This document shows positions 1 through 64,000 of a DNA stretch of 64,000 bases, piece after piece. This DNA is from Klebsiella pneumoniae (GTDB taxonomy: Bacteria > Pseudomonadota > Gammaproteobacteria > Pseudomonadales > Pseudohongiellaceae), in NCBI GenBank assembly GCA_945902215.1, contig CAMDML010000001.1, forward strand, positions 1-64,000. Direction: 5' to 3'. The number at the start of each line of letters is the position of its first letter. The first letter of the stretch is position 1. The notes beneath the pieces were generated by a model. It had not been told where the DNA came from, made no database searches, and was given only the letters and a program-made list of their open reading frames with translations. Position numbers and translations under genes: made by a program.

Positions 1-84
1 AGGATCGTTCTGCTTGTTGGTATCTACCGCAAAACCGATAGTAGGGGTATGTGAAGTGGCAAAGCCGCCAACGATAGTGGCCAT
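1..84 (-). CDS. LigB-family extradiol dioxygenase, N-terminus only (cut by window edge)
   Basis: The first 28 codons of a leftward gene run off the window edge. The ATG at 84 opens a peptide whose core IVGGFATSHTPTIG matches the start of protocatechuate 4,5-dioxygenase beta / LigB-type extradiol ring-cleavage enzymes, where the early histidine helps bind the catalytic iron. The family opens aromatic rings between or beside hydroxyl groups. The gene lies 109 bases downstream of the DUF3500 gene on the same strand and could share its transcript. Only the N-terminus is visible, so substrate and completeness cannot be judged. Confidence 0.6.
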   Translation of the reverse strand, partial: MATIVGGFATSHTPTIGFAVDTNKQNDP

Positions 85-193
85 GGAGTGCTCCGGAATT
101 GAAAAGCGGCAATGATACGGGGGTTCAGGCCCAAAAAACACCCGGCGGCTTGATCTTGCGCAAGGCCTGATCCCGGCCAGAGCGACCGGGTCT

Positions 194-1411
194 TCAGATA
201 TGTGGATTTGTCGCGTAATGCTGACGCAGCAGATCCTTGCCGTAATCGTTGCCGTTGGGCGTGCGCACCGTGGAGTGCACATGCTCACGGTAGGGCACAC
301 CGCGCGGATAGAATTGCGTCAGCCCCACCGGCGCCTGGTGATCGAATTCGATCACGATCACCGGGCTCTGGATGCGGTAATAAAAGACTGAGGTGTCTTC
401 TGCCCCCCCGATCCATGCAAACCACGTTTCATCGAGATGCGCAGTGATTTCCGCCATCTCCACTTCAGCAAGATTGTCTTCCATGTTGCCGACGTAAAGC
501 CCGATCAGGTCGATCAGCAGCGCCTTTTGTTCCGGCGTGAAATTCATCACTTCAATGCCAACGTTCTCCAGCACCACATTGTCGCTCCAGGCTTCGGTGT
601 TGATGTTGTTCCCGGTTTTGCTGGAGGTCAGCACAGCTGCCTGCAGTTGCGCGGCATCGAGTGAACGGATCAGCTCCAGCCCCTTGCTCATTTCGGCATC
701 CATGATGCGCGTGCCGGCGTATTTGCCGGCAGTGGCCACGGCAGGTTCCGAACCCCAGAAAGTTGGCGTCATCACAATCTGATTGCCGAGCACGAAGAAG
801 TTGATGACCAGATGGTGGCCGTCGAGCTGCCAGCCCCAGGGTTCGCTGGCAGAGGGTTCGCCCATCAGCGTCAGCCAGTATTTACCTTCGCCGAACTCGA
901 CGAAATTATTGTTGTTCAATTCACCCAGGGTTTCATTCAAACGCATGATGTCGCGCGACAGGGTCATGCCTTTGGCGCTGAGTGTGGCATCCATCATGTT
1001 CCACGCAGCTGCTTTCTGCAGAGCGTTCATCGCGTCGAAAGAGAGCCCTTCACGTTTATAGATCGACATGTTGGCCCAGCGGCGCCATTCGAGCGCGTCG
1101 GCGTCGTACAGGGTGTTCTGGCGCTGCTCTGCGCCCAGCGTGGCGATGAAAGCATTGGCGGCGGTGATCAGCGGCGCGGTGTCGATGCCAGTCGATTCAA
1201 TCGGAAACAAACCTTCAACCACGTCGCCGTTCGTGGTGATACCCTTGAACTCATCTGCCAGGCCGCGCGCTTCCATGTCCGCACTGATGGTGCGCGACAG
1301 TTCGGGAAACAGGGCTGGATCGCGGCCTTGCGCCAAGCTGGCATGCGGCGCCGCAACAGCAAGAAACAGGCTCAGGACGGAAAGGGGTGCGAGCTTGTGG
1401 AAGGAGCACAT
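194..1411 (-). CDS. Secreted DUF3500 family protein
   Basis: This 405-residue protein has a signal peptide of about 28 residues ending in ASLAQ. The mature part matches the DUF3500 family: an early W-R-R-W segment, an E-P-W-G-W-Q-L-D-G-H-H-L motif near the middle, then T-P-T-F-W-G-S-E-P, and a late histidine-rich H-V-H-S segment. Biochemical function of the family is not established. Members are often found near catabolic genes in marine and soil bacteria, which fits the dioxygenase start directly downstream. The ATG at 1411 gives a proper signal peptide. Family assignment is by recognition of the motif pattern. Confidence 0.75.
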   Translation of the reverse strand: MCSFHKLAPLSVLSLFLAVAAPHASLAQGRDPALFPELSRTISADMEARGLADEFKGITTNGDVVEGLFPIESTGIDTAPLITAANAFIATLGAEQRQNTLYDADALEWRRWANMSIYKREGLSFDAMNALQKAAAWNMMDATLSAKGMTLSRDIMRLNETLGELNNNNFVEFGEGKYWLTLMGEPSASEPWGWQLDGHHLVINFFVLGNQIVMTPTFWGSEPAVATAGKYAGTRIMDAEMSKGLELIRSLDAAQLQAAVLTSSKTGNNINTEAWSDNVVLENVGIEVMNFTPEQKALLIDLIGLYVGNMEDNLAEVEMAEITAHLDETWFAWIGGAEDTSVFYYRIQSPVIVIEFDHQAPVGLTQFYPRGVPYREHVHSTVRTPNGNDYGKDLLRQHYATNPHI

Positions 1412-1517
1412 GGGAGAACCTTTGCTTTTTTAGTGTGTGGCAGGGCGGCGTCAACATACTCCGCGCCCAGCTTGCCTGTAAATAGCCGCTCGTGCACAAT
1501 CGCCGCCTTGCCTGAGC

Positions 1518-1591
1518 GCGGGTGTATCTCAATGGCAGAGAGGAAGCTTCCCAAGCTTACGACGAGGGTTCGATTCCCTTCACCCGCTCCA
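1518..1591 (+). tRNA. tRNA-Gly(CCC)
   Basis: A 74-nt tRNA can be folded by eye. The acceptor arm GCGGGTG (1518-1524) pairs with CACCCGC (1581-1587). The D stem is TCTC/GAGA, the anticodon loop TTCCCAA gives anticodon CCC (1550-1552), and the T arm is AGGGT-TCGATTC-CCTTC. The 3' CCA (1589-1591) is encoded. It closely resembles the E. coli glyU tRNA. The outermost anticodon-stem pair (1543/1559) is a G-A mismatch. It stands alone between DUF3500 and mscL. Confidence 0.95.
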
Positions 1592-1613
1592 TTCCGCTGT
1601 TAATTTTCAACAC

Positions 1614-2042
1614 TTAAATTTCTGATGTGCAGTGCGGACAGCGTGTCGCTTTTAGCGCAATGCTCGAATAGCAGCGTGGGCACTCTTTGGTCGTTGGTGT
1701 TGCTGGTGCAGCAGGCGGTGCTTTCGGTTTGAAGCGGTTGATCTGCTTGATCACCATGAAAATCACGAAGGCCACGATGGTGAAGTCGAGGACGGTGTTG
1801 ATGAACATGCCGATGTTCAGAGTGACGGCTGGCGTTTCCCCCAAGGCATCCTTCATGGTGACGGCGATATCGGAAAAATTCACACCGCCCATCAACAGGC
1901 CGATTGGCGGCATGACGACGTCGTTGACCAGCGAGGTGACGATCTTGCCGAACGCGCCGCCAATGATGACACCGACCGCCATATCCACGACGTTGCCGCG
2001 CATGGCGAAATCCTTGAACTCTTTCAACATATTCATGCTCAT
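1614..2042 (-). CDS. mscL: Large-conductance mechanosensitive channel MscL
   Basis: MscL is the inner-membrane pore that opens under high membrane tension and releases solutes during osmotic downshock. The 142-residue product has the family N-terminus ([16 protein letters not shown]), two hydrophobic segments (about 18-45 and 75-100) and the I-G-G-A-F-G-K-I pore motif. The C-terminus carries two CxxC pairs (C-P-R-C and C-P-H-C), a zinc-ribbon-like tail common in proteobacterial MscL. The ATG at 2042 is chosen because GGAG lies 8 bases upstream. It is probably transcribed alone, behind a terminator that closes the EF-hand gene. Confidence 0.95.
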
Positions 2043-2132
2043 GATGTTTGCTCCTCTGCCAGGGTGCTTGTGTGGTTTTGTGGAATACAGATGCGAAGGA
2101 TGTTAGCAGAATCCGTTCAGGGTGCGGGAGGC

Positions 2133-2160
2133 AAAAAGGGCCGGATTTGTGGTCCGGCCT
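2133..2160 (-). terminator. Rho-independent terminator of the EF-hand gene
   Basis: Read leftward, GGCCGGA and TCCGGCC (2153-2159 with 2139-2145) form a hairpin with a 7-nt loop, followed by a run of T residues (2137-2133 as A on the plus strand). It lies 64 bases downstream of the EF-hand stop codon. A second hairpin with perfect arms GATCCTGT/ACAGGATC sits at 2168-2198 just before it. Confidence 0.75.
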
Positions 2161-2223
2161 GAAAAGTGATCCTGTAGCAGTAACCAGGGAACAGGATCGA
2201 GGGATAAGTAAATGCAGGCTTGA

Positions 2224-2916
2224 TTAACCGGCTGCAGTCAGTTCGTCGATGCAAGCCTTGATCACGCGACGCAGATTCAATTGCTCTTCAAAATGCGCAG
2301 CGACTTCACTTTCGGTGATGAAGCCGTCACCGTTCTCGTCGATGCGGGCGAACAGGGCATGGGCTCTTGCTTCGAGGAAGATGCTTACTTCGGTCAGGCT
2401 CAGTATGCCGTCGCCATCCGTGTCGACTGCGTCGAAGATTTCATCCAGCGGACGGTCCAGTTCCGGATCATAGTCGGCGATCGTTTCGCGTGCGCAGGCA
2501 ATGACGTCTGCACGATCGAGTTCAGGACGTTCCGGGCGGTCACGCCGTGGACCGCGTTGCGGGCCGGGACGCGCTGGGTGGGCTTCGTGTTCGTCAACCG
2601 AGATCCGGCCATCGCCATCGTTATCCCTGCGTTCGAACTGGTCGTCAATCCGGACCAGTTGTTCATCGACGAATTCCATTTCGCTCACACGGCCATCGGC
2701 ATCGGTATCGCGCTGTTCAATGAACCGTAACGGGGACGCGACGAGTGCTGTGGCGCGGCGAGCACCCGGACCGCGCATTCCCGGGCCGGGATTGCCGCGG
2801 GTCTCAGCGCGGGGGCCTTCCAAACCGCGTCCCGTGCCTTGGGCAAAACCAGTCTGGGCAACTGCAGCAACCAGCAGGGTGGTAAAGGCCAGCATTCCTA
2901 AAGTCTTGAGTTTCAT
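2224..2916 (-). CDS. Secreted EF-hand calcium-binding protein
   Basis: This 230-residue protein starts at the ATG at 2916, which yields a good signal peptide (L-A-F-T-T-L-L-V-A-A-V, cleavage after GFAQ). A longer in-frame start at 2988 would place the signal peptide internally and is rejected. The mature protein has four EF-hand loops: D-T-D-A-D-G-R, D-N-D-G-D-G-R, D-T-D-G-D-G-I and D-E-N-G-D-G-F, each with acidic ligands at the expected spacing. The segment between signal and first loop is rich in Gly, Pro and Arg. It is likely a periplasmic or secreted Ca2+ binder of unknown specific role. Confidence 0.85.
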   Translation of the reverse strand: MKLKTLGMLAFTTLLVAAVAQTGFAQGTGRGLEGPRAETRGNPGPGMRGPGARRATALVASPLRFIEQRDTDADGRVSEMEFVDEQLVRIDDQFERRDNDGDGRISVDEHEAHPARPGPQRGPRRDRPERPELDRADVIACARETIADYDPELDRPLDEIFDAVDTDGDGILSLTEVSIFLEARAHALFARIDENGDGFITESEVAAHFEEQLNLRRVIKACIDELTAAG

Positions 2917-3100
2917 GTGTAGGGCTCCTGTTGTGGATAACAACCAAGTAGTAAAAAGTTTGGTGAATTCCGGCGCCGGCTGTTTCACTTGCGAGTATTA
3001 ACGCCCGCTCTTGTGCATGGTTGACAGCAGATTGCAGATTTTTGCGCAGCCGTTCACATTTGCTGGCGGCGGTATTGGCTGCGCAGGTAGAATTCACGCC

Positions 3101-3895
3101 ATGGCTGAACAACCCACCACTCCTCCATCCGCTTCTGCTGCTGAAGAGCTGCAGCGCTTGCAATGCCTGCAGACAATGGGCATTACCGCCTACCACCCGC
3201 GCTTCCGTTTGCCGGGGGCGAAACCTTCTACGTTGAGTGCATTGGCAGAAACGGAAGTTGCAGCGCCGGTTGTGCGGAGCACGGCACCTGCTGCTGTCGC
3301 GCCGCAAGAGCGGGTGAGGGACGCGCCCGTTCGCGAACGTGGAGCATTAGTCGTAGTTACAAGGGCAGAGGTTACAAAGACAGAAGATGCAAAACCAGTA
3401 GTTGCTAAAACAGAAACCCTTGCAAAAGCTGCCGCCACAAACAAATATCAGGAAGGAACGCCGGTGCAGCAGTTCCAACTGTTGTTCCTGCAGGTGGACG
3501 ATGACCTCGCGATCCTCAACCAGATTCCTGCACTAGCCCGGCCGCAGTTGAAGGACAAGCAGCTCGCACTCCTCACCAACTTGTTGCGCTGGATGGGCAA
3601 ACCGGTGCCCGCGCATACGCCACGCATGTTCCGCTGGCCGCTGCCTGGTCTGGAGAGTATGGCGGCGGGCATGCAAGCCGAAACCAGTGTGCTGCATTTT
3701 CTGGAACAGGCCAGCAGCGAACGCGGTTTTCGTTTTCTGCTGCTGCTGGGTCCGCAGGCTATGGCCCCTGCGTCGCCGGCATGGCAGTCCTTCGCCACAC
3801 ATAGTCTCGATGAAATGCTGGCCTTGCCCGCGCTCAAGCGCGAAGCGTGGCAAAGCCTGTTGCCTCTGCATGCTGCGTTGCATGCAGGGAACTGA
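3101..3895 (+). CDS. Putative DNA polymerase III psi (HolD)-like protein
   Basis: The 264-residue product starts at the ATG at 3101. The segment L-Q-C-L-Q-T-M-G-I-T-A-Y with R-L-P-G-A-K-P shortly after resembles the N-terminus of E. coli HolD (L-Q-Q-L-G-I-T-Q-W ... R-R-P-G-A). In E. coli holD directly precedes rimI, and the same order is seen here with a TGATG overlap. HolD binds the clamp-loader chi subunit, and its N-terminal segment contacts chi. At 264 residues this protein is about twice E. coli HolD. The extra length is a low-complexity Ala/Thr/Lys linker (about residues 55-115) between the N-terminal motif and a folded C-terminal half. The assignment rests on one short motif plus gene order. 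Confidence 0.5.
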   Translation: MAEQPTTPPSASAAEELQRLQCLQTMGITAYHPRFRLPGAKPSTLSALAETEVAAPVVRSTAPAAVAPQERVRDAPVRERGALVVVTRAEVTKTEDAKPVVAKTETLAKAAATNKYQEGTPVQQFQLLFLQVDDDLAILNQIPALARPQLKDKQLALLTNLLRWMGKPVPAHTPRMFRWPLPGLESMAAGMQAETSVLHFLEQASSERGFRFLLLLGPQAMAPASPAWQSFATHSLDEMLALPALKREAWQSLLPLHAALHAGN

Positions 3896-4386
3896 TGTCG
3901 ACGCCGCTTCCCCAATACAAAACTGCTTTGCGGACACTGAAGTCGCGCGATACGGTGGCCTTGTCCAAGTGGTTGCCGGACTTGTTGCCGGGGGACTGGA
4001 GCGCAGCAGGAGTCACCAGACTTTTGGAGAATGGTCACCAGTTCAAGGTGCTCGTGCTGCACCATGGCGATGGCAGCGAGCAGCTCGCGGGCCTTGCGGA
4101 ATGTCAGAAGATTTTCGATGAAGGCCATCTGCTGGGCATAGCCATTGCGCCGCCGTTTCAACGCAAGGGGCTTGGCAGGCTGCTGTTGGCACAGATGCAG
4201 ACGGAGCTGCGCGGGCAGGGCTGCCGGATCTGTCTGCTGGAAGTGCGCCGGTCCAATGTAGTGGCGCAAGATCTGTATCAACGCGCAGGTTTCACGCTCG
4301 ACGGGGTCCGAAAGAATTATTACCCCTCACTGACTCCTGGGCAGCCTCTCGAAGATGCACTGCTGTATTCCTGTCCGCTGACCTAA
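3895..4386 (+). CDS. rimI: RimI-like N-acetyltransferase
   Basis: The 163-residue GNAT-fold protein contains the acetyl-CoA loop Q-R-K-G-L-G-R-L-L-L (motif A) preceded by the I-A-I-A-P-P-F beta strand, then L-E-V-R-R-S-N-V-V-A and L-Y-Q-R-A-G-F, which is typical of RimI. RimI acetylates the N-terminal alanine of ribosomal protein bS18. The ATG at 3895 shares its A with the TGA of the upstream HolD-like gene, implying translational coupling. The 3' end overlaps the convergent hisC by four bases. The long N-terminal part before the GNAT core is poorly conserved, so a different protein substrate is possible. Confidence 0.75.
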   Translation: MSTPLPQYKTALRTLKSRDTVALSKWLPDLLPGDWSAAGVTRLLENGHQFKVLVLHHGDGSEQLAGLAECQKIFDEGHLLGIAIAPPFQRKGLGRLLLAQMQTELRGQGCRICLLEVRRSNVVAQDLYQRAGFTLDGVRKNYYPSLTPGQPLEDALLYSCPLT

Positions 4387-5468
4387 GCTTTGCTTGCTTG
4401 TAGCAGGCGTGTCAGTGCCGCAATCAGTTTCCGGTTTTCCTCCGGGGCTCCCACCGTAATGCGCAGCTTGTCTTCCAGGCCGGGCAGTTTGAAATAACGC
4501 ACCAGAATGCCAGCATCTTTCAGTCCCTGATAAAGTTTCTCCGCCTTGTGGGCAGCCGGTGCTGTGGCCAGCAGAAAATTGCTCTGGCTCGGTGGCAACA
4601 CAAACCCGAGACACATCAGTTCACCCACAAGCCAGACGCGTTCATCACGCACCCGGCGCCACGTGTCGGCGGCATAGGTTTGATCCTCAACCGCTGCGCG
4701 CGCGAGAGTCTGCGCGATGAAGTCTGTGTTGTAACTGTCCTTGGTCTTGTACTGCAGCGGGTCAACCAGCGTGCGTGCGCCAATGCCGTAAGCCATCCGC
4801 AAACCCGCCAGCGAATAACCCTTGCTGAAGGTGCGCAGGATCAGCACGTTGTCCAGCTTCCCCGTTAAAGGAATACAGTTGTGTGCCAGCGCTGGGTCAA
4901 CAAAATCCACATAGGCTTCGTCCAACACCAGCACGCCGCGGAATTCGCGCGCGAGCCGCTCTACGTCCGCCGCACTGGTCAGATGCCCCGAAGGCGCGTG
5001 CGGATTGACAATGAAACAGAGCTTCACTTTGGCGGCATTCAATTGCGCGGCAAAATCGTGCGGTAGACTCCAGTCGGCACGCAGTGGAAATTTGCGCAGC
5101 CCGCAACCGTGTGCAGCGGCCAGTACGTCGTACAGCGAATAACTGGGATCGGCCACTCCAACGCATTCGCTGGTGTCCACGAAGGTAGCGAGCACGAGGC
5201 GCAAGAGTTCGTCGCCGCCGTTGGTGACAACTAGATTGTCTGCATTTACGCCGTGCAGCTTGGCCAGACTCTGGCGCAGCAGTGAGGCGGTGGGCGGCGG
5301 ATAGCGGCGCAGACTCTGCACCTGGATCGCGCGCAGCGCATTCTCTACAGCTGGCCCCGGCGGATACGGATTTTCATTCGTGTTCAGCTTGATGATATCA
5401 GGGCGCTCGGGCTGCTCGCCTGAGGTATAGCCGGTCATTGCGCGGATGTTGCTGCGTTCGAAACTCAC
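4383..5468 (-). CDS. hisC: Histidinol-phosphate aminotransferase
   Basis: The 361-residue fold-type I PLP enzyme converts imidazole-acetol phosphate and glutamate to histidinol phosphate. Visible hallmarks are L-N-T-N-E-N-P near residue 30, N-G-G-D-E-L at 83-88, N-P-H-A-P-S-G at 155-161, the L-D-E-A-Y-V-D-F strand and the PLP-binding lysine in F-S-K-G-Y-S-L-A-G (Lys216). R-I-T-V-G near the end is also typical. It is isolated from other his genes and lies 15 bases downstream of an uncharacterised secreted-protein gene on the same strand. Isolated hisC copies can act on other aromatic keto acids, so histidine biosynthesis is likely but not certain. Confidence 0.9.
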   Translation of the reverse strand: MSFERSNIRAMTGYTSGEQPERPDIIKLNTNENPYPPGPAVENALRAIQVQSLRRYPPPTASLLRQSLAKLHGVNADNLVVTNGGDELLRLVLATFVDTSECVGVADPSYSLYDVLAAAHGCGLRKFPLRADWSLPHDFAAQLNAAKVKLCFIVNPHAPSGHLTSAADVERLAREFRGVLVLDEAYVDFVDPALAHNCIPLTGKLDNVLILRTFSKGYSLAGLRMAYGIGARTLVDPLQYKTKDSYNTDFIAQTLARAAVEDQTYAADTWRRVRDERVWLVGELMCLGFVLPPSQSNFLLATAPAAHKAEKLYQGLKDAGILVRYFKLPGLEDKLRITVGAPEENRKLIAALTRLLQASKA

Positions 5469-5483
5469 GTCTTGCTCCTTCCA

Positions 5484-6431
5484 TTAATCATTGGAGCCCT
5501 CAGCCCCTGAGCGCACTGCGCTAGGGTCGGAGCCCTCAGCCCCTGAACGTACTGCGCTCAGGTCTAATAAGTAGCTATCCAGCCGCGCGTTCCAACCGGC
5601 CAGCCAGCGTTGCTCGTTGCGCTCCGGTGGTGCCAGTGCCACGCGGCGCGCCAGCGCGTCACGGGCGCTTGCAACGAAATCCTGCAGCGGTTGAACGGAA
5701 TCAGCTGGCATGCCTTCAAGTACCTGCAACAACCCCCAGCCCTGTTCCTGATAACGCTCACCCGGATGAGTACCTTCTCCCTTGAAATGCACGTAATCAA
5801 TCAACGCATACAAACCGTACGGCGCATCTGCTTGTGCTACAGCCTGAAAGCGTGCCGTGAGTGCCGCATGGTCAGCACGCGCGGCCGCAGCGAGCAGCCG
5901 CGTCAGTGCGCCATCGAAGCGACTTACGATAAAGGCAGTTTGCATTGCCATATGCCCGGCCAGAAAGGCACGCAGTTCAACCTGCCGCGGATCGGTGCTG
6001 GCGGCAAGAAACGCGTCCCGGTCTGACCAGGGTTGTTCGAGATCCCCTGCGGCCAGCCACGCAGGGGGTTCCGCCCCTCGTGCTTGCATGAAGGCCACAA
6101 GATCCGGAAAAGTTTCAGCAAAAGGCGCCTGTTGTCCCGCCCGAAACCAGATGAAATGGCCAATGCCCAGTGAGGGGAATTCCTCCCCAGCGTTCCAGGC
6201 AGTCAGGCATTCAGTGCTACTGTTGCATTCGTTGCGGAAGATCTGTTCTCCCAGCCAGGACATGTGCGACGCATCGAGCTTGGGTACTTGAGCGTCGACC
6301 GGTGACGAGCTTGCGGCTAGGACCAAGAGCATCAATAGCATCGGCCTGAGGCAAATGCTCAGGGTCGGAAATAAACCGAGACAAGCCAGTGCCTTGGTCA
6401 AGGTGGAGCCAGTCATGGTGGAACTGGTCAT
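5484..6431 (-). CDS. Conserved secreted protein of unknown function
   Basis: The product is about 315 residues from the ATG at 6431; ATGs at 6416 and 6341 are alternatives, since no clear ribosome site decides. A hydrophobic segment (M-L-L-M-L-L-V-L-A-A) precedes V-D-A-Q, a likely signal peptidase site. The mature protein contains F-P-S-L-G-I-G-H-F-I-W and a conserved Y-V-H-F-K-G-E-G-T segment; related hypothetical proteins exist in gammaproteobacteria but no function is known to me. It lies just upstream of hisC on the same strand and probably shares its transcript. The C-terminus is extended by a 36-bp tandem duplication. Confidence 0.7.
   Translation of the reverse strand: MTSSTMTGSTLTKALACLGLFPTLSICLRPMLLMLLVLAASSSPVDAQVPKLDASHMSWLGEQIFRNECNSSTECLTAWNAGEEFPSLGIGHFIWFRAGQQAPFAETFPDLVAFMQARGAEPPAWLAAGDLEQPWSDRDAFLAASTDPRQVELRAFLAGHMAMQTAFIVSRFDGALTRLLAAAARADHAALTARFQAVAQADAPYGLYALIDYVHFKGEGTHPGERYQEQGWGLLQVLEGMPADSVQPLQDFVASARDALARRVALAPPERNEQRWLAGWNARLDSYLLDLSAVRSGAEGSDPSAVRSGAEGSND
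5493..5564 (-). repeat. Two tandem 36-bp units inside the 3' end of a coding region
   Basis: Positions 5493-5528 and 5529-5564 are direct repeats of 36 bases differing at four positions. Each encodes 12 residues on the minus strand (D-P-S-A-V-R-S-G-A-E-G-S type), so the duplication keeps the frame and lengthens the C-terminus of the upstream gene. Each unit contains a palindrome-like AGCGCA-n-TGCGCT core or a close variant. Confidence 0.85.
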
Positions 6432-6546
6432 GGTGAAGAAGGGCCGGATCAGGGGGAAAAATGCAAAAAGGTCAAAAATTGCCAAGCTGTGGTAGGCTAG
6501 ACTGCACCCTTACCGCAGCGAATTCTAACACGCGCAGGAACACGTT

Positions 6547-8847
6547 TTGGTCGAGATCGAAGAAAACAGACAAGAAGCTCCCGTCAAAAATCCAGACGAG
6601 GACTTCGTTCGTCAGCTCTCCCAGATTTACAAGAAGCTGAAGTTCGCCAAGAACCTCAAGAAGGCCATGAAGGAGGTCGAAGGAGACCTGCTGGCTTTGC
6701 TGGGTTGCAAGCTTTTTACCATTTTCCAGAGTGTCGACAACGGTAAGGAAATTGTTGCCACGTTCAAGGGCGGTATCGGTTCGGACGAAAATCCCGACTT
6801 CGTCATCAAGGTGCCTTTCACCGCCACCTCGCTCGCCGGTTACGTCGCCCTCAGCCAGCGCCCCATCCTTGTGGAAAACGTCTACAACAGTGAGGAGCTG
6901 ACCAACATCCATCCCCGGCTCCAGTGGGACAAGAAGTTCAGCGAATCGAAAGGCTTGTTCTTCAAGACCATGATGGTCGTGCCGATCAAGGATGAGATCC
7001 TGCTCGGGGTTATCCAGATCATCAACCTGCGCGACGATGCGGTTTTTACCAAAGAGGACCTCAAGCACGCAACGATGGTGGCACAGATGCTGGCGCGCCA
7101 GTTCCGTTCCGAATTCCAAAGCACGCAGGGACCTTACGACTATCTCGTGCAACAGAGCAAAATCTCCAGCAAGGAACTCGACGAAGTCCAGAAAAACTGT
7201 CAGCTGTACGGCACCACCGTTTCCAAAACGCTGATGGAAGATTTCAAGGTGGATCCGGACGAGATTGGTAAATCGCTCGAACTGTATTACCGGGTGCCGT
7301 ACATGAAGTACGACGCAAAGATCGTGCTGCCCATCGATTTGATGGAAAACCTGGGCAACCAGTACCTGCGCAACAACCTCTGGGTACCGATCTCCGGCAG
7401 CAAGGAGGAAGTGGTTATTCTGATCAGTGATCCCAGCAACTACCAGCGCATTATGGAGATTCAGGGCATTCTAAATGCACGCAACTACGTGTTCCGTCTC
7501 GGTCTGCCTGAACATATCCTGCAATACCTGGGCGGCGCGGCGGGTCAGGAAGAAGAGGAAGCAGCCGGCTTCGACGATGTATTCAAGAGCCTTGAAGAAG
7601 AAAGCGGCGTTGAAGTCGATGGAACCAAGGACAAGGACGACGAGGGCGCGGCCGCAACCTCGGCCATTATCCAGTTGGTGAACAAGATCATCGTCGAGGC
7701 TGAACGCCTTGGCAGTTCAGATATTCATATCGAACCGGGCAAGGACCGCAGCCCCGGTATTGTGCGCGTACGCGTCGACGGCTTGTGCCGTGAACTGCTG
7801 AAGGTGCCTGCCGAACACACCGCAGCACTGATCGCGCGTATCAAGGTTATGTCTCGCCTCGACATTTCCGAGCGCCGGTTTCCCCAGGACGGCAAGTGCA
7901 AGTTGAAAATCCGCGGCCGCGCTGTGGAACTGCGCGTTGCCACTATCCCAACCGTACAGGGCGAAGGCGCTGTGTTGCGTATTCTGGCGGCCGGCAGCGC
8001 GATGCCGCTGGAAAAGATGAACCTGAACACGCTCAACATGCATAACCTCCTGGAGATCACCACACACCCGCACGGGCTGCTGCTGGTAGTGGGGCCGACC
8101 GGTTCCGGTAAAACCACAACGCTGCACGCCGTGCTCGGCCATTTGAACAAGCCCGAACGCAAGATCTGGACTGCGGAAGACCCGGTGGAGATCACGCAGC
8201 CCGGGCTGCAACAAGTACAGATGCAGTCAAAGATCGGCTTCACCTTCGCCACCGCCATGCGTGCCTTCTTGCGTGCCGACCCTGATGTGATCCTGATTGG
8301 TGAGATGCGCGACAAGGAAACCGCCTCGATTGGTGTCGAGGCTTCGCTAACTGGCCACTTGGTATTGTCCACACTGCACACCAATTCGGCGCCGGAAACC
8401 CTGACCCGTCTGCTCGACCTTGGTCTCGACCCGGTCAACTTCTCTGATGCATTGCTGGGTGTACTCGCCCAACGTCTGATGCGCACACTGTGCGGGAACT
8501 GCAAGGAGAGCTACACCCCCGAGCAGCGTGATGTCGATCACCTGATCGACCAGTACGGCCGCAAGGAATGGGAATTCCTGGCGATGCCGCAGACCGAGTG
8601 GAATTTCAAACGGAAGGTAGGTTGCGACAATTGTGGCGGCAGCGGTTACCGCGGCCGTACTGGCGTCCACGAGTTGCTGAAGGGCACACGTGAAATGCAG
8701 AGCTTGATCTACAAGCGGGCCGATCTGTCAGAGATCCGTGCGCAAGCTATTAAGGACGGAATGACCACGCTGAAACAGGACGGCATCCAGAAAATCTTCA
8801 AAGGCTTCTCAGATTACCCGCAATTGCTGCGTATTACTGGGGAGTAG
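6547..8847 (+). CDS. GAF-domain GspE/PilB-type secretion ATPase
   Basis: The 766-residue protein begins with a GAF-like domain (about 20-185), then a MshEN/GspE N-domain (about 195-330), an acidic linker and a PilB/GspE hexameric ATPase domain. The ATPase has Walker A G-P-T-G-S-G-K-T (516-523), an Asp box, Walker B D-V-I-L-I-G-E-M-R-D, a His box S-T-L-H-T-N and the zinc-binding C-G-N-C ... C-D-N-C pairs. The family powers type IV pilus assembly or type II secretion. The start is TTG at 6547, supported by AGGAA six bases upstream; no ATG precedes the GAF domain. No pilin or secretin genes are adjacent. The GAF domain suggests control by a small ligand such as a cyclic nucleotide. Confidence 0.9.
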   Translation: MVEIEENRQEAPVKNPDEDFVRQLSQIYKKLKFAKNLKKAMKEVEGDLLALLGCKLFTIFQSVDNGKEIVATFKGGIGSDENPDFVIKVPFTATSLAGYVALSQRPILVENVYNSEELTNIHPRLQWDKKFSESKGLFFKTMMVVPIKDEILLGVIQIINLRDDAVFTKEDLKHATMVAQMLARQFRSEFQSTQGPYDYLVQQSKISSKELDEVQKNCQLYGTTVSKTLMEDFKVDPDEIGKSLELYYRVPYMKYDAKIVLPIDLMENLGNQYLRNNLWVPISGSKEEVVILISDPSNYQRIMEIQGILNARNYVFRLGLPEHILQYLGGAAGQEEEEAAGFDDVFKSLEEESGVEVDGTKDKDDEGAAATSAIIQLVNKIIVEAERLGSSDIHIEPGKDRSPGIVRVRVDGLCRELLKVPAEHTAALIARIKVMSRLDISERRFPQDGKCKLKIRGRAVELRVATIPTVQGEGAVLRILAAGSAMPLEKMNLNTLNMHNLLEITTHPHGLLLVVGPTGSGKTTTLHAVLGHLNKPERKIWTAEDPVEITQPGLQQVQMQSKIGFTFATAMRAFLRADPDVILIGEMRDKETASIGVEASLTGHLVLSTLHTNSAPETLTRLLDLGLDPVNFSDALLGVLAQRLMRTLCGNCKESYTPEQRDVDHLIDQYGRKEWEFLAMPQTEWNFKRKVGCDNCGGSGYRGRTGVHELLKGTREMQSLIYKRADLSEIRAQAIKDGMTTLKQDGIQKIFKGFSDYPQLLRITGE

Positions 8848-9319
8848 GGGGCGAGGAACCGGGAAAAACCAGGCAGATTCAGAAGCACTGTATAGCAGTT
8901 GGATTGCCACCCCGGTTTCCACACGAAAATTTCCGCACCCCCATTTGTTAAATGTGCAAATATCCGGGAAAACCCGGGTTAAAAGTACAGTAAGGCTTCA
9001 ACTCCCGGTAAATTATGCACAAAAGTGCGGCCTTTGGTTTTGGCGCAGTGATTTTCGGGGAAAACGCAGTTTTTGATTAAGCTAATTTGTAATATATTGA
9101 TTTTATTAGTGAAATAGATGGCTAAAAAACAGCCAATCTGTAACAAGCTTGCACATTGCTGGCCCGGCATCAGCTTCAGGGCCACTTATCCACAAACTTA
9201 TCCAGAGAACTTGTGGACAAACTCTCCCTCACACTCGCCGCTGCCTTGGTGTCGCTCATATCGTCAGGTTGTTATACTGACACTGTCATTTAATCCCCCC
9301 GCCGGAATCTGCCCCTCGC
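8848..9319. other. Intergenic region with DnaA-box-like cluster and AT-rich segment
   Basis: No gene is visible in these 472 bases. Sites fitting the TTWTNCACA DnaA consensus occur at 9013-9021 (TTATGCACA) and 9186-9194 (TTATCCACA). Single-mismatch sites lie at 9198-9206 (TTATCCAGA), 9212-9220 (TTGTCCACA on the minus strand) and 8953-8961 (minus strand). An AT-rich stretch of about 50 bases (9069-9118) lies between the two groups. A small hairpin CCGGG-AAAA-CCCGG is at 8964-8977. The arrangement resembles a replication-origin or DnaA-titration region, but there is no dnaA, dnaN or mnmG neighbour to support a chromosomal origin. Confidence 0.45.
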
Positions 9320-9958
9320 ATGTTGGAAATCACCGAAGATATCCCCTTCCTTTGGCGTCTGAGTACAGACAACGATGAGGGGTTCAGCATGGTATCCATG
9401 GTCGTTCCCTTCAATTCCGGCAGCGAAAACCTCGAACATACCATTGAAACCGACGTTGTCAGCTTCACCGGCGATAACGACACGCTGGCCGAGGAAGAAA
9501 TCCTGGAATGGAATGAAGAAGACATCAGCCTGTTTCTCAAACTGCTGTCGACCCGGGAAGTGGTCAAGACCAGCACCGGCACCCAGACCTACCGCGTGGA
9601 TCTGAGCGATCCGGAGACGATCGAAATCGTGCACATCGTGGCTGCGGCCGGTTTCGGAATGGCCTTGGTAGTCGACGATCTCTTGGTCAGTGATCCCGGC
9701 GAACTCGTCAATATCGCCATCGAACCTGATATTGGCGCACGCGTTACGCTGCACACTGTAGATGGTTACAAGCGTGGCGTTGTCGTAGGCACCGAAGAAG
9801 AGGAAGTCATTTGCGTGATGCTCGACCCGATCCAGCTCGATCAATTCACCGATGTGTCTGATATTCATACCCACGACCTGGTCGTGGTGAAGACCCACCA
9901 ACTCCTGCCCGCACGTTACAGCAGCCCGAATCCCTCTGTTGGCGACGTGCTGCATTGA
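9320..9958 (+). CDS. Acidic protein of unknown function upstream of RF3
   Basis: The 212-residue protein is not recognised. It is strongly acidic, has no signal peptide or membrane segment, and has an [10 protein letters not shown] region near residue 60. Two beta-rich halves follow (about 85-130 and 130-190), each with runs of V, I and hydrophobic alternation. The C-terminal half includes [16 protein letters not shown]. The last codons overlap the TTG start of prfC by four bases, so the two are probably co-translated. A ribosome site before the ATG at 9320 is weak. A cytoplasmic role is likely. Confidence 0.7.
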
Positions 9959-11532
9959 ATCCTTTTGAAGCGGCCGTAGCCAAACGGCGCACTTTCGCCA
10001 TCATCTCGCACCCCGATGCGGGCAAGACGACGATCACGGAAAAACTGCTCTTGCTGGGGCGCGTGATCCAGAAAGCCGGCACCGTGAAAGGCAAGAAATC
10101 GGATCGCCATGTCACTTCCGACTGGATGACGATGGAGCAGGAGCGCGGTATCTCCATTACCTCGTCCGTGATGCAGTTCCCCTACAAGGAACGCATGGTC
10201 AATCTGCTCGACACCCCTGGCCACGAGGATTTCTCCGAAGATACCTACCGCGTACTCACGGCGGTCGACTCCGTGCTGATGATTATCGACGGTGCCAAAG
10301 GCGTTGAGGAGCGCACCATCAAGCTGATGGAGGTGTGCCGCTTGCGCGATACGCCGATCATCACCTTCGTCAACAAACTCGACCGCGACGTGCGCGCTGG
10401 TGTAGACGTGCTCGACGAAATCGAGAACGTGCTGAAGATCCAATGTGCCCCGATTTTTTGGCCGCTCGGCATGGGCAAGGAATTCAAGGGTATCTACAAC
10501 CTGTATAACGACACCGTGCACATGTTCGAACACGGACAGTCGGACGAACTCCGCACCGTGAAGAAAATGCAGGGCCTCGACAGCGCTGAAGTGTCAGCGT
10601 TTCTCGGCACCTATGCCGACGATTTTCGTGCCGAGATTGAACTGGTACGCGGCGCGAGCCATACCTTCAATCTTGAGGCGTATCTGCAAGGTAAACAGAC
10701 CCCGGTATTTTTCGGCACCGCGCTCGGTAACTTCGGCGTAGAGGAATTGCTCGACCACTTCGTTGAGTGGGCGCCGGCACCGCTGCCGCGGCCGACAACT
10801 ACCCGCAGCGTGCAGCCGACAGAGCCGGCCTTCAGCGGCTTCGTGTTCAAGATCCAGGCCAACATGGATCCCAAACACCGCGACCGCATTGCGTTCATGC
10901 GCATCTGCTCCGGTGCCTATGAAAAGGGTATGCACATGCAACACATACGACTCGGCAAGGAGGTGCGTATCAGCGATGCGGTGACCTTTCTTGCCGGCGA
11001 TCGCGAGCAGGCCGAGTATGCGGTATCGGGAGATATTGTCGGCCTGCACAACCATGGCACGATCCAGATCGGCGACACCTTCACGACGGGTGAAGATCTG
11101 CATTTCACCGGCATCCCGCATTTTGCCCCGGAATTGTTCAAGCGCATCCGGCTGAGGGATCCGCTGAAACTGAAGGCGCTGCAGAAGGGGCTGACACAGT
11201 TGGCTGAAGAAGGTTCCACGCAAGTGTTCATGCCCGCGCGCAACAACGACCTCATCGTTGGTGCCGTTGGTGTGCTCCAGTTTGAAGTGGTCGCGTTCCG
11301 GCTCAAGGACGAATACAACGTGGACTGCGTGTACGAACCGGTTGGCATCCACACCGCGCGCTGGGTGGAAGGCAACGCGGTGAAAATCGACGAGTTCAAA
11401 CGCAAGGCTGCGGACAATATCGCCATTGATGGCGGCGGCCATCTCACCTATCTGGCGCCGACGCGCGTCAATCTCAGCCTCACCCAAGAGCGCTGGCCTG
11501 ATTTACGCTTCTTTGCCACGCGCGAGCATTGA
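9955..11532 (+). CDS. prfC: Peptide chain release factor 3 (RF3)
   Basis: RF3 is the GTPase that removes RF1/RF2 from the ribosome after termination. The 525-residue product matches the family in length (E. coli 529). It has G1 S-H-P-D-A-G-K-T-T (about 19-27), switch region [10 protein letters not shown]3 D-T-P-G-H-E-D-F and G4 N-K-L-D-R. The C-terminal half carries V-F-M-P and V-G-V-L-Q-F-E-V-V, characteristic of RF3. The start is TTG at 9955, overlapping the TGA of the preceding gene; there is no upstream ATG in frame and the encoded N-terminus [14 protein letters not shown] aligns with the family. Confidence 0.96.
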
Positions 11533-11647
11533 TCCGGATCAGTCGCTGGAGATTGCGCCCACAATCATGAACACGTCATTGCCTGTAGTAATGGCTTCAG
11601 GCAACACGGAGTCGGGGTCTTCGAAAGTCCAGTCCTGCTTGCAGGCG

Positions 11648-11674
11648 AAAAAGCGCAACAACGGCCGGCGCTTT
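11648..11674 (-). terminator. Probable terminator of pilU
   Basis: Read leftward, AAAGCGC (as GCGCTTT at 11668-11674) pairs with GCGCTTT (11656-11650) and is followed by T residues (11652-11648). It lies 18 bases beyond the pilU stop codon. The rest of the gap 11533-11691 shows nothing else recognisable. Confidence 0.65.
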
Positions 11675-11691
11675 CCTCTCGGGAAACGGTA

Positions 11692-12837
11692 TCAAATATG
11701 TTTCTTGTGTTCGTCCTTGCTCACCAGCGAAATGCCTGACAGATCAGGACCTTTCTTGGCGCCGCCCATTTCGCTTTCTGCCAGTGAAATTTTCAGACGC
11801 AGGTTGTTCTTGGAGTCCGCATTGCGCAGGGCTTCTTCCAGAGTGATCTTGCCTTCTTTGTAGAGGTGGTAGAGCGCAGAATCAAAAGTGCGCATGCCCG
11901 CCCCTTCGGATTTTTCCATCGTATCCTTGATTTCCTCGATCTTGCCACCCTTGATCAGTTCGGCGATGCGCGGCGTGCCAAGCAGAATTTCGATGGCGGC
12001 AGCACGTTTGCCGTCAACGGTGGGAATCAGACGCTGGGAAATGATGCCGCGAATGTTCAGGGAAAGATCCAGGAACAGTTGCTTGTGCCGCTCTTCCGGA
12101 AAGAAGTTGATGATGCGGTCGAGGGCCTGGTTGGCATTGTTGGCGTGCAAGGTAGACAGGCACAAGTGGCCGGTTTCAGCGAAGGCCAGCGCATGTTCCA
12201 TGGCTTCCTCGCTGCGGATCTCGCCGATCAGGATCACGTCTGGCGCCTGGCGCAGAGTATTTTTCAGTGCTTCTTCATACGATTTGGTATCAACGCCCAC
12301 TTCGCGCTGGTTGACGATTGATTTCTTGTGCGGATGCACAAACTCCACCGGGTCTTCTATGGTGATGATGTGGCCAGAGGAGTTCTGGTTGCGGTAGTCG
12401 ATCAGGGAGGCGAGCGAGGTGGATTTACCGGAGCCGGTACCGCCGACGAACAGGATCAGGCCGTTCTTGTTCATCATCAGTTGTGTGAGCATTTCCGGCA
12501 GGCCCAGTTTGCGAAAATCCGGTATGTCGGTTTTGATGGTACGGCAGACCATGGCCACTTCGCCGCGCTGCTGAAAGATGTTCACGCGAAAGCGGCCGAT
12601 GCCTTCGTGCATGATCGCGAGATTCATCTCTGGGTTCTTGTCGAATTGGGCGCGCTGTTCTTCGTTCATGACGCCATAGGCGATCTTCTTGACATCGCCA
12701 TCGGCGAATCTCTCATCGCGCATCGGCACCATCTTGCCAAACGCTTTCATGCTCGGCGCTGCCCCGGACGTAAGGAACAAGTCAGAGCCGTCCGCGTCGA
12801 CCATTTCCTTCAATAACACCAAGATGTCAATATTCAT
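11692..12837 (-). CDS. pilU: Type IV pilus retraction ATPase PilU
   Basis: The 381-residue hexameric ATPase has Walker A G-G-T-G-S-G-K-S (132-139), I-T-I-E-D-P-V-E-F (Asp box), Walker B D-V-I-L-I-G-E-I-R and the His box S-T-L-H-A-N-N. PilU works with PilT to pull pili back. The N-terminus M-N-I-D-I-L-V-L-L-K-E-M-V and the glycine-poor C-terminal tail match PilU better than PilT. The ATG at 12837 has AGGAA upstream; a longer in-frame extension to 12966 overlaps pyrB and is rejected. It lies 40 bases downstream of pyrB. No pilT is present in the window. Confidence 0.88.
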   Translation of the reverse strand: MNIDILVLLKEMVDADGSDLFLTSGAAPSMKAFGKMVPMRDERFADGDVKKIAYGVMNEEQRAQFDKNPEMNLAIMHEGIGRFRVNIFQQRGEVAMVCRTIKTDIPDFRKLGLPEMLTQLMMNKNGLILFVGGTGSGKSTSLASLIDYRNQNSSGHIITIEDPVEFVHPHKKSIVNQREVGVDTKSYEEALKNTLRQAPDVILIGEIRSEEAMEHALAFAETGHLCLSTLHANNANQALDRIINFFPEERHKQLFLDLSLNIRGIISQRLIPTVDGKRAAAIEILLGTPRIAELIKGGKIEEIKDTMEKSEGAGMRTFDSALYHLYKEGKITLEEALRNADSKNNLRLKISLAESEMGGAKKGPDLSGISLVSKDEHKKHI

Positions 12838-12877
12838 GAAGAATTCCTGTGCGTTGCTGTAAGGTGATTTCGCGTAT

Positions 12878-13912
12878 TCAGTCGGCAATCGGCGGCGGTG
12901 TGCGGAAGCGCTTGGCAGTGTACCAATGCACTTCTTGCTCGTGCTTGCCCACCTGATCAGCAACACCCAGTGTGAGCGCGAACAGCGCCATTCGTATCAG
13001 TACGCCGTTGTCGGTCTGACGGAAGATCGCGAGGCTGGGGTGCAGGTTGAGGTCGTTGTCGAGTTCGTTGGCTTCGGCGCGCGAATCGCGCGGCAACGGG
13101 TGCATGATGACTGTGTTGGGCTTGCAGTGGCGTGTATAGATTTCCTGGTTCAAGCGGAAGCGGCCGCGGTAGATGTCGGCTTCACGCTGATCGCTGAAGC
13201 GCTCTTCCTGGATGCGCGTGAGGTACAGGGTGTCGTTGTTCTGCAGCCCCTGCTCCATGTTTTCAGTTTCGGTAACGGTGTGGCCGGCGCTACGCAGTTG
13301 TGCCACGATCAGCTCCGGCATGCGCAGTTCCTTGGGTGACACCAAGGTGAAATGGATGTTGCGATAGAGGCACAGCAACTTGCTGAGCGAGTGCACGGTA
13401 CGGCCAAATTTCAGATCGCCGACCATGGCGATGCGCAGTCCCTCAACCGGGCCGGCAATGTTCAGTTCTTTCTTGATCGTAAAGAGGTCGAGCAGTGCCT
13501 GCGAGGGATGTTCGGAGGGGCCGTCGCCGGCATTGATAACCGGCACGCGACTGGCGCGCGCAAATTCTTCCACCGAACCGGCCACCGGATGGCGCATGGC
13601 GATCACATCGCTGTACCCGCTGATTACGCGCGCGGTGTCGTAGAGTGACTCGCCTTTGGAGATGGCGCTGGCCTTGATGTCGGTGGTTTCGCGAACATGG
13701 CCGCCCAGCAGGTTGAAGGCGCAACCAAAACTTACGCGGGTCCTGGTTGATGGTTCGAAAAAGAGGTTGCCGAGGATGGCGCCGTCGAGCACCCGGGTGC
13801 GCTTCTCGCGCCGGGCATAGGGTTGCATGGCTTCGGCCACGCGAAACAATTCCTCCACATCACGGCTGTCGAACTGGTTGATCGAAAGGATATTGGAGCC
13901 GGTGAATTGCAT
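12878..13912 (-). CDS. pyrB: Aspartate carbamoyltransferase catalytic chain
   Basis: PyrB condenses carbamoyl phosphate with aspartate in the second committed step of pyrimidine synthesis. The 344-residue product has the carbamoyl-phosphate loop F-F-E-P-S-T-R-T-R near residue 52, S-K-G-E-S-L, the H-P-S-Q-A-L-L-D segment and M-H-P-L-P-R near residue 274. It is somewhat longer than E. coli PyrB (311), with extra residues at the C-terminus ending in a Pro-rich tail. No pyrI regulatory-chain or pyrC-like gene is adjacent. It is followed closely by pilU and probably co-transcribed. Confidence 0.95.
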   Translation of the reverse strand: MQFTGSNILSINQFDSRDVEELFRVAEAMQPYARREKRTRVLDGAILGNLFFEPSTRTRVSFGCAFNLLGGHVRETTDIKASAISKGESLYDTARVISGYSDVIAMRHPVAGSVEEFARASRVPVINAGDGPSEHPSQALLDLFTIKKELNIAGPVEGLRIAMVGDLKFGRTVHSLSKLLCLYRNIHFTLVSPKELRMPELIVAQLRSAGHTVTETENMEQGLQNNDTLYLTRIQEERFSDQREADIYRGRFRLNQEIYTRHCKPNTVIMHPLPRDSRAEANELDNDLNLHPSLAIFRQTDNGVLIRMALFALTLGVADQVGKHEQEVHWYTAKRFRTPPPIAD

Positions 13913-14030
13913 GGGGGACAGCTGCTTTCCTGGGAGGGAATATCGGAAAAGTACGGGGGATGTTACACGGATTGGTAGCCCAAGAAAATTGGTGGGAAGG
14001 GGGGGTGGTGGTTCTGGCGAGTTCTAGCGA

Positions 14031-14262
14031 TTTCTGGACACCCACTTTAGCTTTGGGGCACGAGGCTGGGACCGGTAGTGCATTGCTGGGACCGTAGACG
14101 CACATCCGTGTGCACTTCGACTCGGGCCATCCATGGCCCTCACGCGTCCCTGCAACGCACTACCGGTCCCAGCCTCCCCAAGCATTTGTTCACGTGGGCT
14201 TCAGTGGAATTGGTAGTTGACGAACAGCTGCACGGACATCCACAGAACACGCGCAAGATTCC
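14031..14262. repeat. Structured intergenic repeat, copy 1
   Basis: This copy begins at a TTCTGGACACCCACTTTAG boundary (14031-14050). A perfect 20-bp inverted repeat follows, with arms at 14062-14081 and 14157-14176, enclosing an inner palindrome GGGCCA-TCCA-TGGCCC. A conserved tail (about 14177-14262) includes GTTGACGAACAGCT and ACGCGCAAG. The same elements recur at 25756-26065. Paired substitutions between the two copies preserve the arm pairing. No transposase or coding sequence is visible. The remaining non-coding bases 13913-14030 are G-rich and otherwise featureless. Confidence 0.8.
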
Positions 14263-14265
14263 TCA

Positions 14266-14355
14266 AAGGGCCGAGGCTGTGCTGCCTTTGGGGGGTTTGC
14301 GCCCCCCGTGACAGACAGCCCCTATCCCCCCAAAGGCAGCACAGCCTCGGCCCTT
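14266..14355. repeat. Perfect 30-bp inverted repeat
   Basis: Arms at 14266-14295 and 14326-14355 are exact reverse complements over 30 bases, with a 30-base loop. The arms end inward in G6/C6. The left arm follows directly on repeat copy 1. Transcripts from either direction would form a very stable stem. There is no T-run, so it is not a standard terminator. Nothing recognisable lies between 14356 and the protease start at 14574. Confidence 0.9.
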
Positions 14356-14573
14356 AAGCACTGATGCCAAACGCAACAACCAATCCAGTGGATGACCAGA
14401 ACCCACAGAGAACCCACCGGTTCAACATTCCAATAATTTCAAACTAAAACATTGCCAAAGCCCAGACCCGGCAATATGCCGATTTGTGTCTGGCCAGTAC
14501 CGGTTTGGGCTTTTATACTCGCCCAGAGTTGCTGACAAGACAGTGGCCAATGGTACCTTTGGAATGGTTTCGC

Positions 14574-16640
14574 ATGACTGATCCGCTGTATTTTTCACGT
14601 TTTGTCTCACGCCTGGTCCCACGTCTTGCTTCACCTTGCCTGGCTTCCTGCCTGCTGGTTGTCAGTTTGGTGCTGCAAGCGCCCGCGGTATTGGCCGTGA
14701 AGAACATCCCCATCGATCAAGGCATGTACCGGGAAGTCCATGAAGCGCTCGGCATCGACGACGCGTTTGGGCGCTGGGACGAAACCGTGCGGCTGGTCTA
14801 CGATCCGGACGGTGCACCGAGCCGTTACACCAACAACACGCAGTTCCTCGCGCTGGTTGAGGATGCCATTGAGCAGTGGGAGAGAGTCAGTGGCATCCAC
14901 TTCATCATCACCGGCGTAGATGCCAGTGTGCCCAACGACCGCGGGCTTAATGACAATCAGCAGGACGGACTTGTACGTATCTTCTGGGGTTTGGCAAATG
15001 GCGCTGCTGGTCTCGCGGGGCCAAGTTACGGGACCTACGATACAAACAAGGGCTATTTCCCCTTTGACGATGGCTCGGTCGAACTCAACAACAGCGCTGA
15101 TGTCATCGATTCGGATTTTGAGTTGGTCGGCGTGTTGGCCCATGAACTCGGCCATCTGCTCGGACTCGGCCATTCCGACAATCCGCATTCAATCATGTAC
15201 GCCAACCCCTACAACCATTTGACCTATCCGCGCGAAGACGACATCCGGGCAATGCAAACCCTGTACGGAGCTCCCGCCACAGCCATTGATCCGGCCACTC
15301 CACTGGCGGCGTGGGTATACACGAAACCACCCGTGGCCAGCAGCTCCGTCACGCAGTTCCTGTTCAAGCCAAACAGTTTCGAGAACAAAAGTGCCTACCT
15401 GTCTTTGGGCAGTGAGACGATTACGAGTGTGACTGCAGCCGCAGTCGATAACAAATTCGTCAGGCTAAACCCCGGCGGCATCGGCAGCGCAAGCAGCCGT
15501 ACTGCGATCAACATCAATGCCACGGTTATCGTTGTGGACCCTTTCGGCTATGTGATCGATCGCCTCGGCTGGGAGCTAAAGTGCGCAATCGGTTTCAATT
15601 GTGGCGGCGGTTTCATCGGGTTGGTACAAACCCATGTTGTGAAAACCATGCCGGGCAACTGGAAGATCTATGTTGTCGATGAGAGCACGGGAGCGAGCAA
15701 TGCCAGACTGCTGCTGGAGATGACGCTGCCGGTAACGACAACGGGCAGTTACAACCATGCACCCACCGCGATACTAACGGCGAGCGCAGGCAGCACGAAC
15801 TCACGGGCTATCTTCAACTTGAGCGCCACTGATCCTGAAGGTAATAACATCGAGGTGGTCTGGCGCCCACCGGGAAAGAATGACTGGAACGGAGATTTTA
15901 CGATCGACACGGATATCCGCAACACGTTCGCGTCCGGCTTCTCAGCGTCTCGAATTTTTGACTTTACCCAAACAGGCACACATACCTTCTTTGTTGAAGT
16001 GCGCGATGACCAGCCGCGTTACAACGGTTCTGCTGCCAACAGCAGCGAAGCCGGCAGCGGTTTCCAGACTTTGTTGAAAGTGACAATTACGTTGCCGGTG
16101 ACGGCATCCTCGCTGCAAGTGGTGTCGACCCAGGCGGCCTCCAACAGCGGTTCGGGTGGTACCAGTTCTGCCGTGCTCACGGCAGTGGCCAAAACTCCGG
16201 TAACGCAGCAGTTCATCCTGACCAGTGACAAAACCCCAACAACTGCAAGCTTTGTGTTCGGCGCTTCCAAAGATCAGGGCGTGACGACGAGTACCACATT
16301 CACCACCGGGAATTCAGTGGTCATTGCCGGTGTCGTTAATCCGCAGGCAGCGGATGTCGGCAAGGCCGCCAACATTTTTATTGCCGTGCGTACGACCATT
16401 GCGGGCGTCGACACCTGGACCAATCGCACCAGTACCGGAGTCTTCGTGGCGTGGAATGGCAATATCGCAAGTTTGGTGCCGGCCGCCAGCGTCAGCAGTC
16501 TCAAGACCAGCGAAGCTTTCGAAATCTACAGTGGTACGATGGTAGCGGCCCAGCATCGCGTTTACATCGGGTACCGGCTGAGCAGCAGCACCGTGCTGCA
16601 CTATACGGGACAGGCGATGAGCCTGGCTGTAACCAACTGA
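14574..16640 (+). CDS. Secreted matrixin-like zinc metalloprotease
   Basis: The 688-residue protein (ATG at 14574; 14550 is an alternative) has a signal peptide with a long hydrophobic core ending near A-V-L-A. The catalytic site H-E-L-G-H-L-L-G-L-G-H (190-200) is the extended HExxHxxGxxH motif of metzincins, followed by the S-I-M-Y-A-N-P Met-turn and the matrixin-style R-E-D-D-I-R-A-M-Q-T-L-Y-G helix. The catalytic domain ends near residue 225. The rest is beta-rich, Ser/Thr-rich repeats, probably Ig-like or pre-peptidase modules (one includes A-T-D-P-E-G-N-N). No propeptide cysteine switch is seen. It likely degrades proteins outside the cell. Its 3' end lies 16 bases from sbcB. Confidence 0.8.
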   Translation: MTDPLYFSRFVSRLVPRLASPCLASCLLVVSLVLQAPAVLAVKNIPIDQGMYREVHEALGIDDAFGRWDETVRLVYDPDGAPSRYTNNTQFLALVEDAIEQWERVSGIHFIITGVDASVPNDRGLNDNQQDGLVRIFWGLANGAAGLAGPSYGTYDTNKGYFPFDDGSVELNNSADVIDSDFELVGVLAHELGHLLGLGHSDNPHSIMYANPYNHLTYPREDDIRAMQTLYGAPATAIDPATPLAAWVYTKPPVASSSVTQFLFKPNSFENKSAYLSLGSETITSVTAAAVDNKFVRLNPGGIGSASSRTAININATVIVVDPFGYVIDRLGWELKCAIGFNCGGGFIGLVQTHVVKTMPGNWKIYVVDESTGASNARLLLEMTLPVTTTGSYNHAPTAILTASAGSTNSRAIFNLSATDPEGNNIEVVWRPPGKNDWNGDFTIDTDIRNTFASGFSASRIFDFTQTGTHTFFVEVRDDQPRYNGSAANSSEAGSGFQTLLKVTITLPVTASSLQVVSTQAASNSGSGGTSSAVLTAVAKTPVTQQFILTSDKTPTTASFVFGASKDQGVTTSTTFTTGNSVVIAGVVNPQAADVGKAANIFIAVRTTIAGVDTWTNRTSTGVFVAWNGNIASLVPAASVSSLKTSEAFEIYSGTMVAAQHRVYIGYRLSSSTVLHYTGQAMSLAVTN

Positions 16641-16656
16641 TGCGCGAGTCCCGAGC

Positions 16657-18078
16657 GTGAACAGCATTCTCTGGCACGACTACGAAACCTTCGGGGCCGA
16701 TCCACGCCGCGACCGTCCCTGCCAGTTTGCCGCGCTGCGCACTGACTTTGATCTCAATGTCATCGACGATCCGGTCGAGTTCTTCTGCAAGCCTGCGCCC
16801 GACTTTCTGCCTGACCCCGGCGCTGTTGCAATCACGGGCATTACACCGCAGCAGGCGTTGGAGAAAGGTATCAACGAAGCCGAATTCTGCGCCCGCATCG
16901 CGCGCGAGTTCATGGAAGGCGGCACTTGCGGCGCCGGTTACAACAGCCTGCGCTTCGACGACGAGTTGACGCGCAATCTTCTGTACCGCTGCTTCTACGA
17001 TCCGTATGAACGCGAATGGAAGAACGGTAATTCTCGCTGGGACCTGATTGACCTGTTGCGCATGACACAGGCCCTGCGCCCTGAAGGGATCAACTGGCCG
17101 CAACGTGAAGATGGCAGCCCGAGCTTTCGCTTGCAGGAACTGACCGCCGCCAACGGCATTGAGCACAGTGGTGCCCACGATGCGCTGGCCGACGTGCGCG
17201 CGACCATTGCGATGGCGAAACTGGTAAAACAGCAACAGCCGAAGCTCTACCAATTCCTGTTCAATCTGCGTAGCAAACACAAGGTACTGCCGCTGCTTGA
17301 TCTCGCCACACAGGAACCTGTGCTGCACGTGTCGCGGATGTTCCCGGCGAGCCGCGGCTGTCTCGCGCTGGTACTGCCGCTGTGCAAACATCCGACGAAT
17401 ACGAATGGCATCATTGTCACCGATTTGCTGAGTGACCCAAGCTCCTGGATGAAGCTCGGTGCTGCTGAGTTGCGCGAACGCCTGTACAAACGCAGCGCAG
17501 ACCGCGTGGAAGGCGAAGCGCGCATTCCCCTAAAGACGGTACACATCAATCGTTGCCCGGCATTGGCACCGTTGAGTGTGCTGACACCAGAGGTCATTGC
17601 TCGGTACCAGCTTGATCTTGCTGCGGTCTATCGCCACCGTCAGGAACTGCTGGCAGAACCCGGTCTTGCCGCCAGATTGCGCGCCGTGTTTGACGAGAGC
17701 ACGCTGGTGCCGGAAACCGACCCCGATGCCATGCTGTACAGCGGCGGCTTTTTCGACGATCACGACCGCCGCTTGCAGGAGAAAGTGCGGCAACTACAAC
17801 CGGAGCAACTGGCCACCACGGCCTTTGCTTTTCACGACAAGCGCCTGCCTGAACTGCTGTTCCGTTTCCGCGCGCGCAATTTTCCTGACACCTTGAATGG
17901 TGAAGAACAGCAGCGCTGGCAGGACTACTGCCACGGCCGCTTGCTGGGTACAGTGCCCGGCGGATTGAATCGCACTGCATTCGAAGCGCAATTACTGGAG
18001 TCAGCGGCAAAGCTGGGCCCTGCCAACAGCGCGGCGTTGCGCCAGTATGCAGACGCGCTGTACCGGCGCTGGCTGTGA
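16657..18078 (+). CDS. sbcB: Exodeoxyribonuclease I
   Basis: Exonuclease I degrades single-stranded DNA 3' to 5' in recombination and mismatch repair. The 473-residue product (E. coli 475) starts at GTG 16657 and has the DEDDh nuclease residues: D-Y-E (Asp8, Glu10), Y-N-S-L-R-F-D-D, and S-G-A-H-D-A-L-A-D-V. The SH3-like and helical C-terminal parts are full length, ending in Q-Y-A-D-A-L-Y-R-R-W-L. The next gene begins eight bases after the stop, so the two may be co-transcribed although functionally unrelated. Confidence 0.95.
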   Translation: MNSILWHDYETFGADPRRDRPCQFAALRTDFDLNVIDDPVEFFCKPAPDFLPDPGAVAITGITPQQALEKGINEAEFCARIAREFMEGGTCGAGYNSLRFDDELTRNLLYRCFYDPYEREWKNGNSRWDLIDLLRMTQALRPEGINWPQREDGSPSFRLQELTAANGIEHSGAHDALADVRATIAMAKLVKQQQPKLYQFLFNLRSKHKVLPLLDLATQEPVLHVSRMFPASRGCLALVLPLCKHPTNTNGIIVTDLLSDPSSWMKLGAAELRERLYKRSADRVEGEARIPLKTVHINRCPALAPLSVLTPEVIARYQLDLAAVYRHRQELLAEPGLAARLRAVFDESTLVPETDPDAMLYSGGFFDDHDRRLQEKVRQLQPEQLATTAFAFHDKRLPELLFRFRARNFPDTLNGEEQQRWQDYCHGRLLGTVPGGLNRTAFEAQLLESAAKLGPANSAALRQYADALYRRWL

Positions 18079-18085
18079 ACCACCG

Positions 18086-19324
18086 ATGAAATTCAGGGAC
18101 ATCTTGAACAACTGCGGCCCCGGCATGGTAGTGGCGGCTACGGGACTTGGCGCGGGTGATATTGTTGCTGCAGCCGTGGCTGGCGCCGAATATGGCACCA
18201 CATTGCTGTGGGCAGTTGTCGTTGGTGGTCTGCTGAAGTTTTGTCTGAACGAAGGCATCGGCCGTTGGCAGCTCGTTACCGGCACTACGCTGCTTGAGGG
18301 CTGGATCACCCATTTGCCCAAATTCATCACCGGCTACTTCTTCCTTTATCTCTTGTTCTGGAGCTTCATGGTATCCGCTGCGATGATGGCGGCCACCGGG
18401 CTCGCCGCGTATGCGTTGTGGCCAGTGTTCTCGGTAACAACCTGGGGAATACTGCACGCTGTAGTGACCTTCGTTATTGTGTGGAACGGCGCATGGCGCT
18501 TGATTGAAGTGCTGCAGAAGGCGTTCATGGCGCTGATGTTTGTCACGGTTCTGGTTTGTGCGGCGCTGGTGCTGATGGATACTCCCGGCGTCCTGAGCGG
18601 CCTGTTCCGCCCCGGTTTGCCGGACGGCAGTTTGACCAGTGTGTTCAGCGTGATGGGAGGCGTTGGTGGCAGCGTCACCCTGATGAGTTACGGCTACTGG
18701 ATGCAGGAAGCCGGCTGGAAAGGGCAGGAGCGTATGCAGACCATGCGCTGGGATCTCGGCATTGCTTATGGGTTGACCACACTGTTTGCGATGGCAATCG
18801 TGGTGCTCGCTGCCGGCATCAAGCCCGAGGTGGTATCCGGCAACAACATGGCGGTGGCGCTGGCCGAGCAACTCGTGCCGTATACCGGGCCGATAGGCAA
18901 ATGGCTTTTTCTCTGGGGCTTCTGGGGTGCAGTAGCGAGCTCCATTCTCGGTGTGTGGCAGGGCGTGCCCTATTTGTTTGCCAATTTCCTGATTCACTAT
19001 TGGCCTGGTTCGCTAGCGCAGCGCAAGCCCACACCAGTGCTGGCGAACTCCAGCAGCATCACCCGTACGCCGGCGTATCGCTGGTATCTGACGGCGCTGT
19101 GTTTCCTGCCGATGCCACTGCTGGTGTTCGGGCGTCCGGTGTGGATCGTCGTGCTGTATGCCGTAACTGGGGCGTTTTTCATGCCGCTGCTGGCCACGCT
19201 GTTGCTGTATCTGAACAGTCCGCGCTGGTTGGGGCAGGCGAGCAACGGTCGAGTCATGCAGGCCTGTCTGTGGCTCTGTCTCGCGCTCTTCGGCTATCTG
19301 CTGTTCACCGCCCCCTCGGCATAG
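18086..19324 (+). CDS. NRAMP-related membrane transporter
   Basis: The 412-residue protein is almost wholly hydrophobic with about eleven membrane segments. The start N-C-G-P-G-M-V-V-A-A-T-G-L-G-A-G-D resembles NRAMP segment 1, where canonical metal transporters have D-P-G-N. Segment 6 reads V-T-L-M-S-Y-G-Y-W instead of the usual M-P-H. Both metal-binding motifs are therefore altered, so the substrate may not be Mn2+ or Fe2+. The ATG at 18086 is chosen over an upstream in-frame start because it gives the family N-terminus. It follows sbcB by eight bases and precedes an acyltransferase gene by 48. Confidence 0.75.
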   Translation: MKFRDILNNCGPGMVVAATGLGAGDIVAAAVAGAEYGTTLLWAVVVGGLLKFCLNEGIGRWQLVTGTTLLEGWITHLPKFITGYFFLYLLFWSFMVSAAMMAATGLAAYALWPVFSVTTWGILHAVVTFVIVWNGAWRLIEVLQKAFMALMFVTVLVCAALVLMDTPGVLSGLFRPGLPDGSLTSVFSVMGGVGGSVTLMSYGYWMQEAGWKGQERMQTMRWDLGIAYGLTTLFAMAIVVLAAGIKPEVVSGNNMAVALAEQLVPYTGPIGKWLFLWGFWGAVASSILGVWQGVPYLFANFLIHYWPGSLAQRKPTPVLANSSSITRTPAYRWYLTALCFLPMPLLVFGRPVWIVVLYAVTGAFFMPLLATLLLYLNSPRWLGQASNGRVMQACLWLCLALFGYLLFTAPSA

Positions 19325-19372
19325 GTAGAATGCCGAGTTGGTGTAAAAAACACCCCCGGGCGGTTTATCTAA

Positions 19373-20530
19373 ATGCATGATTTTGAAGATATTAGACCTT
19401 ATCGCGACGATGAGGTGCGGGGAGTTGTAGATGCGCTGCTGGAGGACCTCGACCTCTCTCACGCGCTTGGCATGTTCCGCTATCCCACCTTCTACCGCTG
19501 GTTCCCCGGCCCCATAGCCAGCCTCGTGCAATTGGCACTGAAGCGGGAACTGCGGCATGTGCAGCGCATCCATGATGTGCAGATCATCATTGAGAAGTAC
19601 CTCGACAAGATTATTGAAACCACCACCAGCGGTCTCACCCAGACCGGCCTCGACAAACTCGACACGAACACACCTTATCTTTTCATCAGCAACCACCGCG
19701 ACATCACGATGGATCCCGCGTTGGTCAACTACATGCTCTACCACTCCGACTTCGATACGGTGCAAATCGCGATTGGTGACAACCTGCTCAAGCGTCCATT
19801 CCTGAGCAAACTGATGAAGCTCAACAAAAGTTTTATCGTGAAGCGCTCGGTGCAGGGCCGCGACAAGCTGGCCGCGAGCAAACAACTGTCGGCTTACATT
19901 CGCCACTGCGTCACGACTGGGCAGAATGTGTGGATCGCGCAGCGCGAGGGACGCGCGAAGGATGGCGTCGATAAAACCGAGTCGGCCATCATCAAGATGC
20001 TGTACCTCGCCGGACGCGAACTGAGCCTGCCTTTGTCGCAGGCGTTGAATGAACTGCATGTTGTGCCAGTCGCAATTTCCTACGAGTTTGATCCCTGCGA
20101 CGGCGCCAAGGCCGCCGAACTGCATGCAATCGACACGCAGGGGCGCTTCGTCAAGGACGAGAACACCGACGTACAGAGTATTCTTGCCGGCGTCATCGGC
20201 AGGAAGGGCGCAGTGCATGTAACCTTCGGCGAGAGCATCACCGTGCACGAACCCGCTACTGCAGAGGGCGTGGCTGAACTGATCGATAGCCAGATCGTGC
20301 ACAACTACAAGCTGCATCTGGTGAACTATCTGGCGCTGGAAACGGTGCAGAGTAACTTCATGGACTTCGGCACGTTGCCGCAGATGTTTGGTCTTGCCGC
20401 CGAGGAAGTGCAGGCCAAACGCAATGAGCTCGACCAACGCTTGCAAGCGCTGCCGGCCGCGCTTCATCCCTACGTGCTTGCCATGTATGCCAACCCGGTG
20501 ATCCGCAAGACCGAGCTAGCTCGGGGATAA
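19373..20530 (+). CDS. PlsC-superfamily acyltransferase
   Basis: The 385-residue protein has an acyltransferase core with F-I-S-N-H-R-D-I-T-M-D-P (catalytic His and Asp; spacing is one residue longer than the textbook HX4D, as in related bacterial proteins) and I-A-Q-R-E-G-R-A-K-D-G, the acceptor-phosphate-binding EG(T/R) motif. It has no signal peptide and only weakly hydrophobic segments, so it is probably a peripheral inner-membrane protein. The likely reaction is acyl transfer to lysophosphatidate or a related glycerolipid. The ATG at 19373 is the only sensible start. The gene ends directly before an inverted repeat. Confidence 0.8.
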   Translation: MHDFEDIRPYRDDEVRGVVDALLEDLDLSHALGMFRYPTFYRWFPGPIASLVQLALKRELRHVQRIHDVQIIIEKYLDKIIETTTSGLTQTGLDKLDTNTPYLFISNHRDITMDPALVNYMLYHSDFDTVQIAIGDNLLKRPFLSKLMKLNKSFIVKRSVQGRDKLAASKQLSAYIRHCVTTGQNVWIAQREGRAKDGVDKTESAIIKMLYLAGRELSLPLSQALNELHVVPVAISYEFDPCDGAKAAELHAIDTQGRFVKDENTDVQSILAGVIGRKGAVHVTFGESITVHEPATAEGVAELIDSQIVHNYKLHLVNYLALETVQSNFMDFGTLPQMFGLAAEEVQAKRNELDQRLQALPAALHPYVLAMYANPVIRKTELARG

Positions 20531-20531
20531 A

Positions 20532-20623
20532 TGGGGTCAGAGCCCCGAGGGCGTAAATGCCCAATTTTTTCGAGCTATTTCCAGATAACCAGCTACAGTA
20601 GATAAAATTGGGCTCTGACCCCA
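20532..20623. repeat. Inverted repeat with GGGGTCAGAG arms
   Basis: TGGGGTCAGAGCCC (20532-20545) and GGGCTCTGACCCCA (20610-20623) are exact reverse complements separated by 64 bases. The element fills the gap between the acyltransferase stop and dinG. The core GGGGTCAGAG recurs in hairpins at 42702 and 62643, always directly after a stop codon. Confidence 0.85.
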
Positions 20624-20640
20624 ATTACCCACTCTGACCG

Positions 20641-22773
20641 ATGCTTTCCGACGACCTCAAACAGCTAATCCAGACCACCTACACGCAACTGCTTGATCGC
20701 AAGCAGATGCAGAAGCGTGGCGGCCAGAAACGCATGATCGCGGAAATTGCGAAGACGCTGGCCTCGGTGGAGCGGGATGAGGAGGGTAGGCGCTCGGGGC
20801 CCGAACCTGGTGTCTGCGTCGTCGAAGCCGGCACCGGCACTGGCAAGACTCTCGCCTATCTTGTGGCCGCCCTGCCGGTGGCCAAGGCGCTGGAAAAGAA
20901 GCTTGTTATTGCCACTGCGACCGTCGCCTTGCAGGAGCAGGTGTTGTTGAAAGACATCCCTGATCTGTTGCGTAACAGCGAACTGAAGTTCACGTATGCG
21001 CTGGCCAAAGGCAAAGGTCGCTACCTTTGCCTCGCCAAACTCGACAATGCGCTGAAGAGCAATTCCAGTACCGATGCGATGCGCGATCTGTTTCGCGTGG
21101 AAGTAAGGGATCCGACCACGCTGGACCGCACCCTGTACGAGAATATGCTCGATACGCTCGGCCGCGGCGACTGGCAGGGCGACCGCGATGACTGGCCCGA
21201 GTCACTCGACGAGGATACCTGGCGCGCGGTAGCGGTGGAGCAGGGGCAGTGTTCCGGTACGCGCTGTTCCTACTATTCCACCTGCTGCTACTTCAGCAGC
21301 CGCGCGAATCTCGACAAGGCCGACTGTATTGTCGCCAATCACGATCTCGTGCTGTCCGACCTCGCGCTCGGCGGTGGTGTAATCCTGCCGCACCCGGGCG
21401 AATCCATTTACATCTTCGACGAGGCGCATCAGTTGCCCGGCAAGAGCCTGTCACATTTTTCGCATTTCCTCCGTCTCGGCAGCAGCGGCAAATGGCTGGA
21501 GCAGTTCGCGGGCATCATGCAGCGTGTCGCGCAGGGTTTGCAGCCGGGCAGGCTTAATGCACTGCTCGGTGAAGCCGTACTCTTGTGCCAAACGCTCCGC
21601 ATGGGTCAGCTCGATTTGTTCACGGTGTTAAAGCAGTACCGCGACAAAGCTGAAGCTACAAACGGGCGTGGTGATGTGAGCCAGTTCGTGTTCCTGCGTG
21701 GCGTGGTTGAACACGCGCTGTGCGAAATGCTCGAACCACTGGCCACCGACTTCCACGAACTCGCCGGCCGGCTCGGCAAGGTAGCCGACGTGCTGAAGGA
21801 GTGCATGGAAGTAGATGGCGGTGAACTCGATCGTCAGCAGGCCGAAACATGGTTCCCGCTGTTCGGCAGTGCGCAGATGCGCTGCCTTGGCGCCGCCGGC
21901 TGTTGCCACGAGTTCGCGCAGCACGATGAGGGCGGTGATGCACCGCACGCCAGATGGCTCACGTACTACGAAAACATGGGCGATCCTGATATCTCCTTGT
22001 CGACTAGCCCGGTGCTCGCGGCTGTCGCACTGGAAGAAAAGCTGTGGGCTGAATGCTTTGCCGCAGTGCTGACCTCAGCAACACTCACGGCGCTGGATAG
22101 TTTCGATTTCCTGCAACGTCGCTGCGGATTGCCGGAGTCTACGGACTACCACCGCATCTCCAGTCCCTTTACTTACCATGAAGCTGCGAAGCTGCGTGTG
22201 CCGCGAACGGGCTTCGATCCATCCAACAACGTGGCACACACGCAAGCTATTTCTGATTTGCTGCCGCGCATGCTCATCGAAAAAGCCGGAGCATTGGTGC
22301 TGTTCAGTTCACGCCGGCAAATGCTGGATGTGTTGGGCCAACTTCCTTCTGCCTTCCGCCAGCAAGTATTGTGTCAGGATGATTTTTCGAAACAGGTGTT
22401 GTTGCGATTGCACAAGGAAGCGGTCGACCGCAAGGAGACCAGCGTAATATTCGGTCTCGCCAGTCTGGCCGAAGGCATCGATTTGCCGGGCGACTACTGT
22501 ACACACGTTGTTATCGCCAAGATTCCGTTCCCGGTTCCCACTGACCCAGTAGATGCAACTTTGGGGGAGTGGGTGAAAGCGCAGGGTCGCAATCCGTTTC
22601 AGGAAATCAGCGTGCCGGAAGCGGCGCTGCGCTTGATTCAGGCGAGTGGGCGGTTGCTGCGGCAGGAGAGTGATACAGGGACGATTACGATTCTGGATGA
22701 GCGCTTGGTTACGAAGTTTTACGGCAAATCTATTCTTGATTCATTGCCGCCGTATGAACGCGAGTTCTTCTGA
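20641..22773 (+). CDS. dinG: ATP-dependent DNA helicase DinG
   Basis: DinG is an SF2, XPD-like 5'-3' helicase that resolves R-loops and forked structures. The 710-residue product (E. coli 716) has Walker A E-A-G-T-G-T-G-K-T (62-70), a cysteine cluster C-S-G-T-R-C-S-Y-Y-S-T-C-C that would hold the 4Fe-4S cluster, Walker B F-D-E-A-H, and the C-terminal motif V-I-F-G-L-A-S-L-A-E-G-I-D-L-P-G. Motif VI Q-A-S-G-R-L-L-R is intact. The ATG at 20641 follows the inverted repeat closely. It appears monocistronic. Confidence 0.95.
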   Translation: MLSDDLKQLIQTTYTQLLDRKQMQKRGGQKRMIAEIAKTLASVERDEEGRRSGPEPGVCVVEAGTGTGKTLAYLVAALPVAKALEKKLVIATATVALQEQVLLKDIPDLLRNSELKFTYALAKGKGRYLCLAKLDNALKSNSSTDAMRDLFRVEVRDPTTLDRTLYENMLDTLGRGDWQGDRDDWPESLDEDTWRAVAVEQGQCSGTRCSYYSTCCYFSSRANLDKADCIVANHDLVLSDLALGGGVILPHPGESIYIFDEAHQLPGKSLSHFSHFLRLGSSGKWLEQFAGIMQRVAQGLQPGRLNALLGEAVLLCQTLRMGQLDLFTVLKQYRDKAEATNGRGDVSQFVFLRGVVEHALCEMLEPLATDFHELAGRLGKVADVLKECMEVDGGELDRQQAETWFPLFGSAQMRCLGAAGCCHEFAQHDEGGDAPHARWLTYYENMGDPDISLSTSPVLAAVALEEKLWAECFAAVLTSATLTALDSFDFLQRRCGLPESTDYHRISSPFTYHEAAKLRVPRTGFDPSNNVAHTQAISDLLPRMLIEKAGALVLFSSRRQMLDVLGQLPSAFRQQVLCQDDFSKQVLLRLHKEAVDRKETSVIFGLASLAEGIDLPGDYCTHVVIAKIPFPVPTDPVDATLGEWVKAQGRNPFQEISVPEAALRLIQASGRLLRQESDTGTITILDERLVTKFYGKSILDSLPPYEREFF

Positions 22774-22784
22774 CTTTTCTTGAG

Positions 22785-22998
22785 TTCTGGAGACCCACTC
22801 GGGTTGAACGGGGCGCGATGATGCAGTTGGGAGGGCCTGGCCGGGGATGTAAGTTTGCTCCGCCCTCCTGGCGGTCAACTTCAGCGCTCATCTTAACCCT
22901 TGCCGGGACTCAACCCGGCAAAGTTCGCCGCTCGCGGACGGGCTCCGCAAACTTTCATCCCCGGCCTCATGCGCCGAAGCCCTAAGCGGGTGTCCAGA
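22785..22998. repeat. Structured intergenic repeat, divergent third element
   Basis: The left edge TTCTGGAGACCCACTC (22785-22800) resembles the left edges of the repeats at 14031 and 25756. The right edge (22988-22998) is its approximate reverse complement. Inside, 20-bp arms at 22839-22858 and 22947-22966 are reverse complements with one mismatch. The interior differs from the other copies. No coding sequence is visible between dinG and the SMP-30 gene. Confidence 0.65.
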
Positions 22999-23007
22999 CC
23001 CCTGCTA

Positions 23008-24024
23008 TTATTTAGGCCTTCCCGCAAACCCCGCACTCTCCATCGGTATCGTATAAATCGTCATCGCAATATTGCGAATGCCTTCCGGTGTCGTCCACTG
23101 TTTGCCGTTCGGGCCGATGGCACCCATCGACGGCGCGTAAAGTGTTTTGTCATTGGGGCCCGAGAAGGCAACCGTGATCGCGCGGCGCGGAGTGGGGATC
23201 ATCCCGAGGTAGGTGCCGTCTTCAGCATGGACATGAATGCCGAGGTTGCCGGTGGTGTAGAGACGGCCATCGTTGTCGATGGTCATGCCGTCGCCGCCAT
23301 TGTCGCCGTTGAGCGAGCCGAACACGCGTCGGTTGGAAGCGCTGCCGTCGGCAGTAACATCGAACGCGAGCACTTCGGTGTTGTTGGTGACATAAAGCAC
23401 ACTGCGATCGCGGTTGAGCATGATGCCGTTGGAGAGGATGTCAGTGTCCGCAATAACCGCTATCACCCCATCCGCGCTGACATGCCAGGCGCCACCACTG
23501 GTGAAAAATGCGCCGCCGTTGCCGTCGTCGATCAGATCGTTGACGCGGCCAAGGGAAGCGCCGTTGGCGAAACTGTTGGCGAGCAGGCGGAATTCCGGCA
23601 GCAGTTGCACAATGCGCGTCAGTTCGTTGCAGCCAGGCAGTTCAGTGTTCAAGGGTTCAGTGCAGGTACGCTGTGCCGCAAACAGCCGGCCTTCATTGTC
23701 GAGCGATACGGAACCGGCGCCGTTGGTGTCTTCGATGGCCGTGTATTGTTTGCCATCGGCGGTTATCCGGATGATCTTGTCAGTTTGTTCCTGCGCAAAC
23801 AGCACGCCTCCGTCAGGTGTGCCGAGAATGCCGTCAGCGGAGAAAAAGTCAGCCCACATCACTGACCATCCCGCACCTTCGGCAACAACGCCGGGAATGG
23901 TGGTGATCTTTGTTTCGCGTTCACCGTCCAGCAAGACCTGGGCGTGACCGGACAAGGTGGTGGTAATGGAAAATATGCCGCTGAACAGGATGAGCAGGCT
24001 GCGTAGTGAGCGAAGTTTTTGCAT
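23008..24024 (-). CDS. Secreted SMP-30/gluconolactonase-like beta-propeller protein
   Basis: The 338-residue protein starts at the ATG at 24024, giving a signal peptide (L-L-I-L-F-S-G-I-F, cleavage near S-G-H-A). The mature sequence has propeller-type repeats with N-D-L-I-D-D-G-N-G-G-A-F-F-T, S-N-G-I-M-L-N-R-D and G-D-G-M-T-I-D-N-D-G-R-L-Y, the metal-site Asn/Asp pattern of SMP-30/gluconolactonase/LRE proteins. The family hydrolyses lactones or binds sugar lactones. It lies 70 bases downstream of cysC on the same strand. Substrate is unknown; a periplasmic lactonase would fit the nearby PQQ sugar oxidation. Confidence 0.8.
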   Translation of the reverse strand: MQKLRSLRSLLILFSGIFSITTTLSGHAQVLLDGERETKITTIPGVVAEGAGWSVMWADFFSADGILGTPDGGVLFAQEQTDKIIRITADGKQYTAIEDTNGAGSVSLDNEGRLFAAQRTCTEPLNTELPGCNELTRIVQLLPEFRLLANSFANGASLGRVNDLIDDGNGGAFFTSGGAWHVSADGVIAVIADTDILSNGIMLNRDRSVLYVTNNTEVLAFDVTADGSASNRRVFGSLNGDNGGDGMTIDNDGRLYTTGNLGIHVHAEDGTYLGMIPTPRRAITVAFSGPNDKTLYAPSMGAIGPNGKQWTTPEGIRNIAMTIYTIPMESAGFAGRPK

Positions 24025-24094
24025 GGTGCGGGTCCCCGAATAGTTATCGTTTTTTTGTCCCTGCCATGTGCAATTGGCCGGGGTTGTGGTGCTG

Positions 24095-24718
24095 CTACTG
24101 CTTGTTATCACGAATTATCCCGTGCTGCCGCAAATAGGCCAGAACCTTCCCGGCGTTTTCTGCAGGTGTGTTGGTGGCTGCTATGACGATTTCAGGTTGC
24201 TCTGGTGCTTCATACGGCGAACTGATGCCCGTGAAGTCGCTGATTTCGCCGCGCCGTGCCTTTGCATACAGCAGTTTGGGGTCACGCTGTTCGCAGATGG
24301 CCAGGGGGGTATCGATGAAGATTTCGATAAACGGCAGGCCAGTATCGGCATGAATCTGGCGCACCAAGGCGCGGTCCTTGCGGAACGGCGATATGAAACT
24401 GGCGATGACGACCAGGCCAGCATCGGCAAACAGTTTGGCAACCTCGCCGATGCGTCGGATATTTTCGGTACGGTCGATAGCGGAAAAGCCCAGGTTGTTG
24501 TTGAGCCCATGGCGGACGTTGTCGCCATCGAGCACGTAGGCTTTGTAGCGGCTGTTGATCAGTTGCTGTTCGAGCAAAAAGGCGAGCGTAGATTTGCCGG
24601 CACCGCTCAACCCGGTCAGCCAGATGGTCGCACCCTGCTGGTTGAACACGTCGGCGCGCTGGGTGCGAGTAACAGGTCCGTGCTGCCACACCACGTTGCT
24701 GCTTTTTTGTTCTGTCAT
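24095..24718 (-). CDS. cysC: Adenylylsulfate kinase
   Basis: CysC phosphorylates adenosine 5'-phosphosulfate to PAPS in sulfate assimilation. The 207-residue product from the ATG at 24718 has the P-loop G-L-S-G-A-G-K-S-T (36-44), L-D-G-D-N-V-R-H-G-L-N, the R-R-I-G-E-V-A-K-L-F-A-D-A-G helix, F-I-S-P-F-R-K-D-R and F-I-D-T-P-L. The N-terminus includes N-V-V-W-Q-H, typical of the family. No cysN or cysD is adjacent. It starts 25 bases after the cyclophilin stop and is probably in the same operon. Confidence 0.95.
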   Translation of the reverse strand: MTEQKSSNVVWQHGPVTRTQRADVFNQQGATIWLTGLSGAGKSTLAFLLEQQLINSRYKAYVLDGDNVRHGLNNNLGFSAIDRTENIRRIGEVAKLFADAGLVVIASFISPFRKDRALVRQIHADTGLPFIEIFIDTPLAICEQRDPKLLYAKARRGEISDFTGISSPYEAPEQPEIVIAATNTPAENAGKVLAYLRQHGIIRDNKQ

Positions 24719-24743
24719 GAAAAGCCCTTCGATTTCCCTGCTA

Positions 24744-25706
24744 TTAAAACTGTGCGGGCTGCGCTTGTGCTTCGCTGCCAACACGACGGATTGAAGTGAT
24801 GGTCACATCCTGCAGCGGTTGGCCTTCACCATTAACACGCACCTTGCCGATGGCATCAACGATGTCCAGCCCGGCGCGTACCTTGCCGAATACCGTGTGT
24901 TTGCCGGTCAACCACTCGGTGTCGACAAGCGTGATAAAAAATTGTGAGCCGTTTGCGCTCGGACCGGTGTTGGCCATGCCGATAACTCCGCGTACCGGGG
25001 CATGCGAATTCACCGCTTCGGTGTAACGATAACCCAGCAGCTCGAAACTCTGCTTCACCGTCATCGTGCGCAGACGTTGTTCCACTTCATCAAGCCGCGT
25101 TTCGAGCATTGCCTTACTCGTGATGTCCATTGCGGCATACAAGGGCACGAGTACGCGCTGCCGAAAATCTTCCTGACTGCGGATGCCGAGCACGGGATTC
25201 GGATAACCGTCCTCATCCAGCAGTGGCATCCGGTCGATGCCGAGACTTACGGCATTGATTTCATCGTTGAACGTGAAGCCTGGGCCGCCATCACTTGTAC
25301 CCGTGGGGCTACCACTCTGGATCATGAAGCCGTCGATGACGCGGTGAAAGGTCAGGCCGTCGTAGAAGGGCCTAATGGCCTGCTGGCCGGTAACTGGGTC
25401 GGTGAATAACTTGGTGCCTTCGGCCAGCCCGAGAAAGTTGGCGACGGTTTCCGGCGCTTCGTTCGGGAACAGTTCGAGAAGGAGGTCGCCGCGTGTGGTG
25501 GTCAGCACAACCAGCGGATTCGCGGGGTTCTCGATTTCTACCGTTATCTGGCGGCCGTTCAGTTCGACCGTTACCGTGGGCAGTACCGGTACGGCAATTT
25601 CTTGGGCGGCGACAACTGCAGGTAGCGGAAGGCTGTCAGCGGCAAAAGCCTGTGTTGTAACGAGGCATAGCAGCAGGAACAGGGTTAAATACAATTTCGT
25701 TATCAT
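24744..25706 (-). CDS. Periplasmic cyclophilin-type peptidyl-prolyl isomerase
   Basis: The 320-residue protein has a clear signal peptide (first 22-23 residues, ending Q-A-F-A-A) and a cyclophilin domain. Visible motifs are F-P-N-E-A-P-E-T-V-A-N-F, F-Y-D-G-L-T-F-H-R-V-I (active-site Arg), G-F-M-I-Q-S-G, G-V-I-G-M-A-N and S-Q-F-F-I-T. An insertion of roughly 70 residues (about 160-230) separates the two halves of the domain. The enzyme would speed proline isomerisation in folding exported proteins. It heads a likely operon with cysC and the SMP-30 gene. Confidence 0.88.
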   Translation of the reverse strand: MITKLYLTLFLLLCLVTTQAFAADSLPLPAVVAAQEIAVPVLPTVTVELNGRQITVEIENPANPLVVLTTTRGDLLLELFPNEAPETVANFLGLAEGTKLFTDPVTGQQAIRPFYDGLTFHRVIDGFMIQSGSPTGTSDGGPGFTFNDEINAVSLGIDRMPLLDEDGYPNPVLGIRSQEDFRQRVLVPLYAAMDITSKAMLETRLDEVEQRLRTMTVKQSFELLGYRYTEAVNSHAPVRGVIGMANTGPSANGSQFFITLVDTEWLTGKHTVFGKVRAGLDIVDAIGKVRVNGEGQPLQDVTITSIRRVGSEAQAQPAQF

Positions 25707-25755
25707 GCGGCGAGTCTATCATCAAAGCTCTGTGGCGGCAGTCAGGGGGCGCGGG

Positions 25756-26065
25756 TTCTGGCCACCCACTTTAGTTTCTGTGCACGAGGCCGGGACCGAT
25801 GGTGCATTGCCGGGACCGTAGACGCACCGCAAGCGGCCAGCCACTCAGCAAAGCATCGTGGCGTTCGGCTGCGCACCAAGCTGCGCTTGGTAAACGCTTG
25901 CCTCACCCCTGTGCACTTCGACTCGGGCCATCCATAGCCCTCACACGTCCCTGCAACGCACCATCGGTCCCGACCTCCCCAAGCATTTGTTCACGTGGGA
26001 GTCAGTTGAATTAGTGGTTGACGAACAGCTATACGGACATCTACAGAACACGCGCAAGTTTCCGT
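25756..26065. repeat. Structured intergenic repeat, copy 2
   Basis: The left edge TTCTGGCCACCCACTTTAG (25756-25774) matches copy 1. Arms starting GAGGCCGGGACC (25786-25805) and ending CGGTCCCGACCTC (25958-25977) pair with one mismatch. The loop holds the shared GTGCACTTCGACTCGGGCCA segment plus about 80 extra bases (roughly 25828-25910) absent from copy 1. The shared tail with GTTGACGAACAGCT follows. The right end abuts a truncated gene remnant. Confidence 0.8.
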
Positions 26066-26103
26066 AAAGGGCTGACCTCCGGTGCTGGCGGCCTTCCGCC
26101 TGC

Positions 26104-26340
26104 GCCGGTGCCCGCGTGTGGCTCACGAGTGGCACCACGACGCAGATGCGCGAGCTGCGCGTCGGCAGCAACTATCTTTCGCAGAATCCGCTGGTCGCCG
26201 CGTTCGGGTTGGGCAGCAATACCGGGGCCGAAGCCATCACGGTACGCTGGCCCTCAGGCAAGGAAACAGTATTGCAGAAGATCACTGCCAACCAGAGGAT
26301 ATATGTGTTGCCGCCCCAAGTGACGGGAACACCACGCTGA
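26104..26340 (+). pseudogene. Remnant of an ASPIC/UnbV (CRTAC1-like) protein
   Basis: An open stretch of about 78 codons ending in TGA at 26340 encodes G-A-R-V-W-L-T-S-G, then S-N-Y-L-S-Q-N-P-L-V-A-A-F-G-L-G and V-R-W-P-S-G-K-E. This is the C-terminal signature of the ASPIC/UnbV domain, normally preceded by FG-GAP repeats in proteins of over 500 residues. No upstream part exists: the sequence to the left is the tail of repeat copy 2. No good start codon or ribosome site is present. It is best read as the 3' end of a gene whose rest was deleted. Confidence 0.75.
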
Positions 26341-26352
26341 TCATGCGGGATG

Positions 26353-27471
26353 CTATTTCAACAGACTCTTGATGCGGGCCACCAGCTGGATCGCCGAGTA
26401 GGGTTTGAGGATGTAATCGTCGGCGCCGAGATCGTAGCCCTTGATGATTTCAGCTTCACTGCCCATCGCCGTCAGCATGATCACCGGCAAGTCCTTCATC
26501 TTCGGATCGGCACGGATGCGCTGCAGTACGCCGAAACCGTCGAGTACCGGCATGCGCACATCGAGTATCGCCAGCGCATAATTTTTTTGTTGCAAAGCAT
26601 CCACCGCACCCTTGCCGTTGTCCACGACATCCACTGTGAGTCCTTCACGGCTCAGGCGCTGCTTGATATTGGCGGCCTGCATTGCATCGTCTTCTGCTAC
26701 CAGCACATATTTCCCGACCAGATTTGTTTTGGTGGCCGGGTCTGCGGCCGGTGCTGCAACCTGGGCTTTGGCGTTTTCACTGCTCATGGGCACCAGCGAT
26801 AGCTCGCGCTTGTCGGTCTTGCGCAACAGGCTGACGATGGCATTGGCCACGGCGTCGGGGTCGTAGGGTTTCAGGAAAAATTTGTCGGCGCCGAGGCTCA
26901 TGCACTCGACGCGTACCACATCGCGTTCAATCGCCGAGAGCACAAACACCGGCGTGGGTAGTTTGTACTCGATCTTGATTTCACGCAGGACCTCGCGGCC
27001 GTCACGGTCTGGCAGCACGAGATCGAGCAGGATCAGATCGAAGGCGCTCTTGACCAGATGCACTTCGCCACCGGCGGCGGTTTCAGCCACGGTAATCGTG
27101 TAGTGGCCGGGCTTGCGACTGAGGGTGTCAACCAGGATGTGTGAGTTATCGGGGTCGTCGTCAATAAGGAGGATGCTGTAGGTGTCGGTGCTGATCTCCG
27201 CCTGCTTGTTCGGCGCTTCCTTCAACACCTTGACGAGTTGCGTCAGGCGCTTGATCAATTCTTTCTCGGGCGCGTGCTCGACTGCATTCGCCGCGTCGCT
27301 GATTTCAGGAAAGCCAAAAGTGCCACCAGAGCCGTGCAGGGAATGGGCGAGGGTGCGGATCTTCTGGTCGATATCGGCATTGCCTGCGCGGTAATCGCGC
27401 ACATAACTCTTGATGGCTTCGATCCGTTCGAGCAACGACTTCAGATACTGCTCTTTTAAATCATCTTGCAT
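26353..27471 (-). CDS. Hpt-REC-REC signalling protein
   Basis: The 372-residue cytoplasmic protein starts at ATG 27471. It opens with an Hpt domain (phospho-acceptor in A-H-S-L-H-G-S-G-G, about residue 46). Two response-regulator receiver domains follow. The first has I-D-D-D and L-L-D-L-V-L-P-D with K-P-Y, the second A-E-D-D, L-D-V-R-M-P-V-L-D-G and L-K-P-Y. There is no DNA-binding or output domain, so it probably acts as a phospho-relay hub or by protein contact. No histidine kinase is adjacent. It resembles regulators of surface behaviour in gammaproteobacteria, but partner and output are unknown. Confidence 0.85.
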   Translation of the reverse strand: MQDDLKEQYLKSLLERIEAIKSYVRDYRAGNADIDQKIRTLAHSLHGSGGTFGFPEISDAANAVEHAPEKELIKRLTQLVKVLKEAPNKQAEISTDTYSILLIDDDPDNSHILVDTLSRKPGHYTITVAETAAGGEVHLVKSAFDLILLDLVLPDRDGREVLREIKIEYKLPTPVFVLSAIERDVVRVECMSLGADKFFLKPYDPDAVANAIVSLLRKTDKRELSLVPMSSENAKAQVAAPAADPATKTNLVGKYVLVAEDDAMQAANIKQRLSREGLTVDVVDNGKGAVDALQQKNYALAILDVRMPVLDGFGVLQRIRADPKMKDLPVIMLTAMGSEAEIIKGYDLGADDYILKPYSAIQLVARIKSLLK

Positions 27472-27649
27472 GGCGCTTTTCCGCAAAAATTACGGCCGGT
27501 CTTGCCGAAGCAGTCGGTCACTGGTTGCGGCAGCTTACAAGGGGATGTCAGGCCCGGCAAACGCATTTATATGCGGTTGCCGGGCACTGATGCGTGCAGG
27601 AGGCAGCTACACAGTCAGTATAGCGACCGCTTTGCGCAGTTCAGCCAGA

Positions 27650-27847
27650 GGGTTAGCTCTGCTCGGCACCCATTCGAGCACTGTGGAAGCCGGCCGCATG
27701 GCAGCAGAATCGGGCGTAAAGACTCTGGTGTTGAATCACCTGATACCCGGCGGTCTCGACCCACTGCCCGATGAGTCATATATGGAAGGAGTACGCGAGC
27801 ATTTCGCGGGCGAGGTCATTTTCAGCAAGGATCAGCTCGTGCTGTGA
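27650..27847 (+). pseudogene. Remnant of an MBL-fold (RNase Z-like) hydrolase
   Basis: About 65 codons ending in TGA at 27847 encode T-H-S-S-T-V-E-A-G-R-M-A-A-E-S-G-V-K, then L-V-L-N-H-L-I-P-G and a tail E-H-F-A-G-E-V-I-F-S-K-D. This is the C-terminal third of metallo-beta-lactamase-fold hydrolases of the RNase Z/AtsA type, where both His residues bind zinc. The N-terminal H-x-H-x-D-H motif is absent from this strand, and the upstream frame reads as unrelated sequence. It lies divergently from the Hpt-REC-REC gene and directly before fmdB. Confidence 0.65.
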
Positions 27848-27878
27848 TCGGAGCGGGCTTTTGGTGTATCCTCGCGCC

Positions 27879-28133
27879 ATGCCAATCTTCGAATACAAAT
27901 GCCGCCAATGTTCCCTCCAGTTCGAGAAACTGGTGCGCAACGATGCTTTGCCTGCCTGCCCTGAATGCCAGGGCGCTGACGTGGAAAAGCTGCTGTCGCT
28001 GCCCGGCATCAGCACGCAGAAATCGCGCGGCCGCACGCTCAAGATCGCCAAAACCGCGGCCGGCAAGGTGAAGCGCGACCAAGCGCATGCCCAGCGCGAG
28101 TACGAACAGCATCACATCAACGACCATCACTGA
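27879..28133 (+). CDS. FmdB-family zinc-ribbon protein
   Basis: The 84-residue protein starts at ATG 27879 with M-P-I-F-E-Y-K-C-R-Q-C, the hallmark of FmdB/CxxC_CxxC_SSSS proteins. Two CxxC pairs (C-R-Q-C and C-P-E-C) would bind one zinc. The C-terminal half is basic then His-rich (H-H-I-N-D-H-H). The family was named from a gene beside formamidase in Methylophilus and is suspected to be regulatory, without firm proof. It precedes the decarboxylase-like gene by 27 bases on the same strand. Confidence 0.85.
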   Translation: MPIFEYKCRQCSLQFEKLVRNDALPACPECQGADVEKLLSLPGISTQKSRGRTLKIAKTAAGKVKRDQAHAQREYEQHHINDHH

Positions 28134-28160
28134 TTTCTTCCTGCCATCGGGAACATAACA

Positions 28161-28973
28161 ATGAAAACAACACCCGATATGAAATTCTCCAGACGCGTTT
28201 TAGTTGAATCCTTGGGCAGCGCCGCGGTATTGAGCGCGTTAGGTGTTTCCGTGCAGGCGGCGGAACCCGCCAGAAAGCTCGGTTTGATTTTTCCTCCTGC
28301 GGGACGTGGTGTGCCGGAAGAAGGGCTGGCACTTTACGGTGACCGTATCGAATATCTGATTGAAAACCTCGGCCTCGAAACGATGACACCGGAGGGCTAC
28401 GATGCCGTGCTCAGCCGCATTGCCCCAGCTGCAGAAAAACTCGCCGCACGCGGCGCCGAAGCCGTGGTCATTGCCGGCACCTCACTGACTTTCTACCAAG
28501 GCGAAGCTTACAACCAGGAGGTGACGCGCCTTGTCCGCGAAGCAACCGGACTTCCGGTCACTACGATGAGCACTGCGGTGATCGAGGGTTTGAAAAGCGT
28601 CGGTGCCACCCGCGTAGTGGCGCCTACAGCCTACAACGAGGAAGTAAACGCCAGATTGCGCGCCTTTCTGACTGAGCATGGTTTCGAGGTGATGGCGGTG
28701 CAGGGACTTGGGGTTGAGGCAGTTGGCGACATCAATCTGGTCAAACAACCCGAACTGCTCGAGTTCTGCGTGAAGGTAGCGCAATCAGCGCCGGAAGCGG
28801 ATGCTGTGCTGGTGTCCTGCGGTGGTCTGCGCACACTGGAAATTCTGGCGCCGCTCGAAAGCCGCACCAACTTGCCGGCAGCATCGAGCATGCCGCATGC
28901 CTTGTATTACGGCGCGAAGCTGCTGGGCATGGATGCGCAAGTTGCTGGTTATGGCCGCTTGATCGAATCCTGA
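28161..28973 (+). CDS. Exported arylmalonate decarboxylase-like protein
   Basis: The 270-residue protein aligns closely with bacterial arylmalonate decarboxylase: T-P-E-G-Y-D-A-V (76-83), A-G-T-S-L-T-F-Y-Q-G (105-114), T-T-M-S-T-A-V, P-T-A-Y-N-E-E-V-N (155-163), V-S-C-G-G-L-R-T and a terminal G-Y-G-R-L. The catalytic Cys220 is present, and Gly106 occupies the position where Asp/Glu racemases have their second cysteine, so the decarboxylase arrangement holds. An N-terminal S-R-R-V-L-V-E plus hydrophobic stretch to V-Q-A-A looks like a Tat signal; known enzymes of this type are cytoplasmic. GGGAA precedes the ATG. The natural substrate is unknown. Confidence 0.75.
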   Translation: MKTTPDMKFSRRVLVESLGSAAVLSALGVSVQAAEPARKLGLIFPPAGRGVPEEGLALYGDRIEYLIENLGLETMTPEGYDAVLSRIAPAAEKLAARGAEAVVIAGTSLTFYQGEAYNQEVTRLVREATGLPVTTMSTAVIEGLKSVGATRVVAPTAYNEEVNARLRAFLTEHGFEVMAVQGLGVEAVGDINLVKQPELLEFCVKVAQSAPEADAVLVSCGGLRTLEILAPLESRTNLPAASSMPHALYYGAKLLGMDAQVAGYGRLIES

Positions 28974-29049
28974 TTCTTCGCTCCATCGTCACTTCGGCGC
29001 TCTGTACTGAAGCCAGACGCAACAAATAAACCGGTGGGTCTATAGAAAG

Positions 29050-30279
29050 CTAGTTGCCCACGCCCGCCAGGAAGCGGTACTTGGGCAAACGCGTCAGTAT
29101 TAGCGCAGAGCCGACCAGAATCACGGCCGCCGTGAACAGCCCTTCATCGTAAGAGCCGAACTGTTGGCGCATCCATGCCAGACCCGTAATCCCCAATCCT
29201 GAGCCCAGATAGAAAAAGGCGAAGATCACCCCGTAGGCTTTCCCGTACGCGAGATTGCCGTAGTAGCGCTTGATCAAAAATGCCAACACATCGAATTCCG
29301 CGCCGAGCAGGAAGCCCAGCAGAATCGCGCTGAGAATTGCCGCGTCCGGATAGAGTGCGTACAACAGACAGCCGATCGCGCCACCCACCGCAACCAGTTG
29401 CATCACACGCGGCGCAAAGATGTGGTCAATGAGGAAGCCAACTGTTACACGCGCCAACAACAAAGCGAAACCAAATACAGTTGACACCAACGCGCGCGCA
29501 TCTCCTTGCGACCAACCGGCTTCGGTCAACAGAGGTACTTGCTGACTGACCAGACTGGTTGCAGTCAGGCCCAGCATGAAGAACACAACGCTCAGCAAAA
29601 TGAACGAGCCTTCATGCCTCAGCTCCTGGAACGGAATGCCCTTGGCGGCATCGTTGTGCTGTTTATGTGCAGCCGCTTCTGCGGCAGTGGGTTCGCGCAG
29701 CAGAAAGTACACCACTGGCCAGCTCACGCAAATCACCAGCACCCCGAGCCCCAGCAGCGCTCCGCGCCAGCCGTAGAGGGGAATCATTGCAGCCGTGAAC
29801 AGAGGCACCAAGGTGCTACCCACGCCGATACCCCCATTGGCACAGCCAAGCGCAAACCCCAGGCGCCGGTCGAACCATTGCGACACCGCCTGCAGATAAC
29901 CGAGAGGCCAGAGCCCGGTCGCCAGTATTGGTACCAGTGCCCACAACAGGTAATAGACAAACAGATTGTTTGGCGTGAAATACAGCGCCATCAGGCTCAG
30001 CCCAAACAAAGGAATCGAGGTCAGCACGGTGCGGCGCGGGCCGAAGCGATCAACGAGAAAGCCCTGCAGTGGCGACACCAGCACAATCATGTATGCCACC
30101 AGCGTGAAGGCGAATGAGACCTGCACGCGACTCCAGCCGAACTCCTGCTCGATGGGCTGTATATAGGCGCTGATCGTTAGCACGGCGATGACACTCGGGC
30201 CGAGTGCCAGGCCTATTACAGAACCCAGTGTGGTCAGAATTCCGGACTTGCTCGCTTCGGAGCCGGATTTGCTATTCAT
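29050..30279 (-). CDS. MFS transporter
   Basis: The 409-residue protein has twelve predicted membrane segments and the MFS loop 2-3 motif G-F-L-V-D-R-F-G-P-R-R near residue 75. The second half has a weaker copy (G-F-L-I-D-H-I-F-A-P-R). Segment 1 and the F-G-W-S-R-V-Q-V-S-F sequence resemble the oxalate/formate and monocarboxylate carrier group, so an organic anion is a plausible substrate. It is convergent with the decarboxylase-like gene, which itself would act on a dicarboxylate. The cytoplasmic loop at about 205-225 is charged. Substrate is inferred only from family. Confidence 0.8.
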   Translation of the reverse strand: MNSKSGSEASKSGILTTLGSVIGLALGPSVIAVLTISAYIQPIEQEFGWSRVQVSFAFTLVAYMIVLVSPLQGFLVDRFGPRRTVLTSIPLFGLSLMALYFTPNNLFVYYLLWALVPILATGLWPLGYLQAVSQWFDRRLGFALGCANGGIGVGSTLVPLFTAAMIPLYGWRGALLGLGVLVICVSWPVVYFLLREPTAAEAAAHKQHNDAAKGIPFQELRHEGSFILLSVVFFMLGLTATSLVSQQVPLLTEAGWSQGDARALVSTVFGFALLLARVTVGFLIDHIFAPRVMQLVAVGGAIGCLLYALYPDAAILSAILLGFLLGAEFDVLAFLIKRYYGNLAYGKAYGVIFAFFYLGSGLGITGLAWMRQQFGSYDEGLFTAAVILVGSALILTRLPKYRFLAGVGN

Positions 30280-30314
30280 TGGAGTCCTCTTGGTGCTTTT
30301 TTGGTTAGAAAGCG

Positions 30315-30617
30315 TTATTTGCTAATGAGGCGCTGGATCCACGGCAGGCACAAGGTGGCGATGGCGAAGGCCAGCAGCATGTCGCGATCCAGATTGTAGT
30401 CCTTGAGCACCGCATCCGGCAGACTGATCATGATGCCGAACAGCACCATAACAAGCAGGGACACTGCGGTGCGGTACATCAGCATCGTGGTGATACCGAG
30501 ACCAACGGCAATGACAAGAGGGGAATTGGCGTCAACGCCGAAGGTGGCAAACAAGTCTTTTGCGAATACGAGACCTGCCGTGGCAAAAAGTGCAAGCGCC
30601 TGAAACACTTTCCACAT
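30315..30617 (-). CDS. Small membrane protein of unknown function
   Basis: The 100-residue protein starts at ATG 30617 (M-W-K-V-F-Q-A-L). It has about four hydrophobic stretches: 4-20, 30-48, 50-70 and 80-95, separated by short polar turns. Nothing in it is recognised. It sits 31 bases downstream of the LysM peptidase gene and 35 upstream of the MFS gene on the same strand, so all three may be transcribed together. Confidence 0.6.
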   Translation of the reverse strand: MWKVFQALALFATAGLVFAKDLFATFGVDANSPLVIAVGLGITTMLMYRTAVSLLVMVLFGIMISLPDAVLKDYNLDRDMLLAFAIATLCLPWIQRLISK

Positions 30618-30648
30618 GGCCAAACCCTCGGAGGGGTGACGTCCAGAT

Positions 30649-31602
30649 TTACTGGTTGTTGACGCTGATGCGGAGCATTTGGCCCACTTGCAGCACATCG
30701 TTCCCCAAGCTGTTCTGCATGCGCAGCAGGTTTACGCTGGTGCCATAGTGGTTGGCGATGCGCCACAGGGTTTCCCCCCGGCGGACGCGATGGGTTACTT
30801 CAGTGACGGCAGCTACTTGTGACGGGGTGGAAGGGGTAGCTACAGCGGCTACTGTTGTTGTCGTGCTATTCGTGGCAGCGGTCGTGCCCGGTATCTGCAG
30901 TTTTTGGCCTACTTGCAACAGATCGCCCTGCATCCCGTTGGCAGCACGCAATTGGGCAATACTGGTGCCGGTGCGGGTAGAGATTTCTGACAGGCTGTCG
31001 CCGCGCCGCACCACATATTCCGTAGTCGTTGTCGACAGTGTGGCCACGTACTGCTCATAGGTCTGGGTGAAAACGGCGACATGATAGTGGGGCGGATGGC
31101 GCTCGCGGGTGACGTCGAGTACACCGGCGCCTTCCAGCGACAGCAGGGTGCGTTCAAGCCAGGAGCGGCAATTCGATTTGTTGGGAATTCTCAGGTCGGC
31201 GGCCATGCCAGTGGGGTGGACGGAAACACTGGAGGCATTGGCGGGTTGTTTGTTGAGCGGACGGGTCAGGCTGGTAATCGTGAGTTTTTCGCCGCAGGCA
31301 GCAACATATTGCGAACTGAGGCGGTCCAGGAACATTTTGACGCCGGGACGCGCGTAGGGATAAGACACGTCGGACAGTTCCATCTGCCGGTTGGCGCTGA
31401 CCCGTACCAACTGGCCACGTTCCACGAATTGCGAAACTGCTTGGGAGTTTTCCAGAAAGGAGTAGCCGTAACGCACTGCTTCCCGGTTCTGGCGTGTCAT
31501 CGACGCTGTTGAACCGCTCAGGCTCTGGGCCAGCAGGGGCTGGGCCAGCAAGGCAGTAGTGATTACTGCTGTGGTCAGAAATGCGAGTTTCAGCTTGTTC
31601 AT
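30649..31602 (-). CDS. Periplasmic LysM-containing peptidoglycan peptidase (DUF5715/M15-like)
   Basis: The 317-residue protein has a signal peptide (cleavage near L-L-A-Q), a catalytic domain and two LysM modules. The zinc motif V-H-P-T-G-M-A-A-D-L (about 128-137) followed by H-Y-H-V-A is the His-Asp-His pattern of LAS/M15 peptidoglycan peptidases. Each LysM begins Y-V-V-R-R-G-D-S-L or H-R-V-R-R-G-E-T-L and ends Q-V-G-Q-x-L. A Thr/Ala linker joins the modules. It probably trims peptide stems or crosslinks in the cell wall. The ATG at 31602 is preferred to a TTG two codons upstream; a purine-rich GAGAAGA lies before it. Confidence 0.82.
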   Translation of the reverse strand: MNKLKLAFLTTAVITTALLAQPLLAQSLSGSTASMTRQNREAVRYGYSFLENSQAVSQFVERGQLVRVSANRQMELSDVSYPYARPGVKMFLDRLSSQYVAACGEKLTITSLTRPLNKQPANASSVSVHPTGMAADLRIPNKSNCRSWLERTLLSLEGAGVLDVTRERHPPHYHVAVFTQTYEQYVATLSTTTTEYVVRRGDSLSEISTRTGTSIAQLRAANGMQGDLLQVGQKLQIPGTTAATNSTTTTVAAVATPSTPSQVAAVTEVTHRVRRGETLWRIANHYGTSVNLLRMQNSLGNDVLQVGQMLRISVNNQ

Positions 31603-31934
31603 GGCCAATCTTCTCGTGAACCCTGAGATTTGTCTAGTATAGCTTTGATTTGGCTCATGAAAACCCTTTTATGGGATTTTCTGCAAATAAAAGGGGGCAG
31701 GGGCTGTTTCGGCTCTCTCGGGGGCAAAAGGCGCATAGATACGGCTTGAAACAGGGATTCCGCCCGGTTTCTGCTGGCCCGGTGCGTGCTCTTTGGTCGC
31801 TCTTTAGCTAAATCTAGCAAAATTCCGGGTGGAAAATGCCGTGGGTCACGGCATTTCATTGATAAGGGCTCCGCCAAGAATCGACTCACGACAAACGCCG
31901 GTCTCGTAGTACATTCGGAACCGTTTGCAGAACC
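31603..31934. other. Divergent intergenic region with a 10-bp hairpin
   Basis: The 332 bases between the leftward LysM gene and the rightward Rieske gene contain no open frame of note. A perfect hairpin AAATGCCGTG-GGT-CACGGCATTT spans 31834-31856, about 80 bases before the Rieske start. It has no T-run, so it is more likely an operator or leader structure than a terminator. Promoters for both directions must lie here, but none can be fixed by eye. Confidence 0.5.
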
Positions 31935-32555
31935 ATGCCAGAGGACAGATTGTTGAACAACACAGACAAAACGCAGTTCGAATTCAACCGCAGGCAATTG
32001 TTGTGCGGCATGTGCGCGCTCGGTGCGGGCCTGCCGGTGCTGAATGCTGCAGCGCAGGAGGCAACCACTATGGCCCCGCCGCAGATAGACGATCTTCTGG
32101 CGTATGCCTATGGCGATAAAGCCGGGCAGGCCGTTGCAGTAAACGATCTCGATGTGGCTACGCAGCAAGTGTTTGTGTTCGCGCTGGATCCGGCCACGGG
32201 CAAGATGCGCAATGGCACCCGCATGAATCAGGTGCTGCTCGTCAGACTTGATCCTGCCACGCTGACGCCGGCAACCACTGCGCGCAGTGTCAACGGCCTT
32301 GTTGCCTATTCCGGTGTCTGCAGTCACACGGGTTGCGATGTCACCGACTGGAACGGTGAGTTCAACAGGTTCCAGTGCCCTTGTCATGAGTCGCAGTTCG
32401 ATCCGGGCGACGGTGCACGCGTTGTCGGCGGCCCCGCGCCGTGGCAACTGGCCGCACTGCCGCTGAAAGAAAGCAACGGAATGGTTGCGGTGGCGGGGGA
32501 GTTCGAAGGCCGGCTGGGGTTTTTGCAGCCGGGACAAAATCCGTTTGGCATTTAA
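31935..32555 (+). CDS. Tat-exported Rieske [2Fe-2S] protein
   Basis: The 206-residue protein has a Tat-type signal (N-R-R-Q-L-L-C-G-M ... G-A-G-L) and a Rieske cluster site C-S-H-T-G-C then C-P-C-H-E-S, with the expected two His and four Cys. The D-P-G-D-G-A-R-V-V-G-G-P-A-P proline loop covers the cluster. It precedes the haem-free PQQ dehydrogenase by 28 bases and is likely its electron acceptor or a linked carrier. The ATG at 31935 is used; a TTG at 31953 is better placed behind GAGGA and may be the true start. Arsenite-oxidase small subunits have similar domains, but no arsenite-oxidase large subunit is present. Confidence 0.85.
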   Translation: MPEDRLLNNTDKTQFEFNRRQLLCGMCALGAGLPVLNAAAQEATTMAPPQIDDLLAYAYGDKAGQAVAVNDLDVATQQVFVFALDPATGKMRNGTRMNQVLLVRLDPATLTPATTARSVNGLVAYSGVCSHTGCDVTDWNGEFNRFQCPCHESQFDPGDGARVVGGPAPWQLAALPLKESNGMVAVAGEFEGRLGFLQPGQNPFGI

Positions 32556-32583
32556 AAAAACCTAACCTGTGAAGGGGAAACAC

Positions 32584-34308
32584 ATGAAGGACTTCAACAA
32601 GCAAATTCTGTTGGCTGCAATCATCGCCGCACTACCAGTTCTGGTGTCCGCACAAGATATTGCCACGATGCGCAACGTTTCTGATGAACGCTTGCGTAAT
32701 CCCGAGCCGGAGAACTGGCTGATGTTCCGCCGCAGCTACGATGGTTCCGGGTTCAGTCCGCTCGACCAGATTACTCCGGACAATGTCGCGCGCCTCAAGC
32801 CGGTGTGGACACTTTCCACTGGTGTCACCGAAGGCCACCAGAGTCCGCCCATCGTCAACGACGGCATCATGTACATCACGACGCCGCTGAATCTGGTGTA
32901 TGCGGTGAATGCCGCCACCGGCGATGTGTTGTGGGAATACCGCAGACAGTTGCCGTTTGATCTGAGCCTGATCCATCCTACCAACCGCGGTGTAGCGCTG
33001 TACGGCGACAAAATCTACATGGCGACTTCCGACGCAATGCTGGTCGCACTCGATGCGCGCACGGGCACGGTGGTGTGGGAGAAAGCTGTCGAGGATTACC
33101 GCACCGGTTACTACATGACGATGGCGCCACTGGCGGCCAAGGGCAAGATCATGGTCGGCGTGTCCGGCGGTGAGCGCGGCATTCGCGGTTTTGTTGCAGC
33201 GCTCGATGCTGAAACCGGTGAGCAGGTGTGGAAGACCTATACGATTCCTGCGCCTGGCGAACCCGGCAATGAAACCTGGCCCGGTGAATCATGGAAAACC
33301 GGTGGGGCGCCGGTGTGGGTCACTGGCACCTTCGATCCTGAATTGAATATTTCGTACTGGGGCACCGGCAATGCAGGTCCATGGGTTGGCGATGCGCGGC
33401 CCGGCGACAACCTCTACGCAAACTCGGTAATCGGACTTGATGTCGACACCGGCGCGTTGAAGGGTTATCACCAGTACCATTGGAATGATTCGTGGGACTG
33501 GGATGAAGTCTCCCCGCCGATGCTGTTCGACGTGACCCGTAACGGTCGCACCTTCCCGGCACTGGTCCATGCTGGGCGCAATGGTTATCTGTGGGTGATG
33601 GAACGCAAGGCTGATGGCATTACTTTTGTTGATGCCAAACCCTTTGTCTACCAGAACGTGTTCACTTCAATTGACCCGGTTAGCGGACGACCCACCTATA
33701 ACGAGGATGCCAAGCCCGGCCTTGGCAAGCCCGGCTCATTCTGCCCCTCGCTGTCGGGTGGCAAGAACTGGACGCCGGCCGCATACAGCCCACAAAGCGG
33801 CCTGATGTATATCCCCGCCAATGACAACTACTGCTCAACCTTCGCCGGCGCACCGGTTGAATACCGTCCGGGCCAGAACTTCACCGGGACCACGGCCAGC
33901 ACTGCGTACATTATCGAAGGCGCAGACCACATCGGCGAATTGCAGGCGTGGAATGTCAATACCGGTGAGAAAGTATGGACGCACGAGTTCGAGTTGGCCA
34001 ATTGGGGTCCGGTGCTGGCGACGGGTGGTGGCGTGGTGTTCAGCGGTGGTACTGCCGACCGTTACTTCCGTGCCTTTGATGCCGCATCCGGTGAGGTGCT
34101 GTGGCAGCAACGTTTGAACTCCGGCATCACCGGCGTGCCGACCAGCTTTGCAGTGGATGGCGTGCAGTACATCGCTATCCAGTCCGGCTGGGGTGTTGAT
34201 GCGCTGCGTATGCAGAACCGGCTCGACACCATGCAGGGCCGCACGAACATCGTGCCGCAGGGTGGTGTGGTGTGGGTGTTTGCGGTCGACAATGAACAGC
34301 GCCAATGA
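32584..34308 (+). CDS. PQQ-dependent dehydrogenase without cytochrome domain
   Basis: The 574-residue periplasmic quinoprotein has a signal peptide (ending V-L-V-S-A-Q) and eight-bladed propeller tryptophan-docking repeats such as A-L-D-A-E-T-G-E-Q-V-W. Metal/PQQ residues are visible: Glu in S-G-G-E-R-G-I-R-G, Asn in Y-W-G-T-G-N-A, and catalytic Asp305 in S-W-D-W-D-E, with Asp307 two residues on, the mark of lanthanide-dependent enzymes. The usual adjacent cysteine pair before N-R-G is replaced (S-L-I-H-P-T-N-R-G). No CxxCH is present. It would oxidise an alcohol or aldehyde. The ATG at 32584 follows AAGGGGAAA. Confidence 0.88.
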   Translation: MKDFNKQILLAAIIAALPVLVSAQDIATMRNVSDERLRNPEPENWLMFRRSYDGSGFSPLDQITPDNVARLKPVWTLSTGVTEGHQSPPIVNDGIMYITTPLNLVYAVNAATGDVLWEYRRQLPFDLSLIHPTNRGVALYGDKIYMATSDAMLVALDARTGTVVWEKAVEDYRTGYYMTMAPLAAKGKIMVGVSGGERGIRGFVAALDAETGEQVWKTYTIPAPGEPGNETWPGESWKTGGAPVWVTGTFDPELNISYWGTGNAGPWVGDARPGDNLYANSVIGLDVDTGALKGYHQYHWNDSWDWDEVSPPMLFDVTRNGRTFPALVHAGRNGYLWVMERKADGITFVDAKPFVYQNVFTSIDPVSGRPTYNEDAKPGLGKPGSFCPSLSGGKNWTPAAYSPQSGLMYIPANDNYCSTFAGAPVEYRPGQNFTGTTASTAYIIEGADHIGELQAWNVNTGEKVWTHEFELANWGPVLATGGGVVFSGGTADRYFRAFDAASGEVLWQQRLNSGITGVPTSFAVDGVQYIAIQSGWGVDALRMQNRLDTMQGRTNIVPQGGVVWVFAVDNEQRQ

Positions 34309-34333
34309 ATAGACACCCAACTCAGGCGGTAAA

Positions 34334-35077
34334 GTGTTGAAACCGGTAAAAGTCACAACCTTGGTTCTGCTGCTCAGCGCCGTGGGTGTTGTCATGTTCG
34401 CCTACGGCCAGCCCTTTCGCCGGGGGCAGATTTCGCAGAACACTCCCCCCAACACCGAGTTTGTTGCCGCGCGCCTGCACTTTGGCACCAACGGCGCCAT
34501 TGGCCATATGGGCTGGTCGCACAATTACCCGGACTCGGACCAGAATCTCAACGAGTTCCTCGTACGCGCCACGCTGCTTGATGTGGAGGAATTGTCGTTT
34601 CGCATTGTGGAACTCGGCAGCGAGGAGGTGTTCGATTATCCCTTTGTCTATATCTCGGAGCCGGGTGAGATGGAACTCACCGATCAGGAAGTTATCAACC
34701 TGCGTGAGTTTATTGCGCGCGGTGGTTTCATCCTGATGGATGATTTCGACGGGTCGGAACAGTGGGGGCAAATGCGTTCGCAGGTGCTACGCGCCTTTCC
34801 GCAGACAGATTTCGTACCGGTACCTGCCGAACACGTGATTTATCGTGTGCATACACCGCTGGACGATTTACAAGCAATGTCTGAATACGTGCCCGGAGGC
34901 AACATCACGTATTACGGTCTGTACGACGCCAGCGGTCGGTTGGCGATTATGGCCGGGCACAATAACGACCTCGCCAATTTCTGGGACTGGTACGGTGACG
35001 GCTCGATGCCGCTGAAACCATCAACGGATGCGTTCCGGCTCGGCACGAATGCCGTGATCTATTCGCTGACACACTGA
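34334..35077 (+). CDS. Secreted DUF4159 domain protein
   Basis: The 247-residue protein starts at GTG 34334 (TTG 34337 also possible) with a signal peptide V-L-L-L-S-A-V-G-V-V-M-F-A. The mature protein has A-R-L-H-F-G-T-N, W-S-H-N-Y-P-D-S-D, Y-P-F-V-Y-I-S-E-P-G and G-G-F-I-L-M-D-D-F, the DUF4159 pattern. The domain is glutamine-amidotransferase-like in fold elsewhere but lacks a known activity. It lies 25 bases downstream of the PQQ dehydrogenase and is probably in the same operon, which hints at a role in maturing or supporting that system. Confidence 0.75.
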   Translation: MLKPVKVTTLVLLLSAVGVVMFAYGQPFRRGQISQNTPPNTEFVAARLHFGTNGAIGHMGWSHNYPDSDQNLNEFLVRATLLDVEELSFRIVELGSEEVFDYPFVYISEPGEMELTDQEVINLREFIARGGFILMDDFDGSEQWGQMRSQVLRAFPQTDFVPVPAEHVIYRVHTPLDDLQAMSEYVPGGNITYYGLYDASGRLAIMAGHNNDLANFWDWYGDGSMPLKPSTDAFRLGTNAVIYSLTH

Positions 35078-35079
35078 TC

Positions 35080-35769
35080 ATGCGTAGCGTAGTTCTCAAT
35101 GCCACCGCGCGCTGTCCGCGTTGCAGTATGACACCACGCTGGTGCATCTGTTCTGCTCACGTGGCTATCCAGACTCGCTTGCAACTGGACTTGTTGACCC
35201 ACAAGCGGGAAATATTCCGTCCGAGCAGCACCGGCAACCTGATCACACGCTTGTTTCCTGCTGCGCGCCGCCATGTGTGGTATCCCGAACAACCACTGAC
35301 GCATTCACAAGTGACTGTTCCGGTGCGCGAAGTGTGGGTGCTCCATCCCAACGGCTTACCGGCGCCAGTTGCGGCAGATCCTGCGCAAGTGCAAGTTCTG
35401 TTACTGGACGGTTCGTGGAGCGAGAGTGCCGGAATGGCGCGCACGGTATCGTCGTGGGGGCGCTTGGTAAAGTTGCCGCTGGCAGGTGACAGTCGTTTCT
35501 GGTTGCGCGCGAAACAGGAAGGTGGGCGTTATTCAACAGCGGAGGCGCTGTTGTTCCTGCTGGAATTATTGGGCCTTGATGCGCAACGCGCGGCACTGCA
35601 AATTCAATTCGAACTGCATGTCTATGCCAACTTGCGCGCACGCGGCAACGCGGAACTGGCCGCGCAGTTTCTGGAAGACTCCGTGATCCGCACGGCGCTG
35701 CCGGAGTTTCTGGCGCAACTCCACACGCGCCGGCCGGAGCCTCAGCGCTATCAGGAGCCTCAGCGGTAA
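35080..35769 (+). CDS. DTW-domain tRNA-uridine aminocarboxypropyltransferase
   Basis: The 229-residue protein carries the DTW-domain signature: C-P-R-C ... W-C-I-C near the N-terminus, H-K-R-E-I-F-R-P-S-S-T-G, L-L-L-D-G-S-W (the D-T-W position, here D-G-S-W) and a late Y-S-T-A-E-A. Members such as E. coli TapT transfer the 3-amino-3-carboxypropyl group of SAM to uridine 47 of tRNAs (acp3U). It begins two bases after the DUF4159 stop, yet its function is likely independent. The C-terminal tail is Gln/Arg/Pro-rich with a short E-P-Q-R repeat. Confidence 0.85.
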   Translation: MRSVVLNATARCPRCSMTPRWCICSAHVAIQTRLQLDLLTHKREIFRPSSTGNLITRLFPAARRHVWYPEQPLTHSQVTVPVREVWVLHPNGLPAPVAADPAQVQVLLLDGSWSESAGMARTVSSWGRLVKLPLAGDSRFWLRAKQEGGRYSTAEALLFLLELLGLDAQRAALQIQFELHVYANLRARGNAELAAQFLEDSVIRTALPEFLAQLHTRRPEPQRYQEPQR

Positions 35770-35918
35770 AACACCAAACTCAACCCGTCGAAAGCCGAGC
35801 TGCTGCCTTCGAGTTCGCTGGTCCCCAGCCAGAACTCCTGAAGATTGTCCGTGTTCGTGAGTGGAAACATCCGGCTGTAGGCCGGTTGACGCCGATGGCA
35901 AGCAGCGCCGGTTGCCAT
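35760..35918 (-). other. Possible small gene or 3' remnant
   Basis: A 52-codon open frame on the minus strand ends inside the 3' end of the DTW gene. Its second half reads as plausible protein (N-L-Q-E-F-W-L-G-T-S-E-L-E-G-S then A-F-D-G-L-S-L-V-F-Y-R). The first part looks non-coding and there is no good ribosome site. It could be the surviving C-terminus of a lost gene at the end of the leftward DUF6152 operon. No family is recognised. Confidence 0.25.
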
Positions 35919-35924
35919 CGGCTC

Positions 35925-36317
35925 TCAGTCTGCGCCGAGCACAACACCTATTTCAGTGCCGTCCGGGGTACGCACAGCGGTAACGTAACCGCCGTCTTCA
36001 GCATTACGCATCGGCGCGATGCGAATGGTGATGATATCGCCCAGCGTGAACATGTCCGGCTTCAGGCCTTGGCGCATCATGTTGTTGCGGCTGTGCCCTT
36101 CGAACTCGATGTTGCGAGTGCCGCGTGCATCGTCGGTAACTTCCAGAATCAGTTTCATGTGGGGGTTGGCGAAGCGGGCTTCCATGACCTTGCCTTCGAC
36201 CACAACGGTATTGCGGAAATCAAACTGCGCTGCCGAATGGTGGGCAAACGTCGGGGTGGCTGCCAAAACTGTCAACAGCAAGCCGGCTACTGCACTCATT
36301 AATTTTTTCACGGTCAT
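35925..36317 (-). CDS. DUF6152 family periplasmic protein (copy A)
   Basis: The 130-residue protein has a signal peptide (cleavage after P-T-F-A) and begins its mature part with H-H-S-A-A-Q-F-D, the DUF6152 hallmark. It continues with V-E-G-K-V, F-A-N-P-H-M-K-L and G-D-I-I-T-I-R. The fold is probably a small OB-like beta barrel; the exposed N-terminal histidines could bind metal. Function is unknown. It is the last gene of a six-gene leftward operon and follows a partner of the H-W-E-G-D family by 33 bases. Three further DUF6152 domains occur in this window. Confidence 0.8.
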   Translation of the reverse strand: MTVKKLMSAVAGLLLTVLAATPTFAHHSAAQFDFRNTVVVEGKVMEARFANPHMKLILEVTDDARGTRNIEFEGHSRNNMMRQGLKPDMFTLGDIITIRIAPMRNAEDGGYVTAVRTPDGTEIGVVLGAD

Positions 36318-36350
36318 TACCTCTCGTGGAGTTACTGAAAAATTTACGGG

Positions 36351-37136
36351 TTATTCCTGCACCATCTTCAGGCCGGCGGCCTCGTACAGCTCTGTCATCT
36401 CGTCGAGCCATTTCGGCTCTGAGCATTCGTAGGTCATCACGTGGTAGTCAGACATTCCCTGCCAGCGCTTGGTAGTGGTAAAGGGTTCTTCCAGCCACAG
36501 CGGGTCAGTCAGCGTCATTTCCGCAACGAGGACACGCGAGCCGTCTTCGAGTGGCGGATCCAGATAATAATCTTCGCGCACCGTGGCTTGATTGCTGTGT
36601 GGGTAACGTGAATCCACCTGGGTCTTGAGACGTGTGGTCTCGACGATCAGATGGTCGCCTTCCCAATGCGCTGTGGCGTAACCGTTGCGCTCGGGGAAAA
36701 AGCTCTGGGGATCGCGGATTTCGGCGCCGAGGTAGAAGCGGCGGACTTCGGAATGGGCTTCATAGATGACAAAAAGCTGGTCAGGACGCTGGATAATTTC
36801 CATCGGATAGCCGCCCGAGCCCAGCATCGAGCCCGGCATGCCGGAGCCAACGCAGGCATTGCCAGCGCCGTAGTTGGTGCCTTCAGTGACAGAGAGGAAT
36901 TCGGCTTGCGCTGCCAGCGCTGCGGCCGTCAGTTTGGGTGCTCCGGGTGGTGGGTTAAAACCACCGGGGGCGCCGTTGCCGCGGAAGGTGGTCCAGGCGC
37001 CGCTGAAATCAGGTTGTTCCTGCGCCTGCGTGGTGGGCGCAGTGCCAAGAGTAGTGGCCAGGACGGCCAGCGCCATGAATACTGTGAGACTGCGTTTGGC
37101 TGTGAGACCGCGGTTAAATGTTGTTGTGATGTGCAC
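36351..37136 (-). CDS. Secreted HWEGD-family protein (partner A)
   Basis: The 261-residue protein starts at GTG 37136, which has AGGGG six bases upstream; a longer in-frame start lacks such a site. The signal peptide ends T-T-Q-A-Q. The mature part opens P-D-F-S-G-A-W, then has G-G-Y-P-M-E-I-I-Q and A-H-W-E-G-D-H-L-I-V-E-T, and W-L-E-E-P-F. The same order of motifs is found in the products at 38024, 39024 and 46512 and in the fusion at 42790. The family is not one I can name. The motif repeat suggests a beta-barrel binding protein. It is adjacent to DUF6152 copy A. Confidence 0.7.
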   Translation of the reverse strand: MHITTTFNRGLTAKRSLTVFMALAVLATTLGTAPTTQAQEQPDFSGAWTTFRGNGAPGGFNPPPGAPKLTAAALAAQAEFLSVTEGTNYGAGNACVGSGMPGSMLGSGGYPMEIIQRPDQLFVIYEAHSEVRRFYLGAEIRDPQSFFPERNGYATAHWEGDHLIVETTRLKTQVDSRYPHSNQATVREDYYLDPPLEDGSRVLVAEMTLTDPLWLEEPFTTTKRWQGMSDYHVMTYECSEPKWLDEMTELYEAAGLKMVQE

Positions 37137-37214
37137 TGGTATCCCCTCATTCGATAAACCGGTAAATGATATCGGGGCTTGGTCTTTCACGCCATGCCCG
37201 TGCTGCATGGAATC

Positions 37215-38006
37215 TTAATTGTTGCCCTTGAATTGCGGGGGACGTTTTTCATTGAATGCAGTCATGCCTTCGCTGCGATCCGGTGCGTGGATGCAGCGCT
37301 TGTAGAGTTCGATTTCGCGCTGGTAACCACCGTGTAAATCGTTTCTCAGCGTCGCGTTGAGAGCCTGTTTTACCTGTCTGACAGCGAGCGCTGACGCGGA
37401 CTGGATGCTGCTTGCGACCTCCAGCACGGTGGTGAGCAGGCTGGACTGAGGCACTACTTTATTGAGTAGTCCCCAGGCCAATGCCTCCTCTGCGGAGAAT
37501 TGTGCACAAGTCGTGCACAGTTCTTTGGCGCGGGCCAGACCCACCGCGCGTGGCAGCCATTGCGTACCCATTGCACCGGGTATGAAGCCGAGTTTCGGTT
37601 CGGGAAACGCGAAGCGCGCTTCGGGGCAGCCGTAGGCGAAATCGCAATTGAGCACAAGTTCCAGGCCGCCGCCGAAGGCCGCACCATTCACTGCGGCGAT
37701 CACGGGCGGCGGGCACTCATGCATCGCCAGCATCATCTGCTCCAGCACGGCGTGCTGTTGCAACCAAAGTTCCGCAGAGATGCCGTGGCGTTCCTTGAGG
37801 TCAGCACCGGCGCAAAAACATTTGAGCCCGGTGCCGGTCAGCACCACTGCACGATACGAGTCAGGGTTTTCCGCCAAGTGTTGCCAGATGTTCAGCAACT
37901 CGCGCGTCATTATAGTGTCGAGTGCGTTGCTGACTGCGGGACGGTGCAGTTCGATGAGCAGCACACCCTCGTTGACGCGAGACGTGCGCAGGGTTGAATA
38001 CGCCAT
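37215..38006 (-). CDS. Enoyl-CoA hydratase/isomerase family protein
   Basis: The 263-residue crotonase-fold protein has C-A-G-A-D-L-K-E-R (oxyanion loop), N-G-A-A-F-G-G-G-L-E-L (first oxyanion/catalytic region), and E-P-K-L-G-F-I-P-G-A-M-G. This pattern is close to methylglutaconyl-CoA hydratase-like enzymes, but the exact substrate cannot be fixed. The ATG at 38006 gives a normal N-terminus. A GTG at 38024 overlapping the preceding stop codon (TAGTG) is an alternative and would imply coupling. It is the only cytoplasmic enzyme in an operon of otherwise exported proteins. Confidence 0.85.
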   Translation of the reverse strand: MAYSTLRTSRVNEGVLLIELHRPAVSNALDTIMTRELLNIWQHLAENPDSYRAVVLTGTGLKCFCAGADLKERHGISAELWLQQHAVLEQMMLAMHECPPPVIAAVNGAAFGGGLELVLNCDFAYGCPEARFAFPEPKLGFIPGAMGTQWLPRAVGLARAKELCTTCAQFSAEEALAWGLLNKVVPQSSLLTTVLEVASSIQSASALAVRQVKQALNATLRNDLHGGYQREIELYKRCIHAPDRSEGMTAFNEKRPPQFKGNN

Positions 38007-38023
38007 GGTGTGCAACGCAGGCA

Positions 38024-39001
38024 CTATTCGGCAGCCTGGGCCGCGTCTCGTTCTGCTGCGCGCTGGCCCGACAGGATGTTCGCCATGCCGTAGTTGCCTT
38101 CGGTGCAGGCGTATTCGAACAAGAGACCGTCGAGAGTGGTCAGTGGATACACTCCGCCCCAGGGTTCGTCCCAGGTCTCGGGGTCCTCGACACGGAAACT
38201 GTATTCCACGGTGTCAGCATCCTGCCGCGTGAGGCGTTCCGTCACGTGCATGTTCTCTGAGCCATTGCGCCACGCGGCATTTGGATGGAAGCCAAGGGTT
38301 TCAACCACGAGGGTGTCGCCTTCCCAGTGGCCAACCGAGGTACCGTTCCATTGCGGCAGGCCATCTTGTGGAGCAGCACCGCCACTGGTGGGGATGATGC
38401 GCGGGTCGCCCATTTCACCTTGAATGATCACGTAACCGGGACTCTGGAAAATCTGCAGATTACTGTTGTAACCACCGGGCAGAATCGGTGGCAAAGTGCT
38501 GGACCACACAATGCAGCGTTCGGTGAGTCCGCGCATCTCGGGGCCATCGTATTCATGTCCCAGCCGCACGGCGGCGCGGGCATCACGGCGCGCGATTGCG
38601 GTGTCATTCAGTGGCGGAATGCGCCCATTGGCAGGGAAGGTGATGATCGAGGTGCGCATGTTCTCCGACGTTTTACCTTCGTTTGCGCTTAGTGCATAAG
38701 TACCGAAGTCGTAGTGCACATCTTCAAGGGTGCCAGGTTCTGTTTCGTCGTCCTGATCAACGGTTTCAAGCTGCAGTTGCTGGTATTTCACGGCTTCGTC
38801 TGCGGTGAAGAATTCTTTTTCGCCGAGTTCGACTGGCCGTTCCAGCGGCGCGAGGGTGAACTCACTAAAGACGCCGGCGATATCCGGTTCGCCCCACGCG
38901 GTTTTTGGTTGTTGGGCATGCGCCGTGAATGATGCAGCGAGCAGCAGCAGGCTCAGCGCAGCATGGGTCTGCAATTTATTGTGTGAAGGTGTGTGTGTCA
39001 T
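38024..39001 (-). CDS. Secreted HWEGD-family protein (long form)
   Basis: The 325-residue protein starts at ATG 39001 with AGGAG seven bases upstream; an open frame extending to 39517 is not coding. The signal peptide ends T-A-H-A-Q. The mature sequence opens W-G-E-P-D-I-A-G-V-F and later has L-Q-I-F-Q-S-P-G-Y-V-I-I, S-V-G-H-W-E-G-D-T-L-V-V-E-T-L-G-F, H-V-T-E-R-L and E-P-W-G-G-V-Y. It shares the core with its neighbours but has about 60 extra residues near the N-terminus with an R-D-A-R-A-A region. It lies between the hydratase and the shorter paralogue at 39024. Confidence 0.7.
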   Translation of the reverse strand: MTHTPSHNKLQTHAALSLLLLAASFTAHAQQPKTAWGEPDIAGVFSEFTLAPLERPVELGEKEFFTADEAVKYQQLQLETVDQDDETEPGTLEDVHYDFGTYALSANEGKTSENMRTSIITFPANGRIPPLNDTAIARRDARAAVRLGHEYDGPEMRGLTERCIVWSSTLPPILPGGYNSNLQIFQSPGYVIIQGEMGDPRIIPTSGGAAPQDGLPQWNGTSVGHWEGDTLVVETLGFHPNAAWRNGSENMHVTERLTRQDADTVEYSFRVEDPETWDEPWGGVYPLTTLDGLLFEYACTEGNYGMANILSGQRAAERDAAQAAE

Positions 39002-39023
39002 GGGCATTCTCCTCACTCGCTCC

Positions 39024-39818
39024 TCATTCGGCCGCTGGTTTGCGCAGGTGGCCATAGAGTTTTTCTTCGGCGTAGGGTTCACATTTGAATTCGAGCAGAC
39101 GGTAATTGTCATCAACAATGCGATACAGCGGCATGCGCAGCGTCCATGGCTGCGAGTACACGGACGCATCATTGATCGTGGCTTCGTACTCCATGTGGTT
39201 CGGACCGAGCATGGTGTAGCGTTCGGTGATGCGGGCACCGGCACTCGCATAATTGCCGGCACGGTCCAGCCAGGTTTGGCCATTAAGGCCGCTGACGTCG
39301 ACAACGAAAGTGTCCCCCTCCCAGTGTGCGTTCGACCAGCCCAGCCAGCTGTCGAGCGGCGCTTCTTCGGTACGACCCAGCGCGATGCGGCGCAGGCCGG
39401 TAGCGTACTGGTAAACGATGACGACCTCGTTGACGTTCTGGAAAATCTGGAAAGGGTAGGGCATGTACGTGGAGCGCGGCACACCGCCGAGGTAGCACTT
39501 GCCTTCGGGGTCCTCAAGCAGACGGTTGGTGAAATTGCTGTCGCGCTGGGTGAGTGCTTCCGGCAGATACGGAATCTTGCCGCCGTCGACTACGCCGAGG
39601 CCTGGTGGCACGGCAAACTGCGCACCGAGTGCGGACACGACCGGGTATGCGGCCACATGCGGTTCAATATTCCAGTGCGCGGTATTCAGGGATTGCCATA
39701 CACCACTGAGATCAGGGTGACCGTCAGCAGCACGCGGGATTGCGACCAAGGGTTCAGCGCACACCGCGCGTACGACGAGCAGCGTGAGGGGCAATACAGC
39801 AGAGAGTATGCGCTTCAT
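39024..39818 (-). CDS. Secreted HWEGD-family protein (partner B)
   Basis: The 264-residue protein has a signal peptide (L-P-L-T-L-L-V-V-R-A-V-C-A) and mature motifs H-P-D-L-S-G-V-W, Y-P-F-Q-I-F-Q-N-V-N-E-V-V, A-H-W-E-G-D-T-F-V-V-D-V, A-R-I-T-E-R-Y and S-Q-P-W. Its start overlaps the stop of DUF6152 copy B by four bases, so the two are translationally coupled and probably act together. Conserved aromatic and acidic residues in the shared core could form a ligand pocket. No enzyme motif is recognised. Confidence 0.72.
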   Translation of the reverse strand: MKRILSAVLPLTLLVVRAVCAEPLVAIPRAADGHPDLSGVWQSLNTAHWNIEPHVAAYPVVSALGAQFAVPPGLGVVDGGKIPYLPEALTQRDSNFTNRLLEDPEGKCYLGGVPRSTYMPYPFQIFQNVNEVVIVYQYATGLRRIALGRTEEAPLDSWLGWSNAHWEGDTFVVDVSGLNGQTWLDRAGNYASAGARITERYTMLGPNHMEYEATINDASVYSQPWTLRMPLYRIVDDNYRLLEFKCEPYAEEKLYGHLRKPAAE

Positions 39819-40237
39819 TGCAGGGGGTCGCCTGGTGCACGCGAGCCATCGAAAAACAGTTCGCGGCCATCAGCAAAAGTGATGTCGCGGCCCACGGCTT
39901 TGTTCGAGCCATCGCGTGCCTGGTAACCGCTGACGACAAGTTCGGAACCGACAGGAATGGTTGCTTTCGTCACGCCGCGCCGTATCAGCGCATTCGGGCT
40001 GCCGCCTTCGACCATCCATACGACAGCGGTGCCACTGTCATCTTTGACCTCGACATGAATCCACGAATGCGGATTGATGAGCTCAACCTTGGTCACGGTG
40101 CCGTGCAGGGTCACCGGTCGGCCGGCGTCGAATTCCATGGAAAAAGCATGATGGGCTAGCACGCCGCTGGTTGTGCCGAATGTGGCAAGCACGAGCATTG
40201 CGCAAGAAATAAGGATACCCAGAGCCGTTGACCGCAT
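39815..40237 (-). CDS. DUF6152 family periplasmic protein (copy B)
   Basis: The 140-residue protein has a signal peptide ending G-V-L-A followed by H-H-A-F-S-M-E-F-D, then G-T-V-T-K-V-E-L-I-N-P-H-S-W-I-H-V and a late G-R-D-I-T-F-A-D-G. It is the first gene of the leftward operon and diverges from the PQQ dehydrogenase at 40484, so both may answer to the same control sites in the 246-base gap. The four-base overlap with partner B supports a functional pair. Confidence 0.82.
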   Translation of the reverse strand: MRSTALGILISCAMLVLATFGTTSGVLAHHAFSMEFDAGRPVTLHGTVTKVELINPHSWIHVEVKDDSGTAVVWMVEGGSPNALIRRGVTKATIPVGSELVVSGYQARDGSNKAVGRDITFADGRELFFDGSRAPGDPLQ

Positions 40238-40381
40238 ACTGCCCCCTTTGCATGTGCGTGAGTTCTGTCCGTAAGTTCCGGTCGTGATCTGCTGTCACTT
40301 TGAGTCCGGAATGCCAGCTCAGAATGCAGTGGGCGGTGGCGTCTGTCAATGCTGGAAAGGGTGCCTGACAAGTCCGGGCCA

Positions 40382-40407
40382 GTGGTGCACAATATCAGGT
40401 GTACCAC
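40382..40407. promoter_or_regulatory. Candidate operator palindrome between divergent operons
   Basis: GTGGTGCAC (40382-40390) and GTGTACCAC (40399-40407) are reverse complements with one mismatch and an 8-base spacer. The site lies in the gap between the leftward DUF6152 operon (start 40237) and the rightward PQQ dehydrogenase (start 40484). A dyad of this size suits a dimeric regulator. No regulator gene is adjacent, and no promoter hexamers can be placed with certainty. Confidence 0.4.
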
Positions 40408-40483
40408 GCTTGCCCATGGCTTGCCAAAAAGTACCTGCCAAATCGCAACGATCCAAAAAACTATTTCCAAAGGGGATAAATCC

Positions 40484-42688
40484 ATGAAACACAGCCGTTT
40501 GTTTGCTGCAACCGCGCTGGCCTTGGCCGTGTTGTCCGGCTGCCAGCCTGCTGAGCAAGAATCGACCCAAGCCACCGACTCTGCCGCTGCACCCGCCGCC
40601 CAAACTGCATCCACTGCAGCCAATGTCACTACTGAGCGCCTGCTCAATGCCGACGCCGAGCCAGGCCAATGGATGATGAATGGCGGTACTTATGAAGAAA
40701 CCCATTACAGCGCGCTGAATGAGATCTCGCGCGACACCATCGACCGCCTCAGCCTCGGCTGGTTCGCCGACTACGACACCAACCTGTCACAGCAAGGCAC
40801 ACCCCTCTATGTTGATGGTGTGATCTACGTCTCCACCGCATGGAGCTCGGTCTACGCATACGATGCACGTACCGGCGCGCAGCTCTGGCATTTCGACCCG
40901 AAGACACCCAAGGAAATTGCGATCAAGGTGTGCTGCGGTATCGTCAATCGTGGCATTGCTGCTTATGAAGGCAAAATCTACATCGGCGCACTCGACGGCA
41001 ACCTGTATGCCATCGACGCGGCCACCGGCCAGGAACTCTGGCACAAGCAGACTGTTGACGTGGACAAGCAGTACACCGTTACCAGCGCGCCGCGCATCAT
41101 CAAAGGCCAGGTCGTTATCGGCAACTCCGGTAGCGAGTTCGGCGTGCGTGGCTATCTCGGTGCCTACAATGCCACGACCGGGGAAGACCTGTGGCGCGTA
41201 TACACCGTACCCGGCAACCCGGAACTTGGTTTTGAAAACCCGACCATGGCTATGGCTGCCAAGACCTGGAGTGGCAACTGGTGGGAACTGGGCGGGGGCG
41301 GCACCGTATGGGACGCTATCGTGTATGACGAAGTGAACAACCTCATCATGTTCGGCACCGGCAACGGCACTCCGTGGGATCAGCGCGTGCGTGATCCGGA
41401 AGGTGGCGACAACCTGTTCGTAGCCTCGATTCTCGCAGTGAATGCCGACAGCGGCGAGTACGTCTGGCACTACCAGACTACCCCGGGCGACACGTGGGAC
41501 TATGATGCGATGAGCCCGATCATGCTGCTCGATCTCACTTTCGACGGCGTCGAGCGTCGCACCGTGGTACAGCCGAACAAGAACGGCATGATGTATGTGC
41601 TTGATGCCGCCACGGGTCAGATACTAAAGGGTGATGCGTTCACCGAAGTGAACTGGAACACCGGCATCGACATGGCCACCGGCCGTCCAATTGAAGTGCC
41701 GGCTGCCCGTTACGATCGCGACAACATCTACAACCTGGCTCCCGGTGTACAGGGTGGTCACGGCTGGCATGCCAATGCCTGGAACCCGGCAACCGGCTTG
41801 ATCTACATTGCCGCACAGCGTGCGTACTTCGTCATGCGCACTGCCGAGAACTTCGTTGCCAATCCGCAGGGTACCAACCTTGGTATCGACATGGGCGCAA
41901 GCCTCCTCTATTACAAGGACAACCCGGATGCACCGCGTGAATTCGTCGGCTACGTGTCGGCGTGGGATCCGGTAGCGGGCAAGGAAGTCTGGCGCAGTGA
42001 AGAACTGGGTGGTCCGACGGGCGGCGTACTGTCCACTGGCGGTGGTCTGGTGTTCTCTGGCGGCGGCAACAACAACAACGTGTTCCGTGCATTCAACACC
42101 GAGACTGGCGCGAAAGTGTGGGAGTTCAACACCCAGACTGGCATGGTTGCCGCGCCGATCACCTATGAACTGGATGGCAAGCAGTACATCGCCGCCAGCG
42201 TTGGTATCAATCAGGCTGGCAACTACTACGCGCCGAACTATTCGCGTTTGCTTGTGTTCACCCTGGATGGCGCTGCAGTGTTGCCAGAACCCGTGAGCTT
42301 CACCGCACCACAGCTGAGCCCGCCGCCGATGACTGCCAGTGCTGAAGTCGTGGCCCATGGTGCTGAGGTCTATAATGCGAACTGCTCGACTTGTCATGGC
42401 AACGGTGGTGCGGCACGTGGCGCCAACTTCCCGAACCTGCTGGTGAGCCCGATGCTGCATTCGCAGGAAGGCTTCGACGCTATCGTACTGGGTGGCGCTC
42501 GGCAGCAAAACGGCATGGTGAGCTTTGCCGACCGCGTTACTGCGGAAGACAGTGCTGCAGTTTTGGCGTATCTGGTTTCGCGCGCCACCGAAGCGCTGGC
42601 TGCACAGCAGGCTCCGCCACCTATCCAGACAGCGCCAGAGCCGGCGGAAGATGTGCATGATGAAACTGAAGCTACCGAAGAAAATTAA
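40484..42688 (+). CDS. PQQ-dependent dehydrogenase with C-terminal cytochrome c (lipoprotein)
   Basis: The 734-residue quinohaemoprotein starts at ATG 40484 behind AGGGG. L-A-V-L-S-G-C is a lipobox, so the protein would be lipid-anchored. The propeller has Cys150-Cys151 (V-C-C-G-I-V-N-R-G), Glu in S-G-S-E-F-G-V-R-G, Asn in G-T-G-N-G-T-P-W and catalytic Asp339 followed by Asp341 (T-W-D-Y-D-A). The Asp pair is typical of lanthanide-dependent alcohol dehydrogenases. A class I cytochrome c follows with C-S-T-C-H (634-638). The C-terminal tail is acidic. Downstream are the DUF6152 fusion and an SDR. It likely oxidises an alcohol and passes electrons to its own haem. Confidence 0.92.
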   Translation: MKHSRLFAATALALAVLSGCQPAEQESTQATDSAAAPAAQTASTAANVTTERLLNADAEPGQWMMNGGTYEETHYSALNEISRDTIDRLSLGWFADYDTNLSQQGTPLYVDGVIYVSTAWSSVYAYDARTGAQLWHFDPKTPKEIAIKVCCGIVNRGIAAYEGKIYIGALDGNLYAIDAATGQELWHKQTVDVDKQYTVTSAPRIIKGQVVIGNSGSEFGVRGYLGAYNATTGEDLWRVYTVPGNPELGFENPTMAMAAKTWSGNWWELGGGGTVWDAIVYDEVNNLIMFGTGNGTPWDQRVRDPEGGDNLFVASILAVNADSGEYVWHYQTTPGDTWDYDAMSPIMLLDLTFDGVERRTVVQPNKNGMMYVLDAATGQILKGDAFTEVNWNTGIDMATGRPIEVPAARYDRDNIYNLAPGVQGGHGWHANAWNPATGLIYIAAQRAYFVMRTAENFVANPQGTNLGIDMGASLLYYKDNPDAPREFVGYVSAWDPVAGKEVWRSEELGGPTGGVLSTGGGLVFSGGGNNNNVFRAFNTETGAKVWEFNTQTGMVAAPITYELDGKQYIAASVGINQAGNYYAPNYSRLLVFTLDGAAVLPEPVSFTAPQLSPPPMTASAEVVAHGAEVYNANCSTCHGNGGAARGANFPNLLVSPMLHSQEGFDAIVLGGARQQNGMVSFADRVTAEDSAAVLAYLVSRATEALAAQQAPPPIQTAPEPAEDVHDETEATEEN

Positions 42689-42701
42689 GTAGATGAACAA
42701 C

Positions 42702-42749
42702 GGGGTCAGAGTGGCTTGAACATCTCAAGTTGCCCTGGCCCCTTTTTTT
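42702..42749 (+). terminator. Rho-independent terminator after the PQQ dehydrogenase
   Basis: An 18-bp stem pairs 42702-42719 (beginning GGGGTCAGAG) with 42725-42742 (ending TGGCCCC), with several G-U pairs and one mismatch, followed by seven T residues (42743-42749). It follows the stop codon by 13 bases and probably separates the dehydrogenase from the fusion-protein gene, at least partly. Confidence 0.85.
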
Positions 42750-42789
42750 GCCCCAGATTTATTCAAGTTTCCGCATTGGAGCTCGCGTC

Positions 42790-43872
42790 ATGAAAAAAGC
42801 CTTGCTTGCCACGCTCGTTGCTGCACTTGCCGTTCCTGCCAGCGCCCACCATTCTGTCACCACCCATTTCGACATGACCCGCAGCATTGAAATCCGCGGC
42901 GTAGTCGTTGATTTTAAATTGCGCAGCCCGCATGCCTCACTTGTTGTCGATGGCCAAAGCTATATCGACGGCGTACTGCAGGATGAAACCGTGCAGCGCT
43001 GGGAGATTGAATCTTCCGCCGCGCCGGGCTTGCGCACGATGGGGATTACGCCGGAGACTTTCAAACCCGGCGACGCGATTACTGTTGTTGCGGCTCCCAA
43101 CCGTCAGCCGGACTTCCGCTTCGTCAATTCTTCCAACTTCACCGACAGCAAGGGCACTCGCTACAGCCGCGCCACTGCGGTACGCGCCCAAAATGCAACG
43201 GTGGATGCCGTCTCAGCCCAGCAAGGCCTCGCGCGCATGGCAGGCCGCTGGAACGCCCCCGGCGGTTTTGGCCGCCCCGAGGGTTCGCCGTTGCCGCTGA
43301 ATGAAACAGGGCGCGCGGCATGGGAAAGCTATGATGCGAAGTTGTCGCCGGCCAATACTTGCGAGCCGATGAATTTTCCCGACATGTTCAACGCGCCGTA
43401 TCTGTTTGATGTCCAGGTGAATGGCAATGAACTCGTGATCCACAACCAGCCCTGGGAAGCAGTACGCACAATTCCCTTGGACAATACCGAAATTACCACT
43501 GTGCCTGCCGGCATCTTCGGTGTGGTGAAAGGACGTCTGGAAGGGACAACGGTAGTACTGGAAAGTGAACGCTTCCCGCCGTCGCGCTGGGGGCTTGGCA
43601 GTGCTACGCAATTTCTCGGCAGTGGCGCCGATATGCCTTCGAGTGAACAGAAGAGGCTGATTGAACGTTTTACCTTGAGCGAAGATGGCCTGACGCTGAA
43701 CTACGACTACACGCTCGAAGATTCAACTTACCTCAGTCAGCCCTTCAACGGCCGTCTGCAATTCACCCGCCTGGCGGCCGCTACGCCGATGTATCCCTAT
43801 GACTGCGTGGTGGAAGCCGCGTCGATGTTTTCGCGTACTCCGGAAGACGCAGCACTTCAGGTGGGGCAGTGA
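42790..43872 (+). CDS. Fusion of DUF6152 and HWEGD-family domains
   Basis: The 360-residue exported protein begins with a signal peptide (A-A-L-A-V-P-A-S-A) and mature H-H-S-V-T-T-H-F-D, i.e. a DUF6152 domain (about 20-130, with F-K-L-R-S-P-H-A-S-L and G-D-A-I-T-V). It continues into a domain with R-M-A-G-R-W, V-V-K-G-R-L-E-G-T-T-V-V-L-E, L-I-E-R-F-T-L and Y-L-S-Q-P-F, matching the order seen in the separate HWEGD proteins. The fusion is direct evidence that the two families work together. It lies between the PQQ dehydrogenase and an SDR gene, with a GTGA overlap into the latter. The ATG at 42790 is well placed. Confidence 0.78.
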   Translation: MKKALLATLVAALAVPASAHHSVTTHFDMTRSIEIRGVVVDFKLRSPHASLVVDGQSYIDGVLQDETVQRWEIESSAAPGLRTMGITPETFKPGDAITVVAAPNRQPDFRFVNSSNFTDSKGTRYSRATAVRAQNATVDAVSAQQGLARMAGRWNAPGGFGRPEGSPLPLNETGRAAWESYDAKLSPANTCEPMNFPDMFNAPYLFDVQVNGNELVIHNQPWEAVRTIPLDNTEITTVPAGIFGVVKGRLEGTTVVLESERFPPSRWGLGSATQFLGSGADMPSSEQKRLIERFTLSEDGLTLNYDYTLEDSTYLSQPFNGRLQFTRLAAATPMYPYDCVVEAASMFSRTPEDAALQVGQ

Positions 43873-44621
43873 GCAGAAAAACGGCCATTGTCACCGGCGC
43901 CAGCAGCGGTATCGGCAGAGCTTGCGCCATCGGTTTGCTGAGGGCGGGCTGGCAGACGGTGTTTGTCAGTCGTCATGCCGAGGCGCTTGCAGCCGCGATA
44001 CGGGACGCAGGCGAAGTGAATGCCGAGGCGCTGGCGCTGACCTGCGATATCAGCAATGCGGAACAGGTAGAGGAACTGTTTGCCAAGGTCATGGCTGCGT
44101 TCGGCCGCATCGACCTGCTGTTCAACAACGCGGGTATCAGCGGGCCGCGCGGCACGGTGGATGAAATATCGGTGACGGAATGGGAGCGCACTGTTGCGGT
44201 CAACATCAACGGCAGCTTCCTGTGCGCACGCGCGGCGTTTGCTGCGATGAAGCAACAACAACCGCAGGGTGGGCGCATCATCAATAACGGGTCCATTGCA
44301 GCCCACACACCACGCCCGCACACCTCACCCTACGCCGTCACCAAACACGCCATCATGGGTCTTACCAAATGTCTCGCGCTAGATGGGCGTCCGTTCAATA
44401 TCGCCTGCGGCCAAATCGACATAGGCAACGTGCGCACCGAGATGACCGTGCCGATGGCACAGGGAATGTTGCAGGCGAACGGCGCGCAAATGAAGGAGCC
44501 GGTGTTCGAGCTGGCTCATGTGGTGGATGCTGTGCTCTACATGGCGAATTTGCCGCCGGACGCGAACGTTCAGTTCATGACCGTCATGGCAACGAAAATG
44601 CCGTATATCGGCAGGGGTTGA
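43869..44621 (+). CDS. Short-chain dehydrogenase/reductase
   Basis: The 250-residue Rossmann-fold enzyme has the cofactor motif T-G-A-S-S-G-I-G (9-16), N-N-A-G (86-89), Ser142 in N-N-G-S-I-A-A-H, and the catalytic Tyr155-x3-Lys159 (Y-A-V-T-K). The GTG start overlaps the stop of the fusion gene by four bases, implying co-translation with an exported protein. SDRs interconvert alcohols and ketones with NAD(P). Asp60 after the second strand and the S-R-H at 34-36 suggest NADP use, though not firmly. Substrate is unknown. Confidence 0.9.
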   Translation: MSRKTAIVTGASSGIGRACAIGLLRAGWQTVFVSRHAEALAAAIRDAGEVNAEALALTCDISNAEQVEELFAKVMAAFGRIDLLFNNAGISGPRGTVDEISVTEWERTVAVNINGSFLCARAAFAAMKQQQPQGGRIINNGSIAAHTPRPHTSPYAVTKHAIMGLTKCLALDGRPFNIACGQIDIGNVRTEMTVPMAQGMLQANGAQMKEPVFELAHVVDAVLYMANLPPDANVQFMTVMATKMPYIGRG

Positions 44622-44671
44622 GGGCGGGATTGGATCCGGGACAGTCGGGTGGACTGCCCCGGGCTCACCCA

Positions 44672-45982
44672 TTACTGCTGGAACACGACCTTGCCTTCCT
44701 TGATCGTGGTAACGACATTCAGCAATGCAGTGGTGTCCGTCATCGGATCACCGTCAATGATGACGATATCGCCGTACTTGCCGGCTTCCAATGTGCCAAA
44801 TTCAGCGCCGTGCAGCGTCGCGATCGCTGCATTCTTGGTGATGATTTCCACGATCTGGCGTGGCGAGAACACCAATCCCAGCGCGCGCAATTCATCGTGC
44901 AGTGACTGTTTCGGCGGCCACTGCGTGTCGGTGCCATAGCCGTACATTTGACCGGCTTCTGCCAACAGGCGTGCATTTACCGGACCTTGGCCTGCGCTGG
45001 ACAAGGTGTCCCAGGGGAACGGCCCCGCATCGCGGAACAAGGCCGCACCCGTGTCATCAAAATGCGGTACGAACACAGACAAAGTCGACGTCATCGGAAT
45101 ATTGGCGGCGATAATTTTTTGCAGCGCTTCCGGATTTTCATCGAGGCGGCCGACATGTGGTGTGTGCACCAGCATCGCCGGACCTGCGTCGACGGCCAGC
45201 GCTGCGTCTTGCACGCTCACCGCATGCACGATTGACGGCATACCCACTTTCTTGCCTTCTTCGACAATCAGTTTCAGTGTCTCGATTTCAGGACCGCCCG
45301 GCGTCGTGTTGACAACGGATTTCAGATAGTCGTAACCGTTGGCCTTTGCCGCTGCGATCATGCCGATGATGACTTCATTGGGTATGGCAGGGGCGGCACG
45401 CGTGGCGCCGCCGATACGCGCCGGATCGGTGCGTGCCGGATCACCCGGCTCTGCCGGGGCTGCGTCAGGATCGGCACCGGCCACCGGGATGAAGGTGCCG
45501 GTGAACAAGCGTGGGCCCTGCAGGGTGCCGCTCGCAATCGCCTGCTTCGCTTCGTTGATCGGCTGGCCATCAATCGCTGAAAGCACGGTGGTGAAACCGG
45601 CGTCGAGAAATTCCTGCATCTGCGCGGGAGCGCGTTCCATCAGCCAGGTATCCGGATTGCCTGTGATCACGTGACGGTGGCCTTCGACAAACCCCGGCAT
45701 GACGGTTTTGCCGCCGGCGTCGATCACTTGCACGCCTTCTATGGACTGCGGATCGGCGCCGACAGAAACGATCCTGCCCTCGCGGATGACGACAGTGCCA
45801 TTCTCGATGACGCCGCCGTTGCCATCCAGAATACGACCATTGGTGATGATAAGCGCGCCGATTTCGGTTGCCAGCGGTGCTGCGGCGGCGGGAGTGGCGG
45901 TGGTCGCCTCGTCATTACCGCTGCAACCGCCGAGAAGAATGGCCGCAGCGAGAATGGTTGTGAGCCTGTTTAGCATTTTCAT
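44672..45982 (-). CDS. Amidohydrolase-family lipoprotein
   Basis: The 436-residue protein has a lipobox I-L-L-G-G-C, so it is probably a periplasmic lipoprotein. The amidohydrolase core starts A-L-I-I-T-N-G-R-I-L-D-G. The metal site is visible as G-F-V-E-G-H-R-H (HxH), His in I-V-H-A-V-S and H-T-P-H, and a late Asp in Y-G-T-D-T-Q. The C-terminal beta-sandwich has G-T-L-E-A-G-K-Y-G-D-I-V-I-I-D-G-D-P. The family hydrolyses amide, lactam or cyclic ester bonds. It converges with the SDR gene and is a separate transcription unit. Confidence 0.85.
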   Translation of the reverse strand: MKMLNRLTTILAAAILLGGCSGNDEATTATPAAAAPLATEIGALIITNGRILDGNGGVIENGTVVIREGRIVSVGADPQSIEGVQVIDAGGKTVMPGFVEGHRHVITGNPDTWLMERAPAQMQEFLDAGFTTVLSAIDGQPINEAKQAIASGTLQGPRLFTGTFIPVAGADPDAAPAEPGDPARTDPARIGGATRAAPAIPNEVIIGMIAAAKANGYDYLKSVVNTTPGGPEIETLKLIVEEGKKVGMPSIVHAVSVQDAALAVDAGPAMLVHTPHVGRLDENPEALQKIIAANIPMTSTLSVFVPHFDDTGAALFRDAGPFPWDTLSSAGQGPVNARLLAEAGQMYGYGTDTQWPPKQSLHDELRALGLVFSPRQIVEIITKNAAIATLHGAEFGTLEAGKYGDIVIIDGDPMTDTTALLNVVTTIKEGKVVFQQ

Positions 45983-46076
45983 CGGAAGTGTCTCATGAGT
46001 TTATTGTAGGTATTCGGCCCGCATCTGCCAGTGCTGACCGGGAGTATACAGAAAGTGCACTTATACGGGGCTCGAT

Positions 46077-46472
46077 TCAGAGCAGCGGCGTACCGTCGGC
46101 GCGCGTGGGATTGTTGCGCTCCATCAGCAAGCCGTGCGCCCCCTCAAGCAGAGCGGGATGGCCCTTCACCGTGATTGTGTCGCCCGGCTTGAAGGTTTCT
46201 GCCGAATAACCGCGGCGGACCAGGTGCGTCACCGCGGAGCCGCCGTAACTGACATCCCATTGAGCAACCGTGCCGTCAGCGGCGGTCACTTCCAACGTCA
46301 GGCTCGGATGCGGATTGATGAAACGCCAGGCCTGCACCGTACCCGTCAGTTCAATTTCGCGCGCCTCATCGTAAATGCCGTTGGTGCTGTGATGGCCGAA
46401 GGCGAGCGCGGCCGCAAGGCTGAACCCGAGGGCAGTACCGAGTGTAGTACAAAGTTTTTTCAGATTGGTCAT
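46077..46472 (-). CDS. DUF6152 family periplasmic protein (copy C)
   Basis: The 131-residue protein has a signal peptide ending L-A-F-G followed by H-H-S-T-N-G-I-Y-D. It then has L-T-G-T-V-Q-A-W-R-F-I-N-P-H-P-S-L-T-L and F-K-P-G-D-T-I-T-V-K-G-H, near-identical in pattern to copies A and B. It lies 39 bases downstream of an HWEGD-family gene and forms the third separate pair of this kind in the window. Confidence 0.82.
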   Translation of the reverse strand: MTNLKKLCTTLGTALGFSLAAALAFGHHSTNGIYDEAREIELTGTVQAWRFINPHPSLTLEVTAADGTVAQWDVSYGGSAVTHLVRRGYSAETFKPGDTITVKGHPALLEGAHGLLMERNNPTRADGTPLL

Positions 46473-46511
46473 GGCAAGATCTCCTGGCTAATTATAAATG
46501 CAAAGGTCAGG

Positions 46512-47273
46512 TCAGTATTGGATGCGCTGAATCGGCGGATCGGTGGGATAGTCGCTGGGCATTAGCTTCAGGATCTCGCGCGAACCGTCCAGGTCGCAGG
46601 CCCACGGCAGCGACAGCGGATTGGGATCGCGTTCGGAGCGCACTTTGTACACCCAGGGTTCCTTCAGGAAAAAGGTGTCGATCGTTGTGACTTCCAGCAC
46701 GAGGTCGCCTTCCGTGATCGAGTAACGTTCCGTCACTTCCTTCTGCGTTGATGAGGCGAGTTTGAAATCAGCGTTCAGTCCTTGCGGGTCGAAGGTGAAC
46801 TTCGTGGTTTCGACGATCAGCTCGCCGTTCTCGTAGTGGCCGGTTGAGTGACCAAAATAAGTGAACTCATTGATGGCCGGTTGCGGGTGGCCGTGGCCAT
46901 CCAGCCAGACGGTGCGCACCACGTCATCCTTGCCGTAAGTGAAGACAACACGGTCATCAAACTGTTCGATCTGGTGTGAATACGGATCGGTCCACAGATG
47001 CGGAATGGAAATCGGCGCGCAGTCATACTTCGGTTGGGCGGCCTCCTCGATCGCATCACGGTAGGCTTTGGCGCGCCCGGTCAAACGCGCATCATCTTGC
47101 TCCAGCAGCATGCAACGGAAGCCGTCGGCTCCCACGCACTGGCCCCATTGCCAGACACCGCGCAGATCCGGAATCGCGTCTTCCGCGGCCTGTGCAGAAC
47201 AGGCACCGGTCAGCGCCAACGCTGCACATGGAATCACCAGGAATTTTTTTAAGGTAATAGCTGTATGTGTCAC
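46512..47273 (-). CDS. Secreted HWEGD-family protein (partner C)
   Basis: The 253-residue protein uses GTG 47273 behind GAGGGG; another GTG at 47291 has no ribosome site. The signal peptide ends A-C-S-A-Q-A-A-E. Mature motifs are I-P-D-L-R-G-V-W-Q-W, F-D-D-R-V-V-F-T-Y, S-T-G-H-Y-E-N-G-E-L-I-V-E-T, E-V-T-E-R-Y-S-I and L-K-E-P-W, which follow the family order although H-W-E-G-D is degraded to H-Y-E-N-G. Several cysteines are present (C-V-G-A-D-G-F-R-C). It is paired with DUF6152 copy C. Confidence 0.7.
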   Translation of the reverse strand: MTHTAITLKKFLVIPCAALALTGACSAQAAEDAIPDLRGVWQWGQCVGADGFRCMLLEQDDARLTGRAKAYRDAIEEAAQPKYDCAPISIPHLWTDPYSHQIEQFDDRVVFTYGKDDVVRTVWLDGHGHPQPAINEFTYFGHSTGHYENGELIVETTKFTFDPQGLNADFKLASSTQKEVTERYSITEGDLVLEVTTIDTFFLKEPWVYKVRSERDPNPLSLPWACDLDGSREILKLMPSDYPTDPPIQRIQY

Positions 47274-47566
47274 GTTCCCCTCGCAGAGCACTGGTTAGAA
47301 GCTCCATCATTGCGCCAATTCAGAGTCCGTTCAATCCCCGTCGACAAATAACCGCTGCCACAATTTCTCCACATTCGCAGATGGCGTTATTGCGCAACAA
47401 ACGCCAGTGTTGTCATTGCCGGCGTTGGATGAGAGCCGCATGATACAGATCTACATTGGGCCGGCCGACAGCATGCAGCAGCCCCGGAATGAGCATTGCA
47501 CACAGCAGGTATAATTTTTTCAGTGATTGAGTTCCTTCTTTTTCTGGTTTTGCTTGCGAGTGCCCC
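47274..47566. other. Intergenic region, no gene seen
   Basis: These 293 bases between two leftward genes contain only short open frames without ribosome sites. AACGCC (47400-47405) and GGCGTT (47421-47426) form a small dyad. A run of T at 47515-47520 and pyrimidine-rich sequence near 47540 lie close to the end of the PepSY gene. It probably holds the promoter of the leftward HWEGD/DUF6152 pair. Confidence 0.5.
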
Positions 47567-48454
47567 TTACTTCACCTTTCTCACCACTCTTTTCCACCAC
47601 AAAACAAACCCGGAAATGAACATTACCGTGGGCGCAAAGCTTGCGATGATCCAGCCCCAGTTTGCCCACGGCGTGGTGCCGAAGCGCGCAAAATGTACGC
47701 TGCGGAAAAAACGCAGCCAACTGGTGGGGCGTTCAAAGTCGGTGAGGTCGTTATCGAACAAGTCGATCAGCGGATCCAGCGCGCGCGGGAAGCCCAGTTG
47801 AAAACCTGACACGCCCCAGGCCAGCATCAACACCAGGGTCCAGAAACCAAGACAGCTGTGCAACTGCCAGAGCAATGCGCGCTTGCTGCCGGGCCATATC
47901 ACCAGCCCCTCATACCAGCGTGAACGTCCTTGCCACCAGAGGATGAGCCCGCTCAGGCTCATCAGCACAAACAGCAAGCCACCCACACCATTGACCACGC
48001 GCCCCCTGTCGCCCATGAACAGATCGTCGTGTAAATCTGCCAGCCACTCGACGGTTTTAATGGGCCAGGGATTGGCAACGCCAATATCTTCACCGGTGAA
48101 CTGGTTGAAGTAGTGGGGGAAATATTCGCCGTCTTTGTTCAATACCACAAAGGCAGCTTGACCGGGTTCAAAGGCAGGAACGGTGAAGCCGAGCTCGTAG
48201 CCCACATACACTTCAGCCATGCGGGCGGTCAAAGCATCGCCTTCCAATGCCACGGCACCGGCGGGTGGCGTATCCACATATTTGGGCTCAAACGTGGAGT
48301 AGAACGGGGATTTCAGCAGAATGGCGCTGCCACTCAGGCTGATAACAAAGACATACAGCCCCAGGCCAATGCCCAGCCACAAATGCACCTGAAACAGCAG
48401 CTTGCGGAATCCGAGGGTTTGCGGGGCCTGTAACCACCGTTGCCAGCCATTCAT
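47567..48454 (-). CDS. PepSY-associated TM protein
   Basis: The 295-residue protein has four strong membrane segments (about 27-50, 158-178, 206-232, 265-285). The first is preceded by H-L-W-L-G-I, and H-S-C-L-G-F-W occurs before the third, as in PepSY_TM/PiuB-like proteins. Periplasmic loop 52-157 contains the PepSY-like region with L-H-D-D-L-F-M-G-D-R-G-R. Such proteins are thought to pass electrons across the inner membrane to reduce ferric siderophores or other periplasmic targets, using the paired histidines for haem. It lies 37 bases after the NTF2-like gene on the same strand. Confidence 0.82.
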   Translation of the reverse strand: MNGWQRWLQAPQTLGFRKLLFQVHLWLGIGLGLYVFVISLSGSAILLKSPFYSTFEPKYVDTPPAGAVALEGDALTARMAEVYVGYELGFTVPAFEPGQAAFVVLNKDGEYFPHYFNQFTGEDIGVANPWPIKTVEWLADLHDDLFMGDRGRVVNGVGGLLFVLMSLSGLILWWQGRSRWYEGLVIWPGSKRALLWQLHSCLGFWTLVLMLAWGVSGFQLGFPRALDPLIDLFDNDLTDFERPTSWLRFFRSVHFARFGTTPWANWGWIIASFAPTVMFISGFVLWWKRVVRKVK

Positions 48455-48491
48455 AAACAGGAACTATTTGTCGTCAACACAGTGCGGGCGC

Positions 48492-49418
48492 TCAGCGGCC
48501 ACCGCGTCCCGGGCCATATTCCGGTTCCCATCCGGTCGGCTCGGCATCATCAAGGTTGACAAGCACTGCATGGATTTCTGCAATCATGCCGGCCTTCACC
48601 GCGAAAAACTCTGCCACCAGGCGATCGCTGCGCGCGCCCGCCGGCATATCCTGAGGGCCATCCTTCATGCCGAAGCGCACGATCGAGAGCGCAATGCCGC
48701 GTTCCTCATCTACCACCGGAAACCGTCTATCCCAGATATTGCGACCCTGGAAGCGTCCCTCGTCAAAGGCCGCATTGGCGCTGACCAACGCACCATCACG
48801 CACCATACCGGTGGTTTGCCAGCCGTTTTCGATGCGCTTCACGTCCGGCATCATGTCGGCGCGTTTGTACGCAGGAGTGCCGTTGGTCTGGAATGCGCGC
48901 CAGTAACTTTCAGCGGCGGCTATCAGCCGGTAATACGAATCTCTTTCGGCTTCCGGAATGGAAAGAGTCAGCGCAGGGGACACTTCGGTGAGGGTGTCGA
49001 TGTCCCACAGATTGTCCGCATCCCCCTCGTTGGCCCGGATCACTTCCACTTCAGTGATCCGGCTGTCCTGAACTTTCAGGCGCACCATCAGCATGGTCTT
49101 GCTGCTGTCGGCATTCAGCACCACGGCAACGGTGGCGGAGTCGCCCAGACGCGGGTTGGCTATATCCCAGCGATAGATAATTTGTTCAGCGCTGTCCCAA
49201 AAGGCTTGGTCGAGGCCGCCGAGCTTGCTGTTGGTGGTTATCCTGGCGTTGGCTGCCATTGGCACCGGGGCCGTATCGTTGGCGGTCAACGCTCTCAGCC
49301 AGGTGTCTGCAACGCCGCTGAGGCAGGCTCGGTCACAGTCGGCAGACTGCGCCAACGCAGAACCCGTGGGCAACAGGCCAGCAAAAATGGTTAGCAAAGC
49401 AAAGCGGATTGGTTTCAT
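48492..49418 (-). CDS. Secreted NTF2/SnoaL-like protein of unknown function
   Basis: The 308-residue protein from ATG 49418 (GGAG upstream) has a signal peptide ending S-A-L-A-Q. The mature part looks like two cone-shaped NTF2-like halves: C-L-S-G-V-A-D-T-W-L-R-A-L at the start of the first, and Y-Y-R-L-I-A-A-A-E-S-Y-W-R-A-F at the start of the second. The end has F-F-A-V-K-A-G-M-I-A-E-I-H-A-V, the typical final strands of this fold. No catalytic residues can be named. It is upstream of the PepSY gene and diverges from the TPR gene. Confidence 0.65.
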   Translation of the reverse strand: MKPIRFALLTIFAGLLPTGSALAQSADCDRACLSGVADTWLRALTANDTAPVPMAANARITTNSKLGGLDQAFWDSAEQIIYRWDIANPRLGDSATVAVVLNADSSKTMLMVRLKVQDSRITEVEVIRANEGDADNLWDIDTLTEVSPALTLSIPEAERDSYYRLIAAAESYWRAFQTNGTPAYKRADMMPDVKRIENGWQTTGMVRDGALVSANAAFDEGRFQGRNIWDRRFPVVDEERGIALSIVRFGMKDGPQDMPAGARSDRLVAEFFAVKAGMIAEIHAVLVNLDDAEPTGWEPEYGPGRGGR

Positions 49419-49569
49419 GGGGGTCTCCGGAAGGATTTTTATAGTTGTTATTGGCGTGCCTAGGGGTAAGTATAGAACGAAGTGGGCCAAGTACTTTGCT
49501 CATATGAAATAAAAACCGGCAGGTACGGTCCAGTTTTATCAATCAATGTATGCAAACGCGGAGGTGGGT

Positions 49570-50157
49570 ATGAACCGAATCAAGCTATTGGCTTTAACTG
49601 GAGCGGCCGCGAGCCTCGGTCTTGCCGGCAACTGTGCCGGCGCCGAAATCGTGTTCATTGATGGCGGTTACGCCGAGCTGTGTTCAGAGTTGGCCCACAA
49701 TACGGACCATACTACTGTTGAACTCACCGGTTCGCGTCTCGGCATTCCCACCGTTGATATATGCACACGTGCGATCGAAAACGAGGCTGCCACGCCTGAA
49801 GAAATGGCTGGTGTCTACAACAACCGTGGTGTGCTGCTGTTTGACCAAGGCAGGTTGGAAGAAGCCTTGAGTGATTTCGAGGAAGCAATACGCGTCCAGG
49901 ATTCACTCGCGGCGGCGCACATCAACTGTGGCTACACGCTGATTGCACTGCAGCGTTGGGCTGACAGCATCGCGGCCTTCGACAAGGGTATAGCGTTAGG
50001 TCCCCCTAATCCGGCCAAAGCCCACTTCAACCGCGGCATCGCGCGCGAAGAGTTGGGTCAGGTGCGAGAGGCCTATCAGGACTACCTGAAAGCCTCAGAA
50101 CTCAACCCGGAGTGGGCTGAGCCGAAGCTGGAGCTGGGACGGTTTGCCGTTCGTTGA
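49570..50157 (+). CDS. Secreted TPR protein
   Basis: The 195-residue protein starts at ATG 49570 behind GAGG and has a signal peptide ending N-C-A-G-A-E. About three tetratricopeptide repeats follow: V-Y-N-N-R-G-V-L-L-F-D-Q-G-R-L-E-E-A, A-H-I-N-C-G-Y-T-L-I-A-L-Q-R-W, and A-H-F-N-R-G-I-A-R-E-E-L-G. TPRs mediate protein contacts. The N-terminal 60 residues include a short Cys pair region. Partner is unknown; the gene stands alone. Confidence 0.8.
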   Translation: MNRIKLLALTGAAASLGLAGNCAGAEIVFIDGGYAELCSELAHNTDHTTVELTGSRLGIPTVDICTRAIENEAATPEEMAGVYNNRGVLLFDQGRLEEALSDFEEAIRVQDSLAAAHINCGYTLIALQRWADSIAAFDKGIALGPPNPAKAHFNRGIAREELGQVREAYQDYLKASELNPEWAEPKLELGRFAVR

Positions 50158-50197
50158 TTGCATCCTGGCGGGCAGCCGCAGTCGCCGTCCACCTATC

Positions 50198-50509
50198 TCA
50201 CTCGTACGAACAGCAATAATCTGTCACCGTTTGCACCTTGAGTTTAAAGCGGTAGCCGGCCGGTACCTCGAAGCGCGTGCCAGCGGTGAAGTGTTGCCAC
50301 ACTGTGGTGCCAGGCAACTGCACGTCGAGTTTGCCGGTCAGGATCTCCATGGTTTCCTTCTGGTCGGCACCGAACTCATAGTCGCCCGGCAGCATGATGC
50401 CGAGGGTTTTCTTGCTGCCGTCGGCAAACAGCACGGTGCGGCTGGTAACCTTGCCATCGAAATAAATGTTGGCGGCTTTGACTACGGTGACTTTTTCAAA
50501 TTGTTGCAT
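50198..50509 (-). CDS. ppnP: Pyrimidine/purine nucleoside phosphorylase PpnP
   Basis: The 103-residue cupin-fold protein (formerly DUF1255/YaiE) is full length. It has [35 protein letters not shown] and [12 protein letters not shown]. The family splits several nucleosides with phosphate into base and ribose-1-phosphate. The ATG at 50509 opens with M-Q-Q-F as usual. It is monocistronic and converges with the TPR gene. Confidence 0.93.
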
Positions 50510-50858
50510 GGGGCTTCCTGGGTATTGTGAAGGCTGTGTGTAATGACAAGGCTGTGTGTATTGGACAGGCGGTGAGGTTTACAGTGGCTATGCCACCACG
50601 GTCGCAGGATTCTAACGCAGTCTTGTACTCTACCCAACGCGCTCATTACCCCCCCCCCATTTATAGTGGCAATTTCGGGGCCGGGCCTTGCCAAGGCAAC
50701 GAAATAACTGATTTTCCTTGCTGGGAAGCTGGATTTGCGGGGGCTTCCCTGTTTATTCTTGTCCTGCTCGCTATAGCACCAACTACCAATAGCACCAACT
50801 ACCAATAGCACCAACAACCAATAGCACCAACAACCGATAACTTCAGAGGGTAATTGCA
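50510..50858. repeat. Intergenic region with C10 run and four 16-bp tandem repeats
   Basis: Between divergent ppnP and the GFA gene lie a run of ten C (50649-50658) and four tandem copies of a 16-bp unit of the form ATAGCACCAACTACCA (50773-50788, 50789-50804, 50805-50820, 50821-50836). The last two copies share one substitution, and the final copy has another. The array ends just before the AGAGGG ribosome site of the GFA gene. No open frame of interest is present. Confidence 0.9.
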
Positions 50859-51296
50859 ATGGTACAGAAATATGCAGGTGGCTGCGCCCACCACGCCACT
50901 GGATCCGACAAGGATCCGATCGACAACCACACCTGTCATTGTTCCGTGTGCAAACGCGTGACAGGACAGCCCACCACCCACGTGGTGTTCTTCAACCACA
51001 AAGATCTGTCCGTAGCGGGCGCCGGCACGCTGAAACGCGTGCCGTTCAACGACCAGAATCCAAATGGTCCGCTGGAACTGTGCCTGTGCGAAACCTGTGG
51101 CACGCCGATCATGCTCGACGACAAACAGAAACGCATTCGTGTGATCGTGCCAAACCTGATGGGCTACGACGGCAAAAAACTGCCCGCCACCTATCATGCG
51201 TTCTACGATCCCGCCACTGGGGTACCGAAGCCCAGTGACGGCCGCCCTGTTCAGGCAGGTCTGCGTCCTGAGTTCGTCTGGCCGAAAGGCGCCTGA
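50859..51296 (+). CDS. GFA/CENP-V family zinc protein
   Basis: The 145-residue protein has the GFA fold signature: G-G-C-A-H, then C-H-C-S-V-C-K-R-V-T-G (about 26-36) and C-E-T-C-G-T-P (about 79-85), cysteines that hold two zinc ions. The family was named after glutathione-dependent formaldehyde activation, but most members have no proven activity. The ATG at 50859 lies behind AGAGGG and a tandem-repeat array. A strong terminator follows. Confidence 0.85.
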   Translation: MVQKYAGGCAHHATGSDKDPIDNHTCHCSVCKRVTGQPTTHVVFFNHKDLSVAGAGTLKRVPFNDQNPNGPLELCLCETCGTPIMLDDKQKRIRVIVPNLMGYDGKKLPATYHAFYDPATGVPKPSDGRPVQAGLRPEFVWPKGA

Positions 51297-51319
51297 TAAA
51301 AAATACAAGGCTCCAAATG

Positions 51320-51353
51320 AAAATGGCTCAAGGGGTAAACCTTGAGCCATTTT
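51320..51353. terminator. Bidirectional terminator
   Basis: AAAATGGCTCAAGG (51320-51333) and CCTTGAGCCATTTT (51340-51353) form a perfect 14-bp stem with a 6-base loop, with T-runs available on both strands. It lies between the convergent GFA gene and the small secreted protein gene and can serve both. Confidence 0.92.
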
Positions 51354-51388
51354 TTATGAACCGGCAAAAGTTCGCTTTACTAAGCTGG

Positions 51389-51796
51389 TTATTGAATTTT
51401 CTGGTCTGTTGAACAACTACACCTGCCGATCTCCATCGCATTGACTTCCTTCAGTGTCGTATTCGGCAGTGCTTGTTGCTGCAGGCTCAGCGTGAAGGTT
51501 CCTGCTTCCATCTCACGCCACTCCCAGGTTTCGGTCATATGCCACTTGATTTCCTTGGCGTCGGCGTCGACGAGCAGCAGGTCGTATTCCAGCGATCCGA
51601 TGCAAACACCGTTACAGTCGGCGATATTCACTTCTACTTCCATAGTAATGTCGGTGCCGGTCTGTTGTTGCGAAAGAATGCGCGCTTCGCCGTGGCATAC
51701 ATTGACCCAGACTTCCGCTTGGGCAGGCAGGGTCAGGCCAAAGCCAAGACCAAGTACAGTGGCCAGGATCTGGCTGGATTTTTTGAAAGGCAACAT
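51389..51796 (-). CDS. Small secreted cysteine-containing protein
   Basis: The 135-residue protein starts at ATG 51796 behind GGGGAG; the upstream cupin gene stops one base before. The signal peptide ends L-P-A-Q-A. The mature part has V-N-V-C-H-G-E-A-R, C-N-G-V-C-I-G-S-L-E-Y and a terminal C-S-C-S, suggesting disulfides. The central W-H-M-T-E-T-W-E-W-R-E segment is aromatic. No family is recognised. Tight spacing with the cupin gene suggests they act together. Confidence 0.65.
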   Translation of the reverse strand: MLPFKKSSQILATVLGLGFGLTLPAQAEVWVNVCHGEARILSQQQTGTDITMEVEVNIADCNGVCIGSLEYDLLLVDADAKEIKWHMTETWEWREMEAGTFTLSLQQQALPNTTLKEVNAMEIGRCSCSTDQKIQ

Positions 51797-51797
51797 G

Positions 51798-52292
51798 TCA
51801 CTCCCCTTGCGCATTTTTTTGCATCAGAACCGCGAGTTCACGGTAATTGCCCTGCATCTCCCAGGTGCCGGTGTAACCTGCCGGGAGCACGAGTGCTTGC
51901 CCTGGTGTGAATGCATGCGCAGTGCCATTGGGCTCGGTCAGAATCAGTTTGCCGCTCAGCACCAGCACAAATTCATCACTGTCGTTGGGGCGTGTGCGGT
52001 GGTCAGTTGTCGCAGGCGTCGATTCGAAAATGGAGGCCCTCAATTCGGTTCCGTTAAACAGCGTGGCCACATTCATGTTCAACTCGCCGGCAACCAGAAT
52101 ATCGATGTAGGCATCGGGTGGAACTGCGGTAAGGCCAAGGCCGGCCATCTTCTCCGGGTCCAGACGGACCGGGACAGGGGAGGCGCTGTCGGCAGCTTGC
52201 GCCAGTGTGCCAGTTAACAGCAGTATCAATACTGCGATCTTCATTGCAACGGGTCTGCGCATTAATCTTCTTGTTGGGTTTATTGGTAGCAT
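51798..52292 (-). CDS. Secreted cupin-domain protein
   Basis: The product is about 164 residues from ATG 52292 (GGAG upstream); ATGs at 52262 and 52244 are alternatives. A signal-like stretch (A-V-L-I-L-L-L-T-G-T-L-A-Q-A-A) precedes the mature protein. The cupin core has S-D-E-F-V-L-V-L-S-G-K-L-I-L-T and F-T-P-G-Q-A-L-V-L-P-A-G-Y-T-G-T-W, the two conserved cupin stretches. Metal-binding histidines of motif 1 are partly missing, as in DUF861/cupin_3 proteins. It may bind a small molecule. It diverges from the LPMO-like gene. Confidence 0.75.
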   Translation of the reverse strand: MLPINPTRRLMRRPVAMKIAVLILLLTGTLAQAADSASPVPVRLDPEKMAGLGLTAVPPDAYIDILVAGELNMNVATLFNGTELRASIFESTPATTDHRTRPNDSDEFVLVLSGKLILTEPNGTAHAFTPGQALVLPAGYTGTWEMQGNYRELAVLMQKNAQGE

Positions 52293-52448
52293 TTCTCGCT
52301 CCATTTTCGGGTAAGTGTGGGCAATAGTACACACATCACAGTGGGCAGACATAGAGTGGCTTCCCCATCTCTCCGGATCACGTTACCCTGATCCCGTTGC
52401 ACCCCTTACAATTGCCTCGAAGAAGCGTGGAAACGTCAGGAGAAAACT

Positions 52449-53042
52449 ATGCTTGCCCGATTTAAACAGGCTGGACTCGCCGTAGCGCTGGGCCTGGGCG
52501 CAATGAGTGCCCAGGCGCATTTCTCGCTGGAGACGCCGGCCTCGTGGATCGCTCAGGATGAGATGGGCGACCCGCAGAAGCTGGCACCCTGCGGCGGGAC
52601 TATGGCAGATGGCGGCACCCGCACCGGCGGGGTGACTGACGTGCAGGGCGGGTCCATGACCGAACTCGCGATTATTGAAACGGTCTTCCACCCCGGCCAC
52701 TATCGCGTTGCACTGGCGCGCCGTGTGAATAGGTTGCCGGCCGATCCGCCCGCGGTGATGCACGATACCGCAAACGGCCCACGCTCAGACTACGCACCGA
52801 TCGACCCGAACCCGCAAGCGCCGATACTGCTCGATGGTCTGTGGCAGAACCAGGAGCGTCGTACCGGCCTGCTCGAAACCACGATCCATATTCCGAACAT
52901 AGACTGTGAAGGCTGTGTGTTGCAGGTCATCCAGTTCATGGAAGAGCATCCGGGTGTGCGTGAAGGCGGCTTCTCGTACCATCACTGCGCAATGCTGAAC
53001 ATCAAAGCCGACACAAGCCAGCCGCTCGACAGTGGCTGGTGA
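52449..53042 (+). CDS. LPMO-like secreted protein (SCE4755 type)
   Basis: The 197-residue protein has a signal peptide of 23 residues ending S-A-Q-A, and the mature protein begins H-F-S-L-E-T-P-A-S-W. An N-terminal His is the first ligand of the copper histidine brace of lytic polysaccharide monooxygenases. A second His is available in F-H-P-G-H-Y-R-V and more in F-S-Y-H-H-C. Cys pairs (C-G-G; D-C-E-G-C) fit disulfides. The protein resembles the SCE4755 polysaccharide-monooxygenase-like family, whose activity is not established. It precedes the first SapC gene by 34 bases. Confidence 0.7.
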   Translation: MLARFKQAGLAVALGLGAMSAQAHFSLETPASWIAQDEMGDPQKLAPCGGTMADGGTRTGGVTDVQGGSMTELAIIETVFHPGHYRVALARRVNRLPADPPAVMHDTANGPRSDYAPIDPNPQAPILLDGLWQNQERRTGLLETTIHIPNIDCEGCVLQVIQFMEEHPGVREGGFSYHHCAMLNIKADTSQPLDSGW

Positions 53043-53076
53043 ACACATCACAACCAAAAGAGAAGTGGGAAAAGCA

Positions 53077-53871
53077 ATGAAGAATTTCGACCATGTAGTC
53101 ACCGTAGACAAAAATATACACGCCAAACTCCGGGTCAAGCCGAATCCGGATTTCGCACATGCCAAGGGCCTTAATGTGGCGGCAATCTCGCTGAGTGAAC
53201 TGAGCGGCTGCACCGGCAATTTTCCGGTTGTGTTCGTGCAAAGTCCCGACAGCAAGAGTTTTCGCCCGGTCGCACTATTCGGCTTGCGGCCCGGTGAAAA
53301 TGTGTATTACGGCGCTGACGGCTGGGATAGCTCCTATGTCCCGATGATCATCCAGGAGCATCCGTTTCTGGTTGGCTTTGATGATCGCCTGGAAGACAGC
53401 AAAACGCTGACAATCTGCCTCGACACGAAGAGCCCTTTCCTCAGTGAAGAGGAGGGTGTCGCCTTGTATCACGAAGGCGGCGTGGAAACCGATATGCTGA
53501 AATACCACAGGCAGCTGCTCGCACAAATCTTCGAAGGTGAAAAGCGCACGGAGCAGTTCACGCGCAAGCTGGTTGAGATGGATTTGTTGGCGCCTATTGA
53601 GCTGATCCTCCAATCGCAGCAGGACATGGAGATGCGCAAGATAGCGGGCTTGTTTACTGTGGATGAAGGCAAACTAAGAGGCTTGCGCGCCGAGCAGTTG
53701 CTGGAGTTGCACCAGCTGGATTTTTTGCCGGCCTGTTACATCATTCTTGCGTCCCAGTTCCAGTTGCACAACTTGATCAAGTTGCGCAACCGGAAAACCG
53801 GAGAGGTCGTGAATTACCGTATCGATCTGCCACAACCGGGTGCGGCCAATGCGGGAGTTCCCGTCGCCTGA
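53077..53871 (+). CDS. SapC family protein (copy 1)
   Basis: The 264-residue protein has the SapC layout: K-P-N-P-D-F-A-H-A-K, a L-S-E-L-S-G-C-T-G-N-F-P-V-V-F segment, Y-V-P-M-I-I-Q-E-H-P-F-L and the C-terminal half with G-L-F-T-V-D-E-G-K-L and L-P-A-C-Y-I-I-L-A-S-Q. No signal peptide or membrane segment is seen. The family is named after Campylobacter S-layer genes but occurs in marine bacteria near TonB receptors and halogenases, without proven function. The ATG at 53077 is chosen; the open frame to 53032 overlaps the LPMO-like gene. A paralogue lies at 56810. Confidence 0.82.
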   Translation: MKNFDHVVTVDKNIHAKLRVKPNPDFAHAKGLNVAAISLSELSGCTGNFPVVFVQSPDSKSFRPVALFGLRPGENVYYGADGWDSSYVPMIIQEHPFLVGFDDRLEDSKTLTICLDTKSPFLSEEEGVALYHEGGVETDMLKYHRQLLAQIFEGEKRTEQFTRKLVEMDLLAPIELILQSQQDMEMRKIAGLFTVDEGKLRGLRAEQLLELHQLDFLPACYIILASQFQLHNLIKLRNRKTGEVVNYRIDLPQPGAANAGVPVA

Positions 53872-53876
53872 TCAGT

Positions 53877-55508
53877 TCAAGCGCCGAGCGCCAGCCGCTC
53901 CTCCCGGTTTGGGTCATTGCTCAATACCACCTCAGAACCAAACATCATCGTCGGGTATGCGTCCGGGTTGAAGGCCGGCCAGTGAGGCATGTCGGCATGA
54001 TCGGGATTGCCGGTTCTGGCGAAGGCAGCCCAGGCTGCGCTCATCACATGGGCAAGCTCATAACGGCCGGGGCCTGCGCCAGTCATGGAGGCGGCAACAT
54101 CCACATTGTTGAACACGAAGGGAATGTCGAGGGTGTGGTAGGAACCCATGCGGTTGTCGTGCACTGGCGAATACCAGTTAAAGTAATAAAGGTACGAAGG
54201 CGCGGTTCCCTGGGCATGTTTCAAGCGGTTCAATAACTGCGCGTTTCGGCGCCGGGTGTTGTCCGACTCGGCCACCAGCCACTGCATGCGGCTTCTCAGT
54301 TCCGGATAACGGCCACGATAGAGGCTCAGCAATTCCTGGCCTTTCGCCGCATCATTGCCCGCAAGGCTCGCCGTGAACAGTGACTGCATCTCGGCATCTT
54401 CAAGTTCAAAAGGCGGCGGCCCCAGCCAGCCGTTTTCAGTGGCAGTGGAGCCGGCCAGCAAGGGCACAGTCGCAGAGAATTCCGGCGCAGTCGGGTCCCA
54501 CTGATGGCGGGGGATCACGGTACCGTCGATCACGGGGCCGGAGGCAAAACCGGGGATTGCAGGTTCACTGTACAGCGCTGCTTGTATCTGTTGTGGTGTC
54601 ACACTTTGCAAGCGATCCAGCTGCGTGTTGTTGATGCCGAGTTTCCCCAGAAAGCGTTCTGTTGCCGCACTGGCATCCGTGGCAGGAACGCCGCGCAGGG
54701 CTGCGCCGCTTTGCGCAATCGCTCGATGAAAGAGTCCGCTGGCAGAGGGCATGGCCATCATTGTTGTGGTCTTGCCGCCACCGCCCGACTGGCCAAAGAT
54801 GGTGACACGGTCAGGGTCGCCGCCGAATGCGGCAATATTGTCTTTTACCCACTGCAGTGCCGCTACCAGATCCTGCACACCAGCGTTGGTGGCACCCGCC
54901 CATTGCTCGCCGCCGATGTCGGCCAGATGCAAGAAGCCGAAAATGTTGAGGCGATGGGTCACCGACACTACAACTACATCTTCTTTTTTCGCCAGATAGG
55001 TGCCGTCGTAGATCAGGTAGTTGCCGGAACCGGAATTGAAACCACCACCGTGCATCCAGACCAGCACGGGCCGTGCAGCATTGTCGGTGCCGGGGGTGAA
55101 TACGTTGAGCTTCAGGCAGTCTTCGCTTTCTTCTTCCAGTCGATTCATCGCCAGTACAACGGGAGCCGGTTCGCCAACGCCCGGTTGCTGGAAGGAGCGG
55201 GTGCCAACCTGAAAATGATCGCGTACACCAGACCAGGCAGCGGGTGGCTGCGGCGGCATGAAACGGTTCGCGCCCGCCGTGGATGCACCATAAGGCAGGT
55301 TCCAGAATTGCTGCACCTCTTCCCGGACCAGGCCGCGTACAGCGCCGTACCTGGTGCTGACCGTGTTGCCGGGGCGAGACAGACGCAGGTCCTGGGAGAA
55401 CACTCCCGAAGACAGTCCGTTCAAGCTGAGAAAAGCAGCTCCGCCAGCCGCTGCTTGCAGAATTGACCGTCTATTCACCATCGCGTTTTTCTTGTTGTTG
55501 GTAGTCAT
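53877..55508 (-). CDS. Tat-exported type B carboxylesterase
   Basis: The 543-residue alpha/beta hydrolase has a Tat signal (N-R-R-S-I-L-Q-A-A-A-G-G) and the type B lipase/carboxylesterase pattern: E-D-C-L-K-L-N-V-F, W-M-H-G-G-G-F (oxyanion hole), and the nucleophile Ser in F-G-Q-S-G-G-G-G (about residue 241). His of the triad is probably in Y-H-T-L-D-I-P-F-V. It hydrolyses esters in the periplasm. A GTG at 55520 overlapping the upstream stop (GTGA) is an alternative start and would couple it to the sugar dehydrogenase gene. Confidence 0.9.
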   Translation of the reverse strand: MTTNNKKNAMVNRRSILQAAAGGAAFLSLNGLSSGVFSQDLRLSRPGNTVSTRYGAVRGLVREEVQQFWNLPYGASTAGANRFMPPQPPAAWSGVRDHFQVGTRSFQQPGVGEPAPVVLAMNRLEEESEDCLKLNVFTPGTDNAARPVLVWMHGGGFNSGSGNYLIYDGTYLAKKEDVVVVSVTHRLNIFGFLHLADIGGEQWAGATNAGVQDLVAALQWVKDNIAAFGGDPDRVTIFGQSGGGGKTTTMMAMPSASGLFHRAIAQSGAALRGVPATDASAATERFLGKLGINNTQLDRLQSVTPQQIQAALYSEPAIPGFASGPVIDGTVIPRHQWDPTAPEFSATVPLLAGSTATENGWLGPPPFELEDAEMQSLFTASLAGNDAAKGQELLSLYRGRYPELRSRMQWLVAESDNTRRRNAQLLNRLKHAQGTAPSYLYYFNWYSPVHDNRMGSYHTLDIPFVFNNVDVAASMTGAGPGRYELAHVMSAAWAAFARTGNPDHADMPHWPAFNPDAYPTMMFGSEVVLSNDPNREERLALGA

Positions 55509-55516
55509 AAAAGTTC

Positions 55517-56695
55517 TCACTCAGTAATGGGAGAAATGCGCAGCACCGCTCCCGGGTTGTGATCAGTCAGTACGTATAGCAAGCCATCAGGTCCGGGGCG
55601 CACATCGCGAATGCGTTGTTGCAGTGCTTGCAACAGCGGTTCCCGGGCCAGTGCCACGCCCTCATCGCTGAAGGCAATGCGTTGCACGTGGCCGGTCCCC
55701 GGCGTGCGGCCCATCACCATCGAGCCGACAAAGGCATTGCCCTTCCAAAGTGGAAATGCGTCGCCGGTATAAAAGCTGAAGCCGGAAATGGCGATGGACG
55801 GAATCCAGATCATGAAGGGAGCTTCCAGATCTGCGCGTTCGGTCAGTTCGCTGAGAGTGGCCCCGTCGTAATCGCGACCATAGGTAACAAGCGGCCAGCC
55901 ATAGTTGGCGCCGGCGTTGATGATATTCACTTCATCGCCACCGAGCGGGCCGTGTTCGTTTTCCCAGAGCGCGCCACTCACCGGATGCAGCGCCAGACCT
56001 TGCGGGCTGCGGAGTCCGAGTGCATAGATTTCCGGCAGCATGCTGACGTTGCCGATAAAGGGATTGTCGTCCGGCACCGAGCCATCATCACGCAAGCGAA
56101 TGAGCTTGCCACCATGATCGCGGCCATCTTGCGCGCGCTCCTGCTCCTGGCGCTCACCGATGGTCATGTAGAGCATGCCGTCAGTGCCGAAGGTCATGCG
56201 GCCGCCGAAGTTGGTGGGGGAGGTGCTCCAGGATTGCGCAACAAAGAGTTCTTCAAGATCGTTCAGACGTTCGCCATCAAAATGGGCTCGGGCAAGAGCG
56301 GTGGTACTGCGAGTGCCGTCTTCGTGAGCCTTTGCATAACTGAGGTATAGAAGTTGATTGTTTGCAAAATCCGGATGCAGGAGCACATCGAGCAGGCCGC
56401 CGAGCACCGTAATCTTCACTTCCGGCACACCGGGGATCGGGGTCGGATCAAGCACGCCGTCGTGAATCAGGCGCAAACGTCCGGCGCGTTCAGTGACCAG
56501 CAGGTCGCCATTGGGCAGGAAGGCAATGGACCAGGGATTGGCGAGACCATCGGCTACCTTATCCACTTGAATCTTGTATTCGGTGGTCTGGTAGATAACA
56601 GGAAACTCAGGCAGTGCTGGCGCCGCCGTGAAATCCTGCGCATTGGTAAGCGTGCTGGTCAGAGTGGCCAGAAGAAACAGCAGGGACAGTTTCAT
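55517..56695 (-). CDS. PQQ-dependent aldose sugar dehydrogenase-like protein
   Basis: The 392-residue soluble quinoprotein has a signal peptide ending L-T-N-A-Q and a six-bladed propeller of the sGDH/Asd (YliI) type: L-A-N-P-W-S-I-A-F-L-P-N-G, catalytic-site H-P-D-F (near residue 110), T-F-G-T-D-G-M-L-Y-M-T-I-G-E, G-L-R-S-P-Q-G-L-A, N-E-H-G-P-L-G-G-D-E and R-D-V-R-P-G-P-D-G-L. These are the PQQ and Ca2+ binding stretches. It oxidises sugars to lactones in the periplasm. It overlaps or abuts the esterase gene. A longer start at 56758 has no signal peptide at its end and is rejected. Confidence 0.88.
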   Translation of the reverse strand: MKLSLLFLLATLTSTLTNAQDFTAAPALPEFPVIYQTTEYKIQVDKVADGLANPWSIAFLPNGDLLVTERAGRLRLIHDGVLDPTPIPGVPEVKITVLGGLLDVLLHPDFANNQLLYLSYAKAHEDGTRSTTALARAHFDGERLNDLEELFVAQSWSTSPTNFGGRMTFGTDGMLYMTIGERQEQERAQDGRDHGGKLIRLRDDGSVPDDNPFIGNVSMLPEIYALGLRSPQGLALHPVSGALWENEHGPLGGDEVNIINAGANYGWPLVTYGRDYDGATLSELTERADLEAPFMIWIPSIAISGFSFYTGDAFPLWKGNAFVGSMVMGRTPGTGHVQRIAFSDEGVALAREPLLQALQQRIRDVRPGPDGLLYVLTDHNPGAVLRISPITE

Positions 56696-56809
56696 GACAG
56701 TGCCTGAGGCTGATGGAAGGTGCCACGAAGAATAAAGAGGCAATCCCGCGCTGTCCATGCCGGATTAAGAGATAATGTGGCGATAAACTCAGGCATTAAC
56801 GGGGAACCC

Positions 56810-57601
56810 ATGAGTACGCTCAACAAAAATCCAGCCACTATCCAAACTGCCGATTACAGTAAACATGCCAAATTGAAAGTGAAGCCGAATCCGGGGTTTG
56901 CCCACGCCAAAAACCGTAACCTGGTGGCAGTGAGCGTAGCGGAACTCGGCATTTGTTCGGGCAATTTCCCCCTCGTGTTCGTCAAGGCCCCGGAAGACAA
57001 GCGCTATGTGCTGATGGCAATGCTGGGCTTGAAGGCCGGCGAGAACATGTATTTTGGCGAGCAGTTCTGGGAGTCCACCTATGTGCCGCTGGCGGTCCAG
57101 CGTCACCCCTTCATTGTGGGCATTGATGAGCGTGTGCAGGATAATGAGCAGCTTGCGACGTGTCTGGAGATGGACAGCCCCTTCCTGAACGAGAAAGAGG
57201 GCGTTGCGCTGTTCAATGAAGACGGCGAGGAAAGCGAGACCCTGCGCAACGCGCACCAGTTGCTCAGCAGCATGTTTGAAGGCGGCAAGTTTACCGGGCA
57301 GTTCATCCAGAAATTGGTGGAGTTGAATCTGGTGGTAACGCTTGATCTCTCCCTGCAACTGCGCAATGGGGAGATGCACAAGGTCTCAGGGTTGTTTACC
57401 GTGGATGAAAACGCTTTGAAGGACCTCAGCGCTGAACAGTTGAAGGAGTTGCAGGTGCTTGGCTTCCTGGCGCCCTGCTATCTGATGCTGGTCTCACTGT
57501 ACCAGTTGAACCAGTTGATCAGGCAGCGCAACCGCAAGGGTCTGGAGCAGATAACGGGTTTTCGCATCGAATTGAATGGGCAGGTTCGGGCGACTGAGTA
57601 A
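56810..57601 (+). CDS. SapC family protein (copy 2)
   Basis: The 263-residue protein starts at ATG 56810 behind GGGGAA. It parallels copy 1 along its whole length: K-P-N-P-G-F-A-H-A-K, G-N-F-P-L-V-F-V-K, Y-V-P-L-A-V-Q-R-H-P-F, G-L-F-T-V-D-E-N-A-L and F-L-A-P-C-Y-L-M-L-V-S. Many positions differ, so the duplication is old. It faces the leftward esterase/sugar dehydrogenase pair from the other side than copy 1. Confidence 0.82.
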   Translation: MSTLNKNPATIQTADYSKHAKLKVKPNPGFAHAKNRNLVAVSVAELGICSGNFPLVFVKAPEDKRYVLMAMLGLKAGENMYFGEQFWESTYVPLAVQRHPFIVGIDERVQDNEQLATCLEMDSPFLNEKEGVALFNEDGEESETLRNAHQLLSSMFEGGKFTGQFIQKLVELNLVVTLDLSLQLRNGEMHKVSGLFTVDENALKDLSAEQLKELQVLGFLAPCYLMLVSLYQLNQLIRQRNRKGLEQITGFRIELNGQVRATE

Positions 57602-57616
57602 GCATTGCCCTGAATT

Positions 57617-58465
57617 TTATTCCTGCGTGTCCTCTTCGGATTCCTCGGACAGGTCTTCAGGCTGTTCTTCCAGTTCTTCCTCTTCTGCGCTCGCCGGTGT
57701 CACTATAGGTTGTTCAGCTGCAGTCTGGTCTGCTTGTGTCTGCTCTTCCTGGAGCGCAGCTGCGCGCACCACTTCGTCAGTTATCTGGTTCGTGTCGCTT
57801 GCTCCCACATATATCGGAAGGTTGGCTGTATTGTCATCGGCCTGCCCTGCAGGGTCCTGAGCGGGTGCCGGGACGTTTGCCGCGGATGAATCCGGATCAC
57901 GAGTGCGGCGATCAGCTCGCTCCCTGTCATCGGAACGCTCACTACGATCACCATCGTGGTCACTATAATACCGATCACGGTCTTGATTCTGGCGGTAACC
58001 AGAGCGGCCTGACCAGCGTGCTGCATAAGCTGCATCGCGTACTGCAGCAGCCGCGGCCCATGAGGCCTCTGCGGCATCCTGTGTGGCGCGCGTCTGCGCC
58101 TGCTGCAGTTCCAACATTTCAAGCTGCACGGCAAATTCCCTGTCTTCTGCGAGGCCGGGCTGCGAAAAATTCCGGGTGATGAGCGTGCTGGTATAGCCCG
58201 TCTCGCACAGCAGGACAGACCCGATCTCCTCCTCCACGCCACTGACCCAGTGCGCGGTGAGATTGCCGGTTTCGACGCAGTTTGTGGCATTGCCATCGAG
58301 TGCGTAGTTGAGCGCCACCGGCGTAGTACCCAGCAGGCGACCCGACTCATCGGAAATATAGGCGCCTTGCGGCTCCGAATGGATGTGCAGCGTGGCCTGC
58401 GAGGCGCAACCGGTAATGAGCGCCGCGGCAAGCAGGGAGAGCGCCCGTCTTGAGTAGTGGTTCAT
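57617..58465 (-). CDS. Lipoprotein with PEGA-like domain and acidic tail
   Basis: The 282-residue protein from ATG 58465 (GGGG upstream at good spacing; 58471 also possible) has the lipobox A-L-I-T-G-C. A PEGA-like stretch follows: A-T-L-H-I-H-S-E-P-Q-G-A-Y-I and L-L-G-T-T-P-V-A-L-N-Y. The rest is low complexity: an Ala/Gln helix (about 120-150), an Arg/Asp/Tyr-rich part with R-D-R-Y-Y-S-D-H-D-G-D-R-S-E-R-S and a very acidic C-terminus. It is probably an outer-membrane or periplasmic lipoprotein binding the envelope. Partner is unknown. Confidence 0.72.
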   Translation of the reverse strand: MNHYSRRALSLLAAALITGCASQATLHIHSEPQGAYISDESGRLLGTTPVALNYALDGNATNCVETGNLTAHWVSGVEEEIGSVLLCETGYTSTLITRNFSQPGLAEDREFAVQLEMLELQQAQTRATQDAAEASWAAAAAVRDAAYAARWSGRSGYRQNQDRDRYYSDHDGDRSERSDDRERADRRTRDPDSSAANVPAPAQDPAGQADDNTANLPIYVGASDTNQITDEVVRAAALQEEQTQADQTAAEQPIVTPASAEEEELEEQPEDLSEESEEDTQE

Positions 58466-58558
58466 GAGCATTACCCCGGTGAGCCTTGTGTCTGTTTCGT
58501 ATGGCTCGCAGCTTGCCACGCTCTGGCTTAACGCAATCTGAAGCCAGAGAGCCAGCCC

Positions 58559-60145
58559 TTACGCCTGTATGCCCTGGCTCAGCAAATAATCTTCGTAGTT
58601 ACCTTTGAAGTCGACTATTCCGGTTGGCTTCATGTCGATAATACGGGTGGCCAGTGATGACACAAATTCACGGTCATGGCTGACGAAAATTTGGGTGCCG
58701 GGGAAATTTTCCAGGGCCAGGTTCAGGGCCTCGATGGATTCCATGTCCAGATGATTGGTGGGCTCATCGAGGAAAAGCAGGTTGGGGTTGGTCAGGCTGA
58801 ATTTTCCAAACAACATGCGGCCGCGTTCTCCACCCGAAATTACCTTTACTGATTTGGCCGAGTCATCCCCCGAAAATAACATGCGGCCCAGCGAACCACG
58901 CACCAGTTGGTTGTCGCCATTTGTCCATTGTTTCATCCAGTCAAACAGCGTCACGTCATCGCCAAATTCGGTTTGATTGTCCTGCGCGTAATACCCGGAC
59001 TCTGCCTGCTCAGCCAATTTCACTTTGCCGCTGTCGACCGCCAGTTCGCCCAGCAAGCAGCGCAGCAAAGTAGTCTTGCCCGCACCATTGGGTCCGATAA
59101 TGGCAACACGCTCGCCTGCTTCTATCTGCAAGTTGAGTTTTTTGAACAAAGTGCGATCAAACGTTTTGCTGATGTTCTCGGCAGTAAGCGCTTGGCGATG
59201 CAGTTTTTTGTTTTGCTTGAAGCGAATGAAGGGGCTGATACGGCTGGACGGTTTCACATCTTCCAGTTGGATCTTGTCGATCTGCTTTGCGCGCGAGGTC
59301 GCCTGTTTGGCTTTGGACGCATTGGCCGAAAAACGGCTGACAAAACTTTGCAGATCAGCAATTTGTTCCTTTTTCTTGGCATTGTCGCTCAGCAGTTTTT
59401 CACGCGCCTGCGTTGATGCCATCATGTAGTCATCGTAGTTGCCGGGGTAGACCCGGAGCTCGCCGTAATCCATATCGGCAATGTGGGTGCACACCTTGTT
59501 CAGAAAATGCCGGTCGTGCGAAATAATGATGATGGTGCTCTTGCTCTCTTGCAGCACGCCTTCGAGCCAGCGGATGGTATCGATGTCGAGGTTGTTGGTA
59601 GGCTCGTCCAGCAGCAGTACTTCAGGCTCGGAGAACAAGGCCTGGGCCAGCAATACCCGCAGTTTCCAGCCCGGTGCGATACTGCTCATGGGTCCTGCAT
59701 GCTGATGCAGAGGAATATCCAGGCCCAGCAACATTTCACCGGCGCGCGATTCGGCGGTATAACCATCCAGCTCGGCAAACCGCACTTCGAGTTCGGCCAC
59801 CTTCATGCCGTCCTCTTCGGACATTTCAGCCAGTGCATAAATTCTTTCGCGCTCGGCCTTTACCTGCCACAGTTCTTCATGGCCCATGATGACGGTATCA
59901 AGAACGGAAAACTCCTCGAAGGCAAACTGGTCCTGGCGCAATTTGCCGAGCCGCACAAAAGGCTCCAGCATTACTTGGCCACCGGTGGGCTTGAGCTCAC
60001 CTCCCAGAATTTTCATCAAGGTGGTTTTGCCGCAGCCGTTCGCGCCGATCAGGCCGTAGCGATTGCTGTTGTTGAATTTGACAGAAACGTTTTCAAAAAG
60101 GGGTTTCGCCCCAAATTGAATCGTGAGGTTTGCGGTAGAAATCAT
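58559..60145 (-). CDS. ybiT: ABC-F ATPase of the YbiT type
   Basis: The 528-residue protein has two ABC domains and no membrane part, as in ABC-F translation factors (E. coli YbiT 530). The first domain has G-A-N-G-C-G-K-T-T, an [12 protein letters not shown] signature and [11 protein letters not shown]; the second has [20 protein letters not shown] and [11 protein letters not shown]. The linker (about 240-310) contains Y-D-D-Y and a charged helix. ABC-F proteins bind the ribosomal E site to relieve stalling. Start and stop are clear, and the gene is probably monocistronic. Confidence 0.93.
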
Positions 60146-60402
60146 GGGGAGTGGTAAACACTGCAGGCGGAAAGAAGGCGCGTATTTTATGCGATAAAGG
60201 CGGGCGGTGTAACCTTAAAAGGGGGCGCAAATTGGTAGTTTCCGCAGCGGTTGCAAGTGACAGCTATAGTGGGGTCAATAAAGGCCACATTTTGTGCTTG
60301 ATTGGCGCCATTCCCTGAGAGCAGAACCCCCTGTAACATCCGCCCGTGTTCAGCAAAGAATGCACAATGAAAATGCGCCACATTCCCCGGGGGGATCCAA
60401 AC

Positions 60403-62625
60403 ATGCGTAGCCCGATTTTAACTGCTTTTTCTGCCCTGACGCTGGTCATGGTCGCAAGCCTTGCCGGCTGTGGCGATGCCACCGTTGACGCGAACAGTGC
60501 CGCCGTTGCTGCGGCTGACCTTGCACCTGAAAGTGCAGCGCCCGCGAACCCGGAAGCCGAATGGACGTCTTACGGTCGCGACTACAGCGAACAACGTTAC
60601 AGCCCGCTCACCCAGATTACCCCGGACACCATCAGCCAGCTGAACCTTGCCTGGTTTGGCGATCTTGCCGAACGCGGTGGCAGCTATGAAACGACGCCGG
60701 TTGTTGCCAACGGGCGCATTTTTGTCAGCTCGCCCTGGAGCAAGGTCTATGCCTTCGACGCGAAGACCGGGCAGCAGTTGTGGAAATATGATCCGCGCGT
60801 CCCCGGCGCCTTCGCGGTAAAACTGTGCTGCGGCATCGTGAACCGCGGTGTTTCAACGTACAAAGACATGATCATCTGGGGTACGCTCGATGGCCGCCTC
60901 ATGGCCGTGAAAGCAGAGACTGGCGAGCTGGTGTGGGAACGCCAGGTTACCGATCCTGAACAGTGGCACTCCATTACCGGTGCACCACGCATTGCCAATG
61001 GCCGCATCTTCATCGGTGAAGCAGGTTCCGAATTCCACATGCGCGGCTATATGGCGGCTTATAGCGCGGATAGCGGTGAAGAGTTGTGGCGCTGGTGGGC
61101 CGTGCCCGGCAATCCTGCGCTGGGCTTCGAACAGCCCGAGCTGGAAATGGCTGCCACCACCTGGAAGGGTGAATGGTGGCTGACCGGCGGTGGCGGAACT
61201 CCGTGGGATGGTATTGTTTACGATCCGGTCACTGATCTGGTCATCATCGGTACTGGCAACGGTGCGCCGTGGCCGGCAGAAGTGCGTTCACCAGGCGGTG
61301 GGGACAACCTGTTCACCTCGTCGATTGTCGCCCTGGATGCATCCACCGGTGCCTACCGCTGGCACTACCAGGCGACGCCGATGGACAGCTGGGACTTCGA
61401 CAACACCCAGCAACTCGTCACCGCCGACCTCGTGATCAATGGCGAAGAGAAACATGTCGTCATGCAAGCGCCGAAGAACGGTGTGTTCTACGTGATTGAA
61501 GCGGCTACCGGCACAGTGATTTCCGCAGACCTGTTTGTACCCTCAGCGAACTGGATGACGGGCTTCGACGACAACTGGCGCCCGATCCTCAATCCCGATG
61601 CCAACTATGGCGCGTTCGGCGACCGTGGCTTCCACGTGGTGCCTTCCGCTGGCGGTGCGCACAGTTGGCACCCGATGGCCTTCAATCCCGGCACGGGCCT
61701 GATGTACGTTCCGACCAACTACGGCAGCTTCCCGCTTGTTGCCGAGGCTGGCGCGAAAATGGGTAATCAGCTTTTGTCGATCAATGTCGGCAAGCGTCCG
61801 CAGCAGGAAGCGCCGGTGCTTGAAGGCGCAGGCTCCTACCTGCTGGCCTGGGATCCGGTAAACAGAAAACCCGTCTGGGAACAGCGCATGGGCAGTTCGC
61901 GCGCTGGAGTCATGACAACGGCTGGCAATCTCGTCTTCCAGTCGTCGGGGCCGATTTTCTCGGCCTTCCGTGCTGATACGGGCGAACAAGTCTGGACCGC
62001 GGAAACACAAGCCGGTGTTGTTGGCGGCGCGGCGAGCTATGAAGTCGATGGCGAGCAGTATGTCGCTGTAGTAGCCGGGCAGGGTGGTGGCCGTGGTGGC
62101 TACTGGGCACCGAACTATGCGCGGTTGCTCGTGTACAAGCTCGGCGGCACTGCGGTGCTGCCTGAGCAGGTGACCTTCACTCCGCCGGAACTCAATCCGC
62201 CGGCTGATTTCGGTGATGCTGCTTTGCTTGCGCAAGGTGAGATGCATTACAACGAACACTGCGCCAGTTGCCACGGCAACAGCGGGCGGGTCAGTAGCTT
62301 GTTCCCGGATTTGAAATACGCCGCGGCACTGGGCAATGCTGATCTGTTCAATGCCATCGTCATCGACGGGGCACTACAGAATAACGGCATGGTGTCGTTT
62401 GCTGAATTCCTGACTCCCGCAGAGGCCGACTCGATTCGTGCCTATGTGGTGAGTCTGGCGAACATTGCGAAGAACGCACCACCACCGCCAGCGGGCGGTC
62501 CCGGTGGCCCGGGCGCTGCAGCTCCTGCTGCGGCACCGGCGCCAACTCCAACTCCAACTCCAACTCCTGCACCAGCCGTACCCGTAGTAACGCCGGCCGC
62601 GCAACCCGAAGTGCACCAGAATTAA
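60403..62625 (+). CDS. PQQ-dependent dehydrogenase with C-terminal cytochrome c (second lipoprotein)
   Basis: The 740-residue quinohaemoprotein starts at ATG 60403 behind GGGGGG; an earlier in-frame ATG lacks a site and adds a non-signal extension. V-A-S-L-A-G-C is a lipobox. It carries Cys142-Cys143 (L-C-C-G-I-V-N-R-G), Glu in A-G-S-E-F-H-M-R-G, Asn in G-T-G-N-G-A-P-W, catalytic Asp331 with Asp333 (S-W-D-F-D-N) and a haem site C-A-S-C-H (620-624). It is paralogous to the protein at 40484. The C-terminal tail is Pro/Thr/Ala-rich with a microsatellite-like P-T repeat. A SnoaL-like gene follows after a hairpin. Confidence 0.92.
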   Translation: MRSPILTAFSALTLVMVASLAGCGDATVDANSAAVAAADLAPESAAPANPEAEWTSYGRDYSEQRYSPLTQITPDTISQLNLAWFGDLAERGGSYETTPVVANGRIFVSSPWSKVYAFDAKTGQQLWKYDPRVPGAFAVKLCCGIVNRGVSTYKDMIIWGTLDGRLMAVKAETGELVWERQVTDPEQWHSITGAPRIANGRIFIGEAGSEFHMRGYMAAYSADSGEELWRWWAVPGNPALGFEQPELEMAATTWKGEWWLTGGGGTPWDGIVYDPVTDLVIIGTGNGAPWPAEVRSPGGGDNLFTSSIVALDASTGAYRWHYQATPMDSWDFDNTQQLVTADLVINGEEKHVVMQAPKNGVFYVIEAATGTVISADLFVPSANWMTGFDDNWRPILNPDANYGAFGDRGFHVVPSAGGAHSWHPMAFNPGTGLMYVPTNYGSFPLVAEAGAKMGNQLLSINVGKRPQQEAPVLEGAGSYLLAWDPVNRKPVWEQRMGSSRAGVMTTAGNLVFQSSGPIFSAFRADTGEQVWTAETQAGVVGGAASYEVDGEQYVAVVAGQGGGRGGYWAPNYARLLVYKLGGTAVLPEQVTFTPPELNPPADFGDAALLAQGEMHYNEHCASCHGNSGRVSSLFPDLKYAAALGNADLFNAIVIDGALQNNGMVSFAEFLTPAEADSIRAYVVSLANIAKNAPPPPAGGPGGPGAAAPAAAPAPTPTPTPTPAPAVPVVTPAAQPEVHQN

Positions 62626-62642
62626 TATTTCGGAAACAATTC

Positions 62643-62669
62643 GGGGTCAGAGAAAAACTCTCTGGCCCC
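62643..62669 (+). terminator. Hairpin with GGGGTCAGAG arm
   Basis: GGGGTCAGAG (62643-62652) pairs with CTCTGGCCCC (62660-62669) through nine Watson-Crick pairs and one G-U pair, with a 7-base loop. It follows the dehydrogenase stop by 17 bases. There is no T-run, so termination may be partial. The motif recurs at 20532 and 42702. Confidence 0.6.
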
Positions 62670-62706
62670 CAACTAACACGGTCAACAAAAGAGGGAGAAC
62701 CCCCGC

Positions 62707-63279
62707 ATGAAAACGTATAACCTTGCCCGCGCTCTGGCTGTATCGACTGCTTTGCTGCTCATCCCGGTTGCAGAACCGGTGTTGGCGCAGCAGGTGACCA
62801 TGGAAACGTTGCTCGACCGCATTCAGATCGAAGATTTCCTCACAAAGTATTATTACGACCTGTCGGAAGGCGAAAGCCATGCCTTGTCAGAGTACTTCAC
62901 TGAAGATGCGCTGCTTGACGTTGACGGCACCATTGCCAACGGTCATGCGGAAATCGCCAAGCTGTACGAACGCCCCGCGCCCGACCCCAATGCCCCGCCG
63001 GTTGCACCACGCGGTCGCGGCCATATGCTGCTGACCAATCCGGTTATCGAAATCAACGGTGACGTCGCCATTGCGCACGTAATCTGGACCGGGGTCATGA
63101 ATCAGGGTGTCGGGCAGGCGCCCAGTCTTTACGAACAAGGTCGTGAAGACACCGAGCTCGTGAAAGTTGACGGCAAGTGGCTGATCTCCAAACGCTACAT
63201 CAGTTCCGACAGCGGCCTGCCGGACAAGTATGACGCCACCTATGAACCCCGCGAGAACCCGCTTGGCCAAACCCGTTAA
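62707..63279 (+). CDS. Secreted SnoaL-like protein
   Basis: The 190-residue protein has a signal peptide ending P-V-L-A-Q and an NTF2/SnoaL-like domain: R-I-Q-I-E-D-F-L-T-K-Y-Y-Y-D-L-S-E-G, Y-F-T-E-D-A-L-L-D-V-D-G and K-V-D-G-K-W-L-I-S-K-R-Y-I. In related enzymes (hydratases, dehydratases, isomerases) the Y...D pair is catalytic. AGGGAG precedes the ATG. It lies downstream of the quinohaemoprotein and may act on its product. Confidence 0.82.
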   Translation: MKTYNLARALAVSTALLLIPVAEPVLAQQVTMETLLDRIQIEDFLTKYYYDLSEGESHALSEYFTEDALLDVDGTIANGHAEIAKLYERPAPDPNAPPVAPRGRGHMLLTNPVIEINGDVAIAHVIWTGVMNQGVGQAPSLYEQGREDTELVKVDGKWLISKRYISSDSGLPDKYDATYEPRENPLGQTR

Positions 63280-63281
63280 GT

Positions 63282-63303
63282 AATTCGGGGCAGTCCCCGA
63301 ATT
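63282..63303. terminator. Perfect 9-bp hairpin between genes
   Basis: AATTCGGGG (63282-63290) and CCCCGAATT (63295-63303) pair perfectly around a 4-base loop, directly after the SnoaL-like stop codon. It has no T-run. It may slow transcription or protect the upstream mRNA end. Confidence 0.6.
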
Positions 63304-63325
63304 CGTCGTATCACGAGGTATTATT

Positions 63326-64000
63326 TTGCTGCATTTCTACAAAGGCTCAATTCTTTTCACCATCGCCTGTCTCGTGTTGGGCGCTTGGTATGGCTGGTTT
63401 CTGACGGGCACCGTTGTTGGCACGTTGTCACTGTTGTGGATCGTGGTGGTGTTGTCGATTCTTGAGGTATCGCTCTCGTTCGATAACGCGGTGATCAACG
63501 CTTCGGTGCTCAAGGAAATGGATGAGCTCTGGCAACGCCGCTTCCTGACCTGGGGCATGGTCATTGCGGTATTCGGCATGCGCATCGTGTTTCCGCTGGC
63601 GATTGTCGCCATTGCTGCCGGGCTCGGCCCCGTCGACGCAATTACCCTGTCGCTCAACGAGCCGGAAGAATACGAAGCGATTGTAAGCAGTGCGCATACC
63701 GGTATTGCCGGGTTTGGCGGTGCGTTTCTGGCTATGGTTGGTTTGAGTTTCTTTTTCGATGGTGAAAAAGATGTGCACTGGATTGAATGGCTGGAGGAAA
63801 AGCTCAAAACCATCTCCAACATCAAGGCGGCGGAAATCGCGCTGTTGCTGGTGTGCCTGTATTTAATTTCGTTGACCCTGCCAATGGATGAGGCGCTGAC
63901 TTTCATGGTGTCGGGTTGCCTGGGCCTCGTGACTTTTATTGCCGTGGAAGCCATGGGCACACTGCTCGAGATGCGGGAGCAGACGCTGGCATTACAAGGT
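63326..64000 (+). CDS. DUF475/TerC-like membrane protein (cut by window edge)
   Basis: The first 225 codons of a rightward gene run off the window. The start is TTG 63326 with GAGG about seven bases upstream. The N-terminus has a membrane segment, then L-S-I-L-E-V-S-L-S-F-D-N-A-V-I-N-A, R-R-F-L-T-W-G-M and F-G-M-R-I-V-F-P-L, which is the DUF475 family, related to TerC. The acidic/polar residues in S-F-D-N-A would lie in the membrane and may bind metal. At least five membrane segments are visible. The family is linked to metal or tellurite handling by relation only. Confidence 0.85.
   Translation, partial: MLHFYKGSILFTIACLVLGAWYGWFLTGTVVGTLSLLWIVVVLSILEVSLSFDNAVINASVLKEMDELWQRRFLTWGMVIAVFGMRIVFPLAIVAIAAGLGPVDAITLSLNEPEEYEAIVSSAHTGIAGFGGAFLAMVGLSFFFDGEKDVHWIEWLEEKLKTISNIKAAEIALLLVCLYLISLTLPMDEALTFMVSGCLGLVTFIAVEAMGTLLEMREQTLALQG

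Follow-up and report, generated by a model that had tools for sequence, protein, structure and literature searches.

The window, i.e., the entire stretch of 64,000 nucleotides that was analyzed, carries an arylmalonate decarboxylase (AMDase)-type gene in a region of flat GC content (0.55 to 0.59 in 4-kb steps). The first-pass annotation had placed such a gene at 28161-28973, with an MFS carrier and an MBL-fold remnant beside it; the coordinates were correct, and both neighbors were found. The features discussed below are as follows (+, forward strand; -, reverse strand).

27590-27847 (+), MBL-fold hydrolase, C-terminal fragment (PDB match weak, E 0.0023; plasmid matches, best E 4e-9)
27879..28133 (+), FmdB-family zinc-ribbon protein, 27 bases upstream of the AMDase gene (TIGR02605, 54 bits; cut-off 31.3)
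28161..28973 (+), AMDase gene, 270 aa, with an N-terminal Tat-type signal (ATG to TGA; profile and PDB matches)
28161..28262 (+), predicted twin-arginine (Tat) signal, residues 1-34, RR at 11-12 (28191-28196; home-made Tat rule and alignment)
28179..28181 (+), alternative ATG start (M7), in frame, which retains the twin-arginine motif
28476..28484 (+), G106-T107-S108 (Bordetella G74-T75-S76), dioxyanion-hole loop with glycine where racemases have cysteine (alignment; roles from Table 4 of PMC4996985)
28632..28634 (+), Y158 (Bordetella Y126), dioxyanion hole (alignment)
28818..28820 (+), C220 (Bordetella C188), catalytic proton donor (alignment)
28896..28898 (+), H246, invariant in the predicted exported clade (14/14) and alanine in the other AMDases compared (alignment)
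29050..30279 (-), MFS carrier (monocarboxylate / oxalate-formate-like), convergent (profile scan)
31935-44621, gene run encoding a Tat-like Rieske protein, two PQQ-type dehydrogenases, a DUF4159 protein, three DUF6152 proteins, and ECH and SDR enzymes
38024-39517 and 39024-39818 (-), members of a large family with no Pfam match (clustering)

Family, fold and catalytic residues

The predicted protein scored 255.5 bits against NF052327 (NCBIfam; E 4.6e-76), above the equivalog cut-off of 225, and 250.6 bits against PF17645 (Pfam; cut-off 25.9, E 1.8e-74), and its best solved structures were the AMDases of Bordetella bronchiseptica (2vlb, E 1.8e-54), in agreement with the earlier AMDase-like call. 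An AlphaFold2 model, made with 21 window and locus sequences as input, had a pLDDT of 89.6 and matched PDB 3ixl with a Z of 37.5 and an rmsd of 1.2, at 42% identity over 233 residues; confidence was 55, 59 and 54 in the blocks covering residues 1-30, 81 to 99 in later blocks and 80 in the last. The maleate cis-trans isomerases 2xed and 4fq5 share this fold (Z of about 31), and the match to the EutA model TIGR02990 (67.9 bits) fell far below its cut-off of 318.

As residue criteria, we used the single-residue positions in Table 4 of Maimanakos et al. 2016 (PMC4996985). The window protein is identical to that table at P14, P15, L40, Y48, G74, T75, S76, Y126, V156, C188 and G189 (Bordetella numbering), and its changes V43M and M159I are both conservative, a kind of change that the Table 4 rule tolerates. 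The criterion motifs LMGTSLSF and ILLSCGGL read IAGTSLTF and VLVSCGGL, similar but not identical; the least conservative of the changes is A for M at the second residue of LMGTSLSF. Cys220, the Gly106-Thr-Ser loop and Tyr158, which the first-pass annotation had named as an AMDase pattern, are all in place and correctly numbered. In related racemases, the position of AMDase G74 is occupied by a further active-site cysteine, as described in part of PMC4996985; the only cysteines of the window protein are residues 203 and 220.

Judged by family and catalytic set, the window protein is an arylmalonate-decarboxylase-type enzyme. It shares with the Bordetella AMDase (EC 4.1.1.76; 3ixl, 3dg9, 2vlb) the fold, the catalytic cysteine, the glycine-for-cysteine swap, and the dioxyanion-hole and hydrophobic-pocket positions, and differs from it by V43M, M159I and an additional predicted Tat signal of about 34 residues.

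Distribution and the twin-arginine signal

Strong AMDase matches were found in 12 of 137 genomes of the window's own taxonomic family, which comprises uncultured Gammaproteobacteria; with the window's, these amount to 14 copies. Another 9 of the 137 genomes gave weak matches only, and nine weak matches (21-23% identity) from another genus of the family had no signal by eye. A 15th family AMDase, L020, was taken from genome contigs and assigned to the family by sequence only. Two genomes carry two signal-bearing AMDases each (L066 and L069 in G027; L072 and L073 in G018). Within the window's own genus, 5 of 11 genomes had no strong copy, so the AMDase may be accessory, although 4 of those 5 are 73 to 88% complete. 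In broader samples, signal-bearing AMDases occurred in 4 of 390 genomes of the order, all of the same family, and in 1 of 369 genomes of the class, the window's own; 2 of 398 genomes of the phylum were above the cut-off, one again being the window's own. A plasmid search returned eight records with identities of 36.6% or less, and the search of viral contigs and phages gave no AMDase match.

The first-pass annotation had taken a twin arginine followed by a hydrophobic stretch to predict Tat export, and the predicted signal gained support from the comparison. In the window protein, RR at positions 11-12 precedes an uncharged stretch of 18 residues; a glutamate four residues past the second arginine counts against export. 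By eye, we would guess cleavage after A33 or A34. A home-made Tat-like rule, which asks that a twin arginine and an uncharged hydrophobic segment after it lie in the first 35 residues, was passed by 14 of 14 family AMDases, the window copy among them, and by 4 of the 75 long frames of the window, of which the AMDase is one. With L020 scored by eye, the signal is present in all 15 family AMDases. The extension is in frame in all 14 copies measured, with lengths of 29 to 52 aa, and the two arginines are the sole invariant residues ahead of the core in the alignment of the 14. Together with the presence of the signal in 15/15 copies, this argues that the N terminus is not an accident of annotation. 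By eye, an AGGA, GAGG, AAGGA or GGAG core lies within 20 bases upstream of 13 of the 15 signal-bearing starts, the ribosome-binding site being weak in the window copy and L020. An apparent internal 'TAG' in G011 falls just ahead of its ATG. The window's own genome encodes TatC (PF00902, 224.5 bits; cut-off 25.1). Two further frames of the window that pass the rule lie at 53880-55520 (-) and 57620-58519 (-).

As controls, we used 15 AMDases above the cut-off, from 11 of 299 genomes of a Burkholderiaceae-like family (the name is a guess) and 4 of 297 genomes of an alphaproteobacterial-type order; one alphaproteobacterial-type match under the cut-off was excluded. These share the NF052327 match and the catalytic residues with the family copies, except that L088, truncated at its 3' end, stops before the cysteine. 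None of the 15 has a Tat-like signal at its likeliest start, which lies about 10 residues or less from the core except in L091, where it may lie 23 before. L031 and L084 pass the rule at a longer alternative start; since their extensions are not themselves hydrophobic, we read these passes as an upstream RR running into the core strand. The first-pass annotation had regarded homologues that start after residue 35 with no signal as the observation telling against export: within the family the prediction stood (15/15 with a signal), whereas the homologues of the other families are of just this kind (0/15). The Tat signal is thus a lineage-specific feature. In a tree of the core alone, with the signal removed and L088 and L020 left out, the 14 signal-bearing AMDases formed one clade with support of 100/100, and the controls fell outside it. 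L069 branches first within the clade as drawn; this copy adjoins a gene for an RPE65-type oxygenase.

Active-site changes and gene neighbors across the clade

Throughout this predicted exported clade, G74, T75, S76, L40, Y48, Y126, C188 and G189 are retained (14/14), and the position of Bordetella G74 is glycine rather than the cysteine of the two-cysteine racemases and maleate isomerases in every member. At the large-pocket position P15, 7 of the 14 have V. We then defined as clade-specific any residue kept in at least 13 of the 14 and in at most 1 of 16 others (the 15 controls and the Bordetella enzyme). Such positions include F44, R49, T74, I141, N159, E186, D190, F202, I228, L229, H246 and L248, among which F44, R49, N159, E186, D190 and H246 set the clade apart from the Bordetella AMDase. 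N159 is next in sequence after the tyrosine of the dioxyanion hole, E186 and D190 adjoin hydrophobic-pocket positions, and F44 and R49 adjoin the large-pocket prolines; to go by their position in the sequence, these residues may face the substrate. Their proximity to the pocket makes a substrate other than phenylmalonate plausible, and activity on arylmalonates cannot be assumed; the clade's substrate may differ from that of other AMDases.

The first-pass annotation had offered the MFS carrier and the MBL-fold remnant as a clue to the natural role, a suggestion that the comparison of loci did not sustain. Like the FmdB, LysM and Rieske proteins of the window, the MFS carrier (searched by tblastn) had no relatives at the 14 related AMDase loci, and among the loci compared the MBL fragment occurs only in copies from the window's own genome. 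The carrier fell below every specific transporter cut-off, its best score being 130.1 bits for SfMCT (cut-off 320), with 93.5 bits for the oxalate/formate family (cut-off 374.85). The MBL fragment had no Pfam match, and two of its four plasmid matches are annotated as MBL-fold hydrolases; a response-regulator gene upstream leaves too little space for a complete gene, and the fragment is likely a decayed remnant.

Conserved neighbors as a clue to function were likewise set aside, as the AMDase of the window's own genus sits in differing places: by eye, next to FmdB and MFS genes in the window, a YihY-like gene at L061, polysaccharide-type genes at L062 and L063, and secretion-type genes at L064, with a PQQ-type dehydrogenase gene beside it at L065. 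Passages of PMC4996985 report mandelate racemase-like genes and TTT, TRAP or ABC transporter genes near known AMDases; none of these was present in the scanned subset of the clade's neighbors. In the related genus g2, a LysR gene, a DUF6152 gene and a gene for an exported protein with no Pfam match lie near the AMDase in several genomes. The last belongs to a family with 16 to 62 matches per genome (12 genomes), a close member of which stands beside the AMDase at five g2 loci. Of the 12 AMDase-bearing genomes, 11 have 23-40 PQQ-type matches and the remaining one has 12; with such abundance, neighbors from either family say little alone. The DUF4159 protein of the window has one relative (L065) among the 14 related loci, and its PQQ-type protein has five matching places in four of them. 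At 5 of the 14 AMDases, the distance to a PQQ-type gene is 4 kb or less, where 1.2 such cases would be expected (P 0.004); we give this result no weight because the 4-kb limit was chosen post hoc, flank lengths were entered by hand, clustered PQQ genes alone were counted and the loci are related. Our search of the open-access literature for DUF6152 together with PQQ found nothing.

Proposed role and competing explanations

Altogether, the data make it quite probable that the window protein is an AMDase-type enzyme that the Tat pathway exports after it has folded in the cytoplasm and that acts in the periplasm on a substituted malonate; we infer export, activity and substrate from sequence, and the signal is a conserved lineage-specific feature. 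Because Tat exports folded proteins, an enzyme relying on one active cysteine could arrive in the periplasm already folded. There, one carboxylate of the malonate would be held by the dioxyanion hole formed by T107, S108, Y158 and G221, while the other would enter the hydrophobic pocket of L72, M75, Y80, V188 and I191 and be lost as CO2 with no cofactor; C220 would protonate the enediolate, and the monoacid product would then be taken up and used. AMDase chemistry is described in these terms in part of PMC12576825: the dioxyanion hole binds one carboxylate, the hydrophobic pocket takes the second, which leaves as CO2, and the cysteine supplies the proton. We think that the substrate is a malonate more polar than, or shaped differently from, phenylmalonate. 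A decarboxylase in the periplasm could not drive a cytoplasmic decarboxylation-antiport cycle, and an exchange of the oxalate/formate type coupled to cytoplasmic decarboxylation would not fit; should the neighboring MFS protein be linked to the enzyme, its task would therefore be to import the product.

That the protein is instead an ordinary cytoplasmic AMDase, its N-terminal stretch being upstream sequence or a defunct signal, appears very unlikely to us. The short N termini of AMDases outside the family, L091 possibly excepted, and the weak ribosome-binding site of the window copy would fit such an enzyme, but the twin arginine is kept in 15/15 copies while the remaining extension diverges, the extension stays in frame at 29 to 52 aa in all 14 measured, and, as read by eye, the ribosome-binding site is good at 13 of 15 starts. 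Export followed by retention on the periplasmic side of the membrane through an uncleaved anchor deserves similarly little credence: L072 has no A-x-A-like site within the scanned stretch, yet the other 13 of the 14 copies do, and the window copy, with cysteines at 203 and 220 only, has none that could hold a lipid anchor.

A more serious, if still unlikely, competitor is that the clade is exported and has moved to another reaction or substrate class of the Asp/Glu racemase superfamily, in which case the AMDase name would be wrong. The clade-specific F44, R49, N159, E186, D190, H246 and L248, the V at P15 in half of the members and the 42% identity to the Bordetella AMDase are consistent with such a change. 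Set against them are the eight retained Table 4 residues, the single catalytic cysteine, as in AMDases, and the NF052327 scores, which exceed the cut-off in the four own-family genomes matched in the order sample.

We call the predicted periplasmic AMDase a Tat-exported variant of a known enzyme, the rare, cofactor-free AMDase having formerly been known without an export tag. We found no report of an exported AMDase in the open-access literature; the signal and periplasm terms in passages of PMC3462710, PMC5014874 and PMC5812351 concern other genes or neighboring transporters, not the AMDase. AMDases serve in making chiral drug acids, and an exported, naturally diverged branch would offer a new starting point for biocatalysis. 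Their natural substrate is described as unknown in the Discussion of PMC4996985, in part of PMC13096762 and in PMC4424294. An exported branch would narrow this question, as the substrate must reach the periplasm.

It is conceivable, though in our view rather improbable, that the periplasmic branch with its remodeled pocket serves aromatic-acid or lignin-type catabolism, decarboxylating malonate-type diacids before uptake and feeding them to protocatechuate 4,5-cleavage; the numerous PQQ-type dehydrogenases of these bacteria might make such diacids in the periplasm from 2-substituted 1,3-diols. If true, an AMDase would have a natural setting for the first time. Protocatechuate 4,5-cleavage genes lie near the AMDase in one related genus, g2. 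At L067, genes for LigK, the CHA aldolase, and for a 4-oxalomesaconate tautomerase, each above its curated cut-off, stand within a few kilobases of the AMDase gene. By sequence clustering, PrpF-type genes adjoin the AMDase at L067, L070 and L071; the copy profiled, that of L067, is the one above the 4-oxalomesaconate tautomerase cut-off. The proximity of LigK, on the AMDase contig and within about 8 kb, was seen in 2 of 12 genomes (G011 and G032), both belonging to one genus, and may therefore go back to a single ancestral event. Each of the 12 genomes has one LigK copy above the cut-off (TIGR02798), which in G000 lies on a contig other than that of the AMDase.

Follow-up and report, generated by a model that had tools for sequence, protein, structure and literature searches.

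Recurrent pairing of exported DUF6152 proteins with a predicted barrel family, and a candidate N-terminal metal site

What is the role of two protein families that recur side by side in one bacterial genome? The window considered here, i.e. the whole 64 000-nucleotide stretch of DNA that was analysed, carries four members of the family DUF6152 (hereafter D), three of them adjacent to a larger protein of a second family (hereafter H) and one fused to it. A sequence-only reading of this DNA had suggested that the two proteins form a periplasmic complex that serves an oxidation system. We have considered how far the pairing extends, what the proteins might look like and what they might do.

Genes of the window

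The features of interest are as follows.

35925..36317, minus strand: D (DUF6152, PF19649), separate gene; Pfam score 73.7 bits; predicted mature start H-H-S at 36242, with N-P-H at mature residue 28
36351..37208, minus strand: H-family predicted barrel protein, partner of 35925; H profile E = 7e-59
38024..39007, minus strand: additional H-family paralogue with a longer N-terminal part; H profile E = 3e-45
39024..39818, minus strand: H-family protein, partner of 39815; H profile E = 5e-70; modelled and used in a fold search
39815..40237, minus strand: D (DUF6152); Pfam score 107.1 bits; predicted mature start H-H-A at 40153; modelled and used in a fold search
40349..42688, plus strand: PQQ-dependent alcohol dehydrogenase of the methanol/ethanol family with a C-terminal cytochrome c domain; TIGR03075, 559 bits, and cytochrome c matches
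42790..43872, plus strand: natural D–H fusion; Pfam score 60.2 bits, H profile E = 6e-29 and alignment; predicted mature start H-H-S at 42847; D part about 42847–43185, H part about 43174–43821
46077..46472, minus strand: D (DUF6152), separate gene; Pfam score 72.9 bits; predicted mature start H-H-S at 46394
46512..47291, minus strand: H-family protein, partner of 46077; H profile E = 1e-57

All of the open reading frames named in the earlier reading are present where it placed them, and its family assignments hold. The four D copies score 60 to 107 bits, far above the curated Pfam cut-off of 27 bits. The larger proteins form one family: with a profile built from separate H genes only, 36351, 38024, 39024 and 46512 each match at E ≤ 1e-44, and the second half of 42790 also falls squarely within the family, although the fusion played no part in the profile. 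The pair 39815/39024 overlaps by the four bases 39815–39818, as had been noted, and the neighbours reported, the PQQ dehydrogenase at 40349, an SDR at 43869 and an enoyl-CoA hydratase at 37215, are borne out. The start of the 38024 protein was corrected to near 39007, not 39517. The annotated start of the H gene at 36351..37208 may also lie too far upstream. A second PQQ-domain protein is found in the window at 32569, and an amidohydrolase also belongs to the cluster.

The motif by which the larger proteins had been recognized, HWEGD, is indeed shared, but its first histidine is variable (Arg in 36, His in 30 and Lys in six of 81 sequences) and its true form is G-x-W-[E/D]-G-D. A catalytic or metal-binding role for this histidine, replaced by arginine more often than it is retained, was ruled out.

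Linkage, fusion and co-variation

The window is a small sample of what the genome holds. In 2.85 Mb there are 53 D genes and about 62 H genes. An H gene lies within 1 kb of 49 of the 53 D (6% per D would be expected by chance), on the same strand in 46 of these 49 cases, and conversely 51 of the approximately 62 H have a D within 1 kb. Copy number per genome reaches 70.

The association extends to other phyla. H is found nearby at 76 of 80 loci from Gamma- and Alphaproteobacteria, Acidobacteria and Actinobacteria, so that DUF6152 outside the window is tied to the H family; these loci were collected with one single D as query, so that closer relatives are over-represented among them. A less biased check is provided by an even sample of the phylum comprising 298 other genomes, in which H counts are lower bounds. 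Eight carry both a strong D and H, one a strong D without H, none H without D and 289 neither (Fisher p = 6e-15, with the best eight candidates per genome scored). Ten genomes of sister genera that carry one or two D were considered as well, and in nine of them an H adjoins the examined D. With at most 46 candidates per genome scored, the sister genera hold from at least 7 to at least 41 H per genome against one to three D, which indicates that H can work without D.

Fusions tell a similar story. The protein encoded at 42790 is fused, as had been recognized, but it is not a single case: it is one of 16 fusions in this genome and 23 overall. D is always N-terminal and the order H–D was found in none, whereas among separate same-strand pairs H-first (55) and D-first (50) are equally common. 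The trees require at least nine changes of fusion state. The D-first order leaves the N-terminus of D free. Furthermore, the distances within the two families co-vary, with a Mantel r of 0.78 for 135 separate pairs and 0.39 within this genome; none of 2000 permutations reached the observed value.

On the strength of adjacency, linkage across phyla, co-occurrence, fusion and co-varying distances, D and H almost certainly constitute one functional unit, and these sequence relationships suggest that they probably form a stable complex. This much of the original proposal of a periplasmic complex survives. Its special tie to PQQ-dependent oxidation is not supported, as the association is weak genome-wide and not clearly above chance: of the 24 PQQ genes, three have a D or H gene within 1 kb (1.5 expected, p = 0.18) and seven have one within 5 kb (3.7 expected, p = 0.065). 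The dehydrogenase at 40349 is probably a neighbour and not part of the module.

Conserved histidines and predicted folds

All 188 distinct D sequences, one of them misaligned, have two consecutive histidines ending an export signal, and this includes the distant HHGW subfamily. In 180 of the 188 the preceding residue would permit normal cleavage at the predicted site. The remaining eight (L088, L092, L093, L095, L096, L104, L113 and L115) belong to one clade and have proline directly before His-His, where signal peptidase should not cut. A Pro-His at mature residues 27–31 is invariant in alignments A3 (for the His) and A6, the sole variant being one own-genome D that reads Q-P-N-H. Across 50 D of this genome, which share about 29% identity, Gly18 and His29 do not vary either. 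Three histidines fixed at this level of identity, two of them at the predicted cleavage site, are not easily accounted for unless there is a ligand such as metal or heme. The pattern, which the sequence-only reading had missed, points to a metal site. We consider it quite likely that D binds metal through its N-terminus, and give copper an even chance of being the metal.

The model of D 39815 (mean pLDDT 89.9) has an OB fold. In a fold search with this model the top matches were all OB proteins (PriB, Z = 9.1, r.m.s.d. 2.7, 81 residues aligned), and D is accordingly predicted to be a five-stranded OB barrel. The model of H 39024 (residues 22–264, mean pLDDT 92.5) suggests a calycin or FABP-like barrel and its top matches were mostly FABP and CRBP structures, with Z of 8.2–8.8. 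The best of these (Z = 8.8, 123 aligned, r.m.s.d. 3.1, Foldseek E = 1.6e-3) is near the level that common arrangements reach. In the H alignment Gly18 (100%) and Trp20 (96%) would correspond to the G-x-W of the first calycin strand. By sequence profile H matched nothing in Pfam, NCBIfam or the PDB, and it differs from FABP, CRBP and the lipocalins in its extra helices, two near-invariant cysteines, an invariant arginine and a near-invariant glutamate. Neither single-protein nor profile searches of PDB sequences turned up a relative.

D is a full member of Pfam DUF6152 by profile score. Pfam assigns the family no function and mentions neither the two histidines at the mature start nor a partner, be it H or the DUF6644 protein discussed below; DUF6152 was not named in the literature searched. 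In being exported, with a predicted mature histidine start and a second conserved histidine, D resembles the N-terminal-histidine metalloproteins (LPMO, CopC, DUF4198, DUF6702, YcnI and Ang-1/Ang-2), and in some genomes it shares adjacency to HupE/UreJ-2 with Ang-1. It differs from them in its two consecutive histidines, its soluble barrel partner and the lack of any sequence match at E ≤ 1. A β-sandwich has been reported for DUF6702 and Ang-1, in contrast to the OB fold predicted for D. Small exported OB folds that hold metal or heme through histidine do exist in the periplasm, namely the copper and heme chaperones CusF and CcmE; their ligands are internal, whereas those of D would be N-terminal. 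The D proteins of the window gave no match at E ≤ 1 to profiles of CopC, LPMO, DUF4198, DUF6702, CusF or CcmE. The absence of CusF and CcmE among the structural matches says nothing for or against a relationship. We read D as a candidate N-terminal-histidine metalloprotein, new in its predicted OB fold, that would act with a ligand-binding barrel.

A proposed function and its alternatives

We propose that D and H together make up a single exported module of the periplasm, each contributing one half. Cleavage of D directly before the two histidines would yield a free N-terminal amine. As in a histidine brace, this amine, the side chain of His1, perhaps that of His2 as well, and the histidine of N-P-H may jointly hold a transition metal, for which copper is the likeliest candidate. 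H would be a calycin-like β-barrel, probably with one disulfide, that either docks onto D or follows it in a fusion, and each paralogue would hold its own specific ligand. The divergent pairs would then represent one metal-plus-pocket chassis adapted to many ligands that are taken up or oxidized. In support of such a site, we note that families picked solely for a signal peptide ending in histidine bound Cu or Ni in vitro, and that a HupE/UreJ-2-fused domain among them had a Kd of 74 nM for Cu (PMC12537917). The gene context also speaks for the proposal: D relatives without H adjoin DUF6644, and in the sister genera the single pair has HupE_UreJ_2 as a neighbour (both detailed below), as well as a CxxCH cytochrome c′-like lipoprotein at ten of ten loci. 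As a whole, an exported OB-fold protein with an N-terminal-histidine metal site acting with a ligand-binding barrel is the explanation towards which we lean, at somewhat better than even confidence; that the module handles paralogue-specific ligands or substrates and not plain metal traffic is a tentative part of it, put slightly short of even. Several observations sit awkwardly with the proposal: fifty copies are far above any known metal-trafficking need, eight D have proline before His-His, the fold match of H is near the level of common arrangements, the only HupE_UreJ_2 gene of this genome is not close to the module, and the sister genera hold many more H than D.

The first alternative is metal trafficking itself, with D a periplasmic metal chaperone or scavenger, H the receptor or store with which it exchanges the metal in one direction or the other, and no organic-ligand chemistry. 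Most N-terminal-histidine proteins studied outside the monooxygenases bind or move metals (PMC10952591; PMC12537917), and several neighbours would suit such a role. D relatives without H adjoin a small membrane protein at 20 of 20 loci, as CopC does with CopD, although here the protein is DUF6644 (PF20349) and not CopD. In the sister genera with a single pair, HupE_UreJ_2, of a nickel-permease family and itself carrying a histidine after its signal, is beside nine of ten loci, and TonB receptors show a mild excess around the module, with 16 found within 5 kb against 7.1 expected (p = 0.001). However, the neighbours included no conspicuous metal-export or copper-resistance family, and a set of at least fifty divergent paralogues, whose partners diverge to an equal degree, is more readily explained by substrate diversification than by homeostasis. 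We consider trafficking rather unlikely. HupE_UreJ_2 was dropped as a general partner; it accompanies the pair in the sister genera only, and the sole copy in this genome is not near any D or H.

The second alternative dispenses with metal. The histidines of an OB-fold D would serve folding, heme binding or docking of H, which would carry hydrophobic compounds to PQQ dehydrogenases. The resemblance of H to fatty-acid and retinol carriers and the cluster in the window, with its PQQ-quinohemoprotein, SDR, hydratase and amidohydrolase, are in keeping with this idea. The weak genome-wide PQQ association is not, and the three fixed histidines suggest a ligand such as metal or heme; we judge it improbable. 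HXXSHH (DUF1552) proteins, tested genome-wide, were not clearly above chance near D or H. Finally, contamination or repeated contigs might inflate the copy number, as the assembly comprises 107 contigs whose ends cut two copies (C15 and C87), but with contamination estimated at 0.2%, copies only about 29% identical and ten congeners with 18 to 64 copies each, this idea is refuted and its probability virtually nil.

Returning to the metal-plus-pocket module, in its most ambitious form it would represent copper oxygenases or peroxygenases of a new class, in which an OB-fold histidine brace would be combined with a substrate pocket from a separate calycin barrel, with electrons from c-type cytochromes and dozens of substrate-specific pairs in one genome. 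Taken jointly, these elements make a speculative reading that is unlikely to be correct in full; if it were, the pairs would be a bacterial periplasmic counterpart of the P450 repertoire.

DUF6152 and H are widespread and present in up to 70 copies per genome, but no function has been assigned to either, and H is still without a name. The histidine pattern provides the unexplained DUF6152 family with a specific and testable candidate function, the binding of copper at the mature N-terminus. If true, it would add a new fold to the histidine-brace proteins, coupled to a ligand barrel, and would open up a large group of so far unstudied candidates for periplasmic metalloenzymes or metal carriers.

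Pairing of DUF6152 with a larger exported partner

The sequence-only reading had described small exported DUF6152 proteins (D) beside larger exported proteins of an unnamed family (H). Our analysis confirms and extends this observation, and every element of the arrangement was found in the window at the positions given.
35925/36351, adjacent D/H pair
39815/39024, adjacent D/H pair
46077/46512, adjacent D/H pair
38024, additional H paralogue, its gene most likely starting near 39007
42790, D–H fusion

The D proteins of the window score well over the Pfam DUF6152 cut-off; sequence searches of Pfam, NCBIfam and the PDB found no match to the H proteins. A profile made only from unfused H genes recovers every H member of the window, with the C-terminal half of the fusion among them (E = 6e-29). 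In the 'HWEGD' motif first used to recognize H, the W-[E/D]-G-D part is stable but the leading His varies. The features that the family keeps are G18-x-W20, C87, C225, R122, G139, G-x-W-[E/D]-G-D and E178-R179-Y/F.

The pairing is general. A genome-collection scan, queried with a single D and so leaning to the closer part of the family, returned 80 loci spanning Gamma- and Alphaproteobacteria, Acidobacteria and Acidimicrobiia, with H in the fetched flank of 76. Among 298 further genomes, drawn from the phylum with less bias, eight had a strong D and H, one a strong D without H, none H without D and 289 neither (Fisher p = 6e-15). In few-copy genera the D examined adjoins H at nine of ten loci. 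Distances among D proteins correlate with those among their partners (Mantel r = 0.78 for 135 separate pairs and 0.39 within this genome; the observed r was reached in 0 of 2000 permutations), which indicates that pairs descend together. Linkage, fusion and co-variation support the earlier suggestion that D and H would form a complex.

Expansion within one lineage

The genome (2.85 Mb) carries 53 D and about 62 H. H lies within 1 kb of 49 of the 53 D, on the same strand in 46, against a chance expectation of 6% per D; conversely, 51 of 62 H have a D within 1 kb. Sixteen copies are D–H fusions. The copies are old, with a median pairwise identity of 29% among D and 24% among H. Each of ten congeneric genomes has 18 to 64 D, and two other genera of the family have 18 to 71; five further genera have 1 to 3 D, yet at least 7 to 41 H, the H counts in relatives being lower bounds. 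Given the contamination estimate of 0.2%, the high D counts in congeners and the low counts in the five further genera, the copy number is a real, lineage-specific expansion.

Some copies are unusual. A tandem H–H double-barrel protein of 559 residues directly precedes a D on contig C13 (L048:3279-4955 = C13:20966-22642), and H matches in comparably long ORFs (about 500-620 residues) were seen in many relatives. A longer H subfamily (C29:1187, C29:15070, C31:6391 and C24:39135; 466-531 residues) has weak profile scores and possibly a different function; three of its four copies lie >5 kb from any D. Two D copies (L043:3380-3493 and L075:5022-5135), one truncated by a contig end, share 38 identical mature residues behind differing signal peptides, suggesting recent gene conversion or duplication.

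Histidines at the predicted mature N-terminus of D

All 53 D of this genome, fusions included, have an A-x-A-type signal end followed immediately by His-His, a feature missing from the sequence-only reading. They also carry [N/S/M]-Pro-His at mature position 27 to 31, the sole variant being Q-P-N-H in L073. His-His is present in 188 of 188 distinct D (one misaligned by script) and is retained in a distant H-H-G-W subfamily that is without H. The only fully invariant columns of a 78-sequence alignment are His1, His2, Pro28, His29 and Gly60. The preceding residue is Ala, Ser, Gly, Cys or Thr in 180 of 188 and Pro in eight, all of one clade (L088, L092, L093, L095, L096, L104, L113 and L115); if cleaved before Pro, these would start Pro-His-His, with His at position 3.

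D is first in all 23 D–H fusions, and separate same-strand neighbours are H-first in 55 cases versus D-first in 50. On the trees, whose resolution is poor, fusion state changed at least nine times. The constant order would be explained if D has to keep its N-terminus free.

In a histidine brace, His side chains and the amine of the N-terminal residue together hold a metal (PMC10952591). By analogy, we infer that His-His and Pro-His of D may form such a site. The same search idea, His after a signal, yielded new Cu and Ni proteins (PMC12537917); DUF6152 is absent from the main text of that paper and from the literature searched. D resembles N-terminal-histidine proteins and is by sequence a candidate member.

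Predicted folds, neighbouring genes and proposed mechanism

The model of mature D from 39815 (mean pLDDT 89.9) finds its best structural matches among OB-fold proteins (PriB, Z 9.1, rmsd 2.7, 81 aligned). The model of H from 39024 (mean pLDDT 92.5) matches almost exclusively fatty-acid- and retinol-binding proteins at the top (CRBP1, Z 8.8, rmsd 3.1, 123 aligned), with Foldseek E from 1.6e-3 and a Z close to what common arrangements reach. A calycin-like barrel is nonetheless supported, both by the consistency of almost all leading matches and by the G-x-W of strand one; this fold would provide a ligand pocket.

In this genome the module has a wide variety of neighbours. There is a mild excess of TonB receptors (16 within 5 kb against 7.1 expected, p = 0.001); no clear enrichment is seen for PQQ dehydrogenases or HXXSHH proteins, leaving the proposed tie to PQQ oxidation unsupported. 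We note that HXXSHH (DUF1552) genes number 17 in this 2.85 Mb proteobacterial genome (e.g. C77:8918-9769 and C72:5091-6002), and that PSD/PSCyt (DUF1592/1588) and ankyrin-repeat genes likewise occur near D/H genes.

DUF6644, a small membrane protein with one invariant His in its aligned family, adjoins the H-less D subfamily in 20 of 20 loci. It also accompanies D–H in six loci (L063 with the C77 fusion of this genome, L103, L140, L158, L161 and L170), so its pairing with D is wider than that subfamily. Tandem pairs of DUF6644-like proteins occur directly beside D–H genes, e.g. L063:5136-6208. In sister genera with a single D–H pair, a conserved block beside that pair (L192-L201) comprises HupE_UreJ_2 (9/10 loci), with a His after its own signal, a membrane protein without Pfam match (10/10) and a CxxCH cytochrome c'-like lipoprotein (10/10); these loci are largely orthologous and represent few independent events. 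The same kind of cytochrome adjoins D in L168, from another family.

D may only ferry metal to or from H, and the HupE_UreJ_2 and DUF6644 contexts favour such metal handling. Alternatively, the pair may perform redox chemistry on a ligand, drawing electrons from c-type cytochromes; the size and diversity of the repertoire speak for ligand-specific work. The best supported mechanism for this module, which appears to be undescribed, is that the mature N-terminus of D would hold a transition metal and that D would work in the periplasm with H, which would bind a ligand specific to each paralogue.
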